64,000 bases of DNA, from the NCBI RefSeq assembly GCF_033095865.1, contig NZ_AP019365.1, forward strand, positions 5,801,501 through 5,865,500, read 5' to 3'. Both the position numbers and the translations under genes were made by a program. How positions within the stretch are numbered: the stretch's first letter is position 1; each line of letters opens with the position of its first letter. This stretch comes from Pseudomonas sp. KU43P (GTDB lineage: Bacteria; Pseudomonadota; Gammaproteobacteria; Pseudomonadales; Pseudomonadaceae). Positions 1 to 64,000 of the stretch are shown piece by piece. The notes beneath the pieces were generated by a model. It ran no database searches and was not told the origin of the DNA. It saw only the letters and a list, made by a program, of their open reading frames with translations.

Positions 1-1
1 C

Positions 2-1117
2 CGCATCTACTACCTGGCTACAGCGCCGAACCTGTTCGTGCCGATCGCCAACCACCTGCGCATCGCCGGGCTGGCCGACAACGAAGCGCGCATCGTACTG
101 GAAAAGCCGATTGGTCATTCGCTGGATTCGGCCACGGCCATCAATGAAGCAATTGGTCATGTATTCGAGGAGTGCCAGGTCTTTCGCATCGACCACTACC
201 TGGGCAAGGAGACGGTTCAGAACCTCATGGCCCTTCGCTTCGCCAATGCGCTGCTTGAACCGGTATGGCGCAACAGCCAGGTCGACCATGTGCAGATCAG
301 CGTCTGTGAAACACTTGGTGTAGAGAACCGCGGCGGGTATTACGACCGCGCCGGCGCCACCCGGGATATGCTGCAGAACCACCTGCTGCAGCTGTTGTGC
401 CTGGTGGCCATGGAGCCTCCGGCGCAATTCGATGCCGAGGCCGTGCGCGACGAGAAAGTGAAGATTCTGCGCGCCCTGAAACCGATCAGCGGCCAGGACG
501 TGCAGGACAAGACCGTGCGCGGCCAGTATGGCCCCGGACATATCGGCGGCCAGGAAGTACCGGCCTATTACTTCGAAAAGGACGTGGACAACGACAGCGA
601 TACCGAAACTTTCGTCGCCGTCCAGGCGCACATCGACAACTGGCGCTGGGCCGGTGTGCCCTTCTACCTGCGCACTGGCAAGCGTATGGCGCGGCGCTCA
701 TCGCAGATCGTCATCCAGTTCAAGCCCGTGCCACACGAGCTGTTCAGCGGCGGCCAGGTCAATCAGCTGCTGATTCAGCTACAACCGGACGAGCGCATCA
801 GCCTGCGCATGATGACCAAGAGCCCTGGCAAGGGCATGCGACTGGAGCCAGTAGACCTGAACCTGAACCTGGCACAGGTATTCGGCCAGACCCGCCGCTG
901 GGACGCTTACGAGCGGCTGTTGCTGGATGTACTGGAAGGTGATTCGACGCTGTTCATGCGCCGTGACGAAGTGGAAGCCGCGTGGGCGTGGATCGATCCG
1001 ATCATCAAAGGCTGGGAAGAGCATTTCCAGGCGCCACGCCACTATGCCGCTGGCAGCAACGGCCCGGAACAGGCCAATAGCCTGCTGCTGCACCTGGGAA
1101 GGCAGTGGCACAACTGA
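2..1117 (+). CDS. zwf: Glucose-6-phosphate 1-dehydrogenase (5' end outside window)
   Basis: Oxidises glucose-6-phosphate to 6-phosphogluconolactone with NAD(P)+, the entry step of the oxidative pentose phosphate and Entner-Doudoroff routes in the cytoplasm. The reading frame is open from base 2, so the N-terminal Rossmann part is missing. The retained part starts in the IYYLATAP segment and has the substrate-binding signature RIDHYLGKE (about bases 187-213), then GGYYDRAGATRDMLQNH and the YLRTGKRM segment. The C-terminus is complete and ends at a TGA. The rest of the gene must lie to the left. Pseudomonads often carry several zwf paralogues, and I cannot tell which one this is. A perfect hairpin follows the stop. 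Confidence 0.95.
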   Translation, partial: RIYYLATAPNLFVPIANHLRIAGLADNEARIVLEKPIGHSLDSATAINEAIGHVFEECQVFRIDHYLGKETVQNLMALRFANALLEPVWRNSQVDHVQISVCETLGVENRGGYYDRAGATRDMLQNHLLQLLCLVAMEPPAQFDAEAVRDEKVKILRALKPISGQDVQDKTVRGQYGPGHIGGQEVPAYYFEKDVDNDSDTETFVAVQAHIDNWRWAGVPFYLRTGKRMARRSSQIVIQFKPVPHELFSGGQVNQLLIQLQPDERISLRMMTKSPGKGMRLEPVDLNLNLAQVFGQTRRWDAYERLLLDVLEGDSTLFMRRDEVEAAWAWIDPIIKGWEEHFQAPRHYAAGSNGPEQANSLLLHLGRQWHN

Positions 1118-1160
1118 AAGGCTTCACGCTGCATCAGCGAAATGAAGGCACCTAGGGTGG

Positions 1161-1184
1161 TGGCGCCAGCATGGGCTGGCGCCA
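1161..1184. terminator. Perfect hairpin downstream of zwf
   Basis: Stem TGGCGCCAGC / GCTGGCGCCA with a 4-base loop, 43 bases after the zwf stop. There is no T-run, so it may be a 3'-end stabilising stem or a weak terminator rather than a classical intrinsic terminator. Confidence 0.4.
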
Positions 1185-1204
1185 ATCATCAAAGGGTATG
1201 AAAC

Positions 1205-1522
1205 ATGACTATCGAGAGCAAAGACTGGTACGCGCAAAACAACACCATGCCTGGTGATCAATTCTTCCGTGTCTACGGCAAGGTCACCGTCAACCACCCG
1301 GGGATCGAACCCGTCTTGGTGCCGTATGAAGGCCCTCAATTCCTGGACCTCGCCATGCGCCTGACGCTGAAACTGGTGGAGCACGAAGGCATCTTCCCTG
1401 CTGTCGTGTGCGAGAAAAATGTCAGCTTCAGTGCCGAGGCACTGACACAGAACGTTCCTTTCGTTGAAATCCGCCATGAAGGCAAGAGGCTGATTTCCAT
1501 GCAGGTCCAGCAAACCTGCTGA
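1205..1522 (+). CDS. Small conserved hypothetical protein (105 aa)
   Basis: A 105-residue soluble protein starting MTIESKDWYAQ. I see no signal peptide, membrane segment or recognisable catalytic motif. It has its own start 87 bases after zwf and is followed by a strong terminator, so it is either monocistronic or the tail of a zwf transcript. The GC-rich codon pattern matches the neighbours. I do not recognise the family, and the function is unknown. Confidence 0.75.
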   Translation: MTIESKDWYAQNNTMPGDQFFRVYGKVTVNHPGIEPVLVPYEGPQFLDLAMRLTLKLVEHEGIFPAVVCEKNVSFSAEALTQNVPFVEIRHEGKRLISMQVQQTC

Positions 1523-1530
1523 CCGCGCAA

Positions 1531-1560
1531 GGGGCCTGGTTGCAGGCCCCTCCTTCTTTT
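1531..1560 (+). terminator. Intrinsic terminator
   Basis: GGGGCCTG / CAGGCCCC stem with a GTTG loop followed by TCCTTCTTTT, starting 8 bases after the preceding stop codon. Confidence 0.85.
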
Positions 1561-1580
1561 ATCGGCACATCTCGAATCAG

Positions 1581-1596
1581 GTGAATATTTATACAG
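1581..1596. promoter_or_regulatory. Possible LexA (SOS) box upstream of uvrD
   Basis: On the minus strand this reads CTGTATAAATATTCAC. It fits the CTGT-N8-ACAG SOS pattern on one side, with mismatches in the second half. It lies 43 bases before the uvrD start. uvrD is SOS-controlled in Escherichia coli, so the position is plausible, but the half-site mismatch keeps confidence low. Confidence 0.4.
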
Positions 1597-1638
1597 TAGA
1601 GATTTGCCCTCCCCCCTGCCTCCCCCTAGAATGGCCGG

Positions 1639-3825
1639 ATGCACACAGACGACCTCTCCCTCCTGCTCAATTCCCTCAACGATGCCCAACGTCAGGCTGT
1701 CGCGGCCACGCTCGGGCGCCAACTGGTGCTTGCGGGCGCCGGTTCCGGTAAAACCCGCGTGCTGGTGCACCGCATCGCCTGGCTGATCCAGGTGGAGCAG
1801 GCCTCGCCGCACTCGATCCTGTCGGTGACCTTCACCAACAAGGCTGCCGCCGAGATGCGCCAGCGGATCGAGCAACTGCTGGGCATCAACCCGGCAGGTA
1901 TGTGGGTCGGCACCTTCCACGGCCTGGCGCACCGCCTGTTGCGGGCGCACTGGCAGGAAGCCCGCCTGGTACAGAACTTCCAGATTCTCGACAGCGATGA
2001 CCAGCAGCGCCTGATCAAGCGGGTGATGCGCGAACTCGGCCTGGACGAGCAGAAATGGCCCGCGCGCCAAGCGCAGTGGTTCATCAACGGGCAGAAGGAC
2101 GAGGGCCTGCGGCCACAGCATATCCAAGCCAGCGGCGACCTGTTCCTGCAGACCATGCGTGATGTCTACAGTGCCTACGAACAGGCCTGTGAGCGTGCCG
2201 GGGTCATCGACTTCTCCGAATTGCTGCTTCGCGCCCTCGACCTGTGGCGCGACCACCCTGGTCTGTTGGAGCACTACCAGCGGCGCTTCCGCCATCTGCT
2301 GGTTGACGAATTCCAGGACACCAACGCCGTGCAGTACGCCTGGTTGCGCCTGCTGGCAGGCAAGCATGGCGGCAGCCTGATGGCGGTGGGCGACGACGAC
2401 CAGTCGATCTACGGCTGGCGCGGCGCCAAGATCGAGAACATCCACCAGTACACAGCCGACTTCCCCGACGCCGAGATGATCCGCCTGGAGCAGAACTACC
2501 GCTCCACCGGTGGCATCCTCAAGGCCGCCAACGCCCTGATCGCCAACAACAGCGGGCGCCTGGGCAAGGAACTGTGGACCGACCTGGGCGAAGGCGAGCC
2601 GCTGACCCTGTATGCGGCCTATAACGAGCACGATGAAGCGCGTTATGTGGTGGAAACCATCGAGAGCCTGATCAAGGGCGGCAGCTCGCGCAGCGATATC
2701 GCCATTCTGTACCGCTCCAACGCCCAATCTCGGGTACTCGAAGAGGCCCTGCTGCGCGAGCGCATTCCCTACCGCATCTATGGTGGCCAGCGATTCTTCG
2801 AACGCGCCGAAATCAAGAATGCCATGGCTTATCTGCGCCTGCTCGAAGGACGCGGCAACGACGCGGCACTAGAGCGGGTCATCAACGTGCCACCCCGCGG
2901 CATTGGCGAGAAGACCGTCGAAGCCATCCGCGAGCATGCCCGTCACAGCCAGCTATCCATGTGGGAAGCGATGTGTCAGCTGATTGCCGCCAAGGCACTC
3001 AAAGGCCGTGCAGCCGGTGCTCTGGGTGCGTTCATCGAATTGATCGAAAACCTGGCCGGCAAAGTGGCGGACATGCCATTGCACACGATGACCCAAACGG
3101 TCATCGAGCAGTCCGGGCTGATCATCTATCACCAAGAAGAAAAAGGTGAAAAGGGCCAGGCACGGGTAGAAAACCTTGAGGAACTGGTCAGTGCAGCGCG
3201 CAACTTCGAGGCCAGCGAAGACGACGCCGACCTCTCGCCGCTCTCGGCCTTCCTCGGCCACGCCTCACTGGAAGCGGGTGAAGCCCAGGCCGACGAACAC
3301 GAAGACAGCATTCAGTTGATGACCCTGCACAGCGCCAAGGGCCTGGAATTCCCCTACGTGTTCCTCGTGGGCATGGAAGAAGGGCTGTTTCCGCACAAGA
3401 TGAGCCTGGAAGAGCCCGGCCGCCTTGAAGAGGAACGCCGCCTGGCCTATGTGGGCATCACCCGCGCCATGCGCCAGCTGATCATGACCTACGCCGAGAC
3501 GCGGCGCCTGTATGGCAGCGAGACCTACAACAAGGTGTCGCGCTTCGTCAGGGAAATTCCGGCAGGGCTGGTTCAGGAAGTACGCTTGTCCAACAGTGTC
3601 AGCCGCCCGTTCGGAGGTTCGCAGAGCAGCACCAGTAGCCTGTTCGCCAACGCCAGCATTCCGCAGACCGCCTTCAGCCTTGGCCAGCGCGTGCAGCATT
3701 CGGTATTCGGTGAAGGGGTCATCCTCAACTTCGAAGGTTCCGGTGCCCAGGCGCGGGTGCAGGTGAACTTTGCCGAAGGCAGCAAGTGGCTGATGCTGGG
3801 GTACGCCAAGCTCGAGGCGATCTGA
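1639..3825 (+). CDS. uvrD: DNA helicase II (UvrD/Rep superfamily 1A)
   Basis: A 728-residue ATP-dependent 3'-5' helicase that acts in nucleotide excision repair and methyl-directed mismatch repair. Walker A is LAGAGSGKT near residue 32, and TFTNKAA is motif Ia. LLVDEFQDTN is the DExx motif II, GDDDQSIYGWRGA motif III, and QNYRSTGGIL motif IV. LHSAKGLEF and VGITRAM are motifs V and VI near residues 560 and 620. The C-terminal tail contains the FGEGVILNFEG Tudor-like segment that contacts RNA polymerase in this family. The length matches Pseudomonas UvrD. No strong Shine-Dalgarno sequence is visible before the ATG. A possible LexA box lies upstream. Confidence 0.96.
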   Translation: MHTDDLSLLLNSLNDAQRQAVAATLGRQLVLAGAGSGKTRVLVHRIAWLIQVEQASPHSILSVTFTNKAAAEMRQRIEQLLGINPAGMWVGTFHGLAHRLLRAHWQEARLVQNFQILDSDDQQRLIKRVMRELGLDEQKWPARQAQWFINGQKDEGLRPQHIQASGDLFLQTMRDVYSAYEQACERAGVIDFSELLLRALDLWRDHPGLLEHYQRRFRHLLVDEFQDTNAVQYAWLRLLAGKHGGSLMAVGDDDQSIYGWRGAKIENIHQYTADFPDAEMIRLEQNYRSTGGILKAANALIANNSGRLGKELWTDLGEGEPLTLYAAYNEHDEARYVVETIESLIKGGSSRSDIAILYRSNAQSRVLEEALLRERIPYRIYGGQRFFERAEIKNAMAYLRLLEGRGNDAALERVINVPPRGIGEKTVEAIREHARHSQLSMWEAMCQLIAAKALKGRAAGALGAFIELIENLAGKVADMPLHTMTQTVIEQSGLIIYHQEEKGEKGQARVENLEELVSAARNFEASEDDADLSPLSAFLGHASLEAGEAQADEHEDSIQLMTLHSAKGLEFPYVFLVGMEEGLFPHKMSLEEPGRLEEERRLAYVGITRAMRQLIMTYAETRRLYGSETYNKVSRFVREIPAGLVQEVRLSNSVSRPFGGSQSSTSSLFANASIPQTAFSLGQRVQHSVFGEGVILNFEGSGAQARVQVNFAEGSKWLMLGYAKLEAI

Positions 3826-3853
3826 CGCCTTCCAGGCCGCCATCACCGGTAAG

Positions 3854-3874
3854 CCGGCTCCACACAGGAGCCGG
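3854..3874. terminator. Hairpin after uvrD
   Basis: CCGGCTCC / GGAGCCGG stem, REP-like in sequence, 29 bases after the uvrD stop. It probably ends or protects the uvrD transcript. There is no T-run. Confidence 0.4.
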
Positions 3875-3989
3875 ATCTGCCAGCCTGAAACATTCAGGCA
3901 AAAGCTCGAAACATTATGTCGCTGGTCATGTGCCCTGGAACCTGTGCACCATGGCGCGCGTGCAATCCACAACAGGGGAAATCCCATTT

Positions 3990-4844
3990 ATGCAACGTTT
4001 TCTTAGCATCGCACTGGCGCTCTGCGTCGGCCTGACGCTGAGCCTGGATGCCAACGCCAAGCGTTTCGGCGGCGGCAAGAGCTCGGGCTCCGCGCCAATC
4101 CACCAGACCCGCCAGGCTACGCCAACCACGCCTGCTGCCGCGCCGACCGCTCCAGGCCGCGCACCGGCTGCTGCCAGCGGTGCTTCGCGCTGGCTGGGCC
4201 CGCTGGCCGGCCTCGCCGCCGGTGGCCTGCTGGCGTCCATGTTCATGGGCGACGGCTTCGAGGGCTTCCAGATCATGGACTTCCTGATCGTCGCACTCAT
4301 CGCCTTCCTGGTGTTCCGCTTCATTGCCGCGCGTCGCCGCCAGCAGCAGCCGCAAATGGCCGCTCCGGGCCATGCGCCGTTCCAACGCGAAGCTCACGCA
4401 CAGCCTGCCCAGCCGTCGATCTTCGGAGGTTCGGCCGCACCTGCCGCCGCTGCCGCTCCGGTCATCAAAGCGCCGGCCTGGTTCAACGAGCAGAGCTTCC
4501 TGGCCGCCGCCCGTAGCCACTTCCAGTCGCTGCAGCAGCACTGGGATGCCAACGAGATGGACAAGATCGCCGAATTCGTCACCCCGCAAATGCTCGAGTT
4601 CCTCAAGCGCGAGCGTGCTGACCTGGGTGATGGCTTCCAGTCCACCTACATCGACGACCTCGATGTGCAACTGGACGGTGTCGACGATCGCGCCGATCGT
4701 ACCGACGCCACCCTGACCTTCCGTGGTGTATCGAAGACCTCGCGCTTCGACCAGGGCGAAGCCTTCAGCGAAAGCTGGCACATGGTTCGCGCCCAGGGCG
4801 AGAATCAGCCTTGGCTGGTCGCAGGTATCCGTCAGAACGGTTAA
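3990..4844 (+). CDS. Tim44-like domain membrane protein
   Basis: A 284-residue protein with an N-terminal signal or membrane anchor (MQRFLSIALALCVGLTLSL), then an Ala/Pro/Thr-rich low-complexity linker. A Gly-rich patch and a second hydrophobic helix follow (FLIVALIAFLVFRFIA, about residues 90-105), then a basic and Gln-rich stretch. The C-terminal half (about residues 155-284) is a Tim44/MBA1-type alpha+beta domain (LAAARSHFQSLQQHWDANEMD...). In bacteria this family is of unknown role. I chose the ATG at 3990 because it begins the signal peptide, whereas earlier in-frame starts add unrelated residues. A strong terminator follows directly. Confidence 0.8.
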   Translation: MQRFLSIALALCVGLTLSLDANAKRFGGGKSSGSAPIHQTRQATPTTPAAAPTAPGRAPAAASGASRWLGPLAGLAAGGLLASMFMGDGFEGFQIMDFLIVALIAFLVFRFIAARRRQQQPQMAAPGHAPFQREAHAQPAQPSIFGGSAAPAAAAAPVIKAPAWFNEQSFLAAARSHFQSLQQHWDANEMDKIAEFVTPQMLEFLKRERADLGDGFQSTYIDDLDVQLDGVDDRADRTDATLTFRGVSKTSRFDQGEAFSESWHMVRAQGENQPWLVAGIRQNG

Positions 4845-4860
4845 CCGTCGCACGTTGTAC

Positions 4861-4896
4861 AAAAAACCCCGGGCCTGTCCCGGGGTTTTTGCTTTT
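4861..4896 (+). terminator. Intrinsic terminator
   Basis: ACCCCGGG / CCCGGGGT stem bounded by A-run and T-run, 17 bases after the Tim44-like gene. It can act in both directions. Confidence 0.85.
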
Positions 4897-4958
4897 GCCA
4901 GAGTGGCCTACTAGGGTATAACGCGCAGCGTTGTCATCAAGGTTAGAGGATGTGAACC

Positions 4959-5366
4959 GTGGAAGAAGTGATCGAACAACTCCGTGAAGCCAATGAACCC
5001 GTGCCGGTGCCGCTGGAGCTTCCTGACGAAGACCAACTGGTCGAAATCGAGGAGCAACTGTTCATCAACATTCCGTTCGTGTTCAAGGAATTCCTGTTGA
5101 CCGTCAGTGACGTGGTATACGGCTCACTGGAGCCGGTAACCGCCACCGACCCGCAATCGCACACCTACCTGCCCGAAGTTGCGGCCAATGCCTGGGATGC
5201 CGGGGTTCCGCGCGACCTGATCCCACTGTGCCAGGACGGCGACAATTACTACTGCGTCGAAGAAGACGGCACCGTGGTGCTGTGGGATGGCGAAGAGGAA
5301 GCCGTCGCCGAAGACAGTTGGGAATCGGTGTGGCACTGGGCACGCGACGTCTGGCTGGAAAGCTGA
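4959..5366 (+). CDS. SMI1/KNR4 (SUKH) family protein
   Basis: A 135-residue acidic protein starting at GTG, preceded by the AGAGGA-type ribosome site. The features IEEQLFINIPFVFKEFLLTVSD near the N-terminus and the later IPLCQDGDNYYCVEEDGTVVLWDGEEE fit the SUKH-1 fold, in which the DGDNYYC turn is typical. SUKH proteins include immunity proteins against nuclease toxins. No toxin gene lies next to this one, so here it may be a stand-alone housekeeping member or an orphan immunity protein. It is transcribed alone, between a terminator and a convergent antiporter gene. Confidence 0.75.
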   Translation: MEEVIEQLREANEPVPVPLELPDEDQLVEIEEQLFINIPFVFKEFLLTVSDVVYGSLEPVTATDPQSHTYLPEVAANAWDAGVPRDLIPLCQDGDNYYCVEEDGTVVLWDGEEEAVAEDSWESVWHWARDVWLES

Positions 5367-5419
5367 CCGGTAAGTAGCCGTAAAAAATGATGGCCACAAG
5401 CCATCCGCCTTCGTAAAAT

Positions 5420-5442
5420 CGCCAGGCCTTCTGCGCCTGGCG
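5420..5442. terminator. Hairpin between convergent genes
   Basis: CGCCAGG / CCTGGCG stem between the SUKH gene and the convergent antiporter gene. It may serve as a shared transcription end. Confidence 0.4.
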
Positions 5443-5501
5443 ACATCGCTACCGCTTCATCCCCTCGGACTTCGGTGGAATCTCGCGCAGAGGGCATGCC
5501 C

Positions 5502-7262
5502 TCAGTGAGTATGGTCGCGGCTATTCTCAAGGGTCTCCAACAAGGCAATCTGCATGCGCGAATGCACGCGGATGAACCAACGCCACAGCAAAGCCACCAC
5601 TGCCGCCGCCACCACTGCGATGATCAGCAATAGCTCGTTGGTCGGCAGAATGCTCGCAGACAGCGCAGACAGCAGCAGGAATATCACCAGAAGCGACAGC
5701 AGAGGTATCACCTCGGCAATCACACGGCGCACCCGCTGAGTATGTCGCCCGGCCATTTCCGGCTTGACCCCCATTTCCGCCAGTAACATCGACAGCGCCT
5801 TGAGCTTGCGGTACGCCGCGATCAAGAATGGCAGCGACAGCAGCAGCGCCGCCCCCCAGATCATCGCCTTCTGCTGGCTCACATCACTGATCCATTCAGC
5901 GAGCCATTCGCCGATGCGGCCAGCGAAGTAGCCACCGCTGAAGAAGATCGCAATGACTAACGCCAGATTCACACCCACCTGCAACAGGATGCGCCGGATC
6001 ATCGCTGCCAGCATGGCGCTCTCGCCTTGCGGCTGGATGCTGCGCAACCATTCGCCATAGAGCGACAGCACGCGCGACAGCCGACTGGGCATCACCCTGC
6101 CAAGCTTCAGTGAAAGGGGATCGGCCGCGCGGATCAGGTAGGGCGTCAATAGCGTGGTAATGGCTGAAACCGCCACGGCGACCGGATAGAGGAAATCGCT
6201 GGTTACCTGCAGGGTCATGCCCAAAGCCGCGATGATGAAAGAAAATTCGCCAATCTGTGACAGACCCATACCCACACGCAGCGAAGTACGCCCGTCATTG
6301 CCGGCAATGAATGCCCCCATGCCGCAGGACAGCATCTTGCCCAACACCACCGCCAGAGTGATGACCACGATCGGCCAGGCGTAATCGAGCAAGACTTGCG
6401 GGTCGATCATCAAGCCGATGGCTACGAAGAAGATGGCACTGAACAGGTCACGCACCGGTTCGATCAGCCGCTCGATCTTCAGGAGCTGGCGCGACTCGGC
6501 CATGATCGCGCCGATCAGGAAGGCGCCCAGTACCATGCTGTACTCGAGCTTTACCACCAGCAGGCAGAAGCCGAAACACAGGCCCAGCACGGTAATCAGC
6601 AACATCTCGTTGCTTTCGAACTTCGCCACATAGGCCAGCAGCCGCGGTACCAGCAGAATGCCGATGACCAGCGCGACAATCATGAACAACGACAACTTGC
6701 CCACGGTGGAGAACACTTCCCCGGAACTGACCGTACCGCTGACCGCGATGCCCGAAAGCAAGGCAATGATGCCGATACCGAGGATGTCCTCGACAATCAG
6801 CACGCCGAAGATCAGCTGGGCAAAACGCTCGTTCTTCATCTTCAGGTCGTTGAGTGCCTTGACGATGATGGTGGTCGAGGAAATCGCCAGGATGGCGCCG
6901 AGGAACAGCGAGTCCATGGTGTTCCAGCCAAACCAGCGACCGATCTCGAAACCGATCCAGATCATCAGGACGATTTCCAGGAACGCCGCGATGAACGCTG
7001 TGGCACCCACCTTGAACAGCTTGCGCAGGCTGAACTCGAGCCCCAGGCAGAACATCAGGAAGATCACTCCCAGCTCGGCAAGAGTCTTGATCGTGTCTTC
7101 GTCGTGAATCAAGCCGAACGGCGGTGTGTGCGGGCCGATGATGAAGCCGGCGACGATGTAGCCCAGTACAACGGGCTGCTTGAGGCGATGGAAGAGGATC
7201 GTTACCACCCCGGCAACCAGCATGATCACTGCCAAATCCTGGATGAAGCTGATGGCATGCAT
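5502..7262 (-). CDS. Kef-type cation:proton antiporter (CPA2 family)
   Basis: A 586-residue inner-membrane protein. The first ~390 residues form the 12-13 helix Na+/H+ exchanger domain (LGYIVAGFIIGPHTPP, then LGVIFLMFCLGLEFSL and GMGLSQIGEFSFI). After a ~100-residue linker, two to four more hydrophobic segments follow in the C-terminal third. No C-terminal TrkA-N nucleotide-binding domain is visible, unlike KefB/KefC, so regulation must differ. The start at 7262 (MHAISFIQDL) has a well-placed AGGAG. It likely exchanges K+ or Na+ for H+. It is divergent from the thioesterase gene. Confidence 0.85.
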   Translation of the reverse strand: MHAISFIQDLAVIMLVAGVVTILFHRLKQPVVLGYIVAGFIIGPHTPPFGLIHDEDTIKTLAELGVIFLMFCLGLEFSLRKLFKVGATAFIAAFLEIVLMIWIGFEIGRWFGWNTMDSLFLGAILAISSTTIIVKALNDLKMKNERFAQLIFGVLIVEDILGIGIIALLSGIAVSGTVSSGEVFSTVGKLSLFMIVALVIGILLVPRLLAYVAKFESNEMLLITVLGLCFGFCLLVVKLEYSMVLGAFLIGAIMAESRQLLKIERLIEPVRDLFSAIFFVAIGLMIDPQVLLDYAWPIVVITLAVVLGKMLSCGMGAFIAGNDGRTSLRVGMGLSQIGEFSFIIAALGMTLQVTSDFLYPVAVAVSAITTLLTPYLIRAADPLSLKLGRVMPSRLSRVLSLYGEWLRSIQPQGESAMLAAMIRRILLQVGVNLALVIAIFFSGGYFAGRIGEWLAEWISDVSQQKAMIWGAALLLSLPFLIAAYRKLKALSMLLAEMGVKPEMAGRHTQRVRRVIAEVIPLLSLLVIFLLLSALSASILPTNELLLIIAVVAAAVVALLWRWFIRVHSRMQIALLETLENSRDHTH

Positions 7263-7546
7263 GGCGCGATTCTCCTTTCTCGAAGCCCTGTAAGTAGATG
7301 CCCAGGCAGACCGCTCCTCTGCCGAGACAACCCCGAGCGAGCAGCAAGTACATACTGTATTGAATGCAGGAAAGCCCATGTTGCATGGGCGTACTCAGGT
7401 TAACATCGCACCCCGCCGCAAAATGCCGGTGCAATATGTAGAAACAGATCGGCTGGTTAACCGCCTGTGATGGCATGATCGGCGTGACCATGGCGCCGCA
7501 ACCAACGTCCCGTACCAGAAGGCAAACTTAAAAAGGGGATACAGAA

Positions 7547-8092
7547 GTGTCAGCAGATAACGACCCCGATTGGCCCGATACCGCGCAACCTCACCGTGAG
7601 CACACTATGGAACCTGGAAACGCCCAGCTGAGCATGACCGTCCTGATGACCCCGGACATGGCCAACTTTTCTGGCAACGTACATGGCGGCACCCTGCTCA
7701 AGTACCTCGACGAAGTGGCTTACGCTTGCGCCAGCCGTTATGCCGGCAGCTATGTGGTAACGCTGTCGGTAGACCAAGTGATCTTCCGCGAGCCTGTGCA
7801 TGTCGGCGAGCTGGTGACCTTCCTCGCCTCGGTCAACTATACCGGCAACACATCGATGGAAGTGGGCATCAAGGTGGTCACCGAGAACATCCGCGAGCGC
7901 TCGGTGCGCCATTCCAACAGCTGCTTCTTCACCATGGTCGCGGTAGACGACAACCGCCGCCCAGTGCCAGTGCCTCCGCGCCAACCGCATTCCAGCGAAG
8001 AGAAACGCCGCTTCCTTCAGGGCCAGCAGCGTCGGCAGATCCGTCAGGAGCTGGAAAAACGCTATCAGGACCTGAAGACCGACTCGATCTAG
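7547..8092 (+). CDS. Acyl-CoA thioesterase, hotdog fold (YciA/BACH type)
   Basis: Hydrolyses acyl-CoA thioesters in the cytoplasm. The hotdog domain has the family signature [21 protein letters not shown], followed by the [10 protein letters not shown] strand and a basic C-terminal tail. The annotated start is a GTG at 7547 after a GGGG-type site (181 aa). An ATG at 7607 giving 161 residues ([10 protein letters not shown]) agrees better with the usual domain start and may be the true one. The 3' end overlaps the convergent pdxY by 4 bases. Confidence 0.85.
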
Positions 8093-8961
8093 AACGCCAG
8101 GCGCTGCGCCTCGAAACGCACGCGCGGGTGGGCGATGCGATCCTGGGCTCGCACCAGTTGCAGTTCGTAACTGGCGCAGGCCTGGGTTTCCAGCAGCACT
8201 TCGTGCACCGCTGCCGCGGTGAACTCGAACGCTTGCGTCCAGCTGTCGCCCAGCAGCACACGCGCCAGGAAAAGACCCGAGGTAAGGTCGCCGACGCCCA
8301 CCGGCTGTCGTGGAAACGCCAGCAGCGGGCGACGCAGGTGCCAGCTCTCGTCACGGGTTACCAGAAGCATCTCGAACATGTCCTGCTCGCGCCCCGGGTA
8401 GGCCAGGTGCTTGACCAGCACCACCTGCGGACCACGCTCCAGCAGGCTACGGGCCATACTCACGCAATCCTCCAGTGACTGCGCCCTTCGGCCGCAGAAG
8501 CTGTCCAGTTCGAGCTGGTTGGGGCACAGGATGTCAGCTTTTGCTGCGGCCTCGTCGAGCAGGAATTCGCTGACCTCCTGAGGCACGATGCAACCCTTCT
8601 CCGGGTGACCCATGACCGGGTCGCACAGGTACAGTGCCTTGGGGTTCACGGCCTTGATCCGCTCCACCCCGGCGAGGATTGCCCGCCCCTGCTCGGCGCT
8701 GCCCAGGTAGCCGGACAGCACCGCATCGCAATGGCCCAGCTCGCCGATGCTGGCAATACCTTCCACCAACGCGGGAATTTGCGCCGGGGCAAGCACTTCG
8801 CCCGCCCACTGGCCATACTGAGTGTGATTGGAGAATTGCACGGTATTGAGCGGCCAGACATTGACCCCGATACGCTGCATGGGAAACACCGCGGCGCTGT
8901 TTCCGGCGTGGCCGAACACCACGTGGGACTGGATGGCGAGCAAGTGCGGGGTACGTTTCAT
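8089..8961 (-). CDS. pdxY: Pyridoxal kinase PdxY
   Basis: Phosphorylates pyridoxal in vitamin B6 salvage. At 290 residues it has the exact usual length. It has the N-terminal [18 protein letters not shown] motif of the PfkB/ribokinase superfamily B6 kinases, YLCDPVMGH in the middle, and the anion-hole/catalytic segment [12 protein letters not shown] (GXGD) near residue 225. The ATG at 8961 is chosen because the conserved domain begins at once. It faces the divergent DUF3301 gene across about 120 bases. Confidence 0.95.
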
Positions 8962-9081
8962 GCGCAAGGATTCCAAAGCTGTTTCAAGGATTGTGCGTCG
9001 CGCAGTATGAACTCGATTGCCACCTGTACGACAGGCCAGGGACGCAGTTAAGCTGGTTCGACCTGTTTGGAGCATATGCAA

Positions 9082-9474
9082 ATGTTGACCCTGGAGAATC
9101 TCTTCGTCCTGATGCTGGTGGCCACGGCGGGCGCTTGGTTATGGCACAACCATGGGCTGCGCGAGAAGGCCCTGGAGCGGGTCAAGCAACACTTCGCCAA
9201 GCTGGACCTGGAACTGCTCGACGACGCCGTCGCGCTCAAGCGCATCGCCTTCGTGCGCGACGCCAACGGCCGCAAGCGCCTGGCACGGGTCTATGCCTTC
9301 GAGTTCACCGTGACCGGTGAACAACGCCACCCCGGTACCGTGACCCAGTTCGGTGCCCATAGCGTGCAGATCGAGCTGGCACCCTACCCGTTCGAGATCA
9401 AGACGCCGCCCCGAGCCGACAACGTGATCGAAATGCAGCAGTGGCGCCAGGAGCACAACCGCTGGCGCAACTGA
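9082..9474 (+). CDS. DUF3301 family membrane-anchored protein
   Basis: About 130 residues with one N-terminal hydrophobic helix ([18 protein letters not shown]) and a cytoplasmic basic domain with the family pattern [19 protein letters not shown] and [10 protein letters not shown]. Function unknown. The start ATG at 9082 has GGAG at a 9-base spacing. ATG 9076 is an alternative that is too close to the Shine-Dalgarno sequence. The stop touches the convergent CobW stop with no gap. Confidence 0.75.
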
Positions 9475-10446
9475 TCAGCCCACCCGGCATCTATCCAGAG
9501 CCCGCTGCAGCGTCTGCCGGGATTGCGGCTGATCGAAGATCAGCTCGATGCGTGTGTCGCGGCGCCATTCACTGGGCCGCCAATCCGGCAGGATGCCATC
9601 GAGGCCATTGAACGACTGCCAACCTTCAATGCTGTGGATAACCCCTTTGGCCCGACGCCATGCCCAGGCTTCGAGGAAGCCGCGAAGCCGCTGTGCATCA
9701 AAGCGCTGGCTTGGATGCCAGCGCCAGCCGATACTCCAGCCACCCTCCCCAATGTTGTCGATACAAATTGGCTGGTGCGGATTTGTCCACAGTCCGCCCG
9801 GCAGGCCATTTGAGATATCCACATCGAGGTTATCAACAGAAACCTGGGGTATTTGCCCTGTGGATGACATTGGAAGCTGATCGAGGGTGAGCTTTCCGTG
9901 CTCTGTCCAGATTCGATTCTTCTCGGAAATCTTGTTATTTATCAACAGCTTGAAATTTTCATCCACAGCCTCGCTTTTGTTCAAGACAACGAATGCAGCA
10001 GCATCAAATGCCTGTTGCTGAGCCTCACAAAGGTGCTCACCACGGGCCAGCGCTTGAGAATCCACGACCATGACCAATGGCTGCACTGCCAAAACCCCAA
10101 CCCAAGGGGCATGGCTCAGTTGATCCAGTAATTGCAAGGGATGACCAAGCCCGGAAGGCTCGATGAAAACGCGATCAGGGCGCGACTTGCGCAGTAGCCG
10201 ACCCAAGCCGACCTGAAAGGGCATCCCGTTTACACAGCACAGGCAACCCCCGGCCACTTCGGCAATGGCGATGCCGTCCTGGTCACTGGCCAGCAATGCC
10301 GCATCGAGGCCAATCTGGCCGAATTCATTGACCAGCACCGCCCAGCGTTCACCCGCCGGGCGCTGGGCCATGAGCTGGCGAATCAGGCTGGTCTTGCCAG
10401 CGCCCAAGGGGCCGGCAATCACATGGGTGGGGATGTTCTGCAGCAT
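9475..10446 (-). CDS. CobW/COG0523 family GTP-dependent metallochaperone (323 aa)
   Basis: G3E-family GTPase. Walker A is GPLGAGKTSL at residue 13, the metal-binding CxCC motif is GGCLCCVNG near residue 68, Walker B/ESxG is represented by FIEPSGLGHP, and NKSE is the guanine-specificity loop. COG0523 proteins deliver zinc, cobalt or nickel to client enzymes. This is the third gene of a run with zigA and the DUF1826 gene, 39 bases downstream of the latter, and so is probably under the same Zur-like promoter. Client unknown. Confidence 0.88.
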   Translation of the reverse strand: MLQNIPTHVIAGPLGAGKTSLIRQLMAQRPAGERWAVLVNEFGQIGLDAALLASDQDGIAIAEVAGGCLCCVNGMPFQVGLGRLLRKSRPDRVFIEPSGLGHPLQLLDQLSHAPWVGVLAVQPLVMVVDSQALARGEHLCEAQQQAFDAAAFVVLNKSEAVDENFKLLINNKISEKNRIWTEHGKLTLDQLPMSSTGQIPQVSVDNLDVDISNGLPGGLWTNPHQPICIDNIGEGGWSIGWRWHPSQRFDAQRLRGFLEAWAWRRAKGVIHSIEGWQSFNGLDGILPDWRPSEWRRDTRIELIFDQPQSRQTLQRALDRCRVG

Positions 10447-10485
10447 GCGATCACTTCACGGCGGATTTGCCCCCACTATGCCCCG

Positions 10486-11112
10486 TCACGCCAGCCAGTC
10501 AAGGCTGAGCAAAAGGCGCCGGGCCTGGCTGGCGGGGGAGCGATGGATCAGCCCGGCACCTTCGTTACCCAACCACCTTTCGCCCTTGAGCACCGCCACC
10601 TCACCGGCTTGCAACTGACGGATGTTATCCACAGGCGCTTCGGCACGCTGCAGACCTGACCGCTCGATTACCCCCTCCTCCAGCCATTCACTGCCAGGGC
10701 CTGTATAAGTAGTTAGCAGGCGCACCGGCACGTTATCCACATGAAAGCGTGGGCACATCGCCCCTTGCAGCACCCGTATCCTCAACCCGACCCGCCTTGC
10801 CCCAAGCAGGCAGGTATATGCCGATATCAACCAGGCGACGTCTGCGACGAAACCTTCATAGCCTTGCAGGTCAGTGGTCTCGTGCAGCAGGCCCTTCAGC
10901 ATGGGAGGTTCGTGTTCATTCACATCCAGCACCCGTTCGTCGGCCACCGTTGGGTCGCGGCTGATCGCCAGTGCCGCGAAGTCTTCGAGCTGCGCCGGCA
11001 AACGGCGCTGCCAGACCGCCAGGTTGACGCCATCCTGAAAGATTTCAGTCAGCACCTTGGGCGATTCAGCGAAGGCCTGACGGATATCCACAGGCCGCAG
11101 CGCCATCTTCAT
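10486..11112 (-). CDS. DUF1826 domain protein
   Basis: A 208-residue protein with the family pattern [21 protein letters not shown] and [17 protein letters not shown]. The His/Cys-containing segment suggests metal or cofactor binding, but no activity is known to me. The start overlaps the stop of the upstream CobW gene in an ATGA, which implies translational coupling. DUF1826 genes are often found in zinc-limitation loci, which fits the neighbours here. Confidence 0.85.
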
Positions 11113-12317
11113 GCCGCCTCCTCGGCGTGCCACGGCCCGAAGGGATCAGCGAGGCGCAACCAACCCATGGGCCCCAGCGCCATCTCTTCGTCATTCAACA
11201 AGCACGTGTCCAATGCTGTGGATAACGTGGTGAAGTCGATATTCTGCCCGATGAACACCAGCTCTTGACGGCAATCGCCAGTCTCGGTGGTCCAATGCTT
11301 GAGAATTTCTGCCGTGCCCTGTTCGTCTTGAGGCCAATGCTCGCGCGGTACGAATCGCCACCAGCGGCCACCCAGCCCATGGCGAATCATGCCGCCCGCC
11401 TGAGACCAGCTCCCCGCTTCCTGGAATTTGCTGGCCAACCAGAAAAAGCCCTTGGAGCGAAGAAGCCGGCCGTTGTCCCATTCCTTGTGGATAAAGTCGT
11501 AAAAGCGCTGTGGGTGAAGGGGCCTGCGTGCTGTCCAGGTACCTGATGCAATGCCGTACTCTTCGGTTTCAGGTACATGCTCACCCCGCAATTCCTGCAA
11601 CCAGCCCGGCGCCTGCGCGGCCAGATCGAAGTCGAACAGCCCGGTATCGAGGATTCGCCCGAGTGGCACCTGGCCCATGACCATCGGCACGATCTGCGCA
11701 CGCGCATTAAGGCTGCGCAAAATGGCCGTGAGCTCTTCACGCTCATGTCGGCTGATGAGGTCGATCTTGCTCAACAGCAGCACGTCGGCGAACTCGACCT
11801 GCTCGATCAGCAAGTCGCTGATCGATCGCTCGTCATCTTCACCCAGGGTTTCTCCACGGCTCGCGAGGCTATCGGCCGCTTGGTAATCGCGTATGAAATT
11901 CACCCCATCAACCACGGTGACCATGGTGTCCAGGCGCGCCATGTCGGACAGGCTGCGACCCTGCTCGTCGCGGAAGGTGAACGTCTCGGCTACGGGCAAC
12001 GGCTCCGAGATGCCGGTGGATTCGATCAACAGGTAATCGAAGCGGCCTTCCTGGGCCAGCCGCGCCACCTCTTCCAGCAAGTCCTCACGCAAGGTGCAGC
12101 AGATGCAACCGTTGCTCATCTCTACCAGCTTTTCCTCTGCACGGTTGAGGCTGATATTGCGTTGCACCTCACTGGCGTCGATGTTGATCTCACTCATGTC
12201 GTTAACGATCACCGCGACCCGAAGTTGGTCGCGATTGCGCAATACATGGTTAAGCAAAGTGCTTTTGCCGGCACCGAGGAAACCGGAGAGCACAGTGACG
12301 GGAAGACGATCAAGCAT
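11109..12317 (-). CDS. zigA: Zinc-starvation CobW-type GTPase (ZigA/COG0523)
   Basis: A 402-residue G3E GTPase predicted to act as a zinc chaperone in the cytoplasm. Walker A is [11 protein letters not shown] at residue 10, NDMSEINID follows, the CxCC metal site is [11 protein letters not shown] near residue 72, IESTGISEP is the switch, and SKIDL is the base-specificity motif. The CobW C-terminal domain ([10 protein letters not shown]) is present. It is the first gene of a three-gene operon, divergent from folE2 across a 136-bp region that contains a Zur-like box. This pairing supports a role when zinc is scarce. Confidence 0.9.
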
Positions 12318-12361
12318 GGTGAAACCTCTTCAGGCGGGCGCATTCGAACGATGCATTGCAC

Positions 12362-12380
12362 AATGTTATAAAGTAACAAT
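12362..12380. promoter_or_regulatory. Zur-like operator between zigA and folE2
   Basis: AATGTTATAAAGTAACAAT is an imperfect inverted repeat (TGTTA / TAACA arms) matching the gammaproteobacterial Zur pattern GTTATA-N-ATAAC. It lies between two divergent genes whose families are repeatedly Zur-controlled. The position would let one site serve both promoters. Confidence 0.65.
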
Positions 12381-12453
12381 ACAATTTCGCCAAGCCGTAT
12401 TCGTCGGAAGGGCTTTCGAAGATGCCGCTGACACTCTCTTGCCTGGTGACCCC

Positions 12454-13341
12454 ATGAACAGCCTCAAGCTTCCCGATATCGCCGCACAAAAACTGTTGCA
12501 CGTCACGCCGTTGGACTGGGTTGGAATGTGCGCAATTGCGCTACCCATTCAGTTGGAAGGGCGCCATGTGGCGGCCATGGCGGACGCAGGAGTTAATCTG
12601 GTGGACGGCAAGTCCCGGGGCATTCACATGTCCAGACTCTACTTGGCACTGGAGCAATTGGAACACCAAGCACTGACTCCGCTCGCGATCCACCAGTTGC
12701 TGGCAGACTTTCTCGCGAGCCATGAAGGGCTATCCACTGCGGCCCATTTGCGATTGAGCTTTGAACATCTATTGAAACGCCCCGCGCTGGTCAGCCCTTT
12801 GGCGGGCTGGAAGAGCTACCAGGTGAGCGTCGACGCGAGGCTGGAGAACGAAATGTTCCACGTGGAACTATCTGTGCGAGTGCCTTACTCCTCTACCTGC
12901 CCTTGCTCTGCAGCTTTAGCGCGGCAGTTGATCCAGAGGCAGTTCGAGGCAGACTTCAGCGGAGAAGTTTTGAACCGGGAATCTGTACTCGCATGGCTCG
13001 GCAGTAGCCAAGGCATTGTGGCCACGCCACACAGTCAGCGGAGCCAAGCGTCTGTTCAGCTGCGCTTGCGCAACAACCTGGATACTGTGCCGGTTACCGA
13101 ACTCATCGACGCCGTTGAGGCTAGTCTCGGTACAGCCGTTCAAACCGCCGTGAAACGTGCAGACGAACAAGCCTTCGCCTTGGCCAACGGACAGAACCTG
13201 ATGTTCTGTGAAGATGCCGCTCGACGAATTCATCAAGCGCTGAGAGAGCTGGACATTGCCACTGCATTTACCCTTCGCGTGGAACATGCAGAGAGCCTGC
13301 ATGCCCACGACGCAGTCGCCAGCAGCCAATGGCAATGGTAG
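12454..13341 (+). CDS. folE2: GTP cyclohydrolase FolE2 (type IB)
   Basis: Converts GTP to 7,8-dihydroneopterin triphosphate for folate and preQ0 synthesis. It can use metals other than zinc and so replaces FolE under zinc starvation. It has 295 residues, with the type IB signature KSRGIHMSRLY and the catalytic-cysteine segment YSSTCPCSAALAR near residue 150, plus TPHSQRSQASV downstream. The ATG at 12454 begins the conserved sequence, and a longer in-frame extension into zigA is not credible. A parS-like site is embedded at 12854-12869. Confidence 0.93.
   Translation: MNSLKLPDIAAQKLLHVTPLDWVGMCAIALPIQLEGRHVAAMADAGVNLVDGKSRGIHMSRLYLALEQLEHQALTPLAIHQLLADFLASHEGLSTAAHLRLSFEHLLKRPALVSPLAGWKSYQVSVDARLENEMFHVELSVRVPYSSTCPCSAALARQLIQRQFEADFSGEVLNRESVLAWLGSSQGIVATPHSQRSQASVQLRLRNNLDTVPVTELIDAVEASLGTAVQTAVKRADEQAFALANGQNLMFCEDAARRIHQALRELDIATAFTLRVEHAESLHAHDAVASSQWQW
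12854..12869. promoter_or_regulatory. parS-like ParB binding site inside folE2
   Basis: TGTTCCACGTGGAACT matches 15 of 16 positions of the palindromic Pseudomonas parS TGTTCCACGTGGAACA. It is encoded within the folE2 reading frame. parA and parB lie in this same window at 59.1-60.8 kb. Confidence 0.85.
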
Positions 13342-13344
13342 ATG

Positions 13345-13872
13345 TCAGCTTCGGGGTTTGACTGTTCCACAGTCGCTGCCGAGCCAGACAGCCCGGGTAT
13401 TCATACTGCCCTGTTGCTGCACACCAGACGCATTGAAAGTACCGCTGACCTGGGTGGTGAATTCCTTGTCACTCAAGAAGGTAGCCTGGCCGGTGCCCTG
13501 CGCTTTGGGACAGCTGAACTGAAACTTCCAGACATTCCCTGTGCGGTCGGTGATTTTTTGAGTGCAGCCAGACTTCGGGTCTTGCAGCGGAATGTCGTTC
13601 GTCTGCACCTGTTCCTGTGTCAGGCATGAACGCACGCCGTTACCACCCACCGTGATGCCCTGCTTGGCCAGTACTCCTTCCATCATCGCCCGTTGCTCCG
13701 GTGGCAAGTTCTTGAGCTGCCCCAGCATGAACTGCATGTCAGGCAACGGCTTGCCATCGACCTGCATGTTGCTGGTGGTCAACTCCCACAACCCGGGTTG
13801 CAACATCTGCGCGTGCACCAGTGGGCTGCTCAAGCCAAGGGCCAGTGCCATCAGTGGCAGACGAATCTTCAT
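13345..13872 (-). CDS. DUF3617 family secreted protein
   Basis: A 175-residue exported protein. The signal peptide MKIRLPLMALALGLSSPLVHA has a cleavage site near HA-Q. The mature part has MLQPGLWELTTSNMQVDGKPLP, typical of DUF3617, and several cysteines (SCLTQEQ, SGCTQK, FSCP, SDCG) that probably form disulfides in the periplasm. Function unknown. The start at 13872 begins the signal peptide. It is convergent with folE2, with 3 bases between the stops. Confidence 0.82.
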   Translation of the reverse strand: MKIRLPLMALALGLSSPLVHAQMLQPGLWELTTSNMQVDGKPLPDMQFMLGQLKNLPPEQRAMMEGVLAKQGITVGGNGVRSCLTQEQVQTNDIPLQDPKSGCTQKITDRTGNVWKFQFSCPKAQGTGQATFLSDKEFTTQVSGTFNASGVQQQGSMNTRAVWLGSDCGTVKPRS

Positions 13873-14003
13873 GGACCAACGCTCCTCGAAAAAGCCGGCC
13901 AACGGGCCGGGCTGAGCCTTAGACGCCAAATCCGCTTTCAGGTTGCAAGGCGGGCCTGGAACGTGTTCTGTTATCCGCTGTGTATTCGGCAAGCAGGATG
14001 CGT

Positions 14004-15443
14004 ATGGATTACCACAGCCCCTACTTCTTCGGCTACGTGCTCGGCATCATTCACTTGCTTGGCATCATCGCAGCGCTGCATGCGGTGTTCACTGTACGTA
14101 CCGCCCAGGGTGCAATTGCCTGGGCCATGTCGCTGATCTTCATCCCCTACTTCACCCTGATCCCCTACCTGATCTTCGGTGCGCGTTCGTTCTATGCCTA
14201 TATCCAGGCCCGCCGCCAGGCCAACCAGGAAATGCACGTTGCCATGGCCAACCTCAACTGGCGCCCCTGGGTGGAAGAGGCACTCACTGCACGTGAGTCT
14301 GGCAGCTACGCCGCCTTGCGCGCCATGCCTAAGCTTGGCCGCATGCCCTGCCTGGCCAACAATCAGGTCAAGCTGCTGATCGATGGCACCGCTACGTTCG
14401 ATGCCATCTTCGCCGCCATTGCCCAGGCGCGCGAAGTGGTGCTGGTACAGTTCTTCATCATCCATGACGACAAGATCGGCAAGGCCTTGCAGCAACTGCT
14501 GCTGCGCAAGGCAGCCGAAGGCGTGCAGGTGTTCGTCTTGTATGACCGAGTCGGCAGCCATGCCCTTCCCGCCAGCTATAGCCAGGTGCTGCGCGAAGGC
14601 GGCGTGCAGATCCACGCATTCGCTACCCGCCGGGGCCTGTTCAATCGCTTTCAGGTGAACTTCCGCAACCATCGCAAGATTGTCGTGGTCGATGGCGTTG
14701 CCGGATTCATCGGCGGGCACAACGTGGGCGACGAATACCTCGGCGCCCACCCGCGTCTTTCGCCCTGGCGTGACACCCATGTGCAGATCAGCGGGCCGGT
14801 TCTGGCGTGCCTGCAGGAGTCTTTTGCCGAAGACTGGTACTGGGCAACCCGGCAATTGCCGCCGCTGATCCTACCCGATGCCTACCCCGACAACGGGGTA
14901 CTTTGCCAAGCACTCGCCAGCGGCCCGGCCGACCCGCAAGAGACCTGTTCGCTGTTCTTCCTTGAGGCAATCCATTCCGCGACTCGGCGGGTATGGATCA
15001 CCAGCCCGTACTTCATCCCCGACGAGGCTGTCTTTGCAGCCATGCGTCTGGCCGTACTTCGCGGAGTGGATGTACGCATCCTCATCCCGGCACGCCCGGA
15101 CCACCGAATCGTCTATGCCGCCTCCAGCCTGTTCGCATTCGAGGCGGTGCGGGCAGGCGTGCGCATGTTCCGCTACCAACCGGGCTTCCTGCATCAGAAG
15201 GTGGTATTGGTGGATGACGAAGTCAGCGCGATCGGTAGTGCCAATCTGGACAACCGTTCGTTCCGACTCAATTTCGAGATCACCCTGCTCACCGTCGACC
15301 GCGCATTCGCCGATCAGGTCGAATCCATGTTGATGGCCGACTTCGAGCAATCCAGGGAAATTACTGCAGAGGACAGCCGGGACACTCACCGTCTCCAACA
15401 GCTGGGGATGCGCATCGCCCGGCTGATTTCGCCGATCCTGTAA
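14004..15443 (+). CDS. clsA: Cardiolipin synthase A
   Basis: Condenses two phosphatidylglycerol molecules to cardiolipin at the inner membrane. At 479 residues it is of the usual ClsA length. There are two N-terminal transmembrane helices (residues ~5-60), then two phospholipase D HKD motifs: HRKIVVVDG...GGHNVGDEY near residue 225 and HQKVVLVDD...GSANLDNRS near residue 400. The start ATG at 14004 has AGG six bases upstream. Earlier in-frame GTG and ATG codons are less well placed. A GC-rich hairpin follows the stop. Confidence 0.94.
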
Positions 15444-15449
15444 TGCGAA

Positions 15450-15469
15450 GGGGCCGCAAGTGCGGCCCC
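15450..15469 (+). terminator. GC-rich hairpin after clsA
   Basis: GGGGCCGCA / TGCGGCCCC stem with a 2-base loop, 6 bases after the clsA stop and between convergent clsA and cfa. There is only a weak pyrimidine tail. Confidence 0.6.
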
Positions 15470-15483
15470 CCTCTCCATGCCTA

Positions 15484-16668
15484 TCAGCGATACAAATCTT
15501 CTCGCGTCCAGGGCAAGTCGTGGTGCCCATCCGCGTATGGCTTGACCGCCAGTATCTGATGCAAGTTGATCCACCCCTTCTGGAACGCATAGGCACAGCC
15601 GGCCAGGTAGAGCCTCCAGATGCGCAAGGTTTTCTCTGGTACCAGCGCAGCCGCCTTGTGCAGTTGGTTCTCCAGGTTCTCGCTCCAGTGGTGCAAGGTC
15701 TTGGCGTAATGCAGGCGCAGGCTCTCCACGTCCACCACCTCCAGGCCGGCCTCACAGATGTTCGCGCTGATCATCGACAGGTGTGGCAATTCACCGTTGG
15801 GGAAGACATAACGGTCGATAAAGTCACCCGCACCTCGTCCGACAGGGCGACCATCCACATGCTTTGCCGTGATGCCATGGTTCATCACCAGGCCACCCTC
15901 ACGCACGGCACCAAACAGCTTCTGGCAATACAGCGCCAGGTTGGCATGCCCGACATGCTCGAACATGCCCACGCTGACCACCTTGTCGAAGCGGCCATCC
16001 TGAGGCAGGTCGCGATAGTCGAGGATCTGCAGGTCGACCTTGTCGGCCAGGCCCTCGGCCTTGACCCGCTGCCTGCCCAGCTTGAGCTGCTCCTTGCTCA
16101 GAGTGATGCCGAACACCTTGGCGCCATATTCGCGTGCGGCGAAGCGAGACAGCCCACCCCACCCGCAACCTACGTCGAGCAGGTAGTCACCGGCCTGCAG
16201 GCGCAATTTGCGGCACAGGTGATCGAACTTGTCCTGCTGGGCCTGATCAAGGGTATTGTCCGGCTCGCGGAAGTAGGCGCAGGAATAGGCCATGTCCTGA
16301 TCGAGCCAGAGTTGATAGAAGGCGTTGGAAACGTCGTAGTGGTAGGAGATGGACTTGGCATCGGTGCGCTTGTCGTGAGCCACACGCTGAGGGAGAACTT
16401 CTTCTTCATCGGTCAGCAGCGCTTCGCTGAGCTCGTCGCACACCCGAATGGCTTCGCCGATGTCGCCTTCCAGCTCGAGCTTGCCTTCAACGAAAGCGGT
16501 GCCCAGCTTGTCCATGCTCGGGTGGGTCAGCTGAGAGATCAGCTGAGGCTCCTTGACCAGGATGGTGACCTGCGGGCTTGGGCCCAGGTCGAACTGGTTA
16601 CCGTCCCACAGTTTAAGGCGCAGCGGCAGGTGAAGCCTCTGCAATACCGGCGGAAGTTGCGCAAGCAT
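15484..16668 (-). CDS. cfa: Cyclopropane-fatty-acyl-phospholipid synthase
   Basis: Transfers a methylene group from S-adenosylmethionine to cis double bonds of membrane phospholipids. It has 394 residues. The N-terminal domain is followed by the SAM-binding motif LLDVGCGWGGLSRFA near residue 175. SYHYDVSNAFYQLWLD is the segment linked to bicarbonate and substrate binding, and SVGMFEHVGHANL carries the conserved Glu-His. It is a soluble, membrane-associated enzyme usually induced in stationary phase. It is divergent from lpd across a region with two palindromes. Confidence 0.94.
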   Translation of the reverse strand: MLAQLPPVLQRLHLPLRLKLWDGNQFDLGPSPQVTILVKEPQLISQLTHPSMDKLGTAFVEGKLELEGDIGEAIRVCDELSEALLTDEEEVLPQRVAHDKRTDAKSISYHYDVSNAFYQLWLDQDMAYSCAYFREPDNTLDQAQQDKFDHLCRKLRLQAGDYLLDVGCGWGGLSRFAAREYGAKVFGITLSKEQLKLGRQRVKAEGLADKVDLQILDYRDLPQDGRFDKVVSVGMFEHVGHANLALYCQKLFGAVREGGLVMNHGITAKHVDGRPVGRGAGDFIDRYVFPNGELPHLSMISANICEAGLEVVDVESLRLHYAKTLHHWSENLENQLHKAAALVPEKTLRIWRLYLAGCAYAFQKGWINLHQILAVKPYADGHHDLPWTREDLYR

Positions 16669-16761
16669 GAACGACCCTCCTTTCCATATTGGACATGGCG
16701 GCTGTTATTTCGAACGCCACCGAAAGAGAGTAGTTCATTCGTGCAAGCTTTCCGCTAAACG

Positions 16762-16809
16762 AGACCATGGTCTAGAACTGAATGATCTTACCTAAGATTG
16801 TATACAATC
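16762..16809. promoter_or_regulatory. Two perfect palindromes upstream of lpd
   Basis: AGACCATGGTCT (16762-16773) and GATTGTATACAATC (16796-16809) are exact palindromes within the cfa-lpd divergent region, 60-107 bases before the lpd start. The second resembles operators of the FadR/GntR type (TTGTATACAA). No regulator gene is adjacent. Confidence 0.5.
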
Positions 16810-16868
16810 ATCCCCGCTCGGCTTAACCTTGTGCCCCTCTCGCGCTTCCTCATCTGGAGTAGAAACCC

Positions 16869-18269
16869 ATGAAATCCTATGACGTGGTGATCATCGGTGG
16901 CGGCCCTGGCGGCTACAATGCGGCGATTCGCGCCGGGCAGCTTGGCCTCAGTGTCGCTTGTGTGGAGGGTCGCTCGACTCTCGGCGGTACCTGCCTGAAT
17001 GTCGGCTGCATGCCGTCCAAGGCATTGCTGCATGCCTCGGAGCTTTACGAGGCTGCCAGCGGTGATGAGTTCGCCCACCTCGGAATCGAAGTGAAGCCCA
17101 CCCTCAACCTCGCCCAGATGATGAAACAAAAGGACGAGAGCGTTACCGGCCTGACCAAGGGCATCGAGTACCTGTTCCGCAAGAACAAGGTCGACTGGGT
17201 CAAGGGCTGGGGCCGTCTGGACGGCGCCGGCAAGGTCGTCGTCAAGGCCGAGGATGGCAGCGAAACCACGCTGCAGGCCAAGGACATCGTCATCGCCACC
17301 GGCTCCGAGCCAACCCCCCTGCCCGGCGTGACCATCGACAACCAGCGCATCATCGACTCCACCGGAGCCTTGGCACTGCCGCAGGTGCCCAAGCATCTGG
17401 TGGTGATCGGTGCTGGCGTCATCGGACTGGAGCTGGGTTCGGTCTGGCGCCGCCTCGGCAGCCAGGTCACCGTGATCGAGTACCTCGACCGGATCTGCCC
17501 GGGTACCGATGAGGAAACCGCCAAGACCCTGCAAAAGGCGCTGGCCAAGCAGGGCATGATCTTCAAGCTCGGCAGCAAGGTCACCCAGGCTACCTCCTCG
17601 GCCGATGGCGTCAGCCTGACCCTGGAGCCCGCTGCCGGCGGCACTGCCGAAACCTTGCAAGCCGACTACGTGCTGGTCGCCATTGGCCGCCGTCCGTATA
17701 CCAAGGGTCTGAACCTGGAGAGCGTCGGTCTGGAGACCGACAAACGCGGTATGCTCGGCAATGACCACCACCGTACTTCGGTGCCGGGCATCTGGGTCAT
17801 CGGTGACGTCACTTCCGGCCCGATGCTGGCGCACAAGGCGGAAGACGAAGCGGTGGCGTGTATCGAGCGCATCGCCGGCAAGCCCCACGAAGTGAACTAC
17901 AACCTGATCCCAGGCGTGATCTATACCCGCCCCGAACTGGCCACCGTGGGTAAGACCGAAGAGCAGCTCAAGGCCGAGGGCCGTGCCTACAAGGTCGGCA
18001 AGTTCCCCTTCACCGCCAACAGCCGAGCCAAGATCAACCACGAAACCGAAGGCTTCGCCAAGGTCATCGCCGATGCCAACACGGATGAAGTCCTGGGCGT
18101 GCACCTGGTTGGCCCTAGCGTCAGCGAGATGATCGGCGAGTTCTGCGTAGCCATGGAGTTCTCCGCCTCGGCCGAGGACATCGCCCTTACCTGCCACCCA
18201 CACCCAACCCGTTCCGAAGCCTTGCGCCAGGCAGCGATGAATGTGGATGGCATGGCCATGCAGATCTGA
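16869..18269 (+). CDS. lpd: Dihydrolipoyl dehydrogenase (Lpd3-type)
   Basis: Flavoenzyme that reoxidises protein-bound dihydrolipoamide with NAD+, the E3 of 2-oxoacid dehydrogenase or glycine cleavage complexes. It has 466 residues: FAD motif VVIIGGGPGGYNAAIRAG, redox disulfide GGTCLNVGCMPSK near residue 43, NAD motif VVIGAGVIGLELGS near residue 180, and C-terminal dimer His-Glu (HPHPTRSE). No E1 or E2 gene is adjacent, so it is a stand-alone E3 like P. putida LPD-3. It may therefore serve several complexes as a spare E3. Confidence 0.95.
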   Translation: MKSYDVVIIGGGPGGYNAAIRAGQLGLSVACVEGRSTLGGTCLNVGCMPSKALLHASELYEAASGDEFAHLGIEVKPTLNLAQMMKQKDESVTGLTKGIEYLFRKNKVDWVKGWGRLDGAGKVVVKAEDGSETTLQAKDIVIATGSEPTPLPGVTIDNQRIIDSTGALALPQVPKHLVVIGAGVIGLELGSVWRRLGSQVTVIEYLDRICPGTDEETAKTLQKALAKQGMIFKLGSKVTQATSSADGVSLTLEPAAGGTAETLQADYVLVAIGRRPYTKGLNLESVGLETDKRGMLGNDHHRTSVPGIWVIGDVTSGPMLAHKAEDEAVACIERIAGKPHEVNYNLIPGVIYTRPELATVGKTEEQLKAEGRAYKVGKFPFTANSRAKINHETEGFAKVIADANTDEVLGVHLVGPSVSEMIGEFCVAMEFSASAEDIALTCHPHPTRSEALRQAAMNVDGMAMQI

Positions 18270-18285
18270 CCTTCACGCCACTTGA

Positions 18286-18316
18286 AACCTGACATTTCCC
18301 CAGGAAGTGTCAGGTT
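18286..18316 (+). terminator. Long hairpin after lpd
   Basis: AACCTGACATTTCC pairs with GGAAGTGTCAGGTT with one mismatch around a 3-base loop, 17 bases after the lpd stop. The stem is strong, with no clear T-run. Confidence 0.55.
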
Positions 18317-18336
18317 GCCTATCTCCAGTTCCATCA

Positions 18337-18510
18337 CGCTTCTGCCTGCCGCTCGCCTTGCTGCGGTTCTTTACCGTGTACCGTCCTTGGGGCCGCCCGG
18401 ACATGGCGCTGTTCAAGTTCACCGAAGCCATGCTTGCCGACAATGGCCGTTGCCGCCCAGACCAACCTGAAAATATCTACCGGTTCGCCTGGAACCGCGA
18501 CAACCATTGA
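18337..18510 (+). pseudogene. Relic of a UDP-glucuronate-type sugar epimerase gene
   Basis: The frame encodes [20 protein letters not shown] followed by TEAML. This is the hallmark segment of UDP-glucuronate 4-epimerase-type NAD-dependent epimerases, whose usual form is [18 protein letters not shown]. The upstream CLPLAL also aligns with the LP-TG stretch that normally precedes it. The N-terminal NAD-binding half and the rest of the C-terminal half are absent, and the reading frame ends after ~40 further residues. It is a short decayed fragment, not an active gene. It occupies most of the gap between lpd and the cobalamin-locus copy 1. Confidence 0.65.
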
Positions 18511-18553
18511 CGCGCACCCTCTCTAGGCACCTCAAGCTTCGTACTCGCTGGCC

Positions 18554-18600
18554 TGGTGATCTACCATGCCGCCGCCAGTTTCCTCGTCGGAACAAAGAGA
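18554..18600 (+). pseudogene. 5' remnant of the cobalamin riboswitch leader
   Basis: TGATCTACCATGCCGCC-GCC-GTTTCC-CTCGGAA matches the sequence immediately 5' of, and entering, the intact riboswitch at 36961-36996 with only a few changes. The conserved riboswitch core is missing. The next bases (AAAGAGATTTCCCT) lead straight into the start codon of the paralogous substrate-binding protein, which marks a deletion junction. Confidence 0.7.
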
Positions 18601-18607
18601 TTTCCCT

Positions 18608-19657
18608 ATGCCGCCCCGCTTGGCCTCCCTGTTCGCCGCCTTGATCCTGCCCGGGCTTGCCCAGGCCGCAACCACTTACTACCCGCTGACAGTCAGCAAC
18701 TGTGGGGTGCCACAGACGTTTGCGCAGGCGCCGGAGCGTGCCGTCTCCATCGGCCAGGCAGGCACCGAGATCCTGTATGCCCTGGGCTTGGGCGACAAAC
18801 TGGCGGGCACTTCATTGTGGTTCAACAATGTGTTGCCCGAATTCAAGGCGCAGAACGACAAGGTCGAGCGCCTCGCCGATAACGAGCCGAGTTTCGAAGC
18901 CGTCGTCAGCAAGCGTCCGCAACTGGTGACCGTGCAGTTCGAATGGATGGTCGGCCCACAGGGCGCGGTCGGAACGCGTGAGCAATTCAGTGAACTGCAG
19001 ATCCCGACCTACCTGTTACCGTCCGACTGCGAAGGCAAGGACAACCTGGTCGGCGCCGACGGTACCCGCACACAGCCGTTCCGTATCGACACCCTCTACA
19101 AGAGTGTCAGCGAGCTGGCGAAGATCTTCGATGCTCAGGACCGTGGCGCTGCACTGAATGCCGACCTCAAGGCTCGCCTGGCACAGGCCAGGCAGCAGCT
19201 CGCCGGCAAGGATCTATCGCATACCTCCGCCCTGTTCTGGTTCTCCAGCGCCGACCTTGCCCTGGACCCCTATGTCGCCGGCCGCCAGGGTGTGGCTGAC
19301 TTCATGCTGCAAACACTCGGCGTACGTAATGTCGTGGAATCCAATGAAGAATGGCCAACCGTCGGGTGGGAAACCCTGGCCAAGGCCAATCCGACGTGGA
19401 TCATCATCGCCCGCATGGATCGCCGTCGCTTCCCCGCCGACGACCACCAGAAGAAGCTCGACTTCCTGCGCAGCGACCCTGTCACTCAGCAGATGGATGC
19501 GGTGAAACAAGGGCGCATCGTGATATTGGATGCCGACGCCATGCAGGCTGGCATTCGTCTGTTCCGCGGCCTGGAAACCCTCTCGGATGCCTTCGCGACC
19601 GGCAAAGTGGCTGCCAATCAGTCGGCGGAAGTAAGGCTGACTCGCCAGGCACCGTAG
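18608..19657 (+). CDS. Periplasmic substrate-binding protein, BtuF/FecB-like (copy 1)
   Basis: A 349-residue exported protein with signal peptide MPPRLASLFAALILPGLAQA. The mature part fits the periplasmic binding protein family for siderophores and cobalamin (NCGVPQTFAQAPERAVSI, GTEILYALGLGDKLAGTS). By direct comparison it differs from the copy at 37280-38290 at about 40 of 333 residues (88% identical). It has no permease or ATPase neighbours. The last ~16 residues differ from copy 2 because the reading frame runs into the antisense strand of the phosphatase gene and overlaps it by 40 bases. The riboswitch that precedes copy 2 has been deleted here, so control by cobalamin is probably lost. 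Confidence 0.85.
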   Translation: MPPRLASLFAALILPGLAQAATTYYPLTVSNCGVPQTFAQAPERAVSIGQAGTEILYALGLGDKLAGTSLWFNNVLPEFKAQNDKVERLADNEPSFEAVVSKRPQLVTVQFEWMVGPQGAVGTREQFSELQIPTYLLPSDCEGKDNLVGADGTRTQPFRIDTLYKSVSELAKIFDAQDRGAALNADLKARLAQARQQLAGKDLSHTSALFWFSSADLALDPYVAGRQGVADFMLQTLGVRNVVESNEEWPTVGWETLAKANPTWIIIARMDRRRFPADDHQKKLDFLRSDPVTQQMDAVKQGRIVILDADAMQAGIRLFRGLETLSDAFATGKVAANQSAEVRLTRQAP

Positions 19658-20166
19658 TGGCCTAGCTGCAATTGAGAAAGCGGTTGTACGTCGATGCGAT
19701 GGAATGCCGACAAGGGGCACTGCAATACATGCATCATGGCCGCCCGGATGATCATGGGGTGCGTCACCGCAACCCAATGACCCGGTGCAGTGAACCCATC
19801 CAGCCAGTGGGCCACGCGTTGGCATACGTCGACGATCGACTCACCCCCATGCGGCGTCGAGCGGGGGTCGGTCAACCAGGCCTGCACAAGAGCAGGCTCA
19901 TCTCGCTGCAGCGCCTTTAGCGCGACCCCCTTCCACACCCCGAAATCGCAGTCCCGCAATGCATGCTCTACGGCTACTTGCAGCCCCAGCATGGCCGCAG
20001 TCTGTGAGGTGCGCAGTTCAGGGCCGGCCAGACCGATGGCGCCATCCGGCAACACCAAAGGATGGCGCTGCGATAAGCGGATTTCATCAGCATCGGAATG
20101 AAAGTGGCCCAACCTTTGTGCGTCGGTCAGTGCGTGGCTGATGAGTGTGAGATGAGTGGCCTTCAC
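19618..20166 (-). CDS. Histidine-phosphatase-fold protein, cobalt-locus type (copy 1)
   Basis: A 182-residue phosphoglycerate-mutase superfamily protein. The catalytic N-terminal RHG motif is replaced by LISHA. The downstream elements LAGPELRTSQTAAML, PHGGES and the second histidine AVTHPMIIRA are kept. The start is a GTG at 20166 aligned with the ATG of copy 2 (40251-40799). Both are exactly 182 residues and roughly two-thirds identical by eye. The family is linked to cobalamin/cobalt loci and to CobC-type alpha-ribazole phosphatases. With the Arg lost, activity is uncertain. Confidence 0.75.
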   Translation of the reverse strand: MKATHLTLISHALTDAQRLGHFHSDADEIRLSQRHPLVLPDGAIGLAGPELRTSQTAAMLGLQVAVEHALRDCDFGVWKGVALKALQRDEPALVQAWLTDPRSTPHGGESIVDVCQRVAHWLDGFTAPGHWVAVTHPMIIRAAMMHVLQCPLSAFHRIDVQPLSQLQLGHYGAWRVSLTSAD

Positions 20167-20193
20167 GGGTGAACCTTCATGAGCGCAATCCCT

Positions 20194-20222
20194 AATAAAA
20201 ACGCCCCGAGTATTTCGGGGCG
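20194..20222 (-). terminator. metE: Intrinsic terminator for metE
   Basis: On the minus strand CGCCCCGA / TCGGGGCG stem followed by TTTTTATT. It lies 250 bases beyond the metE stop, in the direction of metE transcription. Confidence 0.75.
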
Positions 20223-20270
20223 AGGCAATGGATAGGCGGTGAGAGATCACCTATCACTCCATCGAGGCGC

Positions 20271-20372
20271 TCACTTCAGCGCGCCAGCTACCGCATTGAA
20301 AAATACCGCTTGCTCGTCATACAAGGAACTAAGCGTCTCCGCGTTTTTCCATGTTGACCACTGCCGACTGGC
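20271..20372 (-). pseudogene. Possible relic of a small protein gene downstream of metE
   Basis: An open stretch of 33 codons on the minus strand, with no start codon after the preceding stop at 20373-20375, encodes WKNAETLSSLYDEQAVFF followed by NAVAGALK. It has a natural protein-like composition. A different minus frame just upstream opens with [17 protein letters not shown]. Together they look like a short gene broken by a frameshift. I do not recognise the family. This is weak evidence, and the region may simply be non-coding. Confidence 0.25.
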
Positions 20373-20476
20373 TCAAGACAAGCTTGGCGATACCCGCGCA
20401 ATAGCCGCAGGGATAGTTTGCTCTGAAACGAGAAACGGGACGCACTGCTTCCCGTTCGCTCATCTGACCCGATGAT

Positions 20477-22765
20477 TCAAGCCGTGGCGCGCAGTTCGCG
20501 GGCGGCTGCGACCATGTTCACCAGCGCAGCCTCGGTTTCCAGCCAGGCACGGGTTTTCAGGCCGCAGTCCGGGTTGACCCACAGGCGCTCGGCGGGAATG
20601 CGCTGGGCGGCCTTGCTCAACAGCTTGATGATCTCTTCCTTGGTCGGCACCCGCGGCGAGTGAATGTCGTACACGCCTGGGCCGATCTCGTTCGGGTAGT
20701 CGAACTTCTCGAAGGCTTCCAGCAGTTCCATGTCCGACCTCGAGGTCTCGATGGTGATGACGTCAGCGTCCATTGCGGCGATCGACTCGATCACGTCGTT
20801 GAACTCGCTGTAGCACATATGGGTATGGATCTGCGTTTCGTCACGTACACCCGACGCGCACAGACGGAACGCTTCGGTTGCCCAGTCCAGGTAATGCGCC
20901 CAGGCGCTCTTGCGCAGCGGAAGGCCTTCACGGAACGCAGCTTCGTCGATCTGTACGATCTTGATGCCGGCAGCTTCAAGGTCGACCACTTCGTCGCGAA
21001 TGGCCAAGGCCAATTGCCGGGCCTGTACTTCGCGGCTCACGTCTTCGCGTGGGAAGGACCACATCAACATGGTCACCGGGCCGGTCAGCATGCCCTTCAT
21101 GACCTTGTCGGTCAGGCCCTGGGCGTACTGGATCCACTGCACGGTCATGGCTTTCGGGCGGCTCAGGTCACCGAAAATGACCGCGGGCTTCACACAGCGC
21201 GATCCATAGCTCTGCACCCAGCCAAAGCGGGTGAACACATAGCCGTCCAACTGCTCGGCGAAGTACTCGACCATGTCGTTACGTTCCGCTTCCCCGTGCA
21301 CCAGCACATCCAAGCCCAGATTCTCCTGGATCTCGACGGCATGGCGTATCTCGCTCTGCATGGCTTCGACGTAGTCGGCCTCGGTCAGCTTGCCTTGCTT
21401 GAACGCCTGACGCGCCAGACGGATTGCCGACGTCTGCGGGAACGACCCGATGGTGGTGGTGGGGTAAGCTGGCAAGCCCAGGCCTGCCCGCTGCTTGGCG
21501 ATGCGCTGTTCAAAGGCTGACTGGCGCTGGCTGTCGACCGGCTTGATGGCGGCCAGGCGAGCTTGCACCGCCGGCTTGTGGATACGGGGCGAGGCGGCGC
21601 GGCTGGCCTGAATGGCGCAGCTGCGGGCCAGAGCAGCAACCACCTCGTCAGCGCCTGGCGCGTTGACAGCCTTGGTCAGCACGGCCACTTCCTGACACTT
21701 TTGCACGGCGAAGGCCAGCCAGCTCTTGAGCTCGGCATCGAGCTGGTCTTCGCGGGCCAGGTCCACCGGGCTGTGCAGCAGTGAGCAGGACGGCGCGACC
21801 CACAGGCGATCGCCCAGGCGCTCGGCAGCATCCTGCAGCACGGCAACAGCTTTCTCCAGGTCGCAGGCCCACACGTTGCGGCCGTTGACCAGCCCAAGCG
21901 ACAGCACTTTGTAGGCCGGCAGGCGATCGAGAATGGTCGGGTATTGATCAGGTGCGCGCACCAGGTCGATGTGCAGGCCATCCACAGGCAGGTTGGCGGC
22001 CAGGCCAAGGTTTTCTTCCAGGCCACCAAAGTAGGTGGCGATCAGTTTTTTCAGCGGCGCACGCTGCAGGATGTTGTAGACGCGCTCGTAGGCGCTCTTC
22101 CATTCCTGGGGCAGATCCAGCACCAGGATCGGCTCGTCGATCTGTACCCACTCCACGCCTTGAGCAGCCAGGCGGTTGAAGATCTCGTCGTACAGCGGCA
22201 GCAGGCGCTCGACCAACTCCAGCTTGTCGAAGTCGGCACCTTTGGTCTTGCCGAGCCACAGGTAGGTCAGGGGGCCGATCACCACTGGCTTCACGACGTG
22301 GCCCAAGGCCTTGGCTTCGTCGACTTCTTCGAAAAGCTGCTCCCAGCTCAGGGCGAACTGCTGGTCAGCGGTGAACTCGGGTACCAGGTAGTGGTAGTTG
22401 GTGTCGAACCACTTGGTCATTTCCTGGGCGTGGGCGCCACCGCAGCAGTTATCCACAGCGCCACGGGCCATGCTGAACAGGGTCTGCAGGGTTGGCTTGG
22501 CACCGGTGTGGCTGCGGAAACGCTCGGGGATCACGCCGAATGTCAGTGAATGGGTGAGGACTTGGTCGTACCAGGCGAAGTCGCCGACCGGCAGCAGTTC
22601 GATGCCCGCGTCCTTCTGAGCTTGCCAGTGGGTGGCACGCAACTCACGACCGACAGCGTGCAGACCGGCCTCGCTCAGCTCGCCTTTCCAGAATGCTTCC
22701 TGGGCTTTTTTCAGCTCGCGGTCACGGCCAATGCGCGGAAAGCCGAGGTTGTGTGCCAGTGCCAT
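20477..22765 (-). CDS. metE: Cobalamin-independent methionine synthase
   Basis: Transfers methyl from 5-methyltetrahydropteroyl-triglutamate to homocysteine, the last step of methionine synthesis without B12. It has 762 residues: N-terminal domain [20 protein letters not shown], linker and C-terminal barrel with [10 protein letters not shown]. Zinc ligands lie in HTHMCYSEF and the terminal NPDCGLKTR. The start at 22765 has AAGGA upstream. The upstream region carries a MetR-type operator that is nearly identical to the one in front of metR 23 kb away. metR itself is not next to metE here, although the two are usually divergent neighbours. Confidence 0.96.
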
Positions 22766-22823
22766 GGTGTTTTGTCCTTCAAACGAGAAATTCGATGAGG
22801 GCAATTGTCAGGACACTGGCGTA

Positions 22824-22872
22824 ATGAGACAAACTCATTATTTTTAAGAGCAACTGTAGTTTTTCTCATGAT
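22824..22872. repeat. MetR control region, metE copy
   Basis: ATGAGACAAACTCATT (22824-22839) and TGTAGTTTTTCTCATGAT (22855-22872) recur exactly, at the same 31-base offset, upstream of metR (46053-46101). In all, 44 of 49 bases agree. TGAGACAAACTCA is an inverted repeat of the MetR operator type. The final ATGAT corresponds to the metR start codon, so this looks like the end of a lost metR gene. Confidence 0.8.
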
Positions 22873-22893
22873 GCGCTTGGATGGGGCAGCCTG

Positions 22894-23805
22894 CTATGCC
22901 CTGCCCCGGTCCATGGCCGCCAGGTGTGCCGCGAGGAACTCAACGCACGTTCGGACTTTGGCCGAACGGTTCAAGCGATTGGGATAGACCGCCCAGACGT
23001 TCGCTTCCTGATCCCATTGAGGCAGCACCTGCACAAGAGTCCCTGACTCAAGCTGCGGGCCTACGTCCCACAACGAACGAAGGAGAATTCCGCGTCCATC
23101 GACACACCACTCCATCGCTACTTCCCCGTGGTTGGTCGAGAGCGGCCCTGTGACCTTCACGCTTGCGGTGTTTGCGCCATTCCTCAGGCGCCACACACCA
23201 AAAGGATGATCGCGCTCCTTGATGACAAGGCAGTCATGACGAGCGAGATCCTCCAGGGATTTCGGCACACCTCTTCGTTCGAGGTACGCAGGGGCCGCGC
23301 AGAGGATTCGGCGATTGGACGCAAGCTTCTTCGCGATCAGGTGAGGCGCAATCTCGTCGCCAATCCGGACATCCAGATCGAACCCTTCTGAAGCGATATC
23401 GACGATCCGGTCGAACATTTCGAACCGGACAGTGAGGCCCGGATGGGCCGCGGTCATCTGCGAAATCAGCGGGGCAACCACTTTGTGCCCGAACCCGAAG
23501 CTGCTGCAGATTCGCAGCAGCCCGCGGGGTTCTCCCTGGACTGTGGATACTTCCTGGATCAACTGGTCAAGGTCATCGAGCACACGCAACGCCCAATGGA
23601 ACACCCGCTCACCTTCCTCCGTGATCGAGACGCGGCGAGTGCTGCGGTGAAGCAGCTTCGTGCCCAGCGAGTCCTCCAGGACTCGAATGCGTTTGCTGAC
23701 ATAGCCGGCTGATACACCGAACTCTTCGGCCACCGCGTTGAAGCTGGTTTTTCGGGCAACTGCAACGAAGACCCTAAGGTCCTCGTTCAACGGCATATTG
23801 TTCAT
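22894..23805 (-). CDS. LysR-family regulator (DmlR/TtdR-like)
   Basis: A 303-residue LysR transcription factor. The winged helix-turn-helix lies at residues 8-65 (SFNAVAEEFGVSAGYVSKRI), with an effector-binding domain from ~90 (RGLLRICSSFGFGHKVVAPL). It is divergent from the tartrate/D-malate dehydrogenase gene with 107 bases between starts. This is the classic arrangement for a LysR activator of that enzyme gene, as with DmlR-DmlA in Escherichia coli. An alternative start is ATG 23796. Confidence 0.88.
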   Translation of the reverse strand: MNNMPLNEDLRVFVAVARKTSFNAVAEEFGVSAGYVSKRIRVLEDSLGTKLLHRSTRRVSITEEGERVFHWALRVLDDLDQLIQEVSTVQGEPRGLLRICSSFGFGHKVVAPLISQMTAAHPGLTVRFEMFDRIVDIASEGFDLDVRIGDEIAPHLIAKKLASNRRILCAAPAYLERRGVPKSLEDLARHDCLVIKERDHPFGVWRLRNGANTASVKVTGPLSTNHGEVAMEWCVDGRGILLRSLWDVGPQLESGTLVQVLPQWDQEANVWAVYPNRLNRSAKVRTCVEFLAAHLAAMDRGRA

Positions 23806-23912
23806 GATTCGTAAATACTCATTCGCCAGAGGCTCGATTGATCTCTTACAGGAAACACTTAAGCTGAGTCAAACAGCGTCGCAGCCAACACAAGAATCGG
23901 AGTACCACAGAG

Positions 23913-24977
23913 ATGACAAAGACCCTGAAGATCGCGGCTATCGCAGGTGACGGGATCGGCAAGGAAGTGATGCCAGAGGGCCTGCGGGTGCTGGAAGCTG
24001 CTGCCCGCCGATTTGGTTTCGGCCTTGAGTACCACCACTTCGAATGGGCGAGCTGCGATTACTATCTCCAGCACGGCAAGATGATGCCCGATGACTGGAA
24101 AGAACAGCTTTCGGGGATGGATGCCATTTTCTTCGGCGCGGTCGGCTGGCCCGATACCGTACCCGACCACATCTCGCTGTGGGGGTCGTTGCTCAAATTC
24201 CGACGTGAGTTCGATCAGTACATCAACCTTCGTCCGGTTCGGCTGTTCGAAGGCGTGCCTTGCCCGTTGGCCAATCGCAAACCCGGCGACATCGACTACT
24301 ACGTCGTGCGTGAGAACACCGAGGGGGAGTACACATCGCTTGGCGGCATCATGTACGAAAACACCGAACGCGAGATTGTCATCCAGGAGTCGGTCTATTC
24401 GCGTCACGGCGCCAATCGGCTGTTGAAGTACGCGTTCGACCTGGCACAAAGCCGCCCACGCAAGCATGTAACGCTGGCGACCAAGAGCAATGGCGTGGCG
24501 ATCAGCATGCCGTGGTGGGATGCTCGTGCCGATGACGTGGCCAAGGATTACCCCGAGATCACCCTGGACAAGCAGCACATCGATATCCTGGCTGCCCGTT
24601 TCGTCCTGCAGCCCGGCCGGTTCGACGTGGTCGCTGCCACTAATCTATTTGGCGACATCCTGTCCGACCTGGGGCCTGCAACGACCGGCACCATTGGTAT
24701 CGCACCGTCCGCGAACCTCAACCCCGAGCGCGTCTTCCCGAGCCTTTTCGAACCCGTGCACGGCTCCGCGCCGGACATCTACGGGCAAAACATTGCCAAC
24801 CCCATCGCGATGATCTGGTCGGGCGCTCTGATGCTGGACTTCCTGGGGCAGCGTGAAGCGCACGATGCCATTCTGCGGGCAATCGAACAGGTGCTCAAAG
24901 AGGGCCCACGCACGCGGGATCTGGGGGGTGTTGCATCGACGACGGAAGTCGGTGAGGCTGTCGCCGCGCTGGTCTGA
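23913..24977 (+). CDS. ttuC: Tartrate dehydrogenase / D-malate dehydrogenase (decarboxylating)
   Basis: A 354-residue NAD-dependent beta-decarboxylating dehydrogenase of the isocitrate/isopropylmalate family. Motifs are IAGDGIGKEVMPEGL at the N-terminus, VVRENTEGEYTSLGG for substrate binding, the catalytic Lys in TLATKSNG, metal-binding aspartates in AATNLFGDILSDLG, and EPVHGSAPDIYG for NAD. In carnitine degraders this enzyme oxidises D-malate to pyruvate, so its place 0.9 kb from the carnitine monooxygenase genes fits a shared pathway. A clear terminator follows. Confidence 0.9.
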   Translation: MTKTLKIAAIAGDGIGKEVMPEGLRVLEAAARRFGFGLEYHHFEWASCDYYLQHGKMMPDDWKEQLSGMDAIFFGAVGWPDTVPDHISLWGSLLKFRREFDQYINLRPVRLFEGVPCPLANRKPGDIDYYVVRENTEGEYTSLGGIMYENTEREIVIQESVYSRHGANRLLKYAFDLAQSRPRKHVTLATKSNGVAISMPWWDARADDVAKDYPEITLDKQHIDILAARFVLQPGRFDVVAATNLFGDILSDLGPATTGTIGIAPSANLNPERVFPSLFEPVHGSAPDIYGQNIANPIAMIWSGALMLDFLGQREAHDAILRAIEQVLKEGPRTRDLGGVASTTEVGEAVAALV

Positions 24978-24984
24978 TCGTACT

Positions 24985-25009
24985 GAAAGCCCCGCAACGC
25001 GGGGCTTTC
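24985..25009. terminator. Bidirectional intrinsic terminator
   Basis: GAAAGCCCCGC / GCGGGGCTTTC stem with a 3-base loop, 8 bases after ttuC, between ttuC and the convergent XRE-PAS gene. Confidence 0.85.
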
Positions 25010-25040
25010 CCATCCATGAGGGGCGCCGCAGCCCTGTTTG

Positions 25041-25748
25041 CTAGGCGTCGCTAGCCGCAGTCAGCTTCGCTTCCAGCTCTCTGATCCTCAGCAGCAGTGC
25101 CTGCTGTTCGACCTTTGCGGCGGTGTTATCCATGCTGATACCGACAACCTTGATGGGGCGATCGGCAGCGTCGTGTATCACGGTCGAGCGAGACGAGATC
25201 CACCGCACACTGTCATCGGGCTGGTACATCCGGTACTCGTAATCGCAGTGCTCACCACTGCTGATCATCCGCTCGTACATTGCCTGCATCGCCTGAACGT
25301 CCTCGGCGGGCAAATGGCTCCAGAAGTCCTCGTTCGAACTGATGGTCCAGCCGTACACGTCCTTGACGTTCGAGGAATAGGTCACCTCGTCACTGATCAG
25401 ATTCCATTCCCAAGTCACGATACGAGCGCCTTCCTGGGCGAGCTTCATCCGCGCTTCGCTTTCCATGATTTCGGCCGCGTAGCGCCGGCGCAGGTCGGTC
25501 ATCGGCAGCTCGACAGGCTCTGCTTGCTGGACGCTGCTCAGTGCCTCCTGACCATAACGTAGCCAGAGCCAGTTCACCCGAAGAAAGTCGGCAAGCTTGC
25601 GCAGGTTGTCGTAGTCGATCTCACCGCCCTTGGTCCATTTGTGGACAGCGGTGCGGGATATGCCAAGTGCGGTACCGACCGCCTGGAGGGTCAACTTGTT
25701 GTGTTCAAGCAGTTCCTTGAGGCGGAAGGCGAAGCTGTTTTCCTGCAT
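25041..25748 (-). CDS. XRE-type HTH plus PAS domain regulator
   Basis: A 235-residue predicted transcription regulator. The N-terminal helix-turn-helix is LTLQAVGTALGISRTAVHKWTKGG (residues ~19-42). A linker leads to a PAS_3-type sensor domain (GARIVTWEWNLISDEVTYSSN ... YEYRMYQPDDSVRWISSRS). A C-terminal coiled-coil-like segment (RIRELEAKL) is last. There is no kinase or cyclase domain, so it probably senses a ligand and binds DNA directly. It is convergent with ttuC and upstream of nothing on its own strand, so its target is unknown. The Shine-Dalgarno sequence is weak. Confidence 0.75.
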   Translation of the reverse strand: MQENSFAFRLKELLEHNKLTLQAVGTALGISRTAVHKWTKGGEIDYDNLRKLADFLRVNWLWLRYGQEALSSVQQAEPVELPMTDLRRRYAAEIMESEARMKLAQEGARIVTWEWNLISDEVTYSSNVKDVYGWTISSNEDFWSHLPAEDVQAMQAMYERMISSGEHCDYEYRMYQPDDSVRWISSRSTVIHDAADRPIKVVGISMDNTAAKVEQQALLLRIRELEAKLTAASDA

Positions 25749-25892
25749 AGGGGAACGGTCCGAGAAGGGCTTGGCTGCCAGTATACACATCTGTAAACCC
25801 ATGGATTACAGACGAGAGCGGCAAGCCCTTGGCAAGGCTCGGAGAACGGCGGCGCGCATCATGGATGCGCTAACGCTTGAAGCGACGGGCGT

Positions 25893-26852
25893 TCAGAGGT
25901 CGATGACCAACCTTGAGCCACGTGCGCGGGAGACGCAGATCATCATGGTTTGCTGGGAGGCTTTTTCTTCATCGGAAAGGTATTGGTCAACGTGCTCGGC
26001 TTCGCCTTCGAGGATGCGAGTCTCACAGGTACCGCAAACGCCTTCACGGCAAAGGCATTCCACCTGGGCGGCTTTGACGTTCTCAATGGCCTGGATGATA
26101 GTCATGCCCTCCTCGACCTGAAGCTCCCGACCGGACCTCCCGAGTACAAGGGTAAATGCACCGCCGGCAGCCGGAGCGGCGGCGAACTGCTCGAAATGCA
26201 CCCGGGCGTCGGCGATGCCAGCAGCCTTGGCGCCTTCGACGACCGCGTCGATCAAGGGCTTCGGGCCGCACACATAAACGTGCGCATCATCGCTCAGCCC
26301 TGCATACAACGCCGGGAGGTCAAGGCGACGTCCAAGGCTGTCGACGTACAAGCTGATATTTCCGGCATGCGGGCCGTCGACCAATTGCCCTTGGAACGCA
26401 CCATGATCGGGGCTGCGAAACGCATAATGAAGTTCGTAGGGAACATCACCCCCTTCCAACTCGTGAAGTTGCGACAGGAAAGGTGTGATCCCGATTCCGC
26501 CGGCGATCATCACATGCTTGCCGGCAGCGGTGTCGAGGCCGAACAGGTTGTTCGGCGTCGAGATGGTGAGCTCGGTGCCGACCTCGACCTTCTCATGCAT
26601 GAAGGCAGAGCCACCCTTGGATTGCTCCTCCAAACGTACCCCGATCTGGTACCGGGACAGGTCCCTGGGATCACTCATCAAGGAATACGCGTTGCTGAGG
26701 CCTTCCGCCATCTTCACGATCACGTGGCTACCCCCCGTGAAGGCCGGCATGGGTTGACCATCGGCACGCGCAAGCGTGAAACGCTTGATTTGCGCAGTCG
26801 CCTGTTCAACTTCGGTCACTCGCACACTAAACATCTCGTAAGCACTGGCCAT
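25893..26852 (-). CDS. cntB: Carnitine monooxygenase reductase subunit
   Basis: A 319-residue NAD(P)H-dependent flavin/iron-sulfur reductase that feeds electrons to CntA. An N-terminal FMN-binding barrel (YSLMSDP in place of RxYS) is followed by a nucleotide domain (IAGGIGITPFLSQL, VYVCGPKPLID). A C-terminal plant-type [2Fe-2S] domain has ligands in CLCREGVCGTC near residues 265-275 and MMICVSRA. The gene lies 123 bases downstream of cntA on the same strand. This domain order is the usual one for the phthalate-dioxygenase reductase class. Confidence 0.9.
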   Translation of the reverse strand: MASAYEMFSVRVTEVEQATAQIKRFTLARADGQPMPAFTGGSHVIVKMAEGLSNAYSLMSDPRDLSRYQIGVRLEEQSKGGSAFMHEKVEVGTELTISTPNNLFGLDTAAGKHVMIAGGIGITPFLSQLHELEGGDVPYELHYAFRSPDHGAFQGQLVDGPHAGNISLYVDSLGRRLDLPALYAGLSDDAHVYVCGPKPLIDAVVEGAKAAGIADARVHFEQFAAAPAAGGAFTLVLGRSGRELQVEEGMTIIQAIENVKAAQVECLCREGVCGTCETRILEGEAEHVDQYLSDEEKASQQTMMICVSRARGSRLVIDL

Positions 26853-26975
26853 CTTGCACCTCAACTCCGCGCAGGGCGGCGGCCCCGCCGCCCTGGCACT
26901 ACTTCTTCGGATCGTGGGGTCCGGAATAAACGACAGGAATGGATTGCCCCGGCTTTTACGGCCGGGGGCTCATGC

Positions 26976-28094
26976 TTAGTCCAAATGAGCAACCGCGATG
27001 AGATTGTGGAAGTGAGCGATACCGTGCTCACTGATGCCGGAGCGTTCCTTGTCGACCATGATGCGGCCTTGGCCACGGTAACCCCGCGACTTGAGCCCCT
27101 TCTGCACGCTCTCGACCAACCGCAGGTCTTCAGGGCGGAACACTTCGCGATACCAGTCGATCAGCACTTGCTGCTCCGGCGTGATTTCCTTGTTCAGGAA
27201 GTAGATGTCGTAGTGCTGCAGCGTGGTTTCTGCATCGACCGGGAATTCATAGATGACGGTCATGAAGTTGGCTCCCGGCGGCACGTTGAACATCGTGCAC
27301 GGCCAGGCCCAGTAGCCTGCGAAGGACGGATCCTTGACTGACTCGTCGACCTTGAACGATTGCTCGGACGACTTGGCGATGCCGTACTGCAGGGTCCAGT
27401 TGCCATGCAGCGTGTGCCCGTACTGGCCGACGTCTACCGAATCGGCAAAGCTTGGGTGCGCTGGGCCGCAGTGGTAGCACTCCAGGTAGTTGTCGACGAT
27501 CGACTTCCAGTTCGCAGGCGTATGGCTTACGAAACGCGCAGCCAATTGCAGGTCGTCGATGACGGTGCAAGCCTCGCGCATGCTCTTCTGCAGACCGGGC
27601 AGCTGGTCTTCCACCGGGCCTGCTTCATTGTCCATATTGATGAAGATGAAGCCTGCGTACTCTTCCACGCGTAGCTGGACGAGGCTGAAATCACCCTTGT
27701 CGAACGCTTCGACCTGGTCGCAGTTGCGCACATGGGTCAGGTCGCCATCGAGCTTGAAGGTCCAGGCATGGTACGGGCAGGCGATGACATTCTTGGCCTT
27801 ACCGCTGCCCTCGAGCAGCTGGTGGCCACGATGCGGGCACACGTTGTAGAAGGCGCGCAGCACGCTGTCACGCCCACGGATGACGATGATGCTCTCGCCG
27901 ATCACTTCACGGGTGATGTAGTCGTTGTTCTGGGCCACTTCGCTGCGATGGCCGACGCAGATCCAGCTCTTGGCGAAGATCTGCTCTTTCTCGTGCTCGA
28001 ACACATCCCCGCTGGTGTAGAACGTGGCCGGAATGGTGAACGCCTTTTCGTGATCGCTGCAGAAATCAGCTGGCAGGCGTTGGAACTTGGTCAT
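26976..28094 (-). CDS. cntA: Carnitine monooxygenase oxygenase subunit (Rieske)
   Basis: A 372-residue Rieske non-haem iron oxygenase that cleaves carnitine to trimethylamine and malic semialdehyde. Rieske cluster ligands are C86-x-H88 and C106-xx-H109. The mononuclear iron ligands are H208 and H213, and the bridging residue is E205 in LECYHCGPAH. Glu at 205 instead of the usual Asp is diagnostic of CntA/YeaW, so the carnitine or gamma-butyrobetaine assignment is strong. The promoter region carries a pair of GTTAAC sites that is also found before the BCCT transporter gene. Confidence 0.92.
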   Translation of the reverse strand: MTKFQRLPADFCSDHEKAFTIPATFYTSGDVFEHEKEQIFAKSWICVGHRSEVAQNNDYITREVIGESIIVIRGRDSVLRAFYNVCPHRGHQLLEGSGKAKNVIACPYHAWTFKLDGDLTHVRNCDQVEAFDKGDFSLVQLRVEEYAGFIFINMDNEAGPVEDQLPGLQKSMREACTVIDDLQLAARFVSHTPANWKSIVDNYLECYHCGPAHPSFADSVDVGQYGHTLHGNWTLQYGIAKSSEQSFKVDESVKDPSFAGYWAWPCTMFNVPPGANFMTVIYEFPVDAETTLQHYDIYFLNKEITPEQQVLIDWYREVFRPEDLRLVESVQKGLKSRGYRGQGRIMVDKERSGISEHGIAHFHNLIAVAHLD

Positions 28095-28135
28095 CTGTAA
28101 TCTCCAGGCTGCGCATTGCGCATCTTGTAATCTTT

Positions 28136-28161
28136 AGTTAACAGTCACCCGACAGTTAACA
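28136..28161. promoter_or_regulatory. Paired GTTAAC operator upstream of cntA
   Basis: AGTTAACA occurs twice (28136-28143 and 28154-28161), exactly 18 bases apart, 42-67 bases before the cntA start. The same layout occurs upstream of the BCCT gene (29930-29954). It is a probable binding site for a regulator of the carnitine genes. Confidence 0.6.
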
Positions 28162-28224
28162 TTGCAGGCAAAAAAAACCTGCCGCGGCATCAACCGAGGG
28201 GTAGGCGACACCGCGCAGGCAAAA

Positions 28225-29844
28225 TCACTGAGCCAATGCCGCCGCAGTTGCGGCTGGCTTGGCCACTTCGCCCAGGGTCGCAGGGCGCTCGTCCTGCGCC
28301 ATGGCTGCAGCCTCTTCCTCGATGAGGTGGGCCGGCACCGAACCGTAATCCGCCAACATCCATTTGAAGAAGCCATACACCTTGATCAGCAGGATCACGG
28401 TGAACGGGATGGCCGTCAGCACCACTGCCGTCTTCATGGTCGACAGCGAGGCCTTGGCGAACAGCATGGCCAGTGGGACCAGGGTCAGGGTCACGCACCA
28501 GAACAGGCGGTGGGTGGGCGACGGGTCTTCGCCTTCCTGGAGGTTGCGGGTACTGGTTGCGGCCACGGCGTAGGCGGCAGCGTCCATGTGCGAAGCACAG
28601 AACACTGCCATGATGAACAGGTACACCGCCAGGAACACCTTGCCCCAGGGCAGGCCCAAGATCACCGCTTCAACAGCACTTTCGCCGCCGTGTTCGGTGA
28701 GGATCCGAGGCACGTCGATCGCGCCGGTGATGAACTGATGCATGCTGTAGCTTTCCAGCGCACCGAAGAAGAACCAGCAACCCACGCTGCCGCCCAGAAT
28801 CAGCGCCAGCACCACTTCCTTGATCTGCCGGCCGCGCGACACGCGCGTCACGAACATCGCCACACCTGGTGCGTAGGAAATCCACCAGAGCCAATAGAAC
28901 ACCGTCCAGTTGCGGGTGAATTCGCCCTCGCCAGCGGGGTCAGTGAACAGGCTCATGTGCACGTAGTTCTGGATCATCAGGCCAATGCCATTGGCCGTGT
29001 TGTTGATGGTGAACTGGGTCGGGCCGACCAGCAGCACCACCGCGGCGAAGACTAGCGCACCGTAGCAGACGATCTTGCTGAGCTTCTGCAGGCCGCCATC
29101 GATGCCGATATAGGAGCTCAGCGAGAACAGCACTGCAATCACGCCGATCAGCATCACCTGGACGGTGAAGGTGTCGGGTGTACCAACCAGGCCCGACAGG
29201 CCACGGGTCAATGTCGAAGCGGTAAGCGCCAGGGAAACGGTGAGCGCGCCCATCATGGTCAACAGGAAGATCAAGTCCACGATCCGGCCCACAGGCCCGG
29301 TAGCCTTGAGCCCGGTGACGGCCTCGACAATCGACGCCAGATTCAGTCCACTCTTTTTACGCGCATGGAAGTGATAGGCCATGGCCAGCGACGCCAGGGC
29401 GTAGATCGACCAGGCGCTGATGCCCCAGTGGAAGAATGAATAGCCGACGCTGTACTCAAGTGCCTCGCGCGATTGCGGGGCAATGTTCAGGCCGGGGGTC
29501 TGGTAGTAGTAAGCCCACTCCATCACGCCCCAGTACAGGGTGGAAGACCCCATACCCGCGCAGATGAACATGAACACCCAGGTGGTGGTGGAGTATTCGG
29601 GCTTGCCCGAACCCAGGCGGATATTGCCGTACTTGCTGAAAGCCACCAGGAGCACCGCAAGGGTGCTGCCGAAGATGATCAGCTGCACGGCCGTGCCGAA
29701 GGATCGTGTGGCCCATTCAAAGAGTTGATTGGCAGCAACGCCGGCTTGCTCGGGGAAGGCGGCCAGGCCGACCACTGTCAGCAGCACGGCGACAAGGCTC
29801 ATGGTGATGAGGAACACATCAACCTTTTTGTTGAGGTAGAACAT
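28225..29844 (-). CDS. BCCT-family betaine/carnitine transporter
   Basis: A 539-residue inner-membrane secondary transporter for quaternary ammonium compounds. About 12 transmembrane helices are visible. The family signature lies around [20 protein letters not shown], and [18 protein letters not shown] forms part of the aromatic substrate cage. Short N-terminal and ~50-residue C-terminal tails suggest a nutrient transporter rather than an osmosensing BetP type. It is upstream of cntA on the same strand, with 130 bases between. It most likely imports carnitine for CntAB. Confidence 0.9.
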
Positions 29845-29929
29845 CAGACGACTCCAGGACGTTTTTGTTTTTTTGTCACATCCAACGCAGGCTCGGGACG
29901 ACGACGCTTTCCTTTACTTCGTAACCATT

Positions 29930-29954
29930 GGTTAACTGCAATCCCGTGGTTAAC
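29930..29954. promoter_or_regulatory. Paired GTTAAC operator upstream of the BCCT gene
   Basis: GGTTAAC at 29930-29936 and at 29948-29954, again 18 bases apart, 86-110 bases before the BCCT start. It matches the pair upstream of cntA in spacing and core. The rest of 29845-30136 shows no gene. Confidence 0.6.
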
Positions 29955-30136
29955 AGTCTGCTGACAATTTTGGGGTTTCGCAAGAGCCTTTCATCCTTGG
30001 TATGCCAAGGATGTGCGAGAAAGAGAGAGGAATAAGGTGGGGCTTGAGGGGTATGTTGCAGCTATCTGAATGCAAAAGCCGCGAAGTCACGCTGATATGG
30101 CCGGCAAACATCAATGTGCGCCGGCTGCTCCCGCCT

Positions 30137-30718
30137 TCACCCTGGCTGGGGCGCCATGGAAAACTCCAGCAGTCGGGTGCTGCATGCGACAGCTTCCTGC
30201 CTGTCGAACTCTTGATGTATCACGCCTTGTGCCAGCTCCTCCATTGCACCGTACATCGCTGCGAACATGAGCCGAGCGGGCATGCCCTGATCGTTCACAT
30301 GGGCGGTGAATATCTCCAGGAATGCATCCACCATGAAATGCCGTATACGGATTTTGAGGTCGCTGTATTCCGGATAGGCGGCCAACGCCGCAATCACCCG
30401 CTCATAGACAGGGCCGCAATTGCAGGCACATTCGATGAATGCGTTTGCCACAACATGCGCGGTTTCGTGCAACGACAGTGCCTTTTCCCCAAGGCTGCCT
30501 CGCAGGCCGGCGACGAATCGCTTGTCGTACTGCTGGTAAAGCTCGACCAACAGCCCTTCACGCGTGGAAAAGTGCTCATACGTCACCGGCTTGCTCACGC
30601 CCGCCTGTTGGGCGAGCGTGATAAGCGTCAGGGCATCAGTGCCTTGATCCCTGACGATGCCCTCTGCGATCGCCAGTAACTGATCACGGCGATCAGCCTT
30701 GGACATCCGACTAGCCAT
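30137..30718 (-). CDS. TetR-family regulator
   Basis: A 193-residue TetR protein. The DNA-binding domain at residues 8-55 includes LTLITLAQQAGVSKPVTYEHF. The C-terminal ligand domain is all-alpha and lacks recognisable motifs. AAGGAG precedes the ATG. It is the first gene upstream of the BCCT-cntA-cntB row on the same strand and is a good candidate for the protein that binds the paired GTTAAC sites. Confidence 0.85.
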   Translation of the reverse strand: MASRMSKADRRDQLLAIAEGIVRDQGTDALTLITLAQQAGVSKPVTYEHFSTREGLLVELYQQYDKRFVAGLRGSLGEKALSLHETAHVVANAFIECACNCGPVYERVIAALAAYPEYSDLKIRIRHFMVDAFLEIFTAHVNDQGMPARLMFAAMYGAMEELAQGVIHQEFDRQEAVACSTRLLEFSMAPQPG

Positions 30719-31008
30719 TCACTCTCCTTGGTCAATCACTGCACCGACAGCGGCAGTCCGAATATGTGGTCAAACGCCCAGTTGTAGAGCACCTCAGCAC
30801 GAAGGCATCGCACACAGAACGCCCCATAGGTCAGCCTGCGTTTCCAGCTTTGCATTTTCGTATTTTCCGTAATCGCTTGAAATCACTCTGTTGGGCAAAA
30901 GGCCCTGATCTGATTCAGGCGCACGAGGCGGACAGTACGTGCACATACCGGTACGCAGACGAAAAGGATTGAGGGACATGGCAATTGCGCATCTTGCTTC
31001 CTACGCGG

Positions 31009-31056
31009 GGAGGTAGAAATGACTTTTGATGGCCTACCATTGGTAGGAAACCTACC
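31009..31056. repeat. Alternating CCTACC/GGTAGG palindromes
   Basis: CCTACC-ATT-GGTAGG-AAA-CCTACC (31033-31056) is preceded by GGAGGTAG (31009-31016). The alternating half-sites can form two mutually exclusive hairpins or a multi-site operator. It lies in the 714-base gap between the TetR gene and nikR, which holds no credible gene. Confidence 0.5.
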
Positions 31057-31079
31057 TCAACCCTCCGAACATGGAAAGC

Positions 31080-31306
31080 AAAACTGTCGCAGAACGGGTA
31101 GAGCCGGGGGGCTCCTCATTCTGCGACAGTCTTTGCCGACAGTTTTAAATCTTGAAAGTCGTGAAATTGGAATTAGAGAATTAAAGCTGTCGCAGAGCCT
31201 CCCGAATTTCGCGGTCTGCAGCCTAATGCGGAGGAAACGCAAAACTGTCGCGACTGCCTAAAACGCGGGCCCAGACGGAGATCCTATGGAATTAAAACTG
31301 TCGCAG
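31080..31306. repeat. Array of AAAACTGTCGCAG repeats
   Basis: The core CTGTCGCAG or a close variant occurs at about 31084, 31186, 31243 and 31297 on the plus strand. It occurs inverted at about 31121 (CTGCGACAG) and 31136 (CCGACAGTTTT). The first two form a 12-bp perfect inverted repeat (ACTGTCGCAGAA / TTCTGCGACAGT) around a GC hairpin. The flanking ATTAAAA before several copies is also shared. The layout resembles multiple transposase-binding sites at one end of a Tn7/Tn402-type element, but no transposase gene is present. Confidence 0.55.
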
Positions 31307-31432
31307 CCAGAAATGACGGGGCTTCCAGGTACATTTGGTAGCTTGAACGGCTGGCGCCGCCAGTTGACCTGTGGTTATCAAACCTACGAGGGATGACTGT
31401 CGACCTGAAAACGCTTGGAAGCACTATTTCAA

Positions 31433-31858
31433 TTATTCGTCGACGGCATGCCGGTGCTGCACTGGCGCCGGGATCACTTGCACCTGCCCATGCTCGACAC
31501 CTCGCTCTACCATCAACTGACGAGACAGCTCACAGACGGGCCCACTTGGGCCCTGGAGCACCGAGACTTCTAGGCAATGACCCGCATCGAGATGCACGTG
31601 CAGCGTCGAGCGGGTTAGGTCATGGTGGGCATGTAAGGTCTGGTTCAGACGCTTGGGCAGCTCACGCGTGTTGTGGTCATACAGGTAGCTGACCACCGCC
31701 ACGCACGGGGCATCTTCGGGCAAGGCCTCGGCCTCGCGTATGCCGCCGCGCAGCAAATCGCGAATTGCCTCCGAGCGCCCCTGATAGCCCTGCGTTTCCA
31801 CCCGCCGATCGATGAGATCCAGCAGCTCTTCGTCCAGCGTGATGGTGATCCGTTGCAT
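31433..31858 (-). CDS. nikR: Nickel-responsive regulator NikR
   Basis: A 141-residue ribbon-helix-helix repressor that shuts off nickel uptake when Ni(II) is sufficient. The N-terminal RHH is MQRITITLDEELLDLIDRR with GYQGRSEAIRDLLR. The C-terminal ACT-like domain carries the nickel ligands in HHDLTRSTLHVHLDAGHCLE (His, His-x-His, Cys). It is divergent from nikABCDE with a NikR operator between. Confidence 0.95.
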   Translation of the reverse strand: MQRITITLDEELLDLIDRRVETQGYQGRSEAIRDLLRGGIREAEALPEDAPCVAVVSYLYDHNTRELPKRLNQTLHAHHDLTRSTLHVHLDAGHCLEVSVLQGPSGPVCELSRQLMVERGVEHGQVQVIPAPVQHRHAVDE

Positions 31859-31871
31859 TTTGTAACTTCCA

Positions 31872-31899
31872 GTAAGATGATTTTACATAGACATCATAC
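31872..31899. promoter_or_regulatory. NikR operator
   Basis: On the minus strand the site reads GTATGA-N16-TCTTAC, one base from the NikR consensus GTATGA-N16-TCATAC. It lies between nikR and nikA and can control both. Confidence 0.8.
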
Positions 31900-31945
31900 C
31901 CACCGCTCTTTAGCCTACGGCCTCCATTGAAGTGGGGGACGCAGT

Positions 31946-33520
31946 GTGAAGCAGCAGCCTGGCAAACGAAAGTCCGCCCTGTGGGGCATCCTTCTATTCG
32001 CGGCGAGCGCCTTCGCGCAGGCCGCTGACACCACGACGCCAGGGCCGACACTGGTGTATTCCTGGCCCGTTAACGCCGGTCCCCTCGACCCCCGCGGATA
32101 TTCGCCGAATCAGATGTATGCGCAGGCCATGGTGTATGAGCCTCTAGTGCGCTACACCCATGCAGGCACCGTGGAGCCGTGGCTGGCTACAAGCTGGAAA
32201 GTCTCCGATGACGGCAGGACTTACACCTTCACCCTACGTGACGGGGTTCGCTTCAGCGACGGTACGCCGTTCGACGCCTCAGCGGCCAAAGCCAACCTGG
32301 ATGCAGTCCTGGCCAACAGCCAACGCCACCGCTGGATGGAGCTGGTCACCACCCTCGACCATGTCGAGGCCCCCGATCGCCTTACCTTGCGCCTGGTGCT
32401 CAAACACCCTTATTACCCGACCCTCATGGAGCTGGCCCAAGTTCGCCCGCTGCGCTTCGGCGCCCCCGCTGCCAAGCCTGGTCAGCCCGTCGGTACCGGA
32501 CCATGGATGCGCGCCGAGTCACGCCTGGGCGAATTCGACCGCTTCGTGCGCAACCCGCAATACTGGGGGCCGAAGCCAGCCTACGGCGAAGTCATGGTGA
32601 AGGTCATTCCCGATCCCAACAGCCGTGCTTTAGCCTTGCAGGCTGGAGAGGTCGAACTGATCCAGGGCGCCGCCGGGGAGATCACTGCCGGCACCTTCGT
32701 GCGCCTACGCGACCAAGGCTACGCCACTGCTCTGTCAGCACCACTGGCCACGCGCACCTTGGCCATGAACACCGGCCGTGGCGCCACCCGCGACCTGGCG
32801 GTGCGCCAGGCGATCAACGAGGCGGTGGACAAGCAGGCGATCATCGACAAGATACTCTACGGACTGGAACCACGGGCCGACACGCTGTTCGCCAGTAACA
32901 TGCCATACGCCGACATCGGCCTGAAACCCTATCCGTATGATCCCGCTCAGGCAAAGCAAGCGCTGGAGTCCTCGGGCTGGACGCTCGCCCCCGGCGCCAG
33001 TGTGCGCAGCAAGGGCGGCGAGCCGCTGTCGATCGAACTGGTATTCCTCGGCACCAGTGCCCTGCAGAAAAGCCTGGCCGAAGTGCTCCAAGGCGAGCTG
33101 GCCAAGGTCGGCATCCACATCGAACTGCGCGCCGTAGAGGAAGGGGCCTTGGTGCGCCGGCAGCGCGACGGTGATTTCGGCATGATCTTCGCGGACACCT
33201 GGGGAGCGCCCTACGATCCCCACTCGTTCGTCAGCTCCATGCGCTATGCCGGCCACGCCGACTACATGGCCCAGCGCGGCCTTGCGATCAAGGATGAGCT
33301 CGATCAGCGAATAGGCCAGGTGCTGGCCAGCACCGATGAGCAGCAGCGAGCCGAACAGTACCGCTTTATCCTGACCACCTTGCACGAACAGGCGGTTTAC
33401 CTGCCGATCTCGCACCTCACCGCCATCAGCGTGCGCCGTGATTCGGTAGGTCACGTCGAGTTCGGCAGCACGTTGTTCGATGTACCGTTCGAGGCCATGA
33501 CGCCGAAGCAGGAACAATGA
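31946..33520 (+). CDS. nikA: Nickel ABC transporter, periplasmic nickel-binding protein
   Basis: A 524-residue exported binding protein of the peptide/opine/nickel family, the same length as Escherichia coli NikA. A GTG start is followed by a signal peptide ending near AFAQA. The mature protein has [30 protein letters not shown] and [19 protein letters not shown], close to NikA. It captures chelated nickel and passes it to NikBC. First gene of the nikABCDE operon. Confidence 0.93.
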
Positions 33521-33521
33521 C

Positions 33522-34463
33522 ATGTTGCGCTACATTCTGCTGCGCCTGGTGTTGCTTGTTCCGGTGATGTTCGGCGTGTCGCTGCTGGTATTCGTGCTGC
33601 TGCACCTGGGCAGCACCGATCCTGCGCTGGATTACCTACGCCTATCGCACATCCCGCCGACCGATGCGGCCATCGCCGAAGTCCGCCACGCTCTTGGCCT
33701 GGATCGCCCCTTGTATGCGCAGTATCTGACCTGGCTGTGGAAGGCGCTGCACCTGGACTTCGGCATCTCGTATCTGACCGGTCGCCCGGTGCTGGACGAC
33801 CTGCTGTATTACCTGCCGGCCACCTTGCAACTGGGCGGCCTGGCCCTGGCCTGCACGCTTTTGCTGTCGATCCCGCTTGGGCTCATGGCCGCCCGCTGGC
33901 AAGGCCGCTGGCCCGACCATGCCGTACGGGCAGTCACCTTTCTGGGCGTGTCGATGCCCAATTTCTGGCTGGCGTTCCTGCTGATCGCGCTGTTCTCGCT
34001 GTGGCTGGGCTGGCTGCCACCGCTGGGCCGAGGCACGGCCGGGCACCTGGTGATGCCGGTGCTGGCCATTGCGCTGATGTCGATGTCGATCAACGCCCGC
34101 CTGCTACGCGCCAGCCTGCTCGAAGCCAGCGGCCAACGCCATGTCACCTACGCTCGCGCCCGCGGCCTGCCCGAGCGCCAGGTGTGGCGTGACCACGTCC
34201 TGCGCAACGCCTGGCTGCCGTTCGTCACAGCCACCGGCATGCACGTGGGCGAACTGATCGGTGGTGCACTGGTGATCGAGACCATCTTCGCCTGGCCCGG
34301 CGTGGGGCGCTTTGCCGTCTCGGCGGTGCTCAACCGCGACTTCCCGGTGATGCAGTGTTTCACCCTGCTGCTCACCGGTCTGCTGATGGTCTGCAACCTG
34401 GTGGTGGACGTGTGCTACGCCTGGCTCGACCCGCGTAGCCGTCTGGAGGGAGCAAGCGCATGA
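33522..34463 (+). CDS. nikB: Nickel ABC transporter permease NikB
   Basis: A 313-residue inner-membrane permease of the DppB/OppB class. It has six predicted helices, the N-terminal [24 protein letters not shown], and the EAA-type cytoplasmic loop around [22 protein letters not shown] that contacts the ATPases. It starts 1 base after the nikA stop and overlaps nikC by 4 bases, so it is translationally coupled. Confidence 0.92.
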
Positions 34464-35305
34464 GCGTTCTTTCAAATATTCGTCGACCGGCACTGGCCAG
34501 CTCCACCGGCATGGTCCTCGGTCTGGTCTTGGTTGGCCTGCTGGTTGTGCTGGCAGTTTTCGGCCAGTGGCTTGCACCGCACGACCCCGACTTGGTCGAT
34601 CTCGGCCAGCGCCTACTGCCGCCCGACGCCAGCCACTGGCTGGGTACCGATCACTTAGGCCGCGACCTGCTGTCACGCCTGATCGTCGGCACCCGTCTGT
34701 CGCTGGGCAGCGTGATGCTGACCTTAGCGCTGGTACTCGCCCTCGGGCTGGCCGTGGGTGGCCTCGCGGGCTTCATCGGTGGACGTACCGACCTGCTGCT
34801 GATGCGCCTGTGCGACATGTTCATGACCTTCCCGACCTTGGTGTTGGCGTTCTTCTTCGTCACCCTGCTGGGCACTGGACTGACCAACGTGATCATCGCC
34901 ATCGCCTTGTCTCATTGGGCCTGGTATGCACGTATGGTGCGCGGCATGGTGATTGCCCAGCGTGGTCGCGAATACGTGCTGGCCTCTCGCCTGGCCGGTG
35001 CCTCGCGCTGGGCTCGTCTACGTCAGCACGTGCTGCCGAACATCGCCGGCCCTCTGCTGGTGCTCGCAACCATGGATATAGGCCACATGATGCTGCACGT
35101 CTCGGGCCTGTCCTTCCTTGGCCTGGGGGTGACACCGCCGACCGCCGAATGGGGCGTGATGATCAACGATGCCAAGGAATTCATCTGGACCCATCCGCAA
35201 CTGCTGCTGTTGCCGGGCCTGATGATCTTCTTCTCGGTGATGGCCTTCAACCTGCTGGGCGATGCCCTGCGCGATCGCCTCGACCCGACCCGGGAGCACC
35301 ACTAG
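34460..35305 (+). CDS. nikC: Nickel ABC transporter permease NikC
   Basis: A 281-residue partner permease of the DppC class. Motifs are [19 protein letters not shown] and [16 protein letters not shown] near residue 55, and the EAA loop is [20 protein letters not shown]. It forms the membrane channel with NikB. Its start overlaps the nikB stop, and nikD begins immediately after its stop. Confidence 0.92.
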
Positions 35306-36076
35306 ATGACCCCATCCACCTTGGAAGTCCGTGACCTGCACATCGAAACACAGGCTGGCACGCTGGTGCAGGGTGTCGACCTACAACTTCATCGCGGTGA
35401 AGTCTGCGCCCTGGTCGGAGCCAGTGGTTCGGGCAAGTCCCTGAGCTGCCTGGGCATGCTCGACCTGTTGCCGGCCGGCCTTGTTCGCACAAAGGGTCAG
35501 TTGCTCCTTGATGGCCAACCCTTGAGCGCTGCCCAGGTGCGGGGCCGCCTGGCCAGCTTGGTGCTGCAAAACCCACGCAGTGCGTTCAACCCGGTACGCA
35601 ACATGGCCAGCCATGGGCTGGAGACTCTTCGCCAGCGCGGCACTACCGGTGCCGCCGCCCGTGAGCGGATGGTCCACTGCCTAGCCGCCGTGGGTCTCGC
35701 CGATCACACCCGCGTGTTGCAGTCGTTCGCCTTTCAGCTCAGCGGCGGCATGCTGCAGCGCATGATGATCGCCCTGGCGCTAATGGCCGAGACACCGTTT
35801 CTACTGGCGGACGAGCCCACTAGCGACCTCGACGCCGTGAGCCAGGCGCGCTTTCTCGACGTGCTGATGGATCTGGTCGAACGGCACGGACTCGGCGTGT
35901 TGCTGGTGACCCATGATATGGGCGTGGTGGCGCGCTGCGCCGATCAGGTAACGGTAATGGACGCTGGCCACATCGTCGAGCGTCAGCCCGTGCAAGCACT
36001 GTTTGCCAGCCCTGCCAGTGACACCGCGCGTACGCTGCTTGAAGCCCACCAAATCCTCTGCGGGAGCCAACCATGA
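35306..36076 (+). CDS. nikD: Nickel ABC transporter ATPase NikD
   Basis: A 256-residue ATPase. Walker A is VGASGSGKSLSCLGML near residue 36, the signature is LSGGMLQRMMIALAL, Walker B is PFLLADEPTSDLD, and the H-loop is LLVTHDMG. It energises nickel import with NikE. Overlaps nikE by 4 bases. Confidence 0.92.
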   Translation: MTPSTLEVRDLHIETQAGTLVQGVDLQLHRGEVCALVGASGSGKSLSCLGMLDLLPAGLVRTKGQLLLDGQPLSAAQVRGRLASLVLQNPRSAFNPVRNMASHGLETLRQRGTTGAAARERMVHCLAAVGLADHTRVLQSFAFQLSGGMLQRMMIALALMAETPFLLADEPTSDLDAVSQARFLDVLMDLVERHGLGVLLVTHDMGVVARCADQVTVMDAGHIVERQPVQALFASPASDTARTLLEAHQILCGSQP

Positions 36077-36888
36077 GCCTGCTGCACGTCCACCAACTGA
36101 GCCACCGCTACCGCACGGGCGGACTGGTGCACAAACGTGGCTGGTTGCAAGTCCTCGACGGCATAAACCTAGAGCTACAAGCCGGCCAATCAATCGGCTT
36201 GCTGGGCAGCAGCGGCAGCGGCAAAAGCACCCTCGCTCGCCTGTTGCTCGGGCTGGAAACACCGAGCCAGGGGCAGGTCACCTTCGCAGGAGAAGCCGTC
36301 AGCCAACTGCGCGGCGAACCGGCGCGGGCCTTCCAGCGCAATGTGCAGCTGGTGTTCCAGGACGCGCCCGGCGCCTTCAACCCGCAGCGCAGCATCGGCT
36401 GGAGCATTGCCGAACCGTTGCGTCACCTGAGCGATCTGGATGAGGCGGCCCGCCGCACGCGGGCCGTTGAGTTGTTGGAGCAGATGGGACTGCGCGCCGA
36501 GCATGCCGAACGCCTGCCGCAGCAACTCAGCGGTGGCCAATTACAACGGGCCAACATCGCCCGGGCGCTGGCGATCTCACCAAAGCTGGTGGTACTCGAT
36601 GAAGCGCTGTCGAACCTGGACCGAGTACTGCAACTACAGCTGCTCCAGCGCCTCGACGCACTGCGTCGCGACAAGGGCACTGCCTTCCTGCTGATCACCC
36701 ATGACCTCAGCCTGGTGCGTTACTTCTGCCAGCGGGTTGTGGTGCTCGACGCAGGGCGCATCGTCGAGGACCGTGTAGTGGACGGTGACCTGTCATTCGA
36801 CCACCCCATAGGCCAACAGCTGCAGGCCGCCGTGCTGCCTGAGCGCCCGATCAAGACCAACGCTCAGGTCAGCAGGTCACTCGCTTAG
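36073..36888 (+). CDS. nikE: Nickel ABC transporter ATPase NikE
   Basis: A 271-residue ATPase. Walker A is LGSSGSGKSTLARLL near residue 45, the signature is LSGGQLQRANIARAL, Walker B is LVVLDEALSNLD, and the H-loop is LLITHDLSL. Last gene of nikABCDE. The 391-base gap that follows contains the cobalamin riboswitch of the next locus. No clear terminator is seen directly after nikE. Confidence 0.92.
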   Translation: MSLLHVHQLSHRYRTGGLVHKRGWLQVLDGINLELQAGQSIGLLGSSGSGKSTLARLLLGLETPSQGQVTFAGEAVSQLRGEPARAFQRNVQLVFQDAPGAFNPQRSIGWSIAEPLRHLSDLDEAARRTRAVELLEQMGLRAEHAERLPQQLSGGQLQRANIARALAISPKLVVLDEALSNLDRVLQLQLLQRLDALRRDKGTAFLLITHDLSLVRYFCQRVVVLDAGRIVEDRVVDGDLSFDHPIGQQLQAAVLPERPIKTNAQVSRSLA

Positions 36889-36975
36889 CGGGATCGAAGA
36901 CTGAGACAACCTACGCGGCCAGGGCCTTGCACGCTAGCAACTTCCCCTACCTTAGTCTGATGGTCTACCATGCCG

Positions 36976-37150
36976 CCCGCCGGTTTCCACCTCGGAATTA
37001 ATAGGGAATTCGTGGCTCACCCCTTGTGAGCCAAACGGAACTGCCCCCGCAACTGTAGGTGCCGAGCCTACTCCTGCACGCCACTGGACACGATCCGGGA
37101 AGGTTGGAGTTAGGCCATGACGCACCAGTCAGGAGACCTGCCGGCAAACA
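36976..37150 (+). ncRNA. Cobalamin riboswitch upstream of the substrate-binding protein gene
   Basis: Matches the conserved cobalamin riboswitch core in order: AATAGGGAA, the paired GGCTCAC/GTGAGCC arm, ACTGCCCCCGCAACTGTA (B12 box region), GCCACTGG, CCGGGAAGG, and CAGTCAGGAGACCTGCCGG. Possible expression-platform hairpins follow (GTCCGGGATGGAC and ACCCTGAATAGGGT) before the start codon at 37280. It likely turns the downstream genes off when cobalamin is plentiful. Confidence 0.92.
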
Positions 37151-37279
37151 ATAACCAACCGGCGGGGTGTCCGGGATGGACATCCTTACCCTGAATAGGG
37201 TGCTGTCTCGTGCATGCACGAGGCAAGGCGATGCCTGTCCGTGCGTCTATCCTGCGCACCGTTCGATAGGAGATCGCCC

Positions 37280-38290
37280 ATGTTGCCCCGCTTCGCCGTC
37301 CTGTTCGCTGCATTGAGCCTGTCCGGGCTCGCCCAGGCTGCCGCTACTCACTACCCACTGACGATCGACAACTGTGGTGTGCCGCAGACCTTTGCACAGA
37401 CTCCGGAGCGCGCCGTCACGATCGGTCAGGCCGGTACCGAAATGCTCTACGCCCTGGGTCTGGGCAGTAAGGTTGCGGGCACTTCGCTGTGGTTCAACAA
37501 CGTGCTGCCCGAGTTCAAGGCACAGAACGACAAGGTCGAGCGTCTCGCCGACAACGATCCAAGTTTCGAGGCAGTGGTCAACAAGCGCCCGCAGCTGGTG
37601 ACTGTGCAATTCGAGTGGATGGTAGGGCCCCAAGGCGTGGTGGGTACCCGTGAACAGTTCAATGAGTTGAAGATCCCGACTTATCTGCTGCCATCGGACT
37701 GTGAAGGCAAGGACAACTTGGTCGGTGCCGACGGCACCCGCATCCAGCCGTTCCGCATCGACACCATCTACAAGAGCGTGAGCCAGCTGGCTGAAATCTT
37801 TGACGCACAGGACCAAGGTGCTGCGCTGAATGCAGACCTCAAAGGTCGCCTGGATCGTTCCAAGCAGCAACTCGCTGGCAAGGACTTGTCGAAGACTTCC
37901 GCGCTGTTCTGGTTCTCCAGCGCCGACCTCGATATCGACCCCTACGTCGCCGGCCGCCAGGGTGTAGCTGACTTCATGCTACAGACCCTCGGTGTACGCA
38001 ACGTCGTCGAGTCCAACGAGGAGTGGCCGACTGTAGGCTGGGAAACGCTGGCCAAGGCCAATCCGACTTGGATCATCATCGCCCGCATGGACCGACGTCG
38101 TTTCCCTGCCGATGATTACCAGAAGAAGCTGGAGTTCCTGCGCAACGACCCTGTGACCAAGCACATGGAAGCCGTGAAACAGGGGCGCATCATCATCCTC
38201 GATGCCGACGCCATGCAGGCGGGCATCCGACTGTTCCGTGGGCTTGAAACGCTTTCTACCGCTTTCGCGACCGGTAAAGCGCCTCAATAA
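37280..38290 (+). CDS. Periplasmic substrate-binding protein, BtuF/FecB-like (copy 2)
   Basis: A 336-residue exported protein with signal peptide MLPRFAVLFAALSLSGLAQA and the same fold as copy 1 (about 88% identical over 333 residues). AGGAG sits seven bases before the ATG. It is the first gene under an intact cobalamin riboswitch, followed by a cupredoxin and a porin gene. No ABC permease or ATPase is present, so it either uses a transporter encoded elsewhere or works as a stand-alone metal or corrinoid binding protein. Confidence 0.9.
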   Translation: MLPRFAVLFAALSLSGLAQAAATHYPLTIDNCGVPQTFAQTPERAVTIGQAGTEMLYALGLGSKVAGTSLWFNNVLPEFKAQNDKVERLADNDPSFEAVVNKRPQLVTVQFEWMVGPQGVVGTREQFNELKIPTYLLPSDCEGKDNLVGADGTRIQPFRIDTIYKSVSQLAEIFDAQDQGAALNADLKGRLDRSKQQLAGKDLSKTSALFWFSSADLDIDPYVAGRQGVADFMLQTLGVRNVVESNEEWPTVGWETLAKANPTWIIIARMDRRRFPADDYQKKLEFLRNDPVTKHMEAVKQGRIIILDADAMQAGIRLFRGLETLSTAFATGKAPQ

Positions 38291-38415
38291 AGTCCCCCCG
38301 ATAGCCTGATCTACCCGTGCCTGATCGAGTCAACAACCTCGATCGGGCTTTCAGGCTGAACACGATGAGCCACGCACAGAGGTGTTGTGGCTGCACAGAT
38401 TTCTGGAATATCTCC

Positions 38416-38856
38416 ATGTTCATGCGTTCTCTTGCACTGCTGCTCGCCAGCGTTATTGCCGCACCGGCGGTATTCGCCGAAGTCCACGAAGTCAAGATGC
38501 TCAACCGTGGGGCCGATGGCGCCATGGTCTACGAGCCTGATCACCTGCGTATCGCCCCGGGCGATACCGTTCGCTTCGTGCCGACCCAGAGCAGCCACAA
38601 CGCAGCCAGCATTCCCGCTCTGCTCCCCGCCAAAGCCGAGCCGTTCAAAAGCAAGCTCAGCCAACCGTTCGAGCAGACCTTCAGCGTACCCGGTCTCTAC
38701 GGCATCCAGTGCATTCCCCACTTGGCGATGGGCATGGTCATGCTGATCCAGGTGGGTGATTCGGGTGCAGAAAAGCCGCTGCTGCCCGACAACCTCCCAG
38801 CCCGTGCAAAAGCACGTTTCACCGCGCAACTGGAAAAGCTTGAGGCCAGCCAATGA
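38416..38856 (+). CDS. Pseudoazurin-like cupredoxin
   Basis: A 146-residue exported protein with an N-terminal signal (MFMRSLALLLASVIAAPAVFA). Type-1 copper ligands are conserved: His in QSSHNAAS, Cys in YGIQCIPH, His in the same segment and Met in LAMGMVM. Pseudoazurin is normally a periplasmic electron carrier, for example to nitrite reductase. Here it is under cobalamin control, which points to a metal-handling or reductase-linked role. ATG 38422 is an alternative start. Its stop overlaps the porin start in an ATGA. Confidence 0.85.
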   Translation: MFMRSLALLLASVIAAPAVFAEVHEVKMLNRGADGAMVYEPDHLRIAPGDTVRFVPTQSSHNAASIPALLPAKAEPFKSKLSQPFEQTFSVPGLYGIQCIPHLAMGMVMLIQVGDSGAEKPLLPDNLPARAKARFTAQLEKLEASQ

Positions 38857-40199
38857 GCCGCGTTAATCACGCTGTCTGGGTGTTTCCGCTGCTCAGCGTA
38901 AGCCCTTTGGCCTTCGCAGATTCGGCCCAGTCACAGTCCAATGGCTTCATCGAGGACAGCAGCTGGAGCATCCTCAACCGAACCGTTTATGACCAGCGCG
39001 ACTACAAGCACGGAGCACGCAATAGCGGTGCCCGTAACGCGTACAAACCGCGCAGTGAGCGTAACGGCCTGGCCGAAGAATGGGCCTACGGCTTGATGGG
39101 GACTTTCTCGTCGGGCTTCACTCAAGGCCTAATTGGTGTTGGTGTCGATGCCCACGCCTACCTCGGTGTGCAACTCGACAGCGGTGGTGGCCGTGCCGGC
39201 AAGGCCCGACTCCTGGGTGTCGACAACGAGGGGCATCCAAAGAATGAGTACAGCCGTGGCGGTGCCGCAATCAAGATGCGAGTGTCCAACACAGTACTGT
39301 CCTATGGCGAGCAGCGTGTGAAGACCCCGGTGTTCAGTTCTTCCGACAGCCGCCTGCTGCCCGAGACCGCCACCGGCTTCTTCCTCACCAGCAGCGAGAT
39401 CGACACCCTCAAATTCGTAGCCGGTCACTTCAACGAAAGCACCGACCGCAATGCATCGAGCCACGACCAGGGCTTCGTGGTGAACTACTCCAATGGCCGA
39501 CAAGGCAACACTTTCGATCTGGCCGGCATAGTCTGGAACCCTGGTGCCGCTTTCAGCGGCAGCCTGTACACCTCGCGCTATGAGGACAGTTGGAACCAGA
39601 GCTACCTGGGCAGCACCATCACCCATGCCCTCGACGACCGCCGCAGTCTGAGCCTGGACCTCAACCTCTACCGCACCACGGACACCGGCAAGGCGCTGTC
39701 CGGTCGTATCGACAATACCACCTGGAGCCTGGTGGGCCGCTATGCCCAAGGCCCCCACGCATTCAGCCTTGGATGGCAGCAGGTGGATGGCAATACACCC
39801 TTCGATTACGTGACCCGTGGTGCGATTTTCATCGCCAACGCCGTGCAGATGTCCGACTTCAACGCCCCCAACGAGAAGTCATGGCAGGCGCGCTATGACC
39901 TGAACATGGGTGCCTATGGGGTTCCCGGCCTGAACCTGACAGCGCTGTATGTACGCGGCTTCGATATCGACGGTACGCATGTCGACCCCAATGGTGGATA
40001 CGCATACCTGGGCTACGGGAAGGACGGTAAGCACTGGGAACGTGATCTGGAGGCTCGCTACGTAGTGCAGAGCGGCAAGGCCAAGGGAACGACCTTCTCA
40101 CTGCGACACAACGTCCACCGCGGCGATACCGCTCAAGCAGAGTTGGATGGCGACCAGATCCGCTTTGCAGTGGAGTATCCGTTGACGGGTGGCTTCTAA
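38853..40199 (+). CDS. Outer-membrane porin, OprD family
   Basis: A 448-residue outer-membrane channel with a signal peptide ending near LAFA. The mature N-terminus has GFIEDSSWSILNRTVYDQRDY, EEWAYGLMGTFSSGFTQGLIGVGVDAHAYLGVQLDSG is typical of OprD porins, and the C-terminus ends in Phe (YPLTGGF) for barrel assembly. OprD members admit small specific solutes. In this riboswitch-led operon the likely cargo is a cobalt complex or B12 precursor. Confidence 0.9.
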   Translation: MSRVNHAVWVFPLLSVSPLAFADSAQSQSNGFIEDSSWSILNRTVYDQRDYKHGARNSGARNAYKPRSERNGLAEEWAYGLMGTFSSGFTQGLIGVGVDAHAYLGVQLDSGGGRAGKARLLGVDNEGHPKNEYSRGGAAIKMRVSNTVLSYGEQRVKTPVFSSSDSRLLPETATGFFLTSSEIDTLKFVAGHFNESTDRNASSHDQGFVVNYSNGRQGNTFDLAGIVWNPGAAFSGSLYTSRYEDSWNQSYLGSTITHALDDRRSLSLDLNLYRTTDTGKALSGRIDNTTWSLVGRYAQGPHAFSLGWQQVDGNTPFDYVTRGAIFIANAVQMSDFNAPNEKSWQARYDLNMGAYGVPGLNLTALYVRGFDIDGTHVDPNGGYAYLGYGKDGKHWERDLEARYVVQSGKAKGTTFSLRHNVHRGDTAQAELDGDQIRFAVEYPLTGGF

Positions 40200-40250
40200 C
40201 TTACCCAGCGGTCGCGAGGTGGGTGGCTCGCAATGCGAACCGCCCACCAC

Positions 40251-40799
40251 TCACCCAGAGGCAGTCAGTTTGACTCGCCACATGCCGTAATGGCTCAGGT
40301 GCAACTGCGCCAGCGGTTGCACATCGATGCGATGAAACGCGGCCAAGGGACTCTGCAGCACGTGCATCATCGCCGCCCGGACAATCATCGGGTGGGTCAC
40401 CGCAAGCCAATGCCCTGGCTCATTGAAGCCATCCAGCCAACCGGCCACCCGCCGGCAGACGTCGGCAACCGACTCGCCGCCGTGGGGGGCGGACTCAGGA
40501 TCGCTCAACCAGGCCTGCAAAAGATCCGGTTCCTCTCGCTGCAGCACTTTCAACGAGAGGCCTTCCCAGCGGCCGACATCACAGTCGCGCAGTGCGGGCT
40601 CGACGGTCGCTTGCGACCCCAACAGGCTTGCCGTCTGAGTGGCGCGCAATTCTGGGCCCCTCAGAACGCTTGTGTCCTTGGCCAAGGCCAGGGGCTCAAT
40701 TGCTGCCGCCAACACGCCATCAGCCTCGGCATGGAACCGACCCAACCGCTGCGCTTCGGTCGCTGCATGGCTGATCAGCGTGAGGGATATGGCCTTCAT
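40251..40799 (-). CDS. Histidine-phosphatase-fold protein, cobalt-locus type (copy 2)
   Basis: A 182-residue phosphoglycerate-mutase superfamily member with LISHAATEAQ in place of the catalytic LxRHG, then LRGPELRATQTASLL, PHGGES and VTHPMIVRA. The start is an ATG at 40799. It is divergent from cbtBA, with the second riboswitch between. Its partner at 19618-20166 has the same altered motif, so the change predates the duplication. A CobC-like alpha-ribazole-phosphate role would fit, but the missing Arg argues against ordinary catalysis. Confidence 0.8.
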   Translation of the reverse strand: MKAISLTLISHAATEAQRLGRFHAEADGVLAAAIEPLALAKDTSVLRGPELRATQTASLLGSQATVEPALRDCDVGRWEGLSLKVLQREEPDLLQAWLSDPESAPHGGESVADVCRRVAGWLDGFNEPGHWLAVTHPMIVRAAMMHVLQSPLAAFHRIDVQPLAQLHLSHYGMWRVKLTASG

Positions 40800-40829
40800 G
40801 GTCGAACCTTCATGAGCGGAAATCTCGAC

Positions 40830-40925
40830 AAGGTGTATCATTTTGTTACGAATTGGGAAGCCGGTGAAAACCCGGTGCGGTCGCGCCACTGTAATCGACT
40901 TCGAGAGCCAGACCCCAATGTCGTC
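40830..40925 (+). ncRNA. Cobalamin riboswitch upstream of cbtBA
   Basis: Contains GGGAAGCCGGTGAAAACCCGG, then TGCGGTCGCGCCACTGTAAT and GAGAGCCAGAC, the short cobalamin riboswitch form seen before cbtB in many proteobacteria. It ends about 50 bases before the cbtB start and so should control cbtBA. A ribosome site CAGGAG precedes the cbtB start. Confidence 0.85.
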
Positions 40926-40973
40926 AACAATCACAACATCCTGACCGAACGCGTCATTCTCCAGGAGCTTCGC

Positions 40974-41192
40974 ATGTCCACCACCGTTGCCACTTCCCCT
41001 GACAGCGACCTGTCGCTGCCTTCGCTCCCACTGAGCGAAATCCTCCCTTGGGCGATCTTCGCTGGCTTGCTTCTGCTGCTGGCCATCTACTTCGTCGGTG
41101 CTGAACAAGGTGCCACGGCGCTGATCTCGGGTGCCTATGTCCATGAGTTCGTGCATGACGGCCGCCACCTGCTGGGCTTCCCCTGCCACTGA
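40974..41192 (+). CDS. cbtB: Cobalt transport accessory protein CbtB
   Basis: A 72-residue protein with one transmembrane helix (ILPWAIFAGLLLLLAIYFVG) and a C-terminal histidine-rich motif HEFVHDGRHLLGFPCH that probably binds cobalt. It starts 49 bases after the riboswitch and 14 bases before cbtA. CbtB and CbtA together are predicted to form a cobalt uptake system. Confidence 0.9.
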   Translation: MSTTVATSPDSDLSLPSLPLSEILPWAIFAGLLLLLAIYFVGAEQGATALISGAYVHEFVHDGRHLLGFPCH

Positions 41193-41206
41193 CCGAGGAA
41201 TGTGAC

Positions 41207-41968
41207 ATGACAGGCAATCTCCTGCTGCGCGGCATGCTTGCCGGGCTGTTGGCGGGCATCCTCGCCTTTGGTTTCGCCAAAGTGTTCGGCGAGCCTTCTG
41301 TAGACCAGGCCATCGCTTTCGAGGAAACCCTGGCGCACAGCCATGACCACGGTGACGGCGCCGCTGACGAAGAAGAGGAACTGGTCAGCTGTGAAGTGCA
41401 GAGCACTGTCGGCCTGTTCACCGGCGTCGTGATCTACAGCGTGTCCATCGGCGGCATCTTTGCCTTGGTGTTCGCCTTCGCCATGGGGCGCATGGGCAGC
41501 CTGAAGGTCGGTCCCCGTGGCTTGGCTGCGATCCTCGCGGTGCTGGCATTCATCAGCGTCATCCTGGTGCCAGGACTCAAGTACCCGGCCAACCCGCCGT
41601 CCGTGGGTGATCCCGAGACCATCGGCCAACGTACCAAACTGTTCTTCCTGATGATGGTCGTATCGATCGCCGCGCTGGTGGTGGCAGTCAACCTGTTCCG
41701 TAAACTGCTGGCTCGGCACGGCGGCTGGGCCGCAGCGGTAGCGGCCATCGTGCTGTACGTGGTGATCATGGCGGTAGCCGGCAAGCTGTTCCCGGCCATC
41801 AACGAGGTACCAAAAGAGTTCTCCGCCTCGTTGCTGTGGAATTTCCGTATCGCCTCGCTCGGCATCCACGTGGTGCTGTGGGCAGTCCTGGGTCTCGTGT
41901 TCGGTTGGCTCGCCCAAGGGCCTGTCCTGGCGCCTCGCAACCGACATAACGCCAGATTGCAGTCCTGA
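41207..41968 (+). CDS. cbtA: Cobalt transporter CbtA
   Basis: A 253-residue inner-membrane protein with about six helices. A histidine-rich loop HSHDHGDGAADEEEEL follows helix 1 and is a likely cobalt-binding site. NPPSVGDPETIGQRTKLFFLMM is typical of CbtA. It acts with CbtB under the riboswitch and is followed by a strong terminator. Confidence 0.9.
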   Translation: MTGNLLLRGMLAGLLAGILAFGFAKVFGEPSVDQAIAFEETLAHSHDHGDGAADEEEELVSCEVQSTVGLFTGVVIYSVSIGGIFALVFAFAMGRMGSLKVGPRGLAAILAVLAFISVILVPGLKYPANPPSVGDPETIGQRTKLFFLMMVVSIAALVVAVNLFRKLLARHGGWAAAVAAIVLYVVIMAVAGKLFPAINEVPKEFSASLLWNFRIASLGIHVVLWAVLGLVFGWLAQGPVLAPRNRHNARLQS

Positions 41969-41992
41969 TGGGTAGCTCCTTGGGATAAACGA

Positions 41993-42027
41993 AAGACGCC
42001 TGGCGTAACCACCAGGCGTCTTTTTTA
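41993..42027. terminator. Intrinsic terminator after cbtA
   Basis: GACGCCTGG / CCAGGCGTC stem followed by TTTTTT, 24 bases after cbtA. It can also serve the convergent flavin reductase gene. Confidence 0.9.
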
Positions 42028-42041
42028 TTCAGGGTCCAAAC

Positions 42042-42551
42042 TCAAACCAAGCTATGTTCAGCAAGGTTGCAATATTGCCCTTTGAAGTACAGCAATGGCT
42101 GCGTTGCAGCAGCTTCTTGCAGGTTTAACGCCTTTACTTCGCCGATCACAATCAGGTGATCGCCCGCGACATGCTCAGCATGAATTTCGCAGTCAAACCA
42201 GTGCAGGCTCCCGGCGATGATCGGATTGCCCAGTGGCGACTCCTGCCATTCGACACCGTGCCACTTGTCCGTACCTCGCCGAGCGAACTGATTGGAAATC
42301 CCGACCTGCTCACCTGACAAGATGTTGACCGCGAACCGACCGGCCTGGCGTATCTTAGGATAGCTGGCCGAACTGGCCATTACGCTGAACGACACCAGCG
42401 GCGGGCTCATCGACACGCTGTAGAACGACTGGCAGGTAAAGCCAATCGGCTCGTCATCCGTGTGCGATGTGATCACCGTGATACCGGAGGCGTAGTGCCC
42501 GAGCGCTTGGCGAAAGCGCGACGGCTCGATAGCTGTACTGGGAACTGACAT
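42042..42551 (-). CDS. Flavin reductase (DIM6/NTAB family)
   Basis: A 169-residue FMN-binding oxidoreductase. Motifs are ALGHYASGITVITSHTDDEP, GFTCQSFYSVSMSPPLVSFSV and RFAVNILSGEQ. It supplies reduced flavin to a partner. Being the third gene after mesX and mesD, 91 bases past mesD, it most likely supplies reduced flavin to the oxygen-dependent MesX or MesD reaction. The start ATG at 42551 has AGGA upstream. Confidence 0.85.
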   Translation of the reverse strand: MSVPSTAIEPSRFRQALGHYASGITVITSHTDDEPIGFTCQSFYSVSMSPPLVSFSVMASSASYPKIRQAGRFAVNILSGEQVGISNQFARRGTDKWHGVEWQESPLGNPIIAGSLHWFDCEIHAEHVAGDHLIVIGEVKALNLQEAAATQPLLYFKGQYCNLAEHSLV

Positions 42552-42642
42552 GGTAGGTCCTGAGTATTGGATGCCGGTCGGAAGTGTTGAGGAAGACCTG
42601 CGGTAACCATCCTGGCAAACCACTTCCGATTTCGGCTCAGTA

Positions 42643-43671
42643 CTAGTTCGAGAGCTCTTTTCGTACGATTTCAGCACCGGCGCTCAGCGCCTGAAGCTTG
42701 CCCCGCGCCACTCGACGAGGCAAAGGCGCCATGCCGCAGTTGGTGCAAGGCAAAAGCTTGTCGGCGTCGACGAACTGAAGGGCCTTACGCAGGGTGTTGG
42801 CCACTTCTTCGGGCGTTTCAATGGCATGGTTGGCCACATCGATAGCACCCACCATCACTTTCTTGCCGCGGATGAGCTCGATCAGGTCCATCGGCACGTG
42901 TGAGTTGTGGCACTCCAGCGAGACGATGTCGATGCTGGACTTCTGCAGCTTGGGGAAAGCCTCTTCATATTGGCGCCATTCCGACCCCAGAGTCTTTTTC
43001 CAGTCGGTGTTGGCTTTGATGCCGTAGCCGTAGCAGATGTGCACGGCAGTTTCGCACTTGAGACCTTCGATGGCCCGCTCCAGGGTGGCGACACCCCACT
43101 CGTTCACTTCGTCGAAGAACACGTTGAACGCGGGTTCGTCGAACTGAATGATGTCTACACCGGCAGCCTCAAGCTCGCGAGCTTCCTCGTTGAGAATCTT
43201 GGCAAATTCCCAGGCCAGCTTTTCGCGGCTTTTGTAGTGCGCGTCATACAGCGTATCGATCATGGTCATGGGGCCTGGCAGCGCCCATTTAATGGGTTGC
43301 GAGGTTTGCTGACGCAGGAACTTTGCGTCTTCCACGAATACCGGCTGGCGGCGCGCAACGGCACCCACGACAGTAGGCACGCTGGCATCGTAGCGATCAC
43401 GAATCCGGACGGTCTCGCGCTTCTCGAAATCGACGCCGTCGAGGTGTTCAATGAAGGTGGTCACGAAGTGCTGACGGGTTTGTTCACCATCACTGACGAT
43501 ATCAATGCCAGCCAGTTGCTGCTCATGCAGCGACAAGCGCAAAGCGTCTTGTTTGCCCTCAACCAGTTCATCACCTTCCAATTTCCAAGGTGACCAAAGC
43601 GTCTCAGGTTGTGCGAGCCAAGAAGGTTTAGGCAGGCTGCCAGCGGTTGAAGTGGGCAACAACTTTTTCAT
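42643..43671 (-). CDS. mesD: Folate-independent methionine synthase core protein MesD
   Basis: A 342-residue barrel protein related to the C-terminal catalytic domain of MetE but lacking the N-terminal domain. Zinc-site residues lie in AVHICYGYG, SLECHNSH and LLPCTNCGMAPLP. It starts MKKLLPTSTAGSLPKPSW, a MetE-like STAGSLP loop. MesD proteins make methionine from homocysteine with MesX and oxygen, using an unknown methyl donor rather than methyltetrahydrofolate. mesX is directly upstream, which confirms the family choice. Confidence 0.88.
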   Translation of the reverse strand: MKKLLPTSTAGSLPKPSWLAQPETLWSPWKLEGDELVEGKQDALRLSLHEQQLAGIDIVSDGEQTRQHFVTTFIEHLDGVDFEKRETVRIRDRYDASVPTVVGAVARRQPVFVEDAKFLRQQTSQPIKWALPGPMTMIDTLYDAHYKSREKLAWEFAKILNEEARELEAAGVDIIQFDEPAFNVFFDEVNEWGVATLERAIEGLKCETAVHICYGYGIKANTDWKKTLGSEWRQYEEAFPKLQKSSIDIVSLECHNSHVPMDLIELIRGKKVMVGAIDVANHAIETPEEVANTLRKALQFVDADKLLPCTNCGMAPLPRRVARGKLQALSAGAEIVRKELSN

Positions 43672-43698
43672 AATGGAAGACCTTGTACTTTAGATTAT

Positions 43699-44682
43699 TC
43701 AGGCAGCGTAGCCGGCGGACCACTCTTCAAGCACTGCTTGATAGGGCTTGATGAACTGTTCTTCAGCAAACTTTCCTTGCTCAATAGCCAGCCGGCCACG
43801 TTCTTCCCGGTCGTAGACGATACGAGTCAGCGAATAATCCTGATGCTGCAAGCTGGGTTGGTAGGACTTTCCGGCTGCCGAGTTGGCATTGTAGATTTCA
43901 GGCCGGTAAATCTTCTGGAAGGTGTCCATGGTGCTGATCGTGCTGATCAACTCCAGGTTAGTGTAATCACCGAGCAGGTCGCCTGCGAAGTAGAACGCCA
44001 ATGGCGCAACGCTGTTTGGCGGCATGAAGTAACGAACCTTCAAACCCATCTTCTGGAAATACTCATCGGTCAGTGAATACTCATCCTGCAGGTATTCAAC
44101 GCCCAGAACCGGATGCTGATTCTCAGTCCGATGGTAGGTCTTGCTGCTGGAAACGCTCAGGCAGATCACGGGCGCCTTCTTGAAGTGCTGCTGATAGGCG
44201 CTGGAGCTCACGAAGGCCTTGAACAGCTTGCCATGCAGGACCCCGAAGTCATCCGGCGTGCTGAATTTTGGCTGATCCTTGTTGTGGCCCAGCAGCAACA
44301 CGCTAAAGTCGTAATCTCGCACGTAAGACGAGAAATTATTACCCACCATGCCATCGATACGTTCGTTGGTCTGACGATCAACGACTGTCGTTTTCAGAAT
44401 TTCAATCAATGGAAGAGCGTGCGAATTGCGCTCGCCATCGACATTCATCTCAACGGAAATGATTTCAAGCTCGACAGCGTATCGGTCGCCCTTTGGGTTA
44501 TCCCAGTGCGCCAAAGCGTTGAAGCGATTATCGATCATCTTCAACGTATTGCGCAGGTTCTCTTGGCGACTGTTGCCCCGCGCCAGATTGGCGAAATTGG
44601 TAGTGATACGCGTATTGTCCGACGGCTGATAGTTCTCATCGAAACAAATGCTTTTGATGGCAAATGCAAACTCATTGCTCAT
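43699..44682 (-). CDS. mesX: MesX (DUF1852), partner of MesD
   Basis: A 327-residue protein of the DUF1852 family (MSNEFAFAIKSICFDENYQPSDNTRITTNFANLARG at the start, PNSVAPLAFYFAGDLLGDYTNLELISTISTMDTFQ later). No signal or membrane segment is present. MesX is required for MesD activity and makes the pathway oxygen-dependent. mesD follows by 27 bases on the same strand. The 341 bases upstream (44683-45023) hold no credible gene and probably contain the operon promoter. Confidence 0.88.
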   Translation of the reverse strand: MSNEFAFAIKSICFDENYQPSDNTRITTNFANLARGNSRQENLRNTLKMIDNRFNALAHWDNPKGDRYAVELEIISVEMNVDGERNSHALPLIEILKTTVVDRQTNERIDGMVGNNFSSYVRDYDFSVLLLGHNKDQPKFSTPDDFGVLHGKLFKAFVSSSAYQQHFKKAPVICLSVSSSKTYHRTENQHPVLGVEYLQDEYSLTDEYFQKMGLKVRYFMPPNSVAPLAFYFAGDLLGDYTNLELISTISTMDTFQKIYRPEIYNANSAAGKSYQPSLQHQDYSLTRIVYDREERGRLAIEQGKFAEEQFIKPYQAVLEEWSAGYAA

Positions 44683-45023
44683 ATCGGCCTGACACCCTAA
44701 GTTCGTGATAAGTTTCAGTGCACCTAAGATTACTAGCTGACTGCTAATTAGCTTTGCACTATCTTTAATTGATAGGCATTTTAAAGGTGGTACTGAGCGG
44801 TGGCTAATGAATTGATCTCAAAAAAACTTTAGTCACATTCATGCTGTAGGCCACATCTGGCGAAAAAATCTGATAACCGCGAGGGGGACCGCTGAGGGAT
44901 GACCACAAGTACGCAGACGAAACGTCTTTCGTTCAGCGCCTGCAAATCAGTGGGCATCGTTGCCACGGCCACTTGGCGCGTAGAGCAACGACAGCGATGA
45001 AAACCGATCGTCAAATGCTCAGA

Positions 45024-45218
45024 TCAGCGAGGGGGAAGATCGCCAGCGCTCTGTTTGCGCTGGAGGTACACGTCCTGGCGCATCAGTGTGTCCGTGTTGC
45101 GCTCATACACGTAGGTATGACCCTCGATGGTCACTCGCCCATATCGCCGAGCAATGCTGTAGCGGGAGCTTTTAACCTGCTGAATGATTTCCGGCGGCTG
45201 ATCGGGTGGCAAATCCAT
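45024..45218 (-). CDS. Small hypothetical protein downstream of queH
   Basis: A 64-residue basic protein (MDLPPDQPPEIIQQVKSSRY, then VYERNTDTLMRQDVYLQRK). There is no signal or membrane segment. It begins 39 bases after the queH stop on the same strand and is probably co-transcribed. Family unknown. The protein-like composition and position support a real gene. Confidence 0.55.
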   Translation of the reverse strand: MDLPPDQPPEIIQQVKSSRYSIARRYGRVTIEGHTYVYERNTDTLMRQDVYLQRKQSAGDLPPR

Positions 45219-45257
45219 CTCGACTACTCAGAATATTCTTGACGGTACAACCTGGGC

Positions 45258-45929
45258 TCAGGCGTTGCTTTGTTCATCCTCTTCATCGCCGTAGTACTTC
45301 ACGCCAATACGGATGATGTCTCTGCCTTGAGCCTTGCGGTGGTGGTTGGTATCTCGCAGCGAGTAGATACAACCACAGTACTCCTGCTGATAGAAGCGCT
45401 CACGCTTGCTGATCTCGACCATACGCGCCGCACCGCCTGCCTTGCGCCAGTTGTAGTCCCAATAGCTGATTCCGGGGTACTTGGCCGCAGAGCGATGACC
45501 ACACCCGTTGATCTGCTGCATGTCCTTCCAGCGAGAGATACCCAGCGAGCTGCTGATCACTGAAAACCCATGCTCGTAGGCGTACAGGGCTGTGCGTTCG
45601 AAGCGCATGTCGAAGCACATCGTGCAGCGCTCACCACGCTCAGGCGCCTGTTCCATCCCTTTGGCGCGGGCGAACCAGTTGTCAGTGTCATAGTCAGCGT
45701 CGACGAAGGGGACGTTGTGCTGTTCGGCGAAGCGGATGTTCTCCTCCTTGCGCAGCAGGTACTCCCGCTCGGGATGGATGTTGGGGTTGTAGAAGAAAAT
45801 GGTGTAGTCGATTCCAGAAGCCGTGATGGCTTCCATGACCTCGCCAGAACAAGGCGCGCAGCACGAATGCAGCAGGAGCCGATCGGCGCCATCAGGCAGA
45901 TTCAGTTTTGGTCGATCGATGATGCTCAC
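45258..45929 (-). CDS. queH: Epoxyqueuosine reductase QueH
   Basis: Reduces epoxyqueuosine in tRNA to queuosine, as a non-cobalamin alternative to QueG. It has 223 residues with paired cysteines [14 protein letters not shown] near residue 20, [12 protein letters not shown] in the middle and [11 protein letters not shown], the iron-sulfur ligands of the DUF208 family. The GTG start at 45929 has GAGGAG six bases upstream. Since QueG needs B12 and QueH does not, its presence agrees with the cobalamin theme of this region. Confidence 0.93.
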
Positions 45930-46052
45930 AGCCGCTCCTCGCCAATTCGGGCGTGACCGATGCACGAGTTTTCGAGGTTGAGTTTCAGTGCCAAGGTGCG
46001 CTGTCCCGTTACAGAAAATTCAGTAAGGGGGATTGTCACGGATCAGCAGGCC

Positions 46053-46101
46053 ATGAGACAAACTCATTTTTTTTGCGACCAAATGTAGTTTTTCTCATGA
46101 T
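46053..46101. repeat. MetR control region, metR copy
   Basis: Direct repeat of 22824-22872 (44 of 49 bases). It includes the inverted repeat TGAGACAAACTCA and ends in the metR start codon ATGAT at 46097. It lies between the divergent queH and metR. Confidence 0.8.
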
Positions 46102-47011
46102 CGATTTGAGGCACTTACGCACCATTCATGCCCTGCGCGAAACGGACAGCTTGCACGAAGCTGCCGAGCGCCTGTGCCTGACACAGTCGGCGTTGTCGCA
46201 TCAGTTCCGAGAGCTGGAGGACCGCATCGGCATGCCGCTGTTTGTGCGTAAATCGAAGCCTGTGCGCTTCACCAGCGCCGGTCTTAAGTTGCTGCACCTG
46301 GCCGAGCAAGTGCTGCCGATGATTCGAACCACGGAGCGCGACCTGGGCAAACTCGCCAGTGGCAGCGCCGGTCGGCTGCACATCGCGATCGAATGCCACA
46401 GCTGCTACCAGTGGCTGATGCCGTCGGTGGACGAATTCCGCGGCGCTTGGCCGGAGGTTGAGCTGGACCTGGCGTCGGGGTTTGCATTCGCACCCTTGCC
46501 GGCGCTGGAGCGTGGGGACCTTGATCTGGTGGTGACCTCCGACCCTGTGAATCTGCCAGGAATCACCTACGTACCACTTTTCGGATACGAGGCAATGCTG
46601 GCCGTCGATAACCATCACGCCTTGTGCGAGAAACCGTATCTAGTACCTCAAGACATCGCTGGCGAGACCTTGATAACTTATCCGATCGAGCGAGATCGCC
46701 TTGATATCTTCACTAAGTTCCTTGATCCGGCCGAGATCGAACCTGCTCAGGTACGTACTTCCGAACTGACCGTAATGATGATGCAACTGGTGGCCAGCGG
46801 TCGTGGCGTATGCTGCCTGCCAAACTGGGCCGTGCATGAATACAGCTCGCGAGGCTACGTGACAGCCAAGCGGCTAGGGGAAAAAGGCCTTCAGGCCAAA
46901 CTGTTCGCGGCGATTCGCAGCGATATGCTAGAAGCCCCGTATGTCACCGACTTCCTTCTCACAGCAAAGGATACTTCGTTTACTACCTTAGAGGGCGTCA
47001 ATGCGGTTTAG
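46097..47011 (+). CDS. metR: Methionine regulator MetR (LysR family)
   Basis: A 304-residue LysR activator of methionine genes that senses homocysteine. The N-terminal HTH is LHEAAERLCLTQSALSHQFRELEDRI, and the effector domain is RLHIAIECHSCYQWLMPSVDEFRGAWPEVELDL, typical of MetR. Its upstream region duplicates the operator upstream of metE 23 kb to the left. The usual divergent metE is absent here, and queH occupies that side. Confidence 0.93.
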   Translation: MIDLRHLRTIHALRETDSLHEAAERLCLTQSALSHQFRELEDRIGMPLFVRKSKPVRFTSAGLKLLHLAEQVLPMIRTTERDLGKLASGSAGRLHIAIECHSCYQWLMPSVDEFRGAWPEVELDLASGFAFAPLPALERGDLDLVVTSDPVNLPGITYVPLFGYEAMLAVDNHHALCEKPYLVPQDIAGETLITYPIERDRLDIFTKFLDPAEIEPAQVRTSELTVMMMQLVASGRGVCCLPNWAVHEYSSRGYVTAKRLGEKGLQAKLFAAIRSDMLEAPYVTDFLLTAKDTSFTTLEGVNAV

Positions 47012-47070
47012 GGGCTTATGTTTCAAGAAGACAGACGGCAATGAATTGGGCATGCTGTGGTTACACAGCA

Positions 47071-47328
47071 TCATCCCCTGTCATTGAAGAAATCATCTTT
47101 CGTTATCAAGCCGAAATCTTCATCCGGCATACCACCGCTCTCGTCGAAAAGCCCTTGAATACGCCGCTCTTGCTTGAGGCCAGCAACAGCTTGGAAAAAG
47201 CAGCCCTCACACAGGTGTATCTCCCACCGCTCACCGTCATGGGGTGATCGAGGAACCAGGTAAAAGTGCCTTTCGATGAAGGAGCGGAGAGACTCGTGCG
47301 GTTGGATGGTGATCAGCAAGGTGAGCAC
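47071..47328 (-). CDS. Small hypothetical protein, mobile-element type
   Basis: An 85-residue frame with GTG start. The middle reads WEIHLCEGCFFQAVAGLKQE, followed by a variable tail ending in KDDFFNDRG. The HLCEGCFF-LK-ER pattern is reminiscent of small proteins carried by integrative elements and plasmids. No good ribosome site is seen, and the N-terminus looks truncated. It lies just inside the Tn7-like end near glmS and may be cargo of that element. Function unknown. Confidence 0.45.
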   Translation of the reverse strand: MLTLLITIQPHESLRSFIERHFYLVPRSPHDGERWEIHLCEGCFFQAVAGLKQERRIQGLFDESGGMPDEDFGLITKDDFFNDRG

Positions 47329-47398
47329 CCAAGATTTTCAAGGCGCCAGTGAGGCAGGAGAGAAGGACCGTCGCTTGGAACCCTCAGGGGCTCCAAGC

Positions 47399-47446
47399 GA
47401 GACCGACTTTAATATTCAGAGACCGACTTTAATATCTACGACCACA
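47399..47446 (-). mobile_element. Tn7-like transposon end next to glmS
   Basis: Read from the glmS side, the sequence begins TGTGGTCGTAGATATTAAAG exactly 24 bases after the glmS stop. It contains two perfect 17-bp direct repeats of GAGACCGACTTTAATAT (47399-47415 and 47419-47435), spaced 20 bases. TGTGG ends, tandem TnsB-type sites and the fixed distance from glmS are the features of Tn7-family insertions at attTn7. No tns gene is present in the window. Confidence 0.7.
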
Positions 47447-47470
47447 GAAATCGCGCACCAATGACTGGAC

Positions 47471-49306
47471 TTACTCCACAGTCACCGACTTGGCCAGGTT
47501 ACGTGGCTGGTCGACGTCAGTTCCTTTGAGCACGGCGACGTAGTACGACAGCAGCTGCAGCGGAATGGTGTAGAGAATCGGAGCCAGGGCATCGGAGATA
47601 TGCGGCACCTTGACCACGTGGGTGCCTTCGCCGTTGCTCATGCCGGCCTGCTCGTCGGCAAACACCACCAGCTGACCGCCGCGTGCGCGCACTTCCTGCA
47701 GGTTCGACTTGAGCTTCTCCAGCAGCTCGTTATTCGGCGCCACGGTGACCACCGGCATGTCGTTATCCACCAGCGCCAACGGGCCGTGCTTGAGCTCACC
47801 GGCCGGGTAGGCTTCGGCGTGGATATACGAGATTTCCTTGAGCTTGAGCGCACCTTCCATCGCCACCGGGTACTGGGCACCACGGCCGAGGAACAGGGTG
47901 TGGTGCTTGTCGGCGAACAGCTCGGCGATCTTCTCGACGGTGGCGTCCATCGCCAGCGCCTCACCCAAGCGAGCCGGCAGGCGACGCAGTTCATCGACCA
48001 GCTCTGCTTCCACACCTGCTTCGAGGGTGCCACGCACTTGGCCCAGGGCCAGGGTCAGCAGCATCAGCGAGACCAGCTGGGTGGTGAACGCCTTGGTCGA
48101 GGCCACGCCGATCTCTGGGCCGGCCAGGGTCAGCAGGGTGAGGTCGGATTCCCGGACCAGCGAGCTGATGCCGACGTTGCAGATCGCCAGGCTGCCGAGA
48201 AAGCCCAGTTCCTTGGCATTGCGCAGGGCGGCCAGGGTGTCGGCGGTTTCGCCGGACTGGGAGATCGACACGAACAGGGTATCAGGCTGTACCACCACCT
48301 TGCGGTAGCGGAATTCGCTGGCCACTTCGACCTGGCAAGGAATGCCCGCCAGGCTTTCCAGCCAGTAACGGGCGACCATGCCGGCGTGGTAGCTGGTGCC
48401 GCAGGCGACGATCTGCACGTTGCGTACCTTGGCGAACAGCTCGGCAGCCTGTGGACCGAAGGCCTGGACCAGCACGTGGTCATTGCCCAGGCGACCTTCC
48501 AAGGTGCGCTGGACAACAGCAGGCTGCTCATGGATTTCCTTGAGCATGAAGTGGCGATAGGCGCCCTTGTCGGCGGCTTCGGCGCCTTCGTGGTACTGCA
48601 CTGTTTCGCGCTGGACGGCATTGCCGGCCTGGTCCCAGATCGTCACCTGGTCGCGGCGAATCTCGGCGATATCGCCCTCCTCCAGGTACATGAAGCGGTC
48701 AGTGACCTGGCGCAGGGCCAACTGGTCGGATGCCAGGAAGTTCTCGCCATGACCCAGACCAATCACCAGCGGGCTGCCACTGCGCGCAGCAACCAGGCGA
48801 TCAGGTTGTTTCACGCTGATCAGCGCCAGGCCATAAGCGCCGTGCAGGCGCTTGATCGCGGCCTTGAGCGCGTCGGCCAGGTCCGGGATGGTCTTGAGGG
48901 TGTGGTGGATCAGGTGAACGATGACCTCGGTGTCGGTTTGCGAAGCGAACACGTAACCCAGGCCCTTGAGCTCCTCACGCAGCTCTTCGTGGTTTTCGAT
49001 GATGCCGTTATGCACCACCGCCACTTCGTTGCCGGAGAAATGCGGGTGGGCATTGCCTTCGGTTGGTGCTCCATGGGTGGCCCAACGGGTGTGGGCGATG
49101 CCCAGCTGACCGATCAGAGGCTGAGCGGAATTGGCAGCTTCAAGCTCCGCAACCTTGCCGATGCGGCGCAGACGCTGCAGCTCGCCTTGCTGGGTATAGA
49201 CAGCCAGGCCTGCGCTGTCATAGCCACGGTATTCAAGACGCTTGAGGCCTTCGATGAGGATGGCGGTGATATTGCGCTCGGCTACCGCACCAACGATTCC
49301 ACACAT
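47471..49306 (-). CDS. glmS: Glutamine--fructose-6-phosphate aminotransferase
   Basis: Makes glucosamine-6-phosphate for peptidoglycan and LPS. It has 611 residues: N-terminal glutaminase with the Cys nucleophile at position 2 (MCGIVGAV) and [19 protein letters not shown], two SIS sugar-isomerase domains ([37 protein letters not shown]), and the C-terminal LAKSVTVE end that forms the attTn7 recognition region. The start is chosen by the mature Cys2. Two bases separate it from glmR upstream. Confidence 0.96.
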
Positions 49307-49308
49307 GG

Positions 49309-50085
49309 TTATTTCTCCTGGCTGATCGCGGCGCAAATCAGATTGATGCCGCGGGCTTGAATGTGTTCGCGTGCCGCTGCGGGCAGGCGTTCGTCTGTAA
49401 TAAGGGTGTGCACGCTGCCCCAGGGCAGCTCGAGGTTGGGGATCTTGCGCCCAACCTTATCGGACTCGACCATCACGATCACCTCACGGGCCACCTCGGC
49501 CATGACCCGGCTCAGGCCGAGCAGTTCATTGAAGGTGGTCGTGCCGCGGCTGAGGTCGATGCCATCGGCGCCGATGAACAGCTGGTCGAAATCGTAGGAG
49601 CGTAGTACCTGCTCAGCCACCTGGCCCTGGAATGACTCGGAGTGCGGATCCCAGGTGCCGCCGGTCATCAGCAGCACGGGCTCGTGTTCCAGTTCGCTGA
49701 TGGCGCGGGCTACGTTCAGCGAGTTGGTCATCACCACCAGGCCCGGCTGGCGGCCCAGTTCAGGGATCATGGCAGCAGTCGTGCTGCCGCTGTCGATGAT
49801 GATCCGCGCGTGCTCGCGGATGCGCCCGACGGCAGCCCGGGCAATGGCCTTCTTGTAGGCAGACACGGGCTGGGCCGACTCACCGAGCATCTCTTGCGGT
49901 ACGGGTACCGCGCCGCCGTAGCGGCGCAGTAGCAGGCCGTTGGCTTCGAGTGCCGCCAGATCCTTGCGAATAGTGACTTCCGACGTTTCGAAGCGCTTGG
50001 CCAAGGCATCCACACTTACCTCGCCTTGCTCGCTCAGCAGGGCCAGGATGTTGTGGCGGCGTTGGGGAGTGTTGCGTTTCGACAT
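49309..50085 (-). CDS. glmR: DeoR-family regulator GlmR
   Basis: A 258-residue DeoR repressor. The HTH is [39 protein letters not shown], and the DeoR C-terminal sugar-phosphate sensor domain has [15 protein letters not shown] and [12 protein letters not shown]. It sits directly upstream of glmS on the same strand and probably regulates amino-sugar synthesis, as GlmR does in P. aeruginosa. Confidence 0.9.
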
Positions 50086-50190
50086 GGGCGCTTAAGTTTC
50101 GTTTCGAAAGATAATGGTTGCAATCAAAACCTAAGATGGAGGTTTCGTCAAGTTGGCAATGACCTGTGGATAATGTTTGCCTGCTCTGGC

Positions 50191-50282
50191 CCTATCGCCG
50201 GCAAGCCAGCTCCTACAGGGATTTGTACAGGCCTGGAAGACAGAGAGGATTTCTGTGGGAGCCGGCTTGCCGGCGATAGGGC
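50191..50282. repeat. Inverted pair of Pseudomonas REP elements
   Basis: CCTATCGCCGGCAAGCCAGC followed by TCCTACAGGG (50191-50220), with its inverted partner at 50253-50282, enclosing 32 bases. This is the common P. putida REP type in a BIME-like pair. It lies in the glmU-glmR gap. Confidence 0.8.
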
Positions 50283-50294
50283 CAGCGCACGCAA

Positions 50295-50326
50295 TAAAAA
50301 AGCCGACTTATTCACATAAGCCGGCT
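50295..50326 (-). terminator. Intrinsic terminator after glmU
   Basis: On the minus strand AGCCGGCTTAT / ATAAGTCGGCT stem followed by TTTTTT, 25 bases after the glmU stop. Confidence 0.85.
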
Positions 50327-50350
50327 TCGCCAGAAACAGCTGTGTATAAC

Positions 50351-51718
50351 TCAGCTCTTCTTGATTTTCTCAGGTCGTTTCCACCCCGAGATATTGCGCT
50401 GGCGCGCACGCGCCACCGCCAGATCACCCGCTTCCACGGTTTGGGTAATGGTCGACCCGGCCGCCGTCGTCGCACCCGCCTTGATATCCACAGGCGCCAC
50501 CAGCGAATTGTTGGAACCGATGAACACGTCTTCGCCCATCACGGTCTTGAACTTGTTGGCACCGTCGTAATTGCATGTGATGGTGCCAGCACCGATGTTG
50601 GTGCGTGCACCGACCTCGGCATCGCCCAGGTAGGTCAGGTGCCCGGCCTTGGCGCCCTCGCCCAGATGCGCGTTCTTCAGTTCAACGAAGTTACCCACAT
50701 GAGCCTTGGCATCGAGCACGCTGCCCGGACGCAAGCGAGCGAATGGTCCGGCATCGCTGCCCTCCCCCATTACCGCACCTTCGAGGTGGCTGTTGGCTTT
50801 CACCACCACACCTTTGCGCAGCGTGCTGTTCTTGATCACGCAATTGGGGCCGATCTGTACGTCGTCCTCGATCACCACCTTACCTTCGAGGATCACGTTG
50901 ATATCGATGAGCACATCACGACCAACGGTCACCTCCCCACGCACGTCGAAGCGCGCCGGGTCACGCAGGGTGACACCCTGAGCCATCAGGCGGCGACCTT
51001 CCCGCAGCTGGTAATGGCGTTCGAGTTCAGACAATTGGCGTCGGTCGTTGGCCCCCTGCACTTCCATCGGGTCGTGTGGTTGTTCGGTGGCAACCACCAG
51101 GCCATCGTTGACCGCCATGGCAATGACGTCGGTCAGGTAGTACTCGCCCTGGGCATTGTTGTTCGACAGTCGCCCCATCCAGTCAGCCAGGCGCGCGGCA
51201 GGCATGGCGAGGATGCCGGTGTTGCCTTCCTTGATCGCCTTCTGTGCTTCGCTGGCATCCTTGTGCTCGACGATCGCGGTGACCTTGCCGTTGCCGTCGC
51301 GCACGATGCGGCCGTAGCCAGTCGGGTCCTGCAGGGTGACAGTGAGCAACCCTAGTTGGGTGTCACTGACCTTGGCCAGCAGCCGCTGCAAGGTTTCCAC
51401 TTCGATCAACGGCACATCGCCATACAGCACCAGTACCGTGTCGGCAGTGATGGCCGGCAGTGCCTGGGCGACTGCATGGCCTGTGCCCAGCTGCTTGTCC
51501 TGCATGACGAAGTTGAGGTCATCGGCAGCCAGGCGCTCGCGTACCTGCTCGGCACCGTGGCCAATCACCACATGGATACCCTGCGGCTGAAGCTGACGTG
51601 CGCTGTGGATAACATGGCCGAGCATGGAGCTGCCAGCCACCGGGTGCAGCACCTTGGGCAGCGCCGAACGCATACGGGTACCTTGGCCGGCGGCGAGAAT
51701 AACGATATCGAGTGACAT
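50351..51718 (-). CDS. glmU: Bifunctional GlmU: UDP-GlcNAc pyrophosphorylase / GlcN-1-P acetyltransferase
   Basis: A 455-residue two-domain enzyme. The N-terminal uridyltransferase has [23 protein letters not shown], and the C-terminal left-handed beta-helix has hexapeptide repeats from ~250 ([32 protein letters not shown]). It makes UDP-GlcNAc from the GlmS pathway product. It starts 122 bases downstream of atpC, with a terminator between them. Confidence 0.96.
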
Positions 51719-51778
51719 TGACTGGCTACCAATCCTGGGTGGTCAGTGAAATGACCGGGAGGGGAAAACGGAAAAAGA

Positions 51779-51805
51779 AAAAGGGTAGCCGAGGCTACCC
51801 TTTTA
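51779..51805 (-). terminator. Intrinsic terminator of the atp operon
   Basis: AAAGGGTAGCC / GGCTACCCTTTT stem flanked by A and T runs, 36 bases after the atpC stop. Confidence 0.88.
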
Positions 51806-51840
51806 CTCAATCGCTACAGAAGTGATCAGCCAGGGGCCGA

Positions 51841-52260
51841 TTACTTGCCTCTGCGCATTTGCTGGACGGTACGCAGCTGGGCTGCGGCCTCGGCCAGACG
51901 TGCGGCGGCGGCGCCGTAGTCGAAGTCCGCGCCTTTCAGATTCAGGGCGTTCTCGGCAGCCTTGAGGGCTTCCTGAGCCTGAGCTTCATCCAGGTCTGCA
52001 GCACGTTGCACGGTATCGGCAAGCACCTTGACCATGTTCGGCTGAACCTCGAGGAAACCACCAGAGATGTAGAACACCTCCTGGGCGCCACCCTGCTTGG
52101 TCAGCGTGATCGGACCAGGCTTCAGATTGGTGATCAGCGGCGCGTGGCCTGGAGCGATACCAAGATCACCCAGGTTACCGTGCGCAACCACCATCTCGAC
52201 CAGGCCGGAGAAGATCTCTCCTTCCGCGCTGACGATATCGCAATGGACTGTCATAGCCAT
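51841..52260 (-). CDS. atpC: ATP synthase epsilon subunit
   Basis: A 139-residue central-stalk and regulatory subunit. The N-terminal beta-sandwich is [19 protein letters not shown]...[17 protein letters not shown], and the C-terminal two-helix part ([19 protein letters not shown]) can inhibit the enzyme. Last gene of the atp operon, 43 bases after atpD with a hairpin in the gap. Confidence 0.95.
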
Positions 52261-52280
52261 CTGCTTGCCTCAACCTGATA

Positions 52281-52298
52281 GCGCCCCTTGCGGGGCGC
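52281..52298. other. Intercistronic hairpin atpD-atpC
   Basis: GCGCCCC / GGGGCGC stem with a 4-base loop. A similar stem lies between atpA and atpG. These may adjust subunit stoichiometry through mRNA processing or stability. Confidence 0.4.
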
Positions 52299-52303
52299 AG
52301 GAA

Positions 52304-53707
<1,404 letters not shown>

Positions 53708-54568
53708 TTAAACCGCGGCAGCGCCGCCGACGATTTCCGAGATCTCCTGGGTGATCGCAGCCTGACGCGCCTTGTTGTAGATCAGCTGAAGCTCTTTGAT
53801 CAAATCACCGGCGTTGTCTGTGGCGTTTTTCATGGCGATCATCCGGGCCGCTTGTTCAGCAGCGTTGTTCTCGACCACCGCCTGGTAAACCTGCGACTCC
53901 ACGTAACGCACCATCAAGCCGTCCAGCAGCTCTTTTGCGTCGGGTTCGTACAGGTAATCCCAGTGATGCTTGAGATCCTGATCCGGGGTTGCCACCAACG
54001 GTACCAACTGCTCGACCGTCGGAGTTTGGGTCATGGTATTGACGAACTTGTTCGAAACCACCGAGAGGCGATCGATACGGCCGTCGAGGTAGGCGTCCAG
54101 CATCACTTTGACGGAGCCGATCAGATCGTTGATCGATGGCTCTTCGCCGAGGTGGCTGATCGCGGCTACGACGTTGCCGCCAAAGATGCGGAAGAAAGTC
54201 GCACCCTTGCTGCCGATCACGCACAGGTCGATTTCCACGCCCTGTTCGCGGTTTACGTTCATGTCCTTGACCAGGGCCTTGAACAGGTTGGTGTTCAAGC
54301 CACCGCACAGACCACGGTCACTGCTCACCACGATATAACCGACGCGCTTTACAGGGCGCTCGATCATGAACGGGTGGCGGTATTCCGGGTTGGCGTTGGC
54401 CAGATGACCGATCACCTGGCGGATACGCTCCGCGTAAGGACGGCTAGCAGCCATGCGCATTTGTGCCTTGCGCATCTTGCTGACCGCCACTTTCTCCATG
54501 GCGCTGGTAATTTTTTGCGTGCTTTTGATGCTCGCAATCTTACTGCGAATCTCTTTTGCGCCTGCCAT
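53708..54568 (-). CDS. atpG: ATP synthase gamma subunit
   Basis: The 286-residue rotating shaft of F1. Family ends: [28 protein letters not shown] at the N-terminus and [29 protein letters not shown] at the C-terminus, the two long helices. [12 protein letters not shown] is conserved. Confidence 0.96.
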
Positions 54569-54590
54569 GTATCACCTATCAGGTTAGCAA

Positions 54591-54610
54591 GCGGGGGCCT
54601 GAGCCCCCGC
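54591..54610. other. Intercistronic hairpin atpA-atpG
   Basis: GCGGGGGC / GCCCCCGC stem with a 4-base loop, 7 bases after the atpA stop on the transcribed strand. Confidence 0.4.
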
Positions 54611-54616
54611 TGCGGC

Positions 54617-56161
54617 TTACCAGGTCTGGGTGGCCTTGAACTTCTCGATACCGGCTTTCAGGCCTGCGTCGATTTCGTCGTTGAAGTCACCCTTCACGTT
54701 GATCTTCGCCATCAGTTCGGCGTGATCACGGTTGAAGAAGGCGATCAGTGCTTGCTCGAAGCTGCCGATCTTGGAGACTTCTACGTCAGTCAGGAAACCA
54801 CGCTCAGCGGCGTACAGCGACAGGGCCATGTCCGCGATGGACATCGGCGCGTACTGCTTCTGCTTCATCAGCTCGGTTACGCGCTGACCATGCTCCAGCT
54901 GCTTGCGGGTCGCTTCGTCCAGATCGGAAGCGAACTGGGCGAATGCAGCCAGTTCACGGTACTGAGCCAGAGCGGTACGAATACCACCGGACAGCTTCTT
55001 GATGATCTTGGTCTGAGCGGCACCACCTACGCGGGATACCGAAACACCGGCGTTCACTGCAGGGCGGATGCCCGAGTTGAACATGGCCGATTCCAGGAAG
55101 ATCTGACCGTCGGTGATGGAAATCACGTTGGTCGGAACGAACGCGGAAACGTCGCCAGCCTGGGTTTCGATGATCGGCAGGGCGGTCAGGGAACCGGTCT
55201 TGCCAGTGACTGCGCCATTGGTGAACTTCTCGACGTACTCTTCCGAAACGCGCGATGCACGCTCCAGCAGACGGGAGTGGAGATAGAACACGTCACCTGG
55301 GTAAGCTTCACGTCCTGGTGGACGGCGCAGCAGCAGGGAGATCTGACGGTAGGCAACGGCCTGCTTGGACAGGTCATCGTAAACGATCAGGGCGTCTTCA
55401 CCGCGGTCACGGAAGAACTCGCCCATGGTGCAGCCGGCGTAAGGAGCCAGGAACTGCAGCGCGGCGGATTCCGAAGCGCTGGCAACGACCACGATGGTGT
55501 TGGCCAGGGCGCCGTTTTCTTCCAGCTTGCGAACGATGTTGGCAACGGTGGAGCGCTTCTGGCCGACAGCAACATACACACAGAAAATACCGGAGTCTTT
55601 CTGGTTGATGATGGCGTCGATGGCCATGGCGGTCTTGCCGATCTGACGGTCACCGATGATCAGCTCGCGCTGGCCACGGCCGACAGGGATCATGGCGTCG
55701 ACCGACTTGTAGCCAGTCTGTACAGGCTGGTCTACCGACTTACGCCAGATCACGCCTGGAGCTACTTTCTCGACCGCGTCGGTCTGGGTGTTGCCCAGAG
55801 GACCTTTGCCGTCGATCGGGTTGCCCAGTGCGTCGACGACGCGACCCAGCAGTTCCTTACCAACCGGAACTTCCAGGATGCGGCCGGTGCACTTGGCGCT
55901 CATGCCTTCGGCGAGGGTGTCATAGGCACCCAGGATCACTGCACCTACGGAGTCTTGCTCCAGGTTCAGGGCCATGCCGTAGACGCCGCCAGGGAACTCG
56001 ATCATTTCGCCGTACATGACGTCGGCCAGACCGTGGATCCGCACGATACCGTCGGATACCGAAACAACGGTACCTTCGTTACGGGCTTGGGAGCTCACAT
56101 CGAGGTTGTCGATGCGGCCCTTGATGATTTCACTAATTTCGGAAGGATTGAGTTGCTGCAT
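54617..56161 (-). CDS. atpA: ATP synthase alpha subunit
   Basis: The 514-residue regulatory nucleotide-binding subunit of F1. The P-loop is [15 protein letters not shown] near residue 170, with [41 protein letters not shown] and the alpha-specific end EKFKATQTW. It assembles with beta as alpha3beta3. Confidence 0.97.
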
Positions 56162-56182
56162 TGCTCTGCTGCCCCTTCAAAC

Positions 56183-56719
56183 TCAAGATTTCAATGCTTC
56201 GGCCAGTTTCGCGATCTTGCCGCGAACAGAGCCATCGATTACCAGGTCACCAGCGCGGATGACGACGCCGCCAATCAGGCTGGCATCCTCCGACGCGTGC
56301 AGGCGCACTTCCTGGCCTAACCGTGCACTGAGAACCTTGGCGAGTTTGTCTTGCTGTTCTTGGTTCAACGCGAAGGCACTGGTGACTTCCACGTCCACGG
56401 ATTTCTCTTGCTCGGCCTTGTACAGGTCGAACAGGGCGGCAATCTCCGGCAGAAGCAGGAGACGGTCGTTTTCCGCGGCAACATGAATGAAATTCTGTGC
56501 CTGTGCATTGAACTTGTCACCGCACACGTCAATGAACGTGGCGGCCTTTTCTGCGCTCGTCAGTCGCGGGGCCTTGAGCAGGCGCTGCATGGTGTCGTCT
56601 TGCGACACCGCAGCAGCCAGGCCGAGCATGGCTGACCAATTGGCCAGTTGCTGATGGGCCTGGGCATGCTCAAAGGCAGCCTTAGCGTAAGGTCGGGCCA
56701 ACGTGGTCAGTTCTGCCAT
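56183..56719 (-). CDS. atpH: ATP synthase delta subunit
   Basis: The 178-residue peripheral-stalk subunit (OSCP) that joins b to F1. N-terminal [21 protein letters not shown]-terminal [26 protein letters not shown]. It is 13 bases from atpF and 21 from atpA. Confidence 0.95.
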
Positions 56720-56731
56720 GATCGCCCTCGC

Positions 56732-57202
56732 TTAAATTTCAGCGGCCAGTTTGTTAACCAGCTCCGCATGCGCGTTTTGATCGATTGTGGCGCCAAGGAT
56801 CTTTTCAGCACCGCCAACGGCCAGGGCACCCACTTGGGCACGCAGGGCGTCTTTAGCGCTGTTCAGTTCCTGTTCGATCTCGGCCAGAGCCTGAGCCTTC
56901 ACACGGTCAGCTTCGACGCGGGCCTGATCACGGGCTTCCTCGACAAGCTGAGCAGCGCGTTTCTTGCTTTGCTCAATGATTTCGGCTGCTTGTGCTTTAG
57001 CTTCACGCAGTTGCTGACCCACTTTCTCTTGGGCCAGCTCCAGGTCGCGAGCTGCGCGGTTGGCAGCGTCCAAGCCGTCGGCAATCTTCTTTTGACGCTC
57101 GTGCAGAGCAGTGATGACCGGAGGCCATACGTACTTCATGCAGAAGAGTACAAAAATCAGAAAAGCAACGGATTGGCCAATCAGGGTTGCATTAATGTTC
57201 AC
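56732..57202 (-). CDS. atpF: ATP synthase subunit b
   Basis: A 156-residue peripheral stalk. One N-terminal transmembrane helix ([20 protein letters not shown]) is followed by a long Ala/Glu/Lys-rich coiled coil ([24 protein letters not shown]) that dimerises. Confidence 0.95.
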
Positions 57203-57258
57203 GCCAACACCTCGCTCGGTCTTAATTCATACAGCCATCAACTCGTGGATACGAGTGA

Positions 57259-57531
<273 letters not shown>

Positions 57532-57659
57532 TTACGTCGTATTGGTTAGGTTTTTAGTTTGAAGCGGTAAAACAAATCGTTTGGTACAGCTGCCCTTGCG
57601 GACTTTTTAAGCCCTCCCCCCAAACGAGCGGGGAAGGCTATCAGACACGCCAGGCGGTC

Positions 57660-58953
<1,294 letters not shown>

Positions 58954-59102
58954 CAAAACTGCTCCTCGAAAGTCGACCGTCAAGTCAGCAACGACTTGGC
59001 ATAATTTGTGCCGACAAAATGCGCGCAGAGTATAGGGGTGGATTAACCCCTATTCAACTCTTCGGTAGTGATTTCCGACTGCGCGCTACAACGGGAATTG
59101 TT

Positions 59103-59975
59103 TCAGCGGATGTGAGCAAGGACGCCCTGCAACTCGTCAAGCGAGTTATAACGAATAACCAACTGGCCTTTTCCCTTGTTCCCGTGACGTATCTGTACGG
59201 GGGAGCCCAGGCGCTCTGCGAGCCGCTGTTCAAGGCGCTCGATATCCGGATCAGGTTTGCTCGGTTCGACCGGATCAGGTTTGCCACTCAGCCACTGACG
59301 CACGAGTGCCTCAGTTTGGCGCACGGTGAGGCCACGTGCGACAACATGTCGCGCCCCTTCTTCCTGGCGATCTTCTTCCAGGCCGAGCAATGCACGTGCA
59401 TGACCCATTTCCAGGTCGCCGTGGGCAAGCATGGTCTTGATCGCTTCAGGCAGGGAGATCAGGCGCAGCAGGTTGGCCACGGTGACCCGCGACTTGCCCA
59501 CGGCATCCGCCACCTGTTGCTGGGTCAGTTCGAACTCCTGCTGCAGGCGCTGAAGGGCCAGGGCTTCTTCCAGCGGGTTGAGGTCCTCGCGCTGGATGTT
59601 CTCGATCAAGGCCATGGCGATGGCCGCTTCATCCGGCACTTCGCGGACCATGGCCGGGATGCTGTCCAGGCCGGCCTGCTGGGTGGCGCGCCAGCGGCGC
59701 TCACCGGCGATGATTTCATAACGGTTGCCATCGATCGGGCGGACCACGATCGGCTGCATCACGCCATGGGTGCGAATCGAGTGCGCGAGTTCTTCCAGCG
59801 CCACCGGATCCATGTCGCGGCGCGGCTGGTACTTGCCGCGCTGGATCAGCTCGACTGGCAGGTGTTGCAGTTCTTTCTGGTCGATCTTCACAGCCTGCTC
59901 TTCGAGCGCGCTGACGGAAGGACCACTGAGCAGTGCATCCAACCCACGTCCGAGACCCCGTTTCTTAACGGCCAT
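59103..59975 (-). CDS. parB: Chromosome partitioning protein ParB
   Basis: A 290-residue DNA-binding CTPase that loads at parS sites. The nucleotide-binding motif is IIAGERRWRATQQAGL near residue 90. MALIENIQREDLNPLEEA is followed by the helix-turn-helix LTQQQVADAVGKSRVTVANLLRLISLP and a C-terminal dimerisation domain. It works with ParA, and a parS-like site lies 46 kb away in folE2. Confidence 0.96.
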   Translation of the reverse strand: MAVKKRGLGRGLDALLSGPSVSALEEQAVKIDQKELQHLPVELIQRGKYQPRRDMDPVALEELAHSIRTHGVMQPIVVRPIDGNRYEIIAGERRWRATQQAGLDSIPAMVREVPDEAAIAMALIENIQREDLNPLEEALALQRLQQEFELTQQQVADAVGKSRVTVANLLRLISLPEAIKTMLAHGDLEMGHARALLGLEEDRQEEGARHVVARGLTVRQTEALVRQWLSGKPDPVEPSKPDPDIERLEQRLAERLGSPVQIRHGNKGKGQLVIRYNSLDELQGVLAHIR

Positions 59976-59984
59976 GCGGATTCC

Positions 59985-60776
59985 TTAAGTTGTTTGTGCA
60001 GTGCGTGATTGACGGCGTTGACGGCGCACCAGTTCCCCGGCCAGGGCCAGGTAGGCAAGCGCGCCACGCGATTGCTTGTCGTAGGCCAGTGCCGGCATAC
60101 CGAAGCTCGGCGCCTCCGCCAGGCGGATGTTGCGCGGAATGACCGTGTCGTACAGCTGCTCGCCGAAGTGTTCCTTGAGCTGCGCCGAAACATCGTTGTT
60201 CAGGCTCAAGCGCGGGTCGTACATGGTCCGCAGCAGACCTTCGATCTTCAGTTGCGGGTTCAGCCGCGCAGCGATGCGCTTGATGTTATCCACAAGGTCG
60301 CTCAAACCTTCCAGTGCGTAGTACTCGCACTGCATCGGGATGATCACGCCATCGGAAGCCACCAAGGCGTTCAGCGTCAGCATCGACAGCGACGGCGGGC
60401 AGTCGATGAGGATGTAGTCGTAGTTCTCGCGGATCGGCGCCAGGGCATTGCGCAGGCGGCTCTCCTTGACTTGCATCTCCAGCAGCACCACTTCCGCGGC
60501 AGTCAGGTCGCGGTTGGCCGGCAGCAGTTGGAAGCCGCCGTGCTCGGAGTAGTGCATGGCCTGGGCAAGGTCGCATTCGCCGATCAGCAGGTCGTAGACC
60601 GAATGCTCGAGTTCGTGTTTGTCCACACCGCTGCCCATGGTGGCGTTGCCCTGCGGATCGAGGTCGATCAGCAGCACACGACGCTTGGTCGCGGCCAGCG
60701 ATGCAGCAAGATTGATACAGGTGGTGGTTTTGCCCACTCCACCTTTCTGGTTCGCGATTGCGAATACCTTAGCCAT
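59985..60776 (-). CDS. parA: Chromosome partitioning ATPase ParA (Soj)
   Basis: A 263-residue deviant Walker ATPase. The P-loop is NQKGGVGKTTTCINLAASLA, then LLIDLDPQGNATMGSG and ILIDCPPSLSMLT. It moves ParB-parS complexes during segregation. 9 bases separate it from parB. Confidence 0.96.
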   Translation of the reverse strand: MAKVFAIANQKGGVGKTTTCINLAASLAATKRRVLLIDLDPQGNATMGSGVDKHELEHSVYDLLIGECDLAQAMHYSEHGGFQLLPANRDLTAAEVVLLEMQVKESRLRNALAPIRENYDYILIDCPPSLSMLTLNALVASDGVIIPMQCEYYALEGLSDLVDNIKRIAARLNPQLKIEGLLRTMYDPRLSLNNDVSAQLKEHFGEQLYDTVIPRNIRLAEAPSFGMPALAYDKQSRGALAYLALAGELVRRQRRQSRTAQTT

Positions 60777-60794
60777 TGTTGCGTGTGTTCCCAG

Positions 60795-61441
60795 TCATGC
60801 CTTGCGGCGCAGTATCAGCAGATGGCGCTGGCCCTGGCAACCTGGAACGGTCAGGGCCTGCTCGCTTTCCACTGTGAAGTCTGCGGGCAATGCTACCAGT
60901 TCATCGGCAGGATGCAGCCCCTTCATTGCAAGCCATTGCGTCCCGGTGTCGCCCAAGTGGCGGGTCCAGTTGGTGAAGTTCTCCATGCTGCTGAAGGCGC
61001 GGGAGATGATGCCGCTGAACGGCTGCGCGGGCTGGAAGGCCTCAACACGGCTGTGGATAACCGTGAGGTTGTCCAGTTTCAACTCCATTTTTACCTGGGT
61101 CAGAAAACGCGTCTTCTTGCCGTTGGCGTCCAGCACGGTCACCTGTTTGTGCGGATGCAGGATAGCCAATGGAATGCCCGGCATGCCACCGCCGCTGCCC
61201 ACATCCAGCCAGCTGTCGCGATCGCTGTGGATAAACGGCATGACGCTGAGGCTGTCGAGCAGATGGCGGGAAACCATCTCGTCCGGATCGCGCACGGCGG
61301 TCAGGTTGTAGGCTTTGTTCCATTTGATCAACAGGGCCAGGTAGCCCAGCAGCGCTTCATGCTGCTGCGCGCTCACCTCGATACCGAGCTGGCGCGCGCC
61401 TGTGGACAACTCTTCTGCGTGCTGCGGGGTGACCAGGGAAC

Positions 61442-61445
<4 letters not shown>
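60795..61445 (-). CDS. rsmG: 16S rRNA (guanine527-N7)-methyltransferase
   Basis: A 216-residue SAM methyltransferase. Motif I is [38 protein letters not shown] precedes it. The start codon is TTG, overlapping the mnmG stop as TTGA, which couples translation. Also known as gidB. Confidence 0.94.
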
Positions 61446-63337
<1,892 letters not shown>

Positions 63338-63429
63338 GCACCTCGTGCCTGTTTTTGCGAATAGAGAAGGTAAGCCGACAAGTATAGGGACTTCACCCTC
63401 TCTAAAGAAACCTTTTGCGCAAATTTTGA

Positions 63430-63720
63430 CCAGGCTGTGGATGAGTGGCAGACAACAGAAATCAAAGAAGAGAAATTTAAAAAAGCTTTGTTTTTATGTT
63501 TATTCTTATGCACACCATGATCTGTGGATAAAGCTCTGTATCCAACGTTTTACAAGGTGTAGAGAGAAATTAAACCCTGTGTCTGGATGGCCAGGAGGGC
63601 TCTGGATAACGTCCTTTAGCCTGTGGATTAAATGGCCACTTACCCACAGGAGGGTTTGTCCTCAGAAAAAAGGCCTGCTTATCAACGGAGCTGAAGGTGA
63701 GTTACCCACAGGGCTCCTGC
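63430..63720. other. AT-rich segment with DnaA boxes between mnmG and mnmE
   Basis: Contains the perfect DnaA box TGTGGATAA (63523-63531) and near-boxes TGTGGATGA, TGTGGATTA and TTACCCACA (twice). Next to these is an unusually AT-rich run (63459-63511) with AAATTTAAAAAAGC and TTTGTTTTTATGTTTATTC. The composition contrasts sharply with the GC-rich genes on each side. It has the parts of a replication-origin region. The main origin of pseudomonads is expected next to dnaA, just beyond the window. Confidence 0.5.
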
Positions 63721-63726
63721 GGGCAA

Positions 63727-63757
63727 AAAAAAGCCGCTCCAGTAGGAGCGGCCTTGG
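63727..63757 (-). terminator. Intrinsic terminator after mnmE
   Basis: On the minus strand GGCCGCTCC / GGAGCGGCT stem followed by TTTTTTT, 18 bases after the mnmE stop. Confidence 0.85.
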
Positions 63758-63774
63758 TAAATGCAGGTTGTGAC

Positions 63775-64000
63775 TTACTTGCCGATGCAGAAACTTGAGA
63801 AAATCCGGCCCAACAGGTCGTCCGAACTGAAGGCACCGGTGATTTCACCTAGAGCCTGCTGTGCCTGGCGCAGATCTTCCGCCAACAGCTCCCCAGCCCC
63901 AGCCAGGGTCAATTGGGCGCGGCCATGCTCAAGGTGTGCACTGGCCTGACGCAAGGCATCCAGGTGGCGGCGACGCGCGCTGAAACCGCTCTCTGCGGTC
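63775..64000 (-). CDS. mnmE: tRNA modification GTPase MnmE (3' part only)
   Basis: The C-terminal 75 residues. The frame ends [14 protein letters not shown], the conserved MnmE terminus whose Cys in FCIGK is part of the catalytic centre. The rest of the gene lies to the right of the window. Works with MnmG in wobble uridine modification. Confidence 0.93.

Follow-up and report, generated by a model that had tools for sequence, protein, structure and literature searches.

B12-producing bacteria have to acquire cobalt in competition with iron, nickel and copper, and the passage of cobalt through the cell envelope is poorly known; according to the accessible text of one review, a cobalt-specific outer-membrane receptor has yet to be confirmed. 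In Pseudomonas sp. KU43P, a cobalamin riboswitch leads genes for a periplasmic binding protein, a pseudoazurin-like cupredoxin and an OprD-family porin, which raises the question of where this binding protein delivers its substrate and what a copper redox protein does beside it. The window, meaning the whole stretch of DNA analysed, spans 64,000 nucleotides (NZ_AP019365.1, positions 5,801,501 to 5,865,500), and all coordinates are counted from its first letter. We consider this operon to be probably one half of a split cobalt importer of the CbtJKL type, with the pseudoazurin acting at the binder step.

Layout of the locus

The features of the window that bear on the question are the following.

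18499..18604, + strand: remnant leader of binder B (local alignment score 32 against a maximum of 20 in 200 shuffles)
18608..19657, + strand: binder B, 88% identical paralogue of binder A (Pfam, sequence comparison)
19624..20166, - strand: phosphatase B, 66% identical paralogue of phosphatase A (sequence comparison)
31946..36888, + strand: nik nickel ABC importer, a neighbour outside the operon (NikA 765.6, NikB 544.6, NikE 395.9 bits)
36964..37159, + strand: cobalamin riboswitch 1 (RF00174, long form), leader of the binder operon (cmscan 101.6 bits, full model 1-189)
37280..38290, + strand: binder A, CbtJ-like periplasmic binding protein (Peripla_BP_2, Pfam 139.5 bits)
38319..38348, + strand: 11-bp hairpin between the binder and cupredoxin genes (fold of a 141-nt stretch, z -3.56; sequence)
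38416..38856, + strand: pseudoazurin-like cupredoxin (Copper-bind) with ligands His, Cys, His, Met (TIGR02375, 118.9 bits)
38853..40199, + strand: OprD-family porin, ATGA overlap with the cupredoxin stop (Pfam 453.2 bits)
40251..40799, - strand: phosphatase A (His_Phos_1), SHA in place of RHG (Pfam 82.9 bits)
40814..40937, + strand: cobalamin riboswitch 2 (short, AdoCbl-like), leader of cbtBA (cmscan 35.5 bits)
40974..41192, + strand: cbtB (Pfam 40.9 bits, cut-off 27)
41207..41968, + strand: cbtA (Pfam 256.6 bits, cut-off 30.7)

An earlier note, made from the letters of the sequence, had described two cobalamin riboswitches here, and the covariance-model search recovers both above the RF00174 gathering score of 31.5 bits (101.6 and 35.5 bits), the genome as a whole holding seven matches rather than two. 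Its gene order behind riboswitch 1, from substrate-binding protein through cupredoxin to porin, is confirmed by Pfam and NCBIfam; riboswitch 2, which precedes cbtB-cbtA, is indeed different and of the short kind, with the phosphatase gene divergent from it. The nik operon ends at 36888, 75 bases ahead of riboswitch 1; NikA, NikB and NikE exceed their NCBIfam cut-offs, and the two frames between them are assigned to nikC and nikD by position alone. As a partner for the binder nikABCDE was rejected, being of a different ABC class and without a NikR match (E<=1e-10) in the stretches around the 80 cupredoxin loci of relatives.

The binding protein and its probable distant permease and ATPase

The absence of ABC permease and ATPase genes, from which the binding protein had been called lone, holds between 36976 and 41968, although the nik operon adjoins and likely FecCD and ATPase partners are encoded elsewhere in the genome; binder A appears to be the CbtJ-like component of an ABC importer of the FecCD type under riboswitch control. 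Its candidate partners form an operon at 3.668 Mb, 2.17 Mb away, in which a cobalamin riboswitch is followed by a FecCD permease, an ATPase and an OprD porin 90% identical to that of the window, without a binder, so that RF00174 precedes both the binder and the distant permease. Beside this operon lies a TonB receptor, likewise under riboswitch control and of the siderophore type (102.6 bits with the BtuB model against a cut-off of 599.7). The genome holds two strong FecCD matches, one in the partner operon and the other BtuC-like (279.8 of 334 bits). We infer that binder A uses the distant permease; another permease could serve it instead.

Contiguity of the three importer genes is usual, though not defining, and the KU43P importer departs from it. 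Of the 89 sampled same-genus genomes that hold both binder and permease, 86 have the two side by side, the separated arrangement occurring in 3/20 cupredoxin genomes with both genes versus 0/69 others (raw counts, as are those of co-occurrence below, with relatedness ignored), and in all three the cupredoxin stays beside the binder. These three genomes, with the core elsewhere, amount to a natural experiment that points to the working partner of the cupredoxin. Strain URMO17WK12:I11 carries riboswitch, binder and cupredoxin at one place, no OprD being detected where it was looked for after the cupredoxin, and riboswitch, FecCD permease, ATPase and OprD at another.

The N-terminus of the distant KU43P permease, MQPRFATLLTGLALV, matches the binder signal peptide of a relative, MLPRFATLLAGLGLA, and the permeases of five relatives that were read start differently; to judge from the sequences, this binder-like start looks like a deletion scar. 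The junction in URMO17WK12:I11 differs from that in KU43P, and the splits may therefore be independent. The split binders of KU43P, URMO17WK12:I11 and genome G207 form one clade (support 95/91), while a clade of the split loci is neither shown nor rejected by the cupredoxin tree, and the order of the split events is not recovered by the cupredoxin and OprD trees. The spacer between binder and cupredoxin (38288-38416) was searched for a permease or ATPase remnant and held none, and has no match at E<2 among the loci compared, itself aside; its hairpin is possibly a partial terminator, with only three T after it.

A second trace of rearrangement lies upstream in the window. Ahead of binder B, a match to the sequence that precedes riboswitch 1 continues into roughly the first 35-48 bases of the aptamer and then gives way to the start codon, and cmscan of the window finds no RF00174 match there; the paralogue thus looks, on alignment, to have lost its aptamer. 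That binders A and B form one sister pair is neither shown nor rejected (p-AU 0.29).

A pseudoazurin in a B12-controlled operon

The cupredoxin exceeds the TIGR02375 pseudoazurin cut-off (118.9 against 109.85 bits), and all 82 copies read, the window's included, retain the four type-1 ligands (His, Cys, His, Met), relatives having GHN or GHD where the window protein has SHN. Its association with the binder, for which the earlier note had proposed a co-occurrence search, is conserved: of the 80 loci kept, which come from gamma-, beta- and alphaproteobacteria, 74 place the cupredoxin gene in an operon with a binder. An OprD gene was detected after the cupredoxin at only 41 of the 68 loci with the core, which makes the binder operon its more constant neighbour. 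In four strains cupredoxin and OprD persist with neither binder, orthologous core nor riboswitch adjoining. Conversely, no cupredoxin at E<=1e-30 is present in 69 of the 89 genus genomes that hold binder and permease, and the Sinorhizobium meliloti pSymB operon discussed below has no cupredoxin match either; the importer can therefore dispense with it.

The genomes concerned apparently make their own B12. In raw counts uncorrected for relatedness, cobM exceeds its cut-off in 36/37 cupredoxin genomes versus 117/299 of a phylum sample, and outside Pseudomonas in 24/25 versus 108/290; the 37 genomes are drawn from those of the 80 loci, 33 of their 37 loci holding the binder. Homologues of KU43P cob genes lie in the flanks of 7 of the 80 loci. 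A pseudoazurin as part of a B12-controlled unit had been thought undescribed, and the accessible text of the literature searched contains no description of one, though tables and supplements of regulon surveys may list it.

CbtBA and the phosphatases

A cobalamin-class match (E<=0.01) lies upstream of cbtB at 13 of 14 CbtBA loci, the window included, only two of these 13 reaching the gathering score of a family, and the core-closing helix of riboswitch 2 shows changes on both sides at 7/7 pairs, that is, covariation. At E<=1e-10, a threshold that would miss divergent CbtBA, none of the 80 relatives' stretches, which reach up to 10 kb to either side, matches the CbtA or CbtB of the window, and a CbtA orthologue is present in 15 of 199 genus genomes, of which four hold the binder against 91/199 overall (lists read by eye). 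For these reasons CbtBA looks like an additional, separate cobalt system next door and not the inner-membrane step of the binder's importer. A divergent second CbtBA lies elsewhere in the KU43P genome, between cobW and cobM.

The phosphatase had been described as altered. SHA does stand in place of RHG; phosphatase A belongs to a subfamily with matches in 134/199 genus genomes, and the Arg before the catalytic His is missing in 16/16 loci read. RHG is the catalytic motif of the CobC alpha-ribazole phosphatase; phosphatase A lacks it and also falls short of the CobC model TIGR03162 (72.1 of 162.9 bits). A frame with RHG is present at L014:4434. Membership of the binder importer was considered for the phosphatase and rejected, the 15 best other phosphatase loci showing no cobalamin riboswitch at gathering score. 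Four of these 15 adjoin metE or mesD, and the phosphatase stands beside cbtBA at four of 13 other CbtBA loci, three of them with a sub-gathering riboswitch match; it may therefore be loosely linked with genes of B12 or methionine metabolism.

A proposed split cobalt importer and its alternatives

The earlier expectation of B12-controlled cobalt import is supported as the likely function, as far as sequence comparison reaches, and a mechanism may be outlined. A shortage of coenzyme B12 would make the riboswitches release both halves of the importer; the OprD porin, whose substrate we infer to be a small cobalt chelate, and the riboswitch-controlled TonB receptor would admit this chelate to the periplasm, the binder would capture it, and the FecCD permease and ATPase from the second operon would import it for B12 synthesis, cobalt being the presumed substrate in KU43P. 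In the periplasm, the pseudoazurin would most likely exchange an electron with the bound metal or chelate at the binder step, and this exchange would lead to the release or selection of cobalt, a chemistry that is speculative. The split would presumably go back to an unbroken operon of riboswitch, binder, permease, ATPase, cupredoxin and porin that was duplicated, the copies then losing complementary parts; the binder-like start of the permease and the apparent loss of the aptamer before binder B have the look of such a history.

Import of cobalamin or other corrinoids, with binder and permease as the equivalent of BtuFCD, would fit the cobalamin riboswitch control, the BtuF/FecCD-type families and the 222.5 bits of the permease with the BtuC model; it is nonetheless improbable, since that score is far under the cut-off of 461, as is that of binder A with the BtuF model (28 of 234), and the receptor by the partner operon is not BtuB. 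OprD channels are too narrow for B12, and the cobM counts speak for bacteria that apparently supply it themselves. The pSymB importer was itself once taken for a cobalamin transporter (accessible text of PMC7689651). Least likely of all, to the point of being hardly tenable, is the complete route drawn in the earlier note from porin through binder and cupredoxin to CbtBA as the inner-membrane step: adjacency in the window and the two cobalamin riboswitches speak for it, as does one other genome (G105, locus L150) in which cbtBA adjoins the binder's ABC operon, but the KU43P genome encodes, in one operon, a FecCD permease and an ATPase from the family to which the binder belongs, and relatives' stretches and CbtA-bearing genomes tell against such a pairing, as described above.

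The role of the pseudoazurin is the less certain part of the split-importer reading. That it is a redox-active working subunit, coupling cobalt capture by a B12-regulated importer to electron transfer, is offered tentatively, as a possibility somewhat short of an even chance. It might instead buffer or remove copper, shielding the chelate or binder from it and so preventing the displacement of cobalt, with no electron transfer involved; the invariant copper ligands and the persistence of the cupredoxin by the binder where the core lies elsewhere would agree with this, but pseudoazurins classically have a copper site suited to electron transfer, and we regard a pure buffer as rather unlikely. 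About equally doubtful is an independent pair of cupredoxin and porin that borrows the operon's B12 control and serves another redox enzyme: the four strains that keep the two without binder or core favour it, as do the many binder-bearing genomes and the S. meliloti operon that lack a cupredoxin, whereas the recurrence of the cupredoxin in binder operons across three proteobacterial classes and the lesser constancy of OprD argue against it. If the coupling is real, it would link copper and cobalt supply in bacteria that make their own B12. A CbtJKL-type importer together with a copper redox protein, often an OprD porin and sometimes a TonB receptor offers testable parts of the whole route.

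Comparison with known systems

None of the three ABC subunits reaches any of the NCBIfam cut-offs shown (for the ATPase, among the best 25 of 191 families). The best models for all three are those of EitABC and putative F420-0 ABC transporters, and there too the scores stay well under what the models require (binder 268.2 of 640; permease 300 of 437.35; ATPase 270.3 of 372.4). With the predicted cobalt transporter CbtBA, the window proteins share the Pfam families CbtB and CbtA, both above cut-off, and a cobalamin-class riboswitch, but they lie below the NCBIfam cut-offs (CbtB 21.8 of 64.4, CbtA 36.6 of 182.9, both hypoth_equivalog models).

Cupredoxin domains are known from iron uptake, in EfeO and P19/FetP, where as here a periplasmic cupredoxin is attached to a metal importer; importer class and metal differ, and KU43P has a separate pseudoazurin under B12 control. 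The window protein resembles TIGR02375 pseudoazurins in family score, in its four type-1 ligands with C-x2-H-x4-M spacing and in its nearest solved structures, which are pseudoazurins, but it sits in a cobalamin-riboswitch importer operon, whereas the pseudoazurin of P. denitrificans serves denitrification (accessible text of PMC9409073 and PMC5987163).

The closest likeness is to an operon on S. meliloti pSymB, to which the binder is 51%, the permease 67% and the ATPase 55% identical over most of their length, and which has RF00174 ahead of it. To judge from review text, plasmid and riboswitch, this operon, unannotated in the pSymB sequence, is very probably CbtJKL, the reported cobalt importer of S. 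meliloti needed for growth at trace cobalt (PMC7689651, accessible text). Both systems have a cobalamin riboswitch followed by a BtuF-like binder, a FecCD permease and an ATPase; the pSymB operon has a methyltransferase-like gene (identified by eye) after the ATPase, whereas the KU43P importer is divided between two riboswitch operons and accompanied by a pseudoazurin and two OprD porins.

Organisation of the window locus

Two matches in the window reach Rfam gathering scores, each a cobalamin riboswitch, so that the covariance model recovers both elements described in the earlier note, whose gene list (binder, cupredoxin, OprD, opposite-strand phosphatase, cbtB and cbtA) is likewise borne out by reading frames and family matches.

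Features of the window
19624-20166, phosphatase B, histidine phosphatase subfamily
20477-22804, metE, adjoining phosphatase B
36964-37159, riboswitch 1, cobalamin (Rfam), 101.6 bits, above gathering
37280-38290, binder A, a CbtJ-like binding protein
38416-38856, cupredoxin
38853-40199, OprD porin, start overlapping the cupredoxin stop codon
40251-40799, phosphatase A, histidine phosphatase subfamily, strand opposite to the binder operon
40814-40937, riboswitch 2, cobalamin (Rfam), 35.5 bits, above gathering
40974-41192, cbtB
41207-41968, cbtA
42042-44682, flavin reductase, MesD-like methionine synthase and MesX (Pfam 625.8 bits), strand opposite to cbtA, directly after it

The cupredoxin scores above the pseudoazurin cut-off (118.9 vs 109.85 bits), and pseudoazurins are its closest solved structures. 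A nickel ABC operon stops 75 bases 5' of riboswitch 1; its NikA, NikB and NikE, the three frames covered by the profile scan, exceed their cut-offs.

A probable partner operon with the ABC genes

The reported absence of ABC permease and ATPase genes holds at the locus but not genome-wide. The whole genome has seven RF00174 matches, and the one at 3668234 precedes genes for FecCD permease, ATPase and OprD porin, the porin being 90% identical to that of the window, with neither a binder nor a cupredoxin match in this partner operon. FecCD matches number four in the genome, two of them strong, the second strong one being BtuC-like (279.8 of 334 bits). Just 5' of the partner operon lies a further cobalamin riboswitch, heading the gene of a siderophore-class TonB receptor (297.6 bits with TIGR01783, cut-off 223.5; 102.6 of 599.7 with the BtuB model); the genome's best BtuB-like protein sits elsewhere (463.3 of 599.7 bits), at a site where the genome scan found no RF00174 match. 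A gene for an HGSNAT_cat-like membrane protein lies just 5' of the importer riboswitch here (8040-9206 of the fetched stretch L012) and in many Pseudomonas relatives. Next to the riboswitch preceding a cobalamin adenosyltransferase gene is a frame of 965 aa (L014 12992-15886) in which Pfam identifies a ToxA_N domain (153.8 bits).

Frequency and origin of the split

Among 199 genomes evenly drawn from the window's genus (Pseudomonas, judged by named members), the permease is found in 93 and the binder in 91 (E-value limit 1e-100 for each), both in 89, and the cupredoxin in 22 (1e-30). Binder and permease adjoin in 86 of the 89 and are separated only in KU43P, G009 (identified by contig number and coordinates as strain GM4FR of locus L017, also encountered as G057 and counted once) and G207, all three with the cupredoxin beside the binder. 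Separation thus occurs in 3/20 cupredoxin genomes with both genes vs 0/69 others (Fisher p 0.010, kinship ignored). Pseudomonas sp. URMO17WK12:I11, a strain not in the sample, carries riboswitch, binder and cupredoxin at one site, where OprD was not detected after the cupredoxin, and riboswitch, FecCD, ATPase and OprD at another. The GM4FR and G207 permeases are more distant (73% and 74% identical), and no riboswitch match was found in their fetched stretches. One clade (95/91) unites both KU43P binders with those of URMO17WK12:I11 and G207; the GM4FR binder stands apart.

Judging from sequence, the split would have arisen by duplication followed by complementary loss. The distant permease is preceded by a leader of the binder-operon type and has the N-terminus MQPRFATLLTGLALV, the binder of a relative beginning MLPRFATLLAGLGLA, while the permeases of five relatives start differently; its frame therefore looks like the fusion remaining after a binder deletion. 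The deletion junction of URMO17WK12:I11 is unlike that of KU43P, so that strain may have lost its binder independently. Binder B, 88% identical to binder A, also lies in the window, alongside phosphatase B. Since only the leader region and about the first 35-48 aptamer bases remain 5' of it (alignment score 32, against at most 20 for 200 shuffled sequences), binder B has probably left B12 control. The spacer between binder A and the cupredoxin contains a strong hairpin (z -3.56), and no remnant of lost genes was found in it.

The operon in relatives

A cupredoxin scan of named genomes confirmed 91 loci, of which the best 80 were analysed. The order binder, FecCD, ATPase, cupredoxin occurs in 68/80, with a cobalamin riboswitch by our own sequence pattern in 65 of these; six have binder and cupredoxin with no ABC core between (pattern in 6/6), four show cupredoxin with OprD but neither binder nor riboswitch, and contig ends interrupt two. 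Hosts include Pseudomonas, Thauera, Comamonas, Lautropia, Paracoccus, Roseomonas and Halomonas, and the ligand pattern His ... Cys-x2-His-x4-Met is kept in all 82 cupredoxin copies read. Rfam scans of four sets placed a riboswitch 5' of the binder in 7/7 loci, 5' of the operon in 9/11 (the exceptions being the G207 and G057 loci, where a FecCD-ATPase pair stands alone), in 1/6 (L095; none at the four cupredoxin-OprD loci or at L099), and in 4/7 (L012, L077, L079 and L083; none in L067, L090 or L091, the last starting 288 bases 5' of the binder match).

At L054, L058, L060 and L071 an HGSNAT-like membrane protein gene is followed by cupredoxin and OprD, and no binder, orthologous permease/ATPase or riboswitch was found. 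Halomonas sp. SpR8 (L094 8603-12605) has riboswitch, binder, cupredoxin, second binder, FecCD and ATPase, with cobN and cobW homologues close by; this arrangement may illustrate the acquisition of a binder-cupredoxin module. In Rhodobacter capsulatus, the operon on pRCB133 runs riboswitch, binder, FecCD, ATPase, pseudoazurin, methyltransferase, which makes the methyltransferase a further accessory there. A SAM-dependent methyltransferase gene closes the importer operon in Shinella, R. capsulatus and S. meliloti (annotated at L158 7742-8518 and L159 8129-8917; identified by eye at L157 19553-20332).

Role of the cupredoxin

The function of the cupredoxin is the least certain point of the whole reading. 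The cupredoxin remains beside the binder in the sampled genomes having the core elsewhere. Our first choice is that it would handle the redox state of the bound metal. Copper buffering is a close rival, as is an independent role, which is favoured by the cupredoxin being optional (no match in 69/89 genus genomes with binder and permease, nor in the S. meliloti pSymB importer operon) and by its persistence with OprD in four strains lacking the rest. As for the earlier suggestion that a pseudoazurin in a B12-controlled unit was undescribed, a literature search returned no paper joining cobalamin riboswitch and pseudoazurin, or cobalamin, riboswitch and cupredoxin; in the retrieved parts of PMC9409073, PMC5987163 and PMC12284477, pseudoazurin figures as a denitrification protein or in a reference title.

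CbtBA and the methionine synthase neighbours

A CbtA orthologue occurs in 15/199 genus genomes (E<=1e-40). Of 14 fetched CbtBA loci, window included, 13 have a cobalamin-class match 5' of cbtB (E<=0.01; none at L155), and a gathering score is reached only at L143 (the window) and at L153. In this short riboswitch the core-closing helix has changes on both sides at 7/7 pairs (10/21 pairs overall). Neighbours in the 14 loci are the phosphatase (5), metE (4) and mesD (2), and the phosphatase subfamily is matched in 134/199 genus genomes. The window is thus an assembly of several B12- or methionine-related units, found elsewhere in other combinations, and not a single pathway; the one complete route of porin, binder, cupredoxin and CbtBA proposed earlier is not supported. 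According to the retrieved part of PMC8123684, among the transcripts of a B12 producer that of CbtBA shows the strongest repression by coenzyme B12 (43-fold), in keeping with a cobalt role for CbtBA.

Both binder copies have cobalamin-independent methionine synthases nearby, and a gene of the phosphatase subfamily lies beside metE or mesD in 4/15 other loci. These putative phosphatases (window copies; L127-L142) lack the Arg preceding the catalytic His. Two CobW-like (G3E GTPase) frames at window 9475-12317 were assigned by eye from their N-termini alone.

Substrate and comparison with CbtJKL

The best NCBIfam models of all three ABC subunits are Eit or F420-0 transporters, below cut-off, and the subunits fall far under the BtuF and BtuC cut-offs. 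A gene of de novo corrin synthesis, cobM, scores above its cut-off in 36/37 cupredoxin genomes (from 37 of the 80 loci, 33 with the binder; the sole miss is Thauera sp. Sel9) vs 117/299 of a phylum sample, kinship ignored. Outside Pseudomonas the figures are 24/25 vs 108/290, kinship again ignored and the nine same-genus genomes listed being taken as all those in the phylum sample. Homologues of KU43P cob genes lie in the fetched flanks of 7/80 loci. The R272-R274 arginine triplet and R317 are invariant in 47 aligned binders and OprD belongs to a carboxylate channel family, which together suggest a small anionic cobalt chelate as substrate.

S. meliloti 1021 pSymB encodes homologues of the three ABC subunits (51%, 67% and 55% identity) behind a 119.6-bit cobalamin riboswitch, in an operon which we take to be SMb20056-58. 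The pSymB record itself being unannotated, this operon is equated with CbtJKL through plasmid, riboswitch and similarity. According to the retrieved part of a review (PMC7689651), CbtJKL sits on pSymB under an adenosylcobalamin riboswitch and was initially regarded as a cobalamin transporter, and knock-outs grew only when given 1-10 uM CoCl2.
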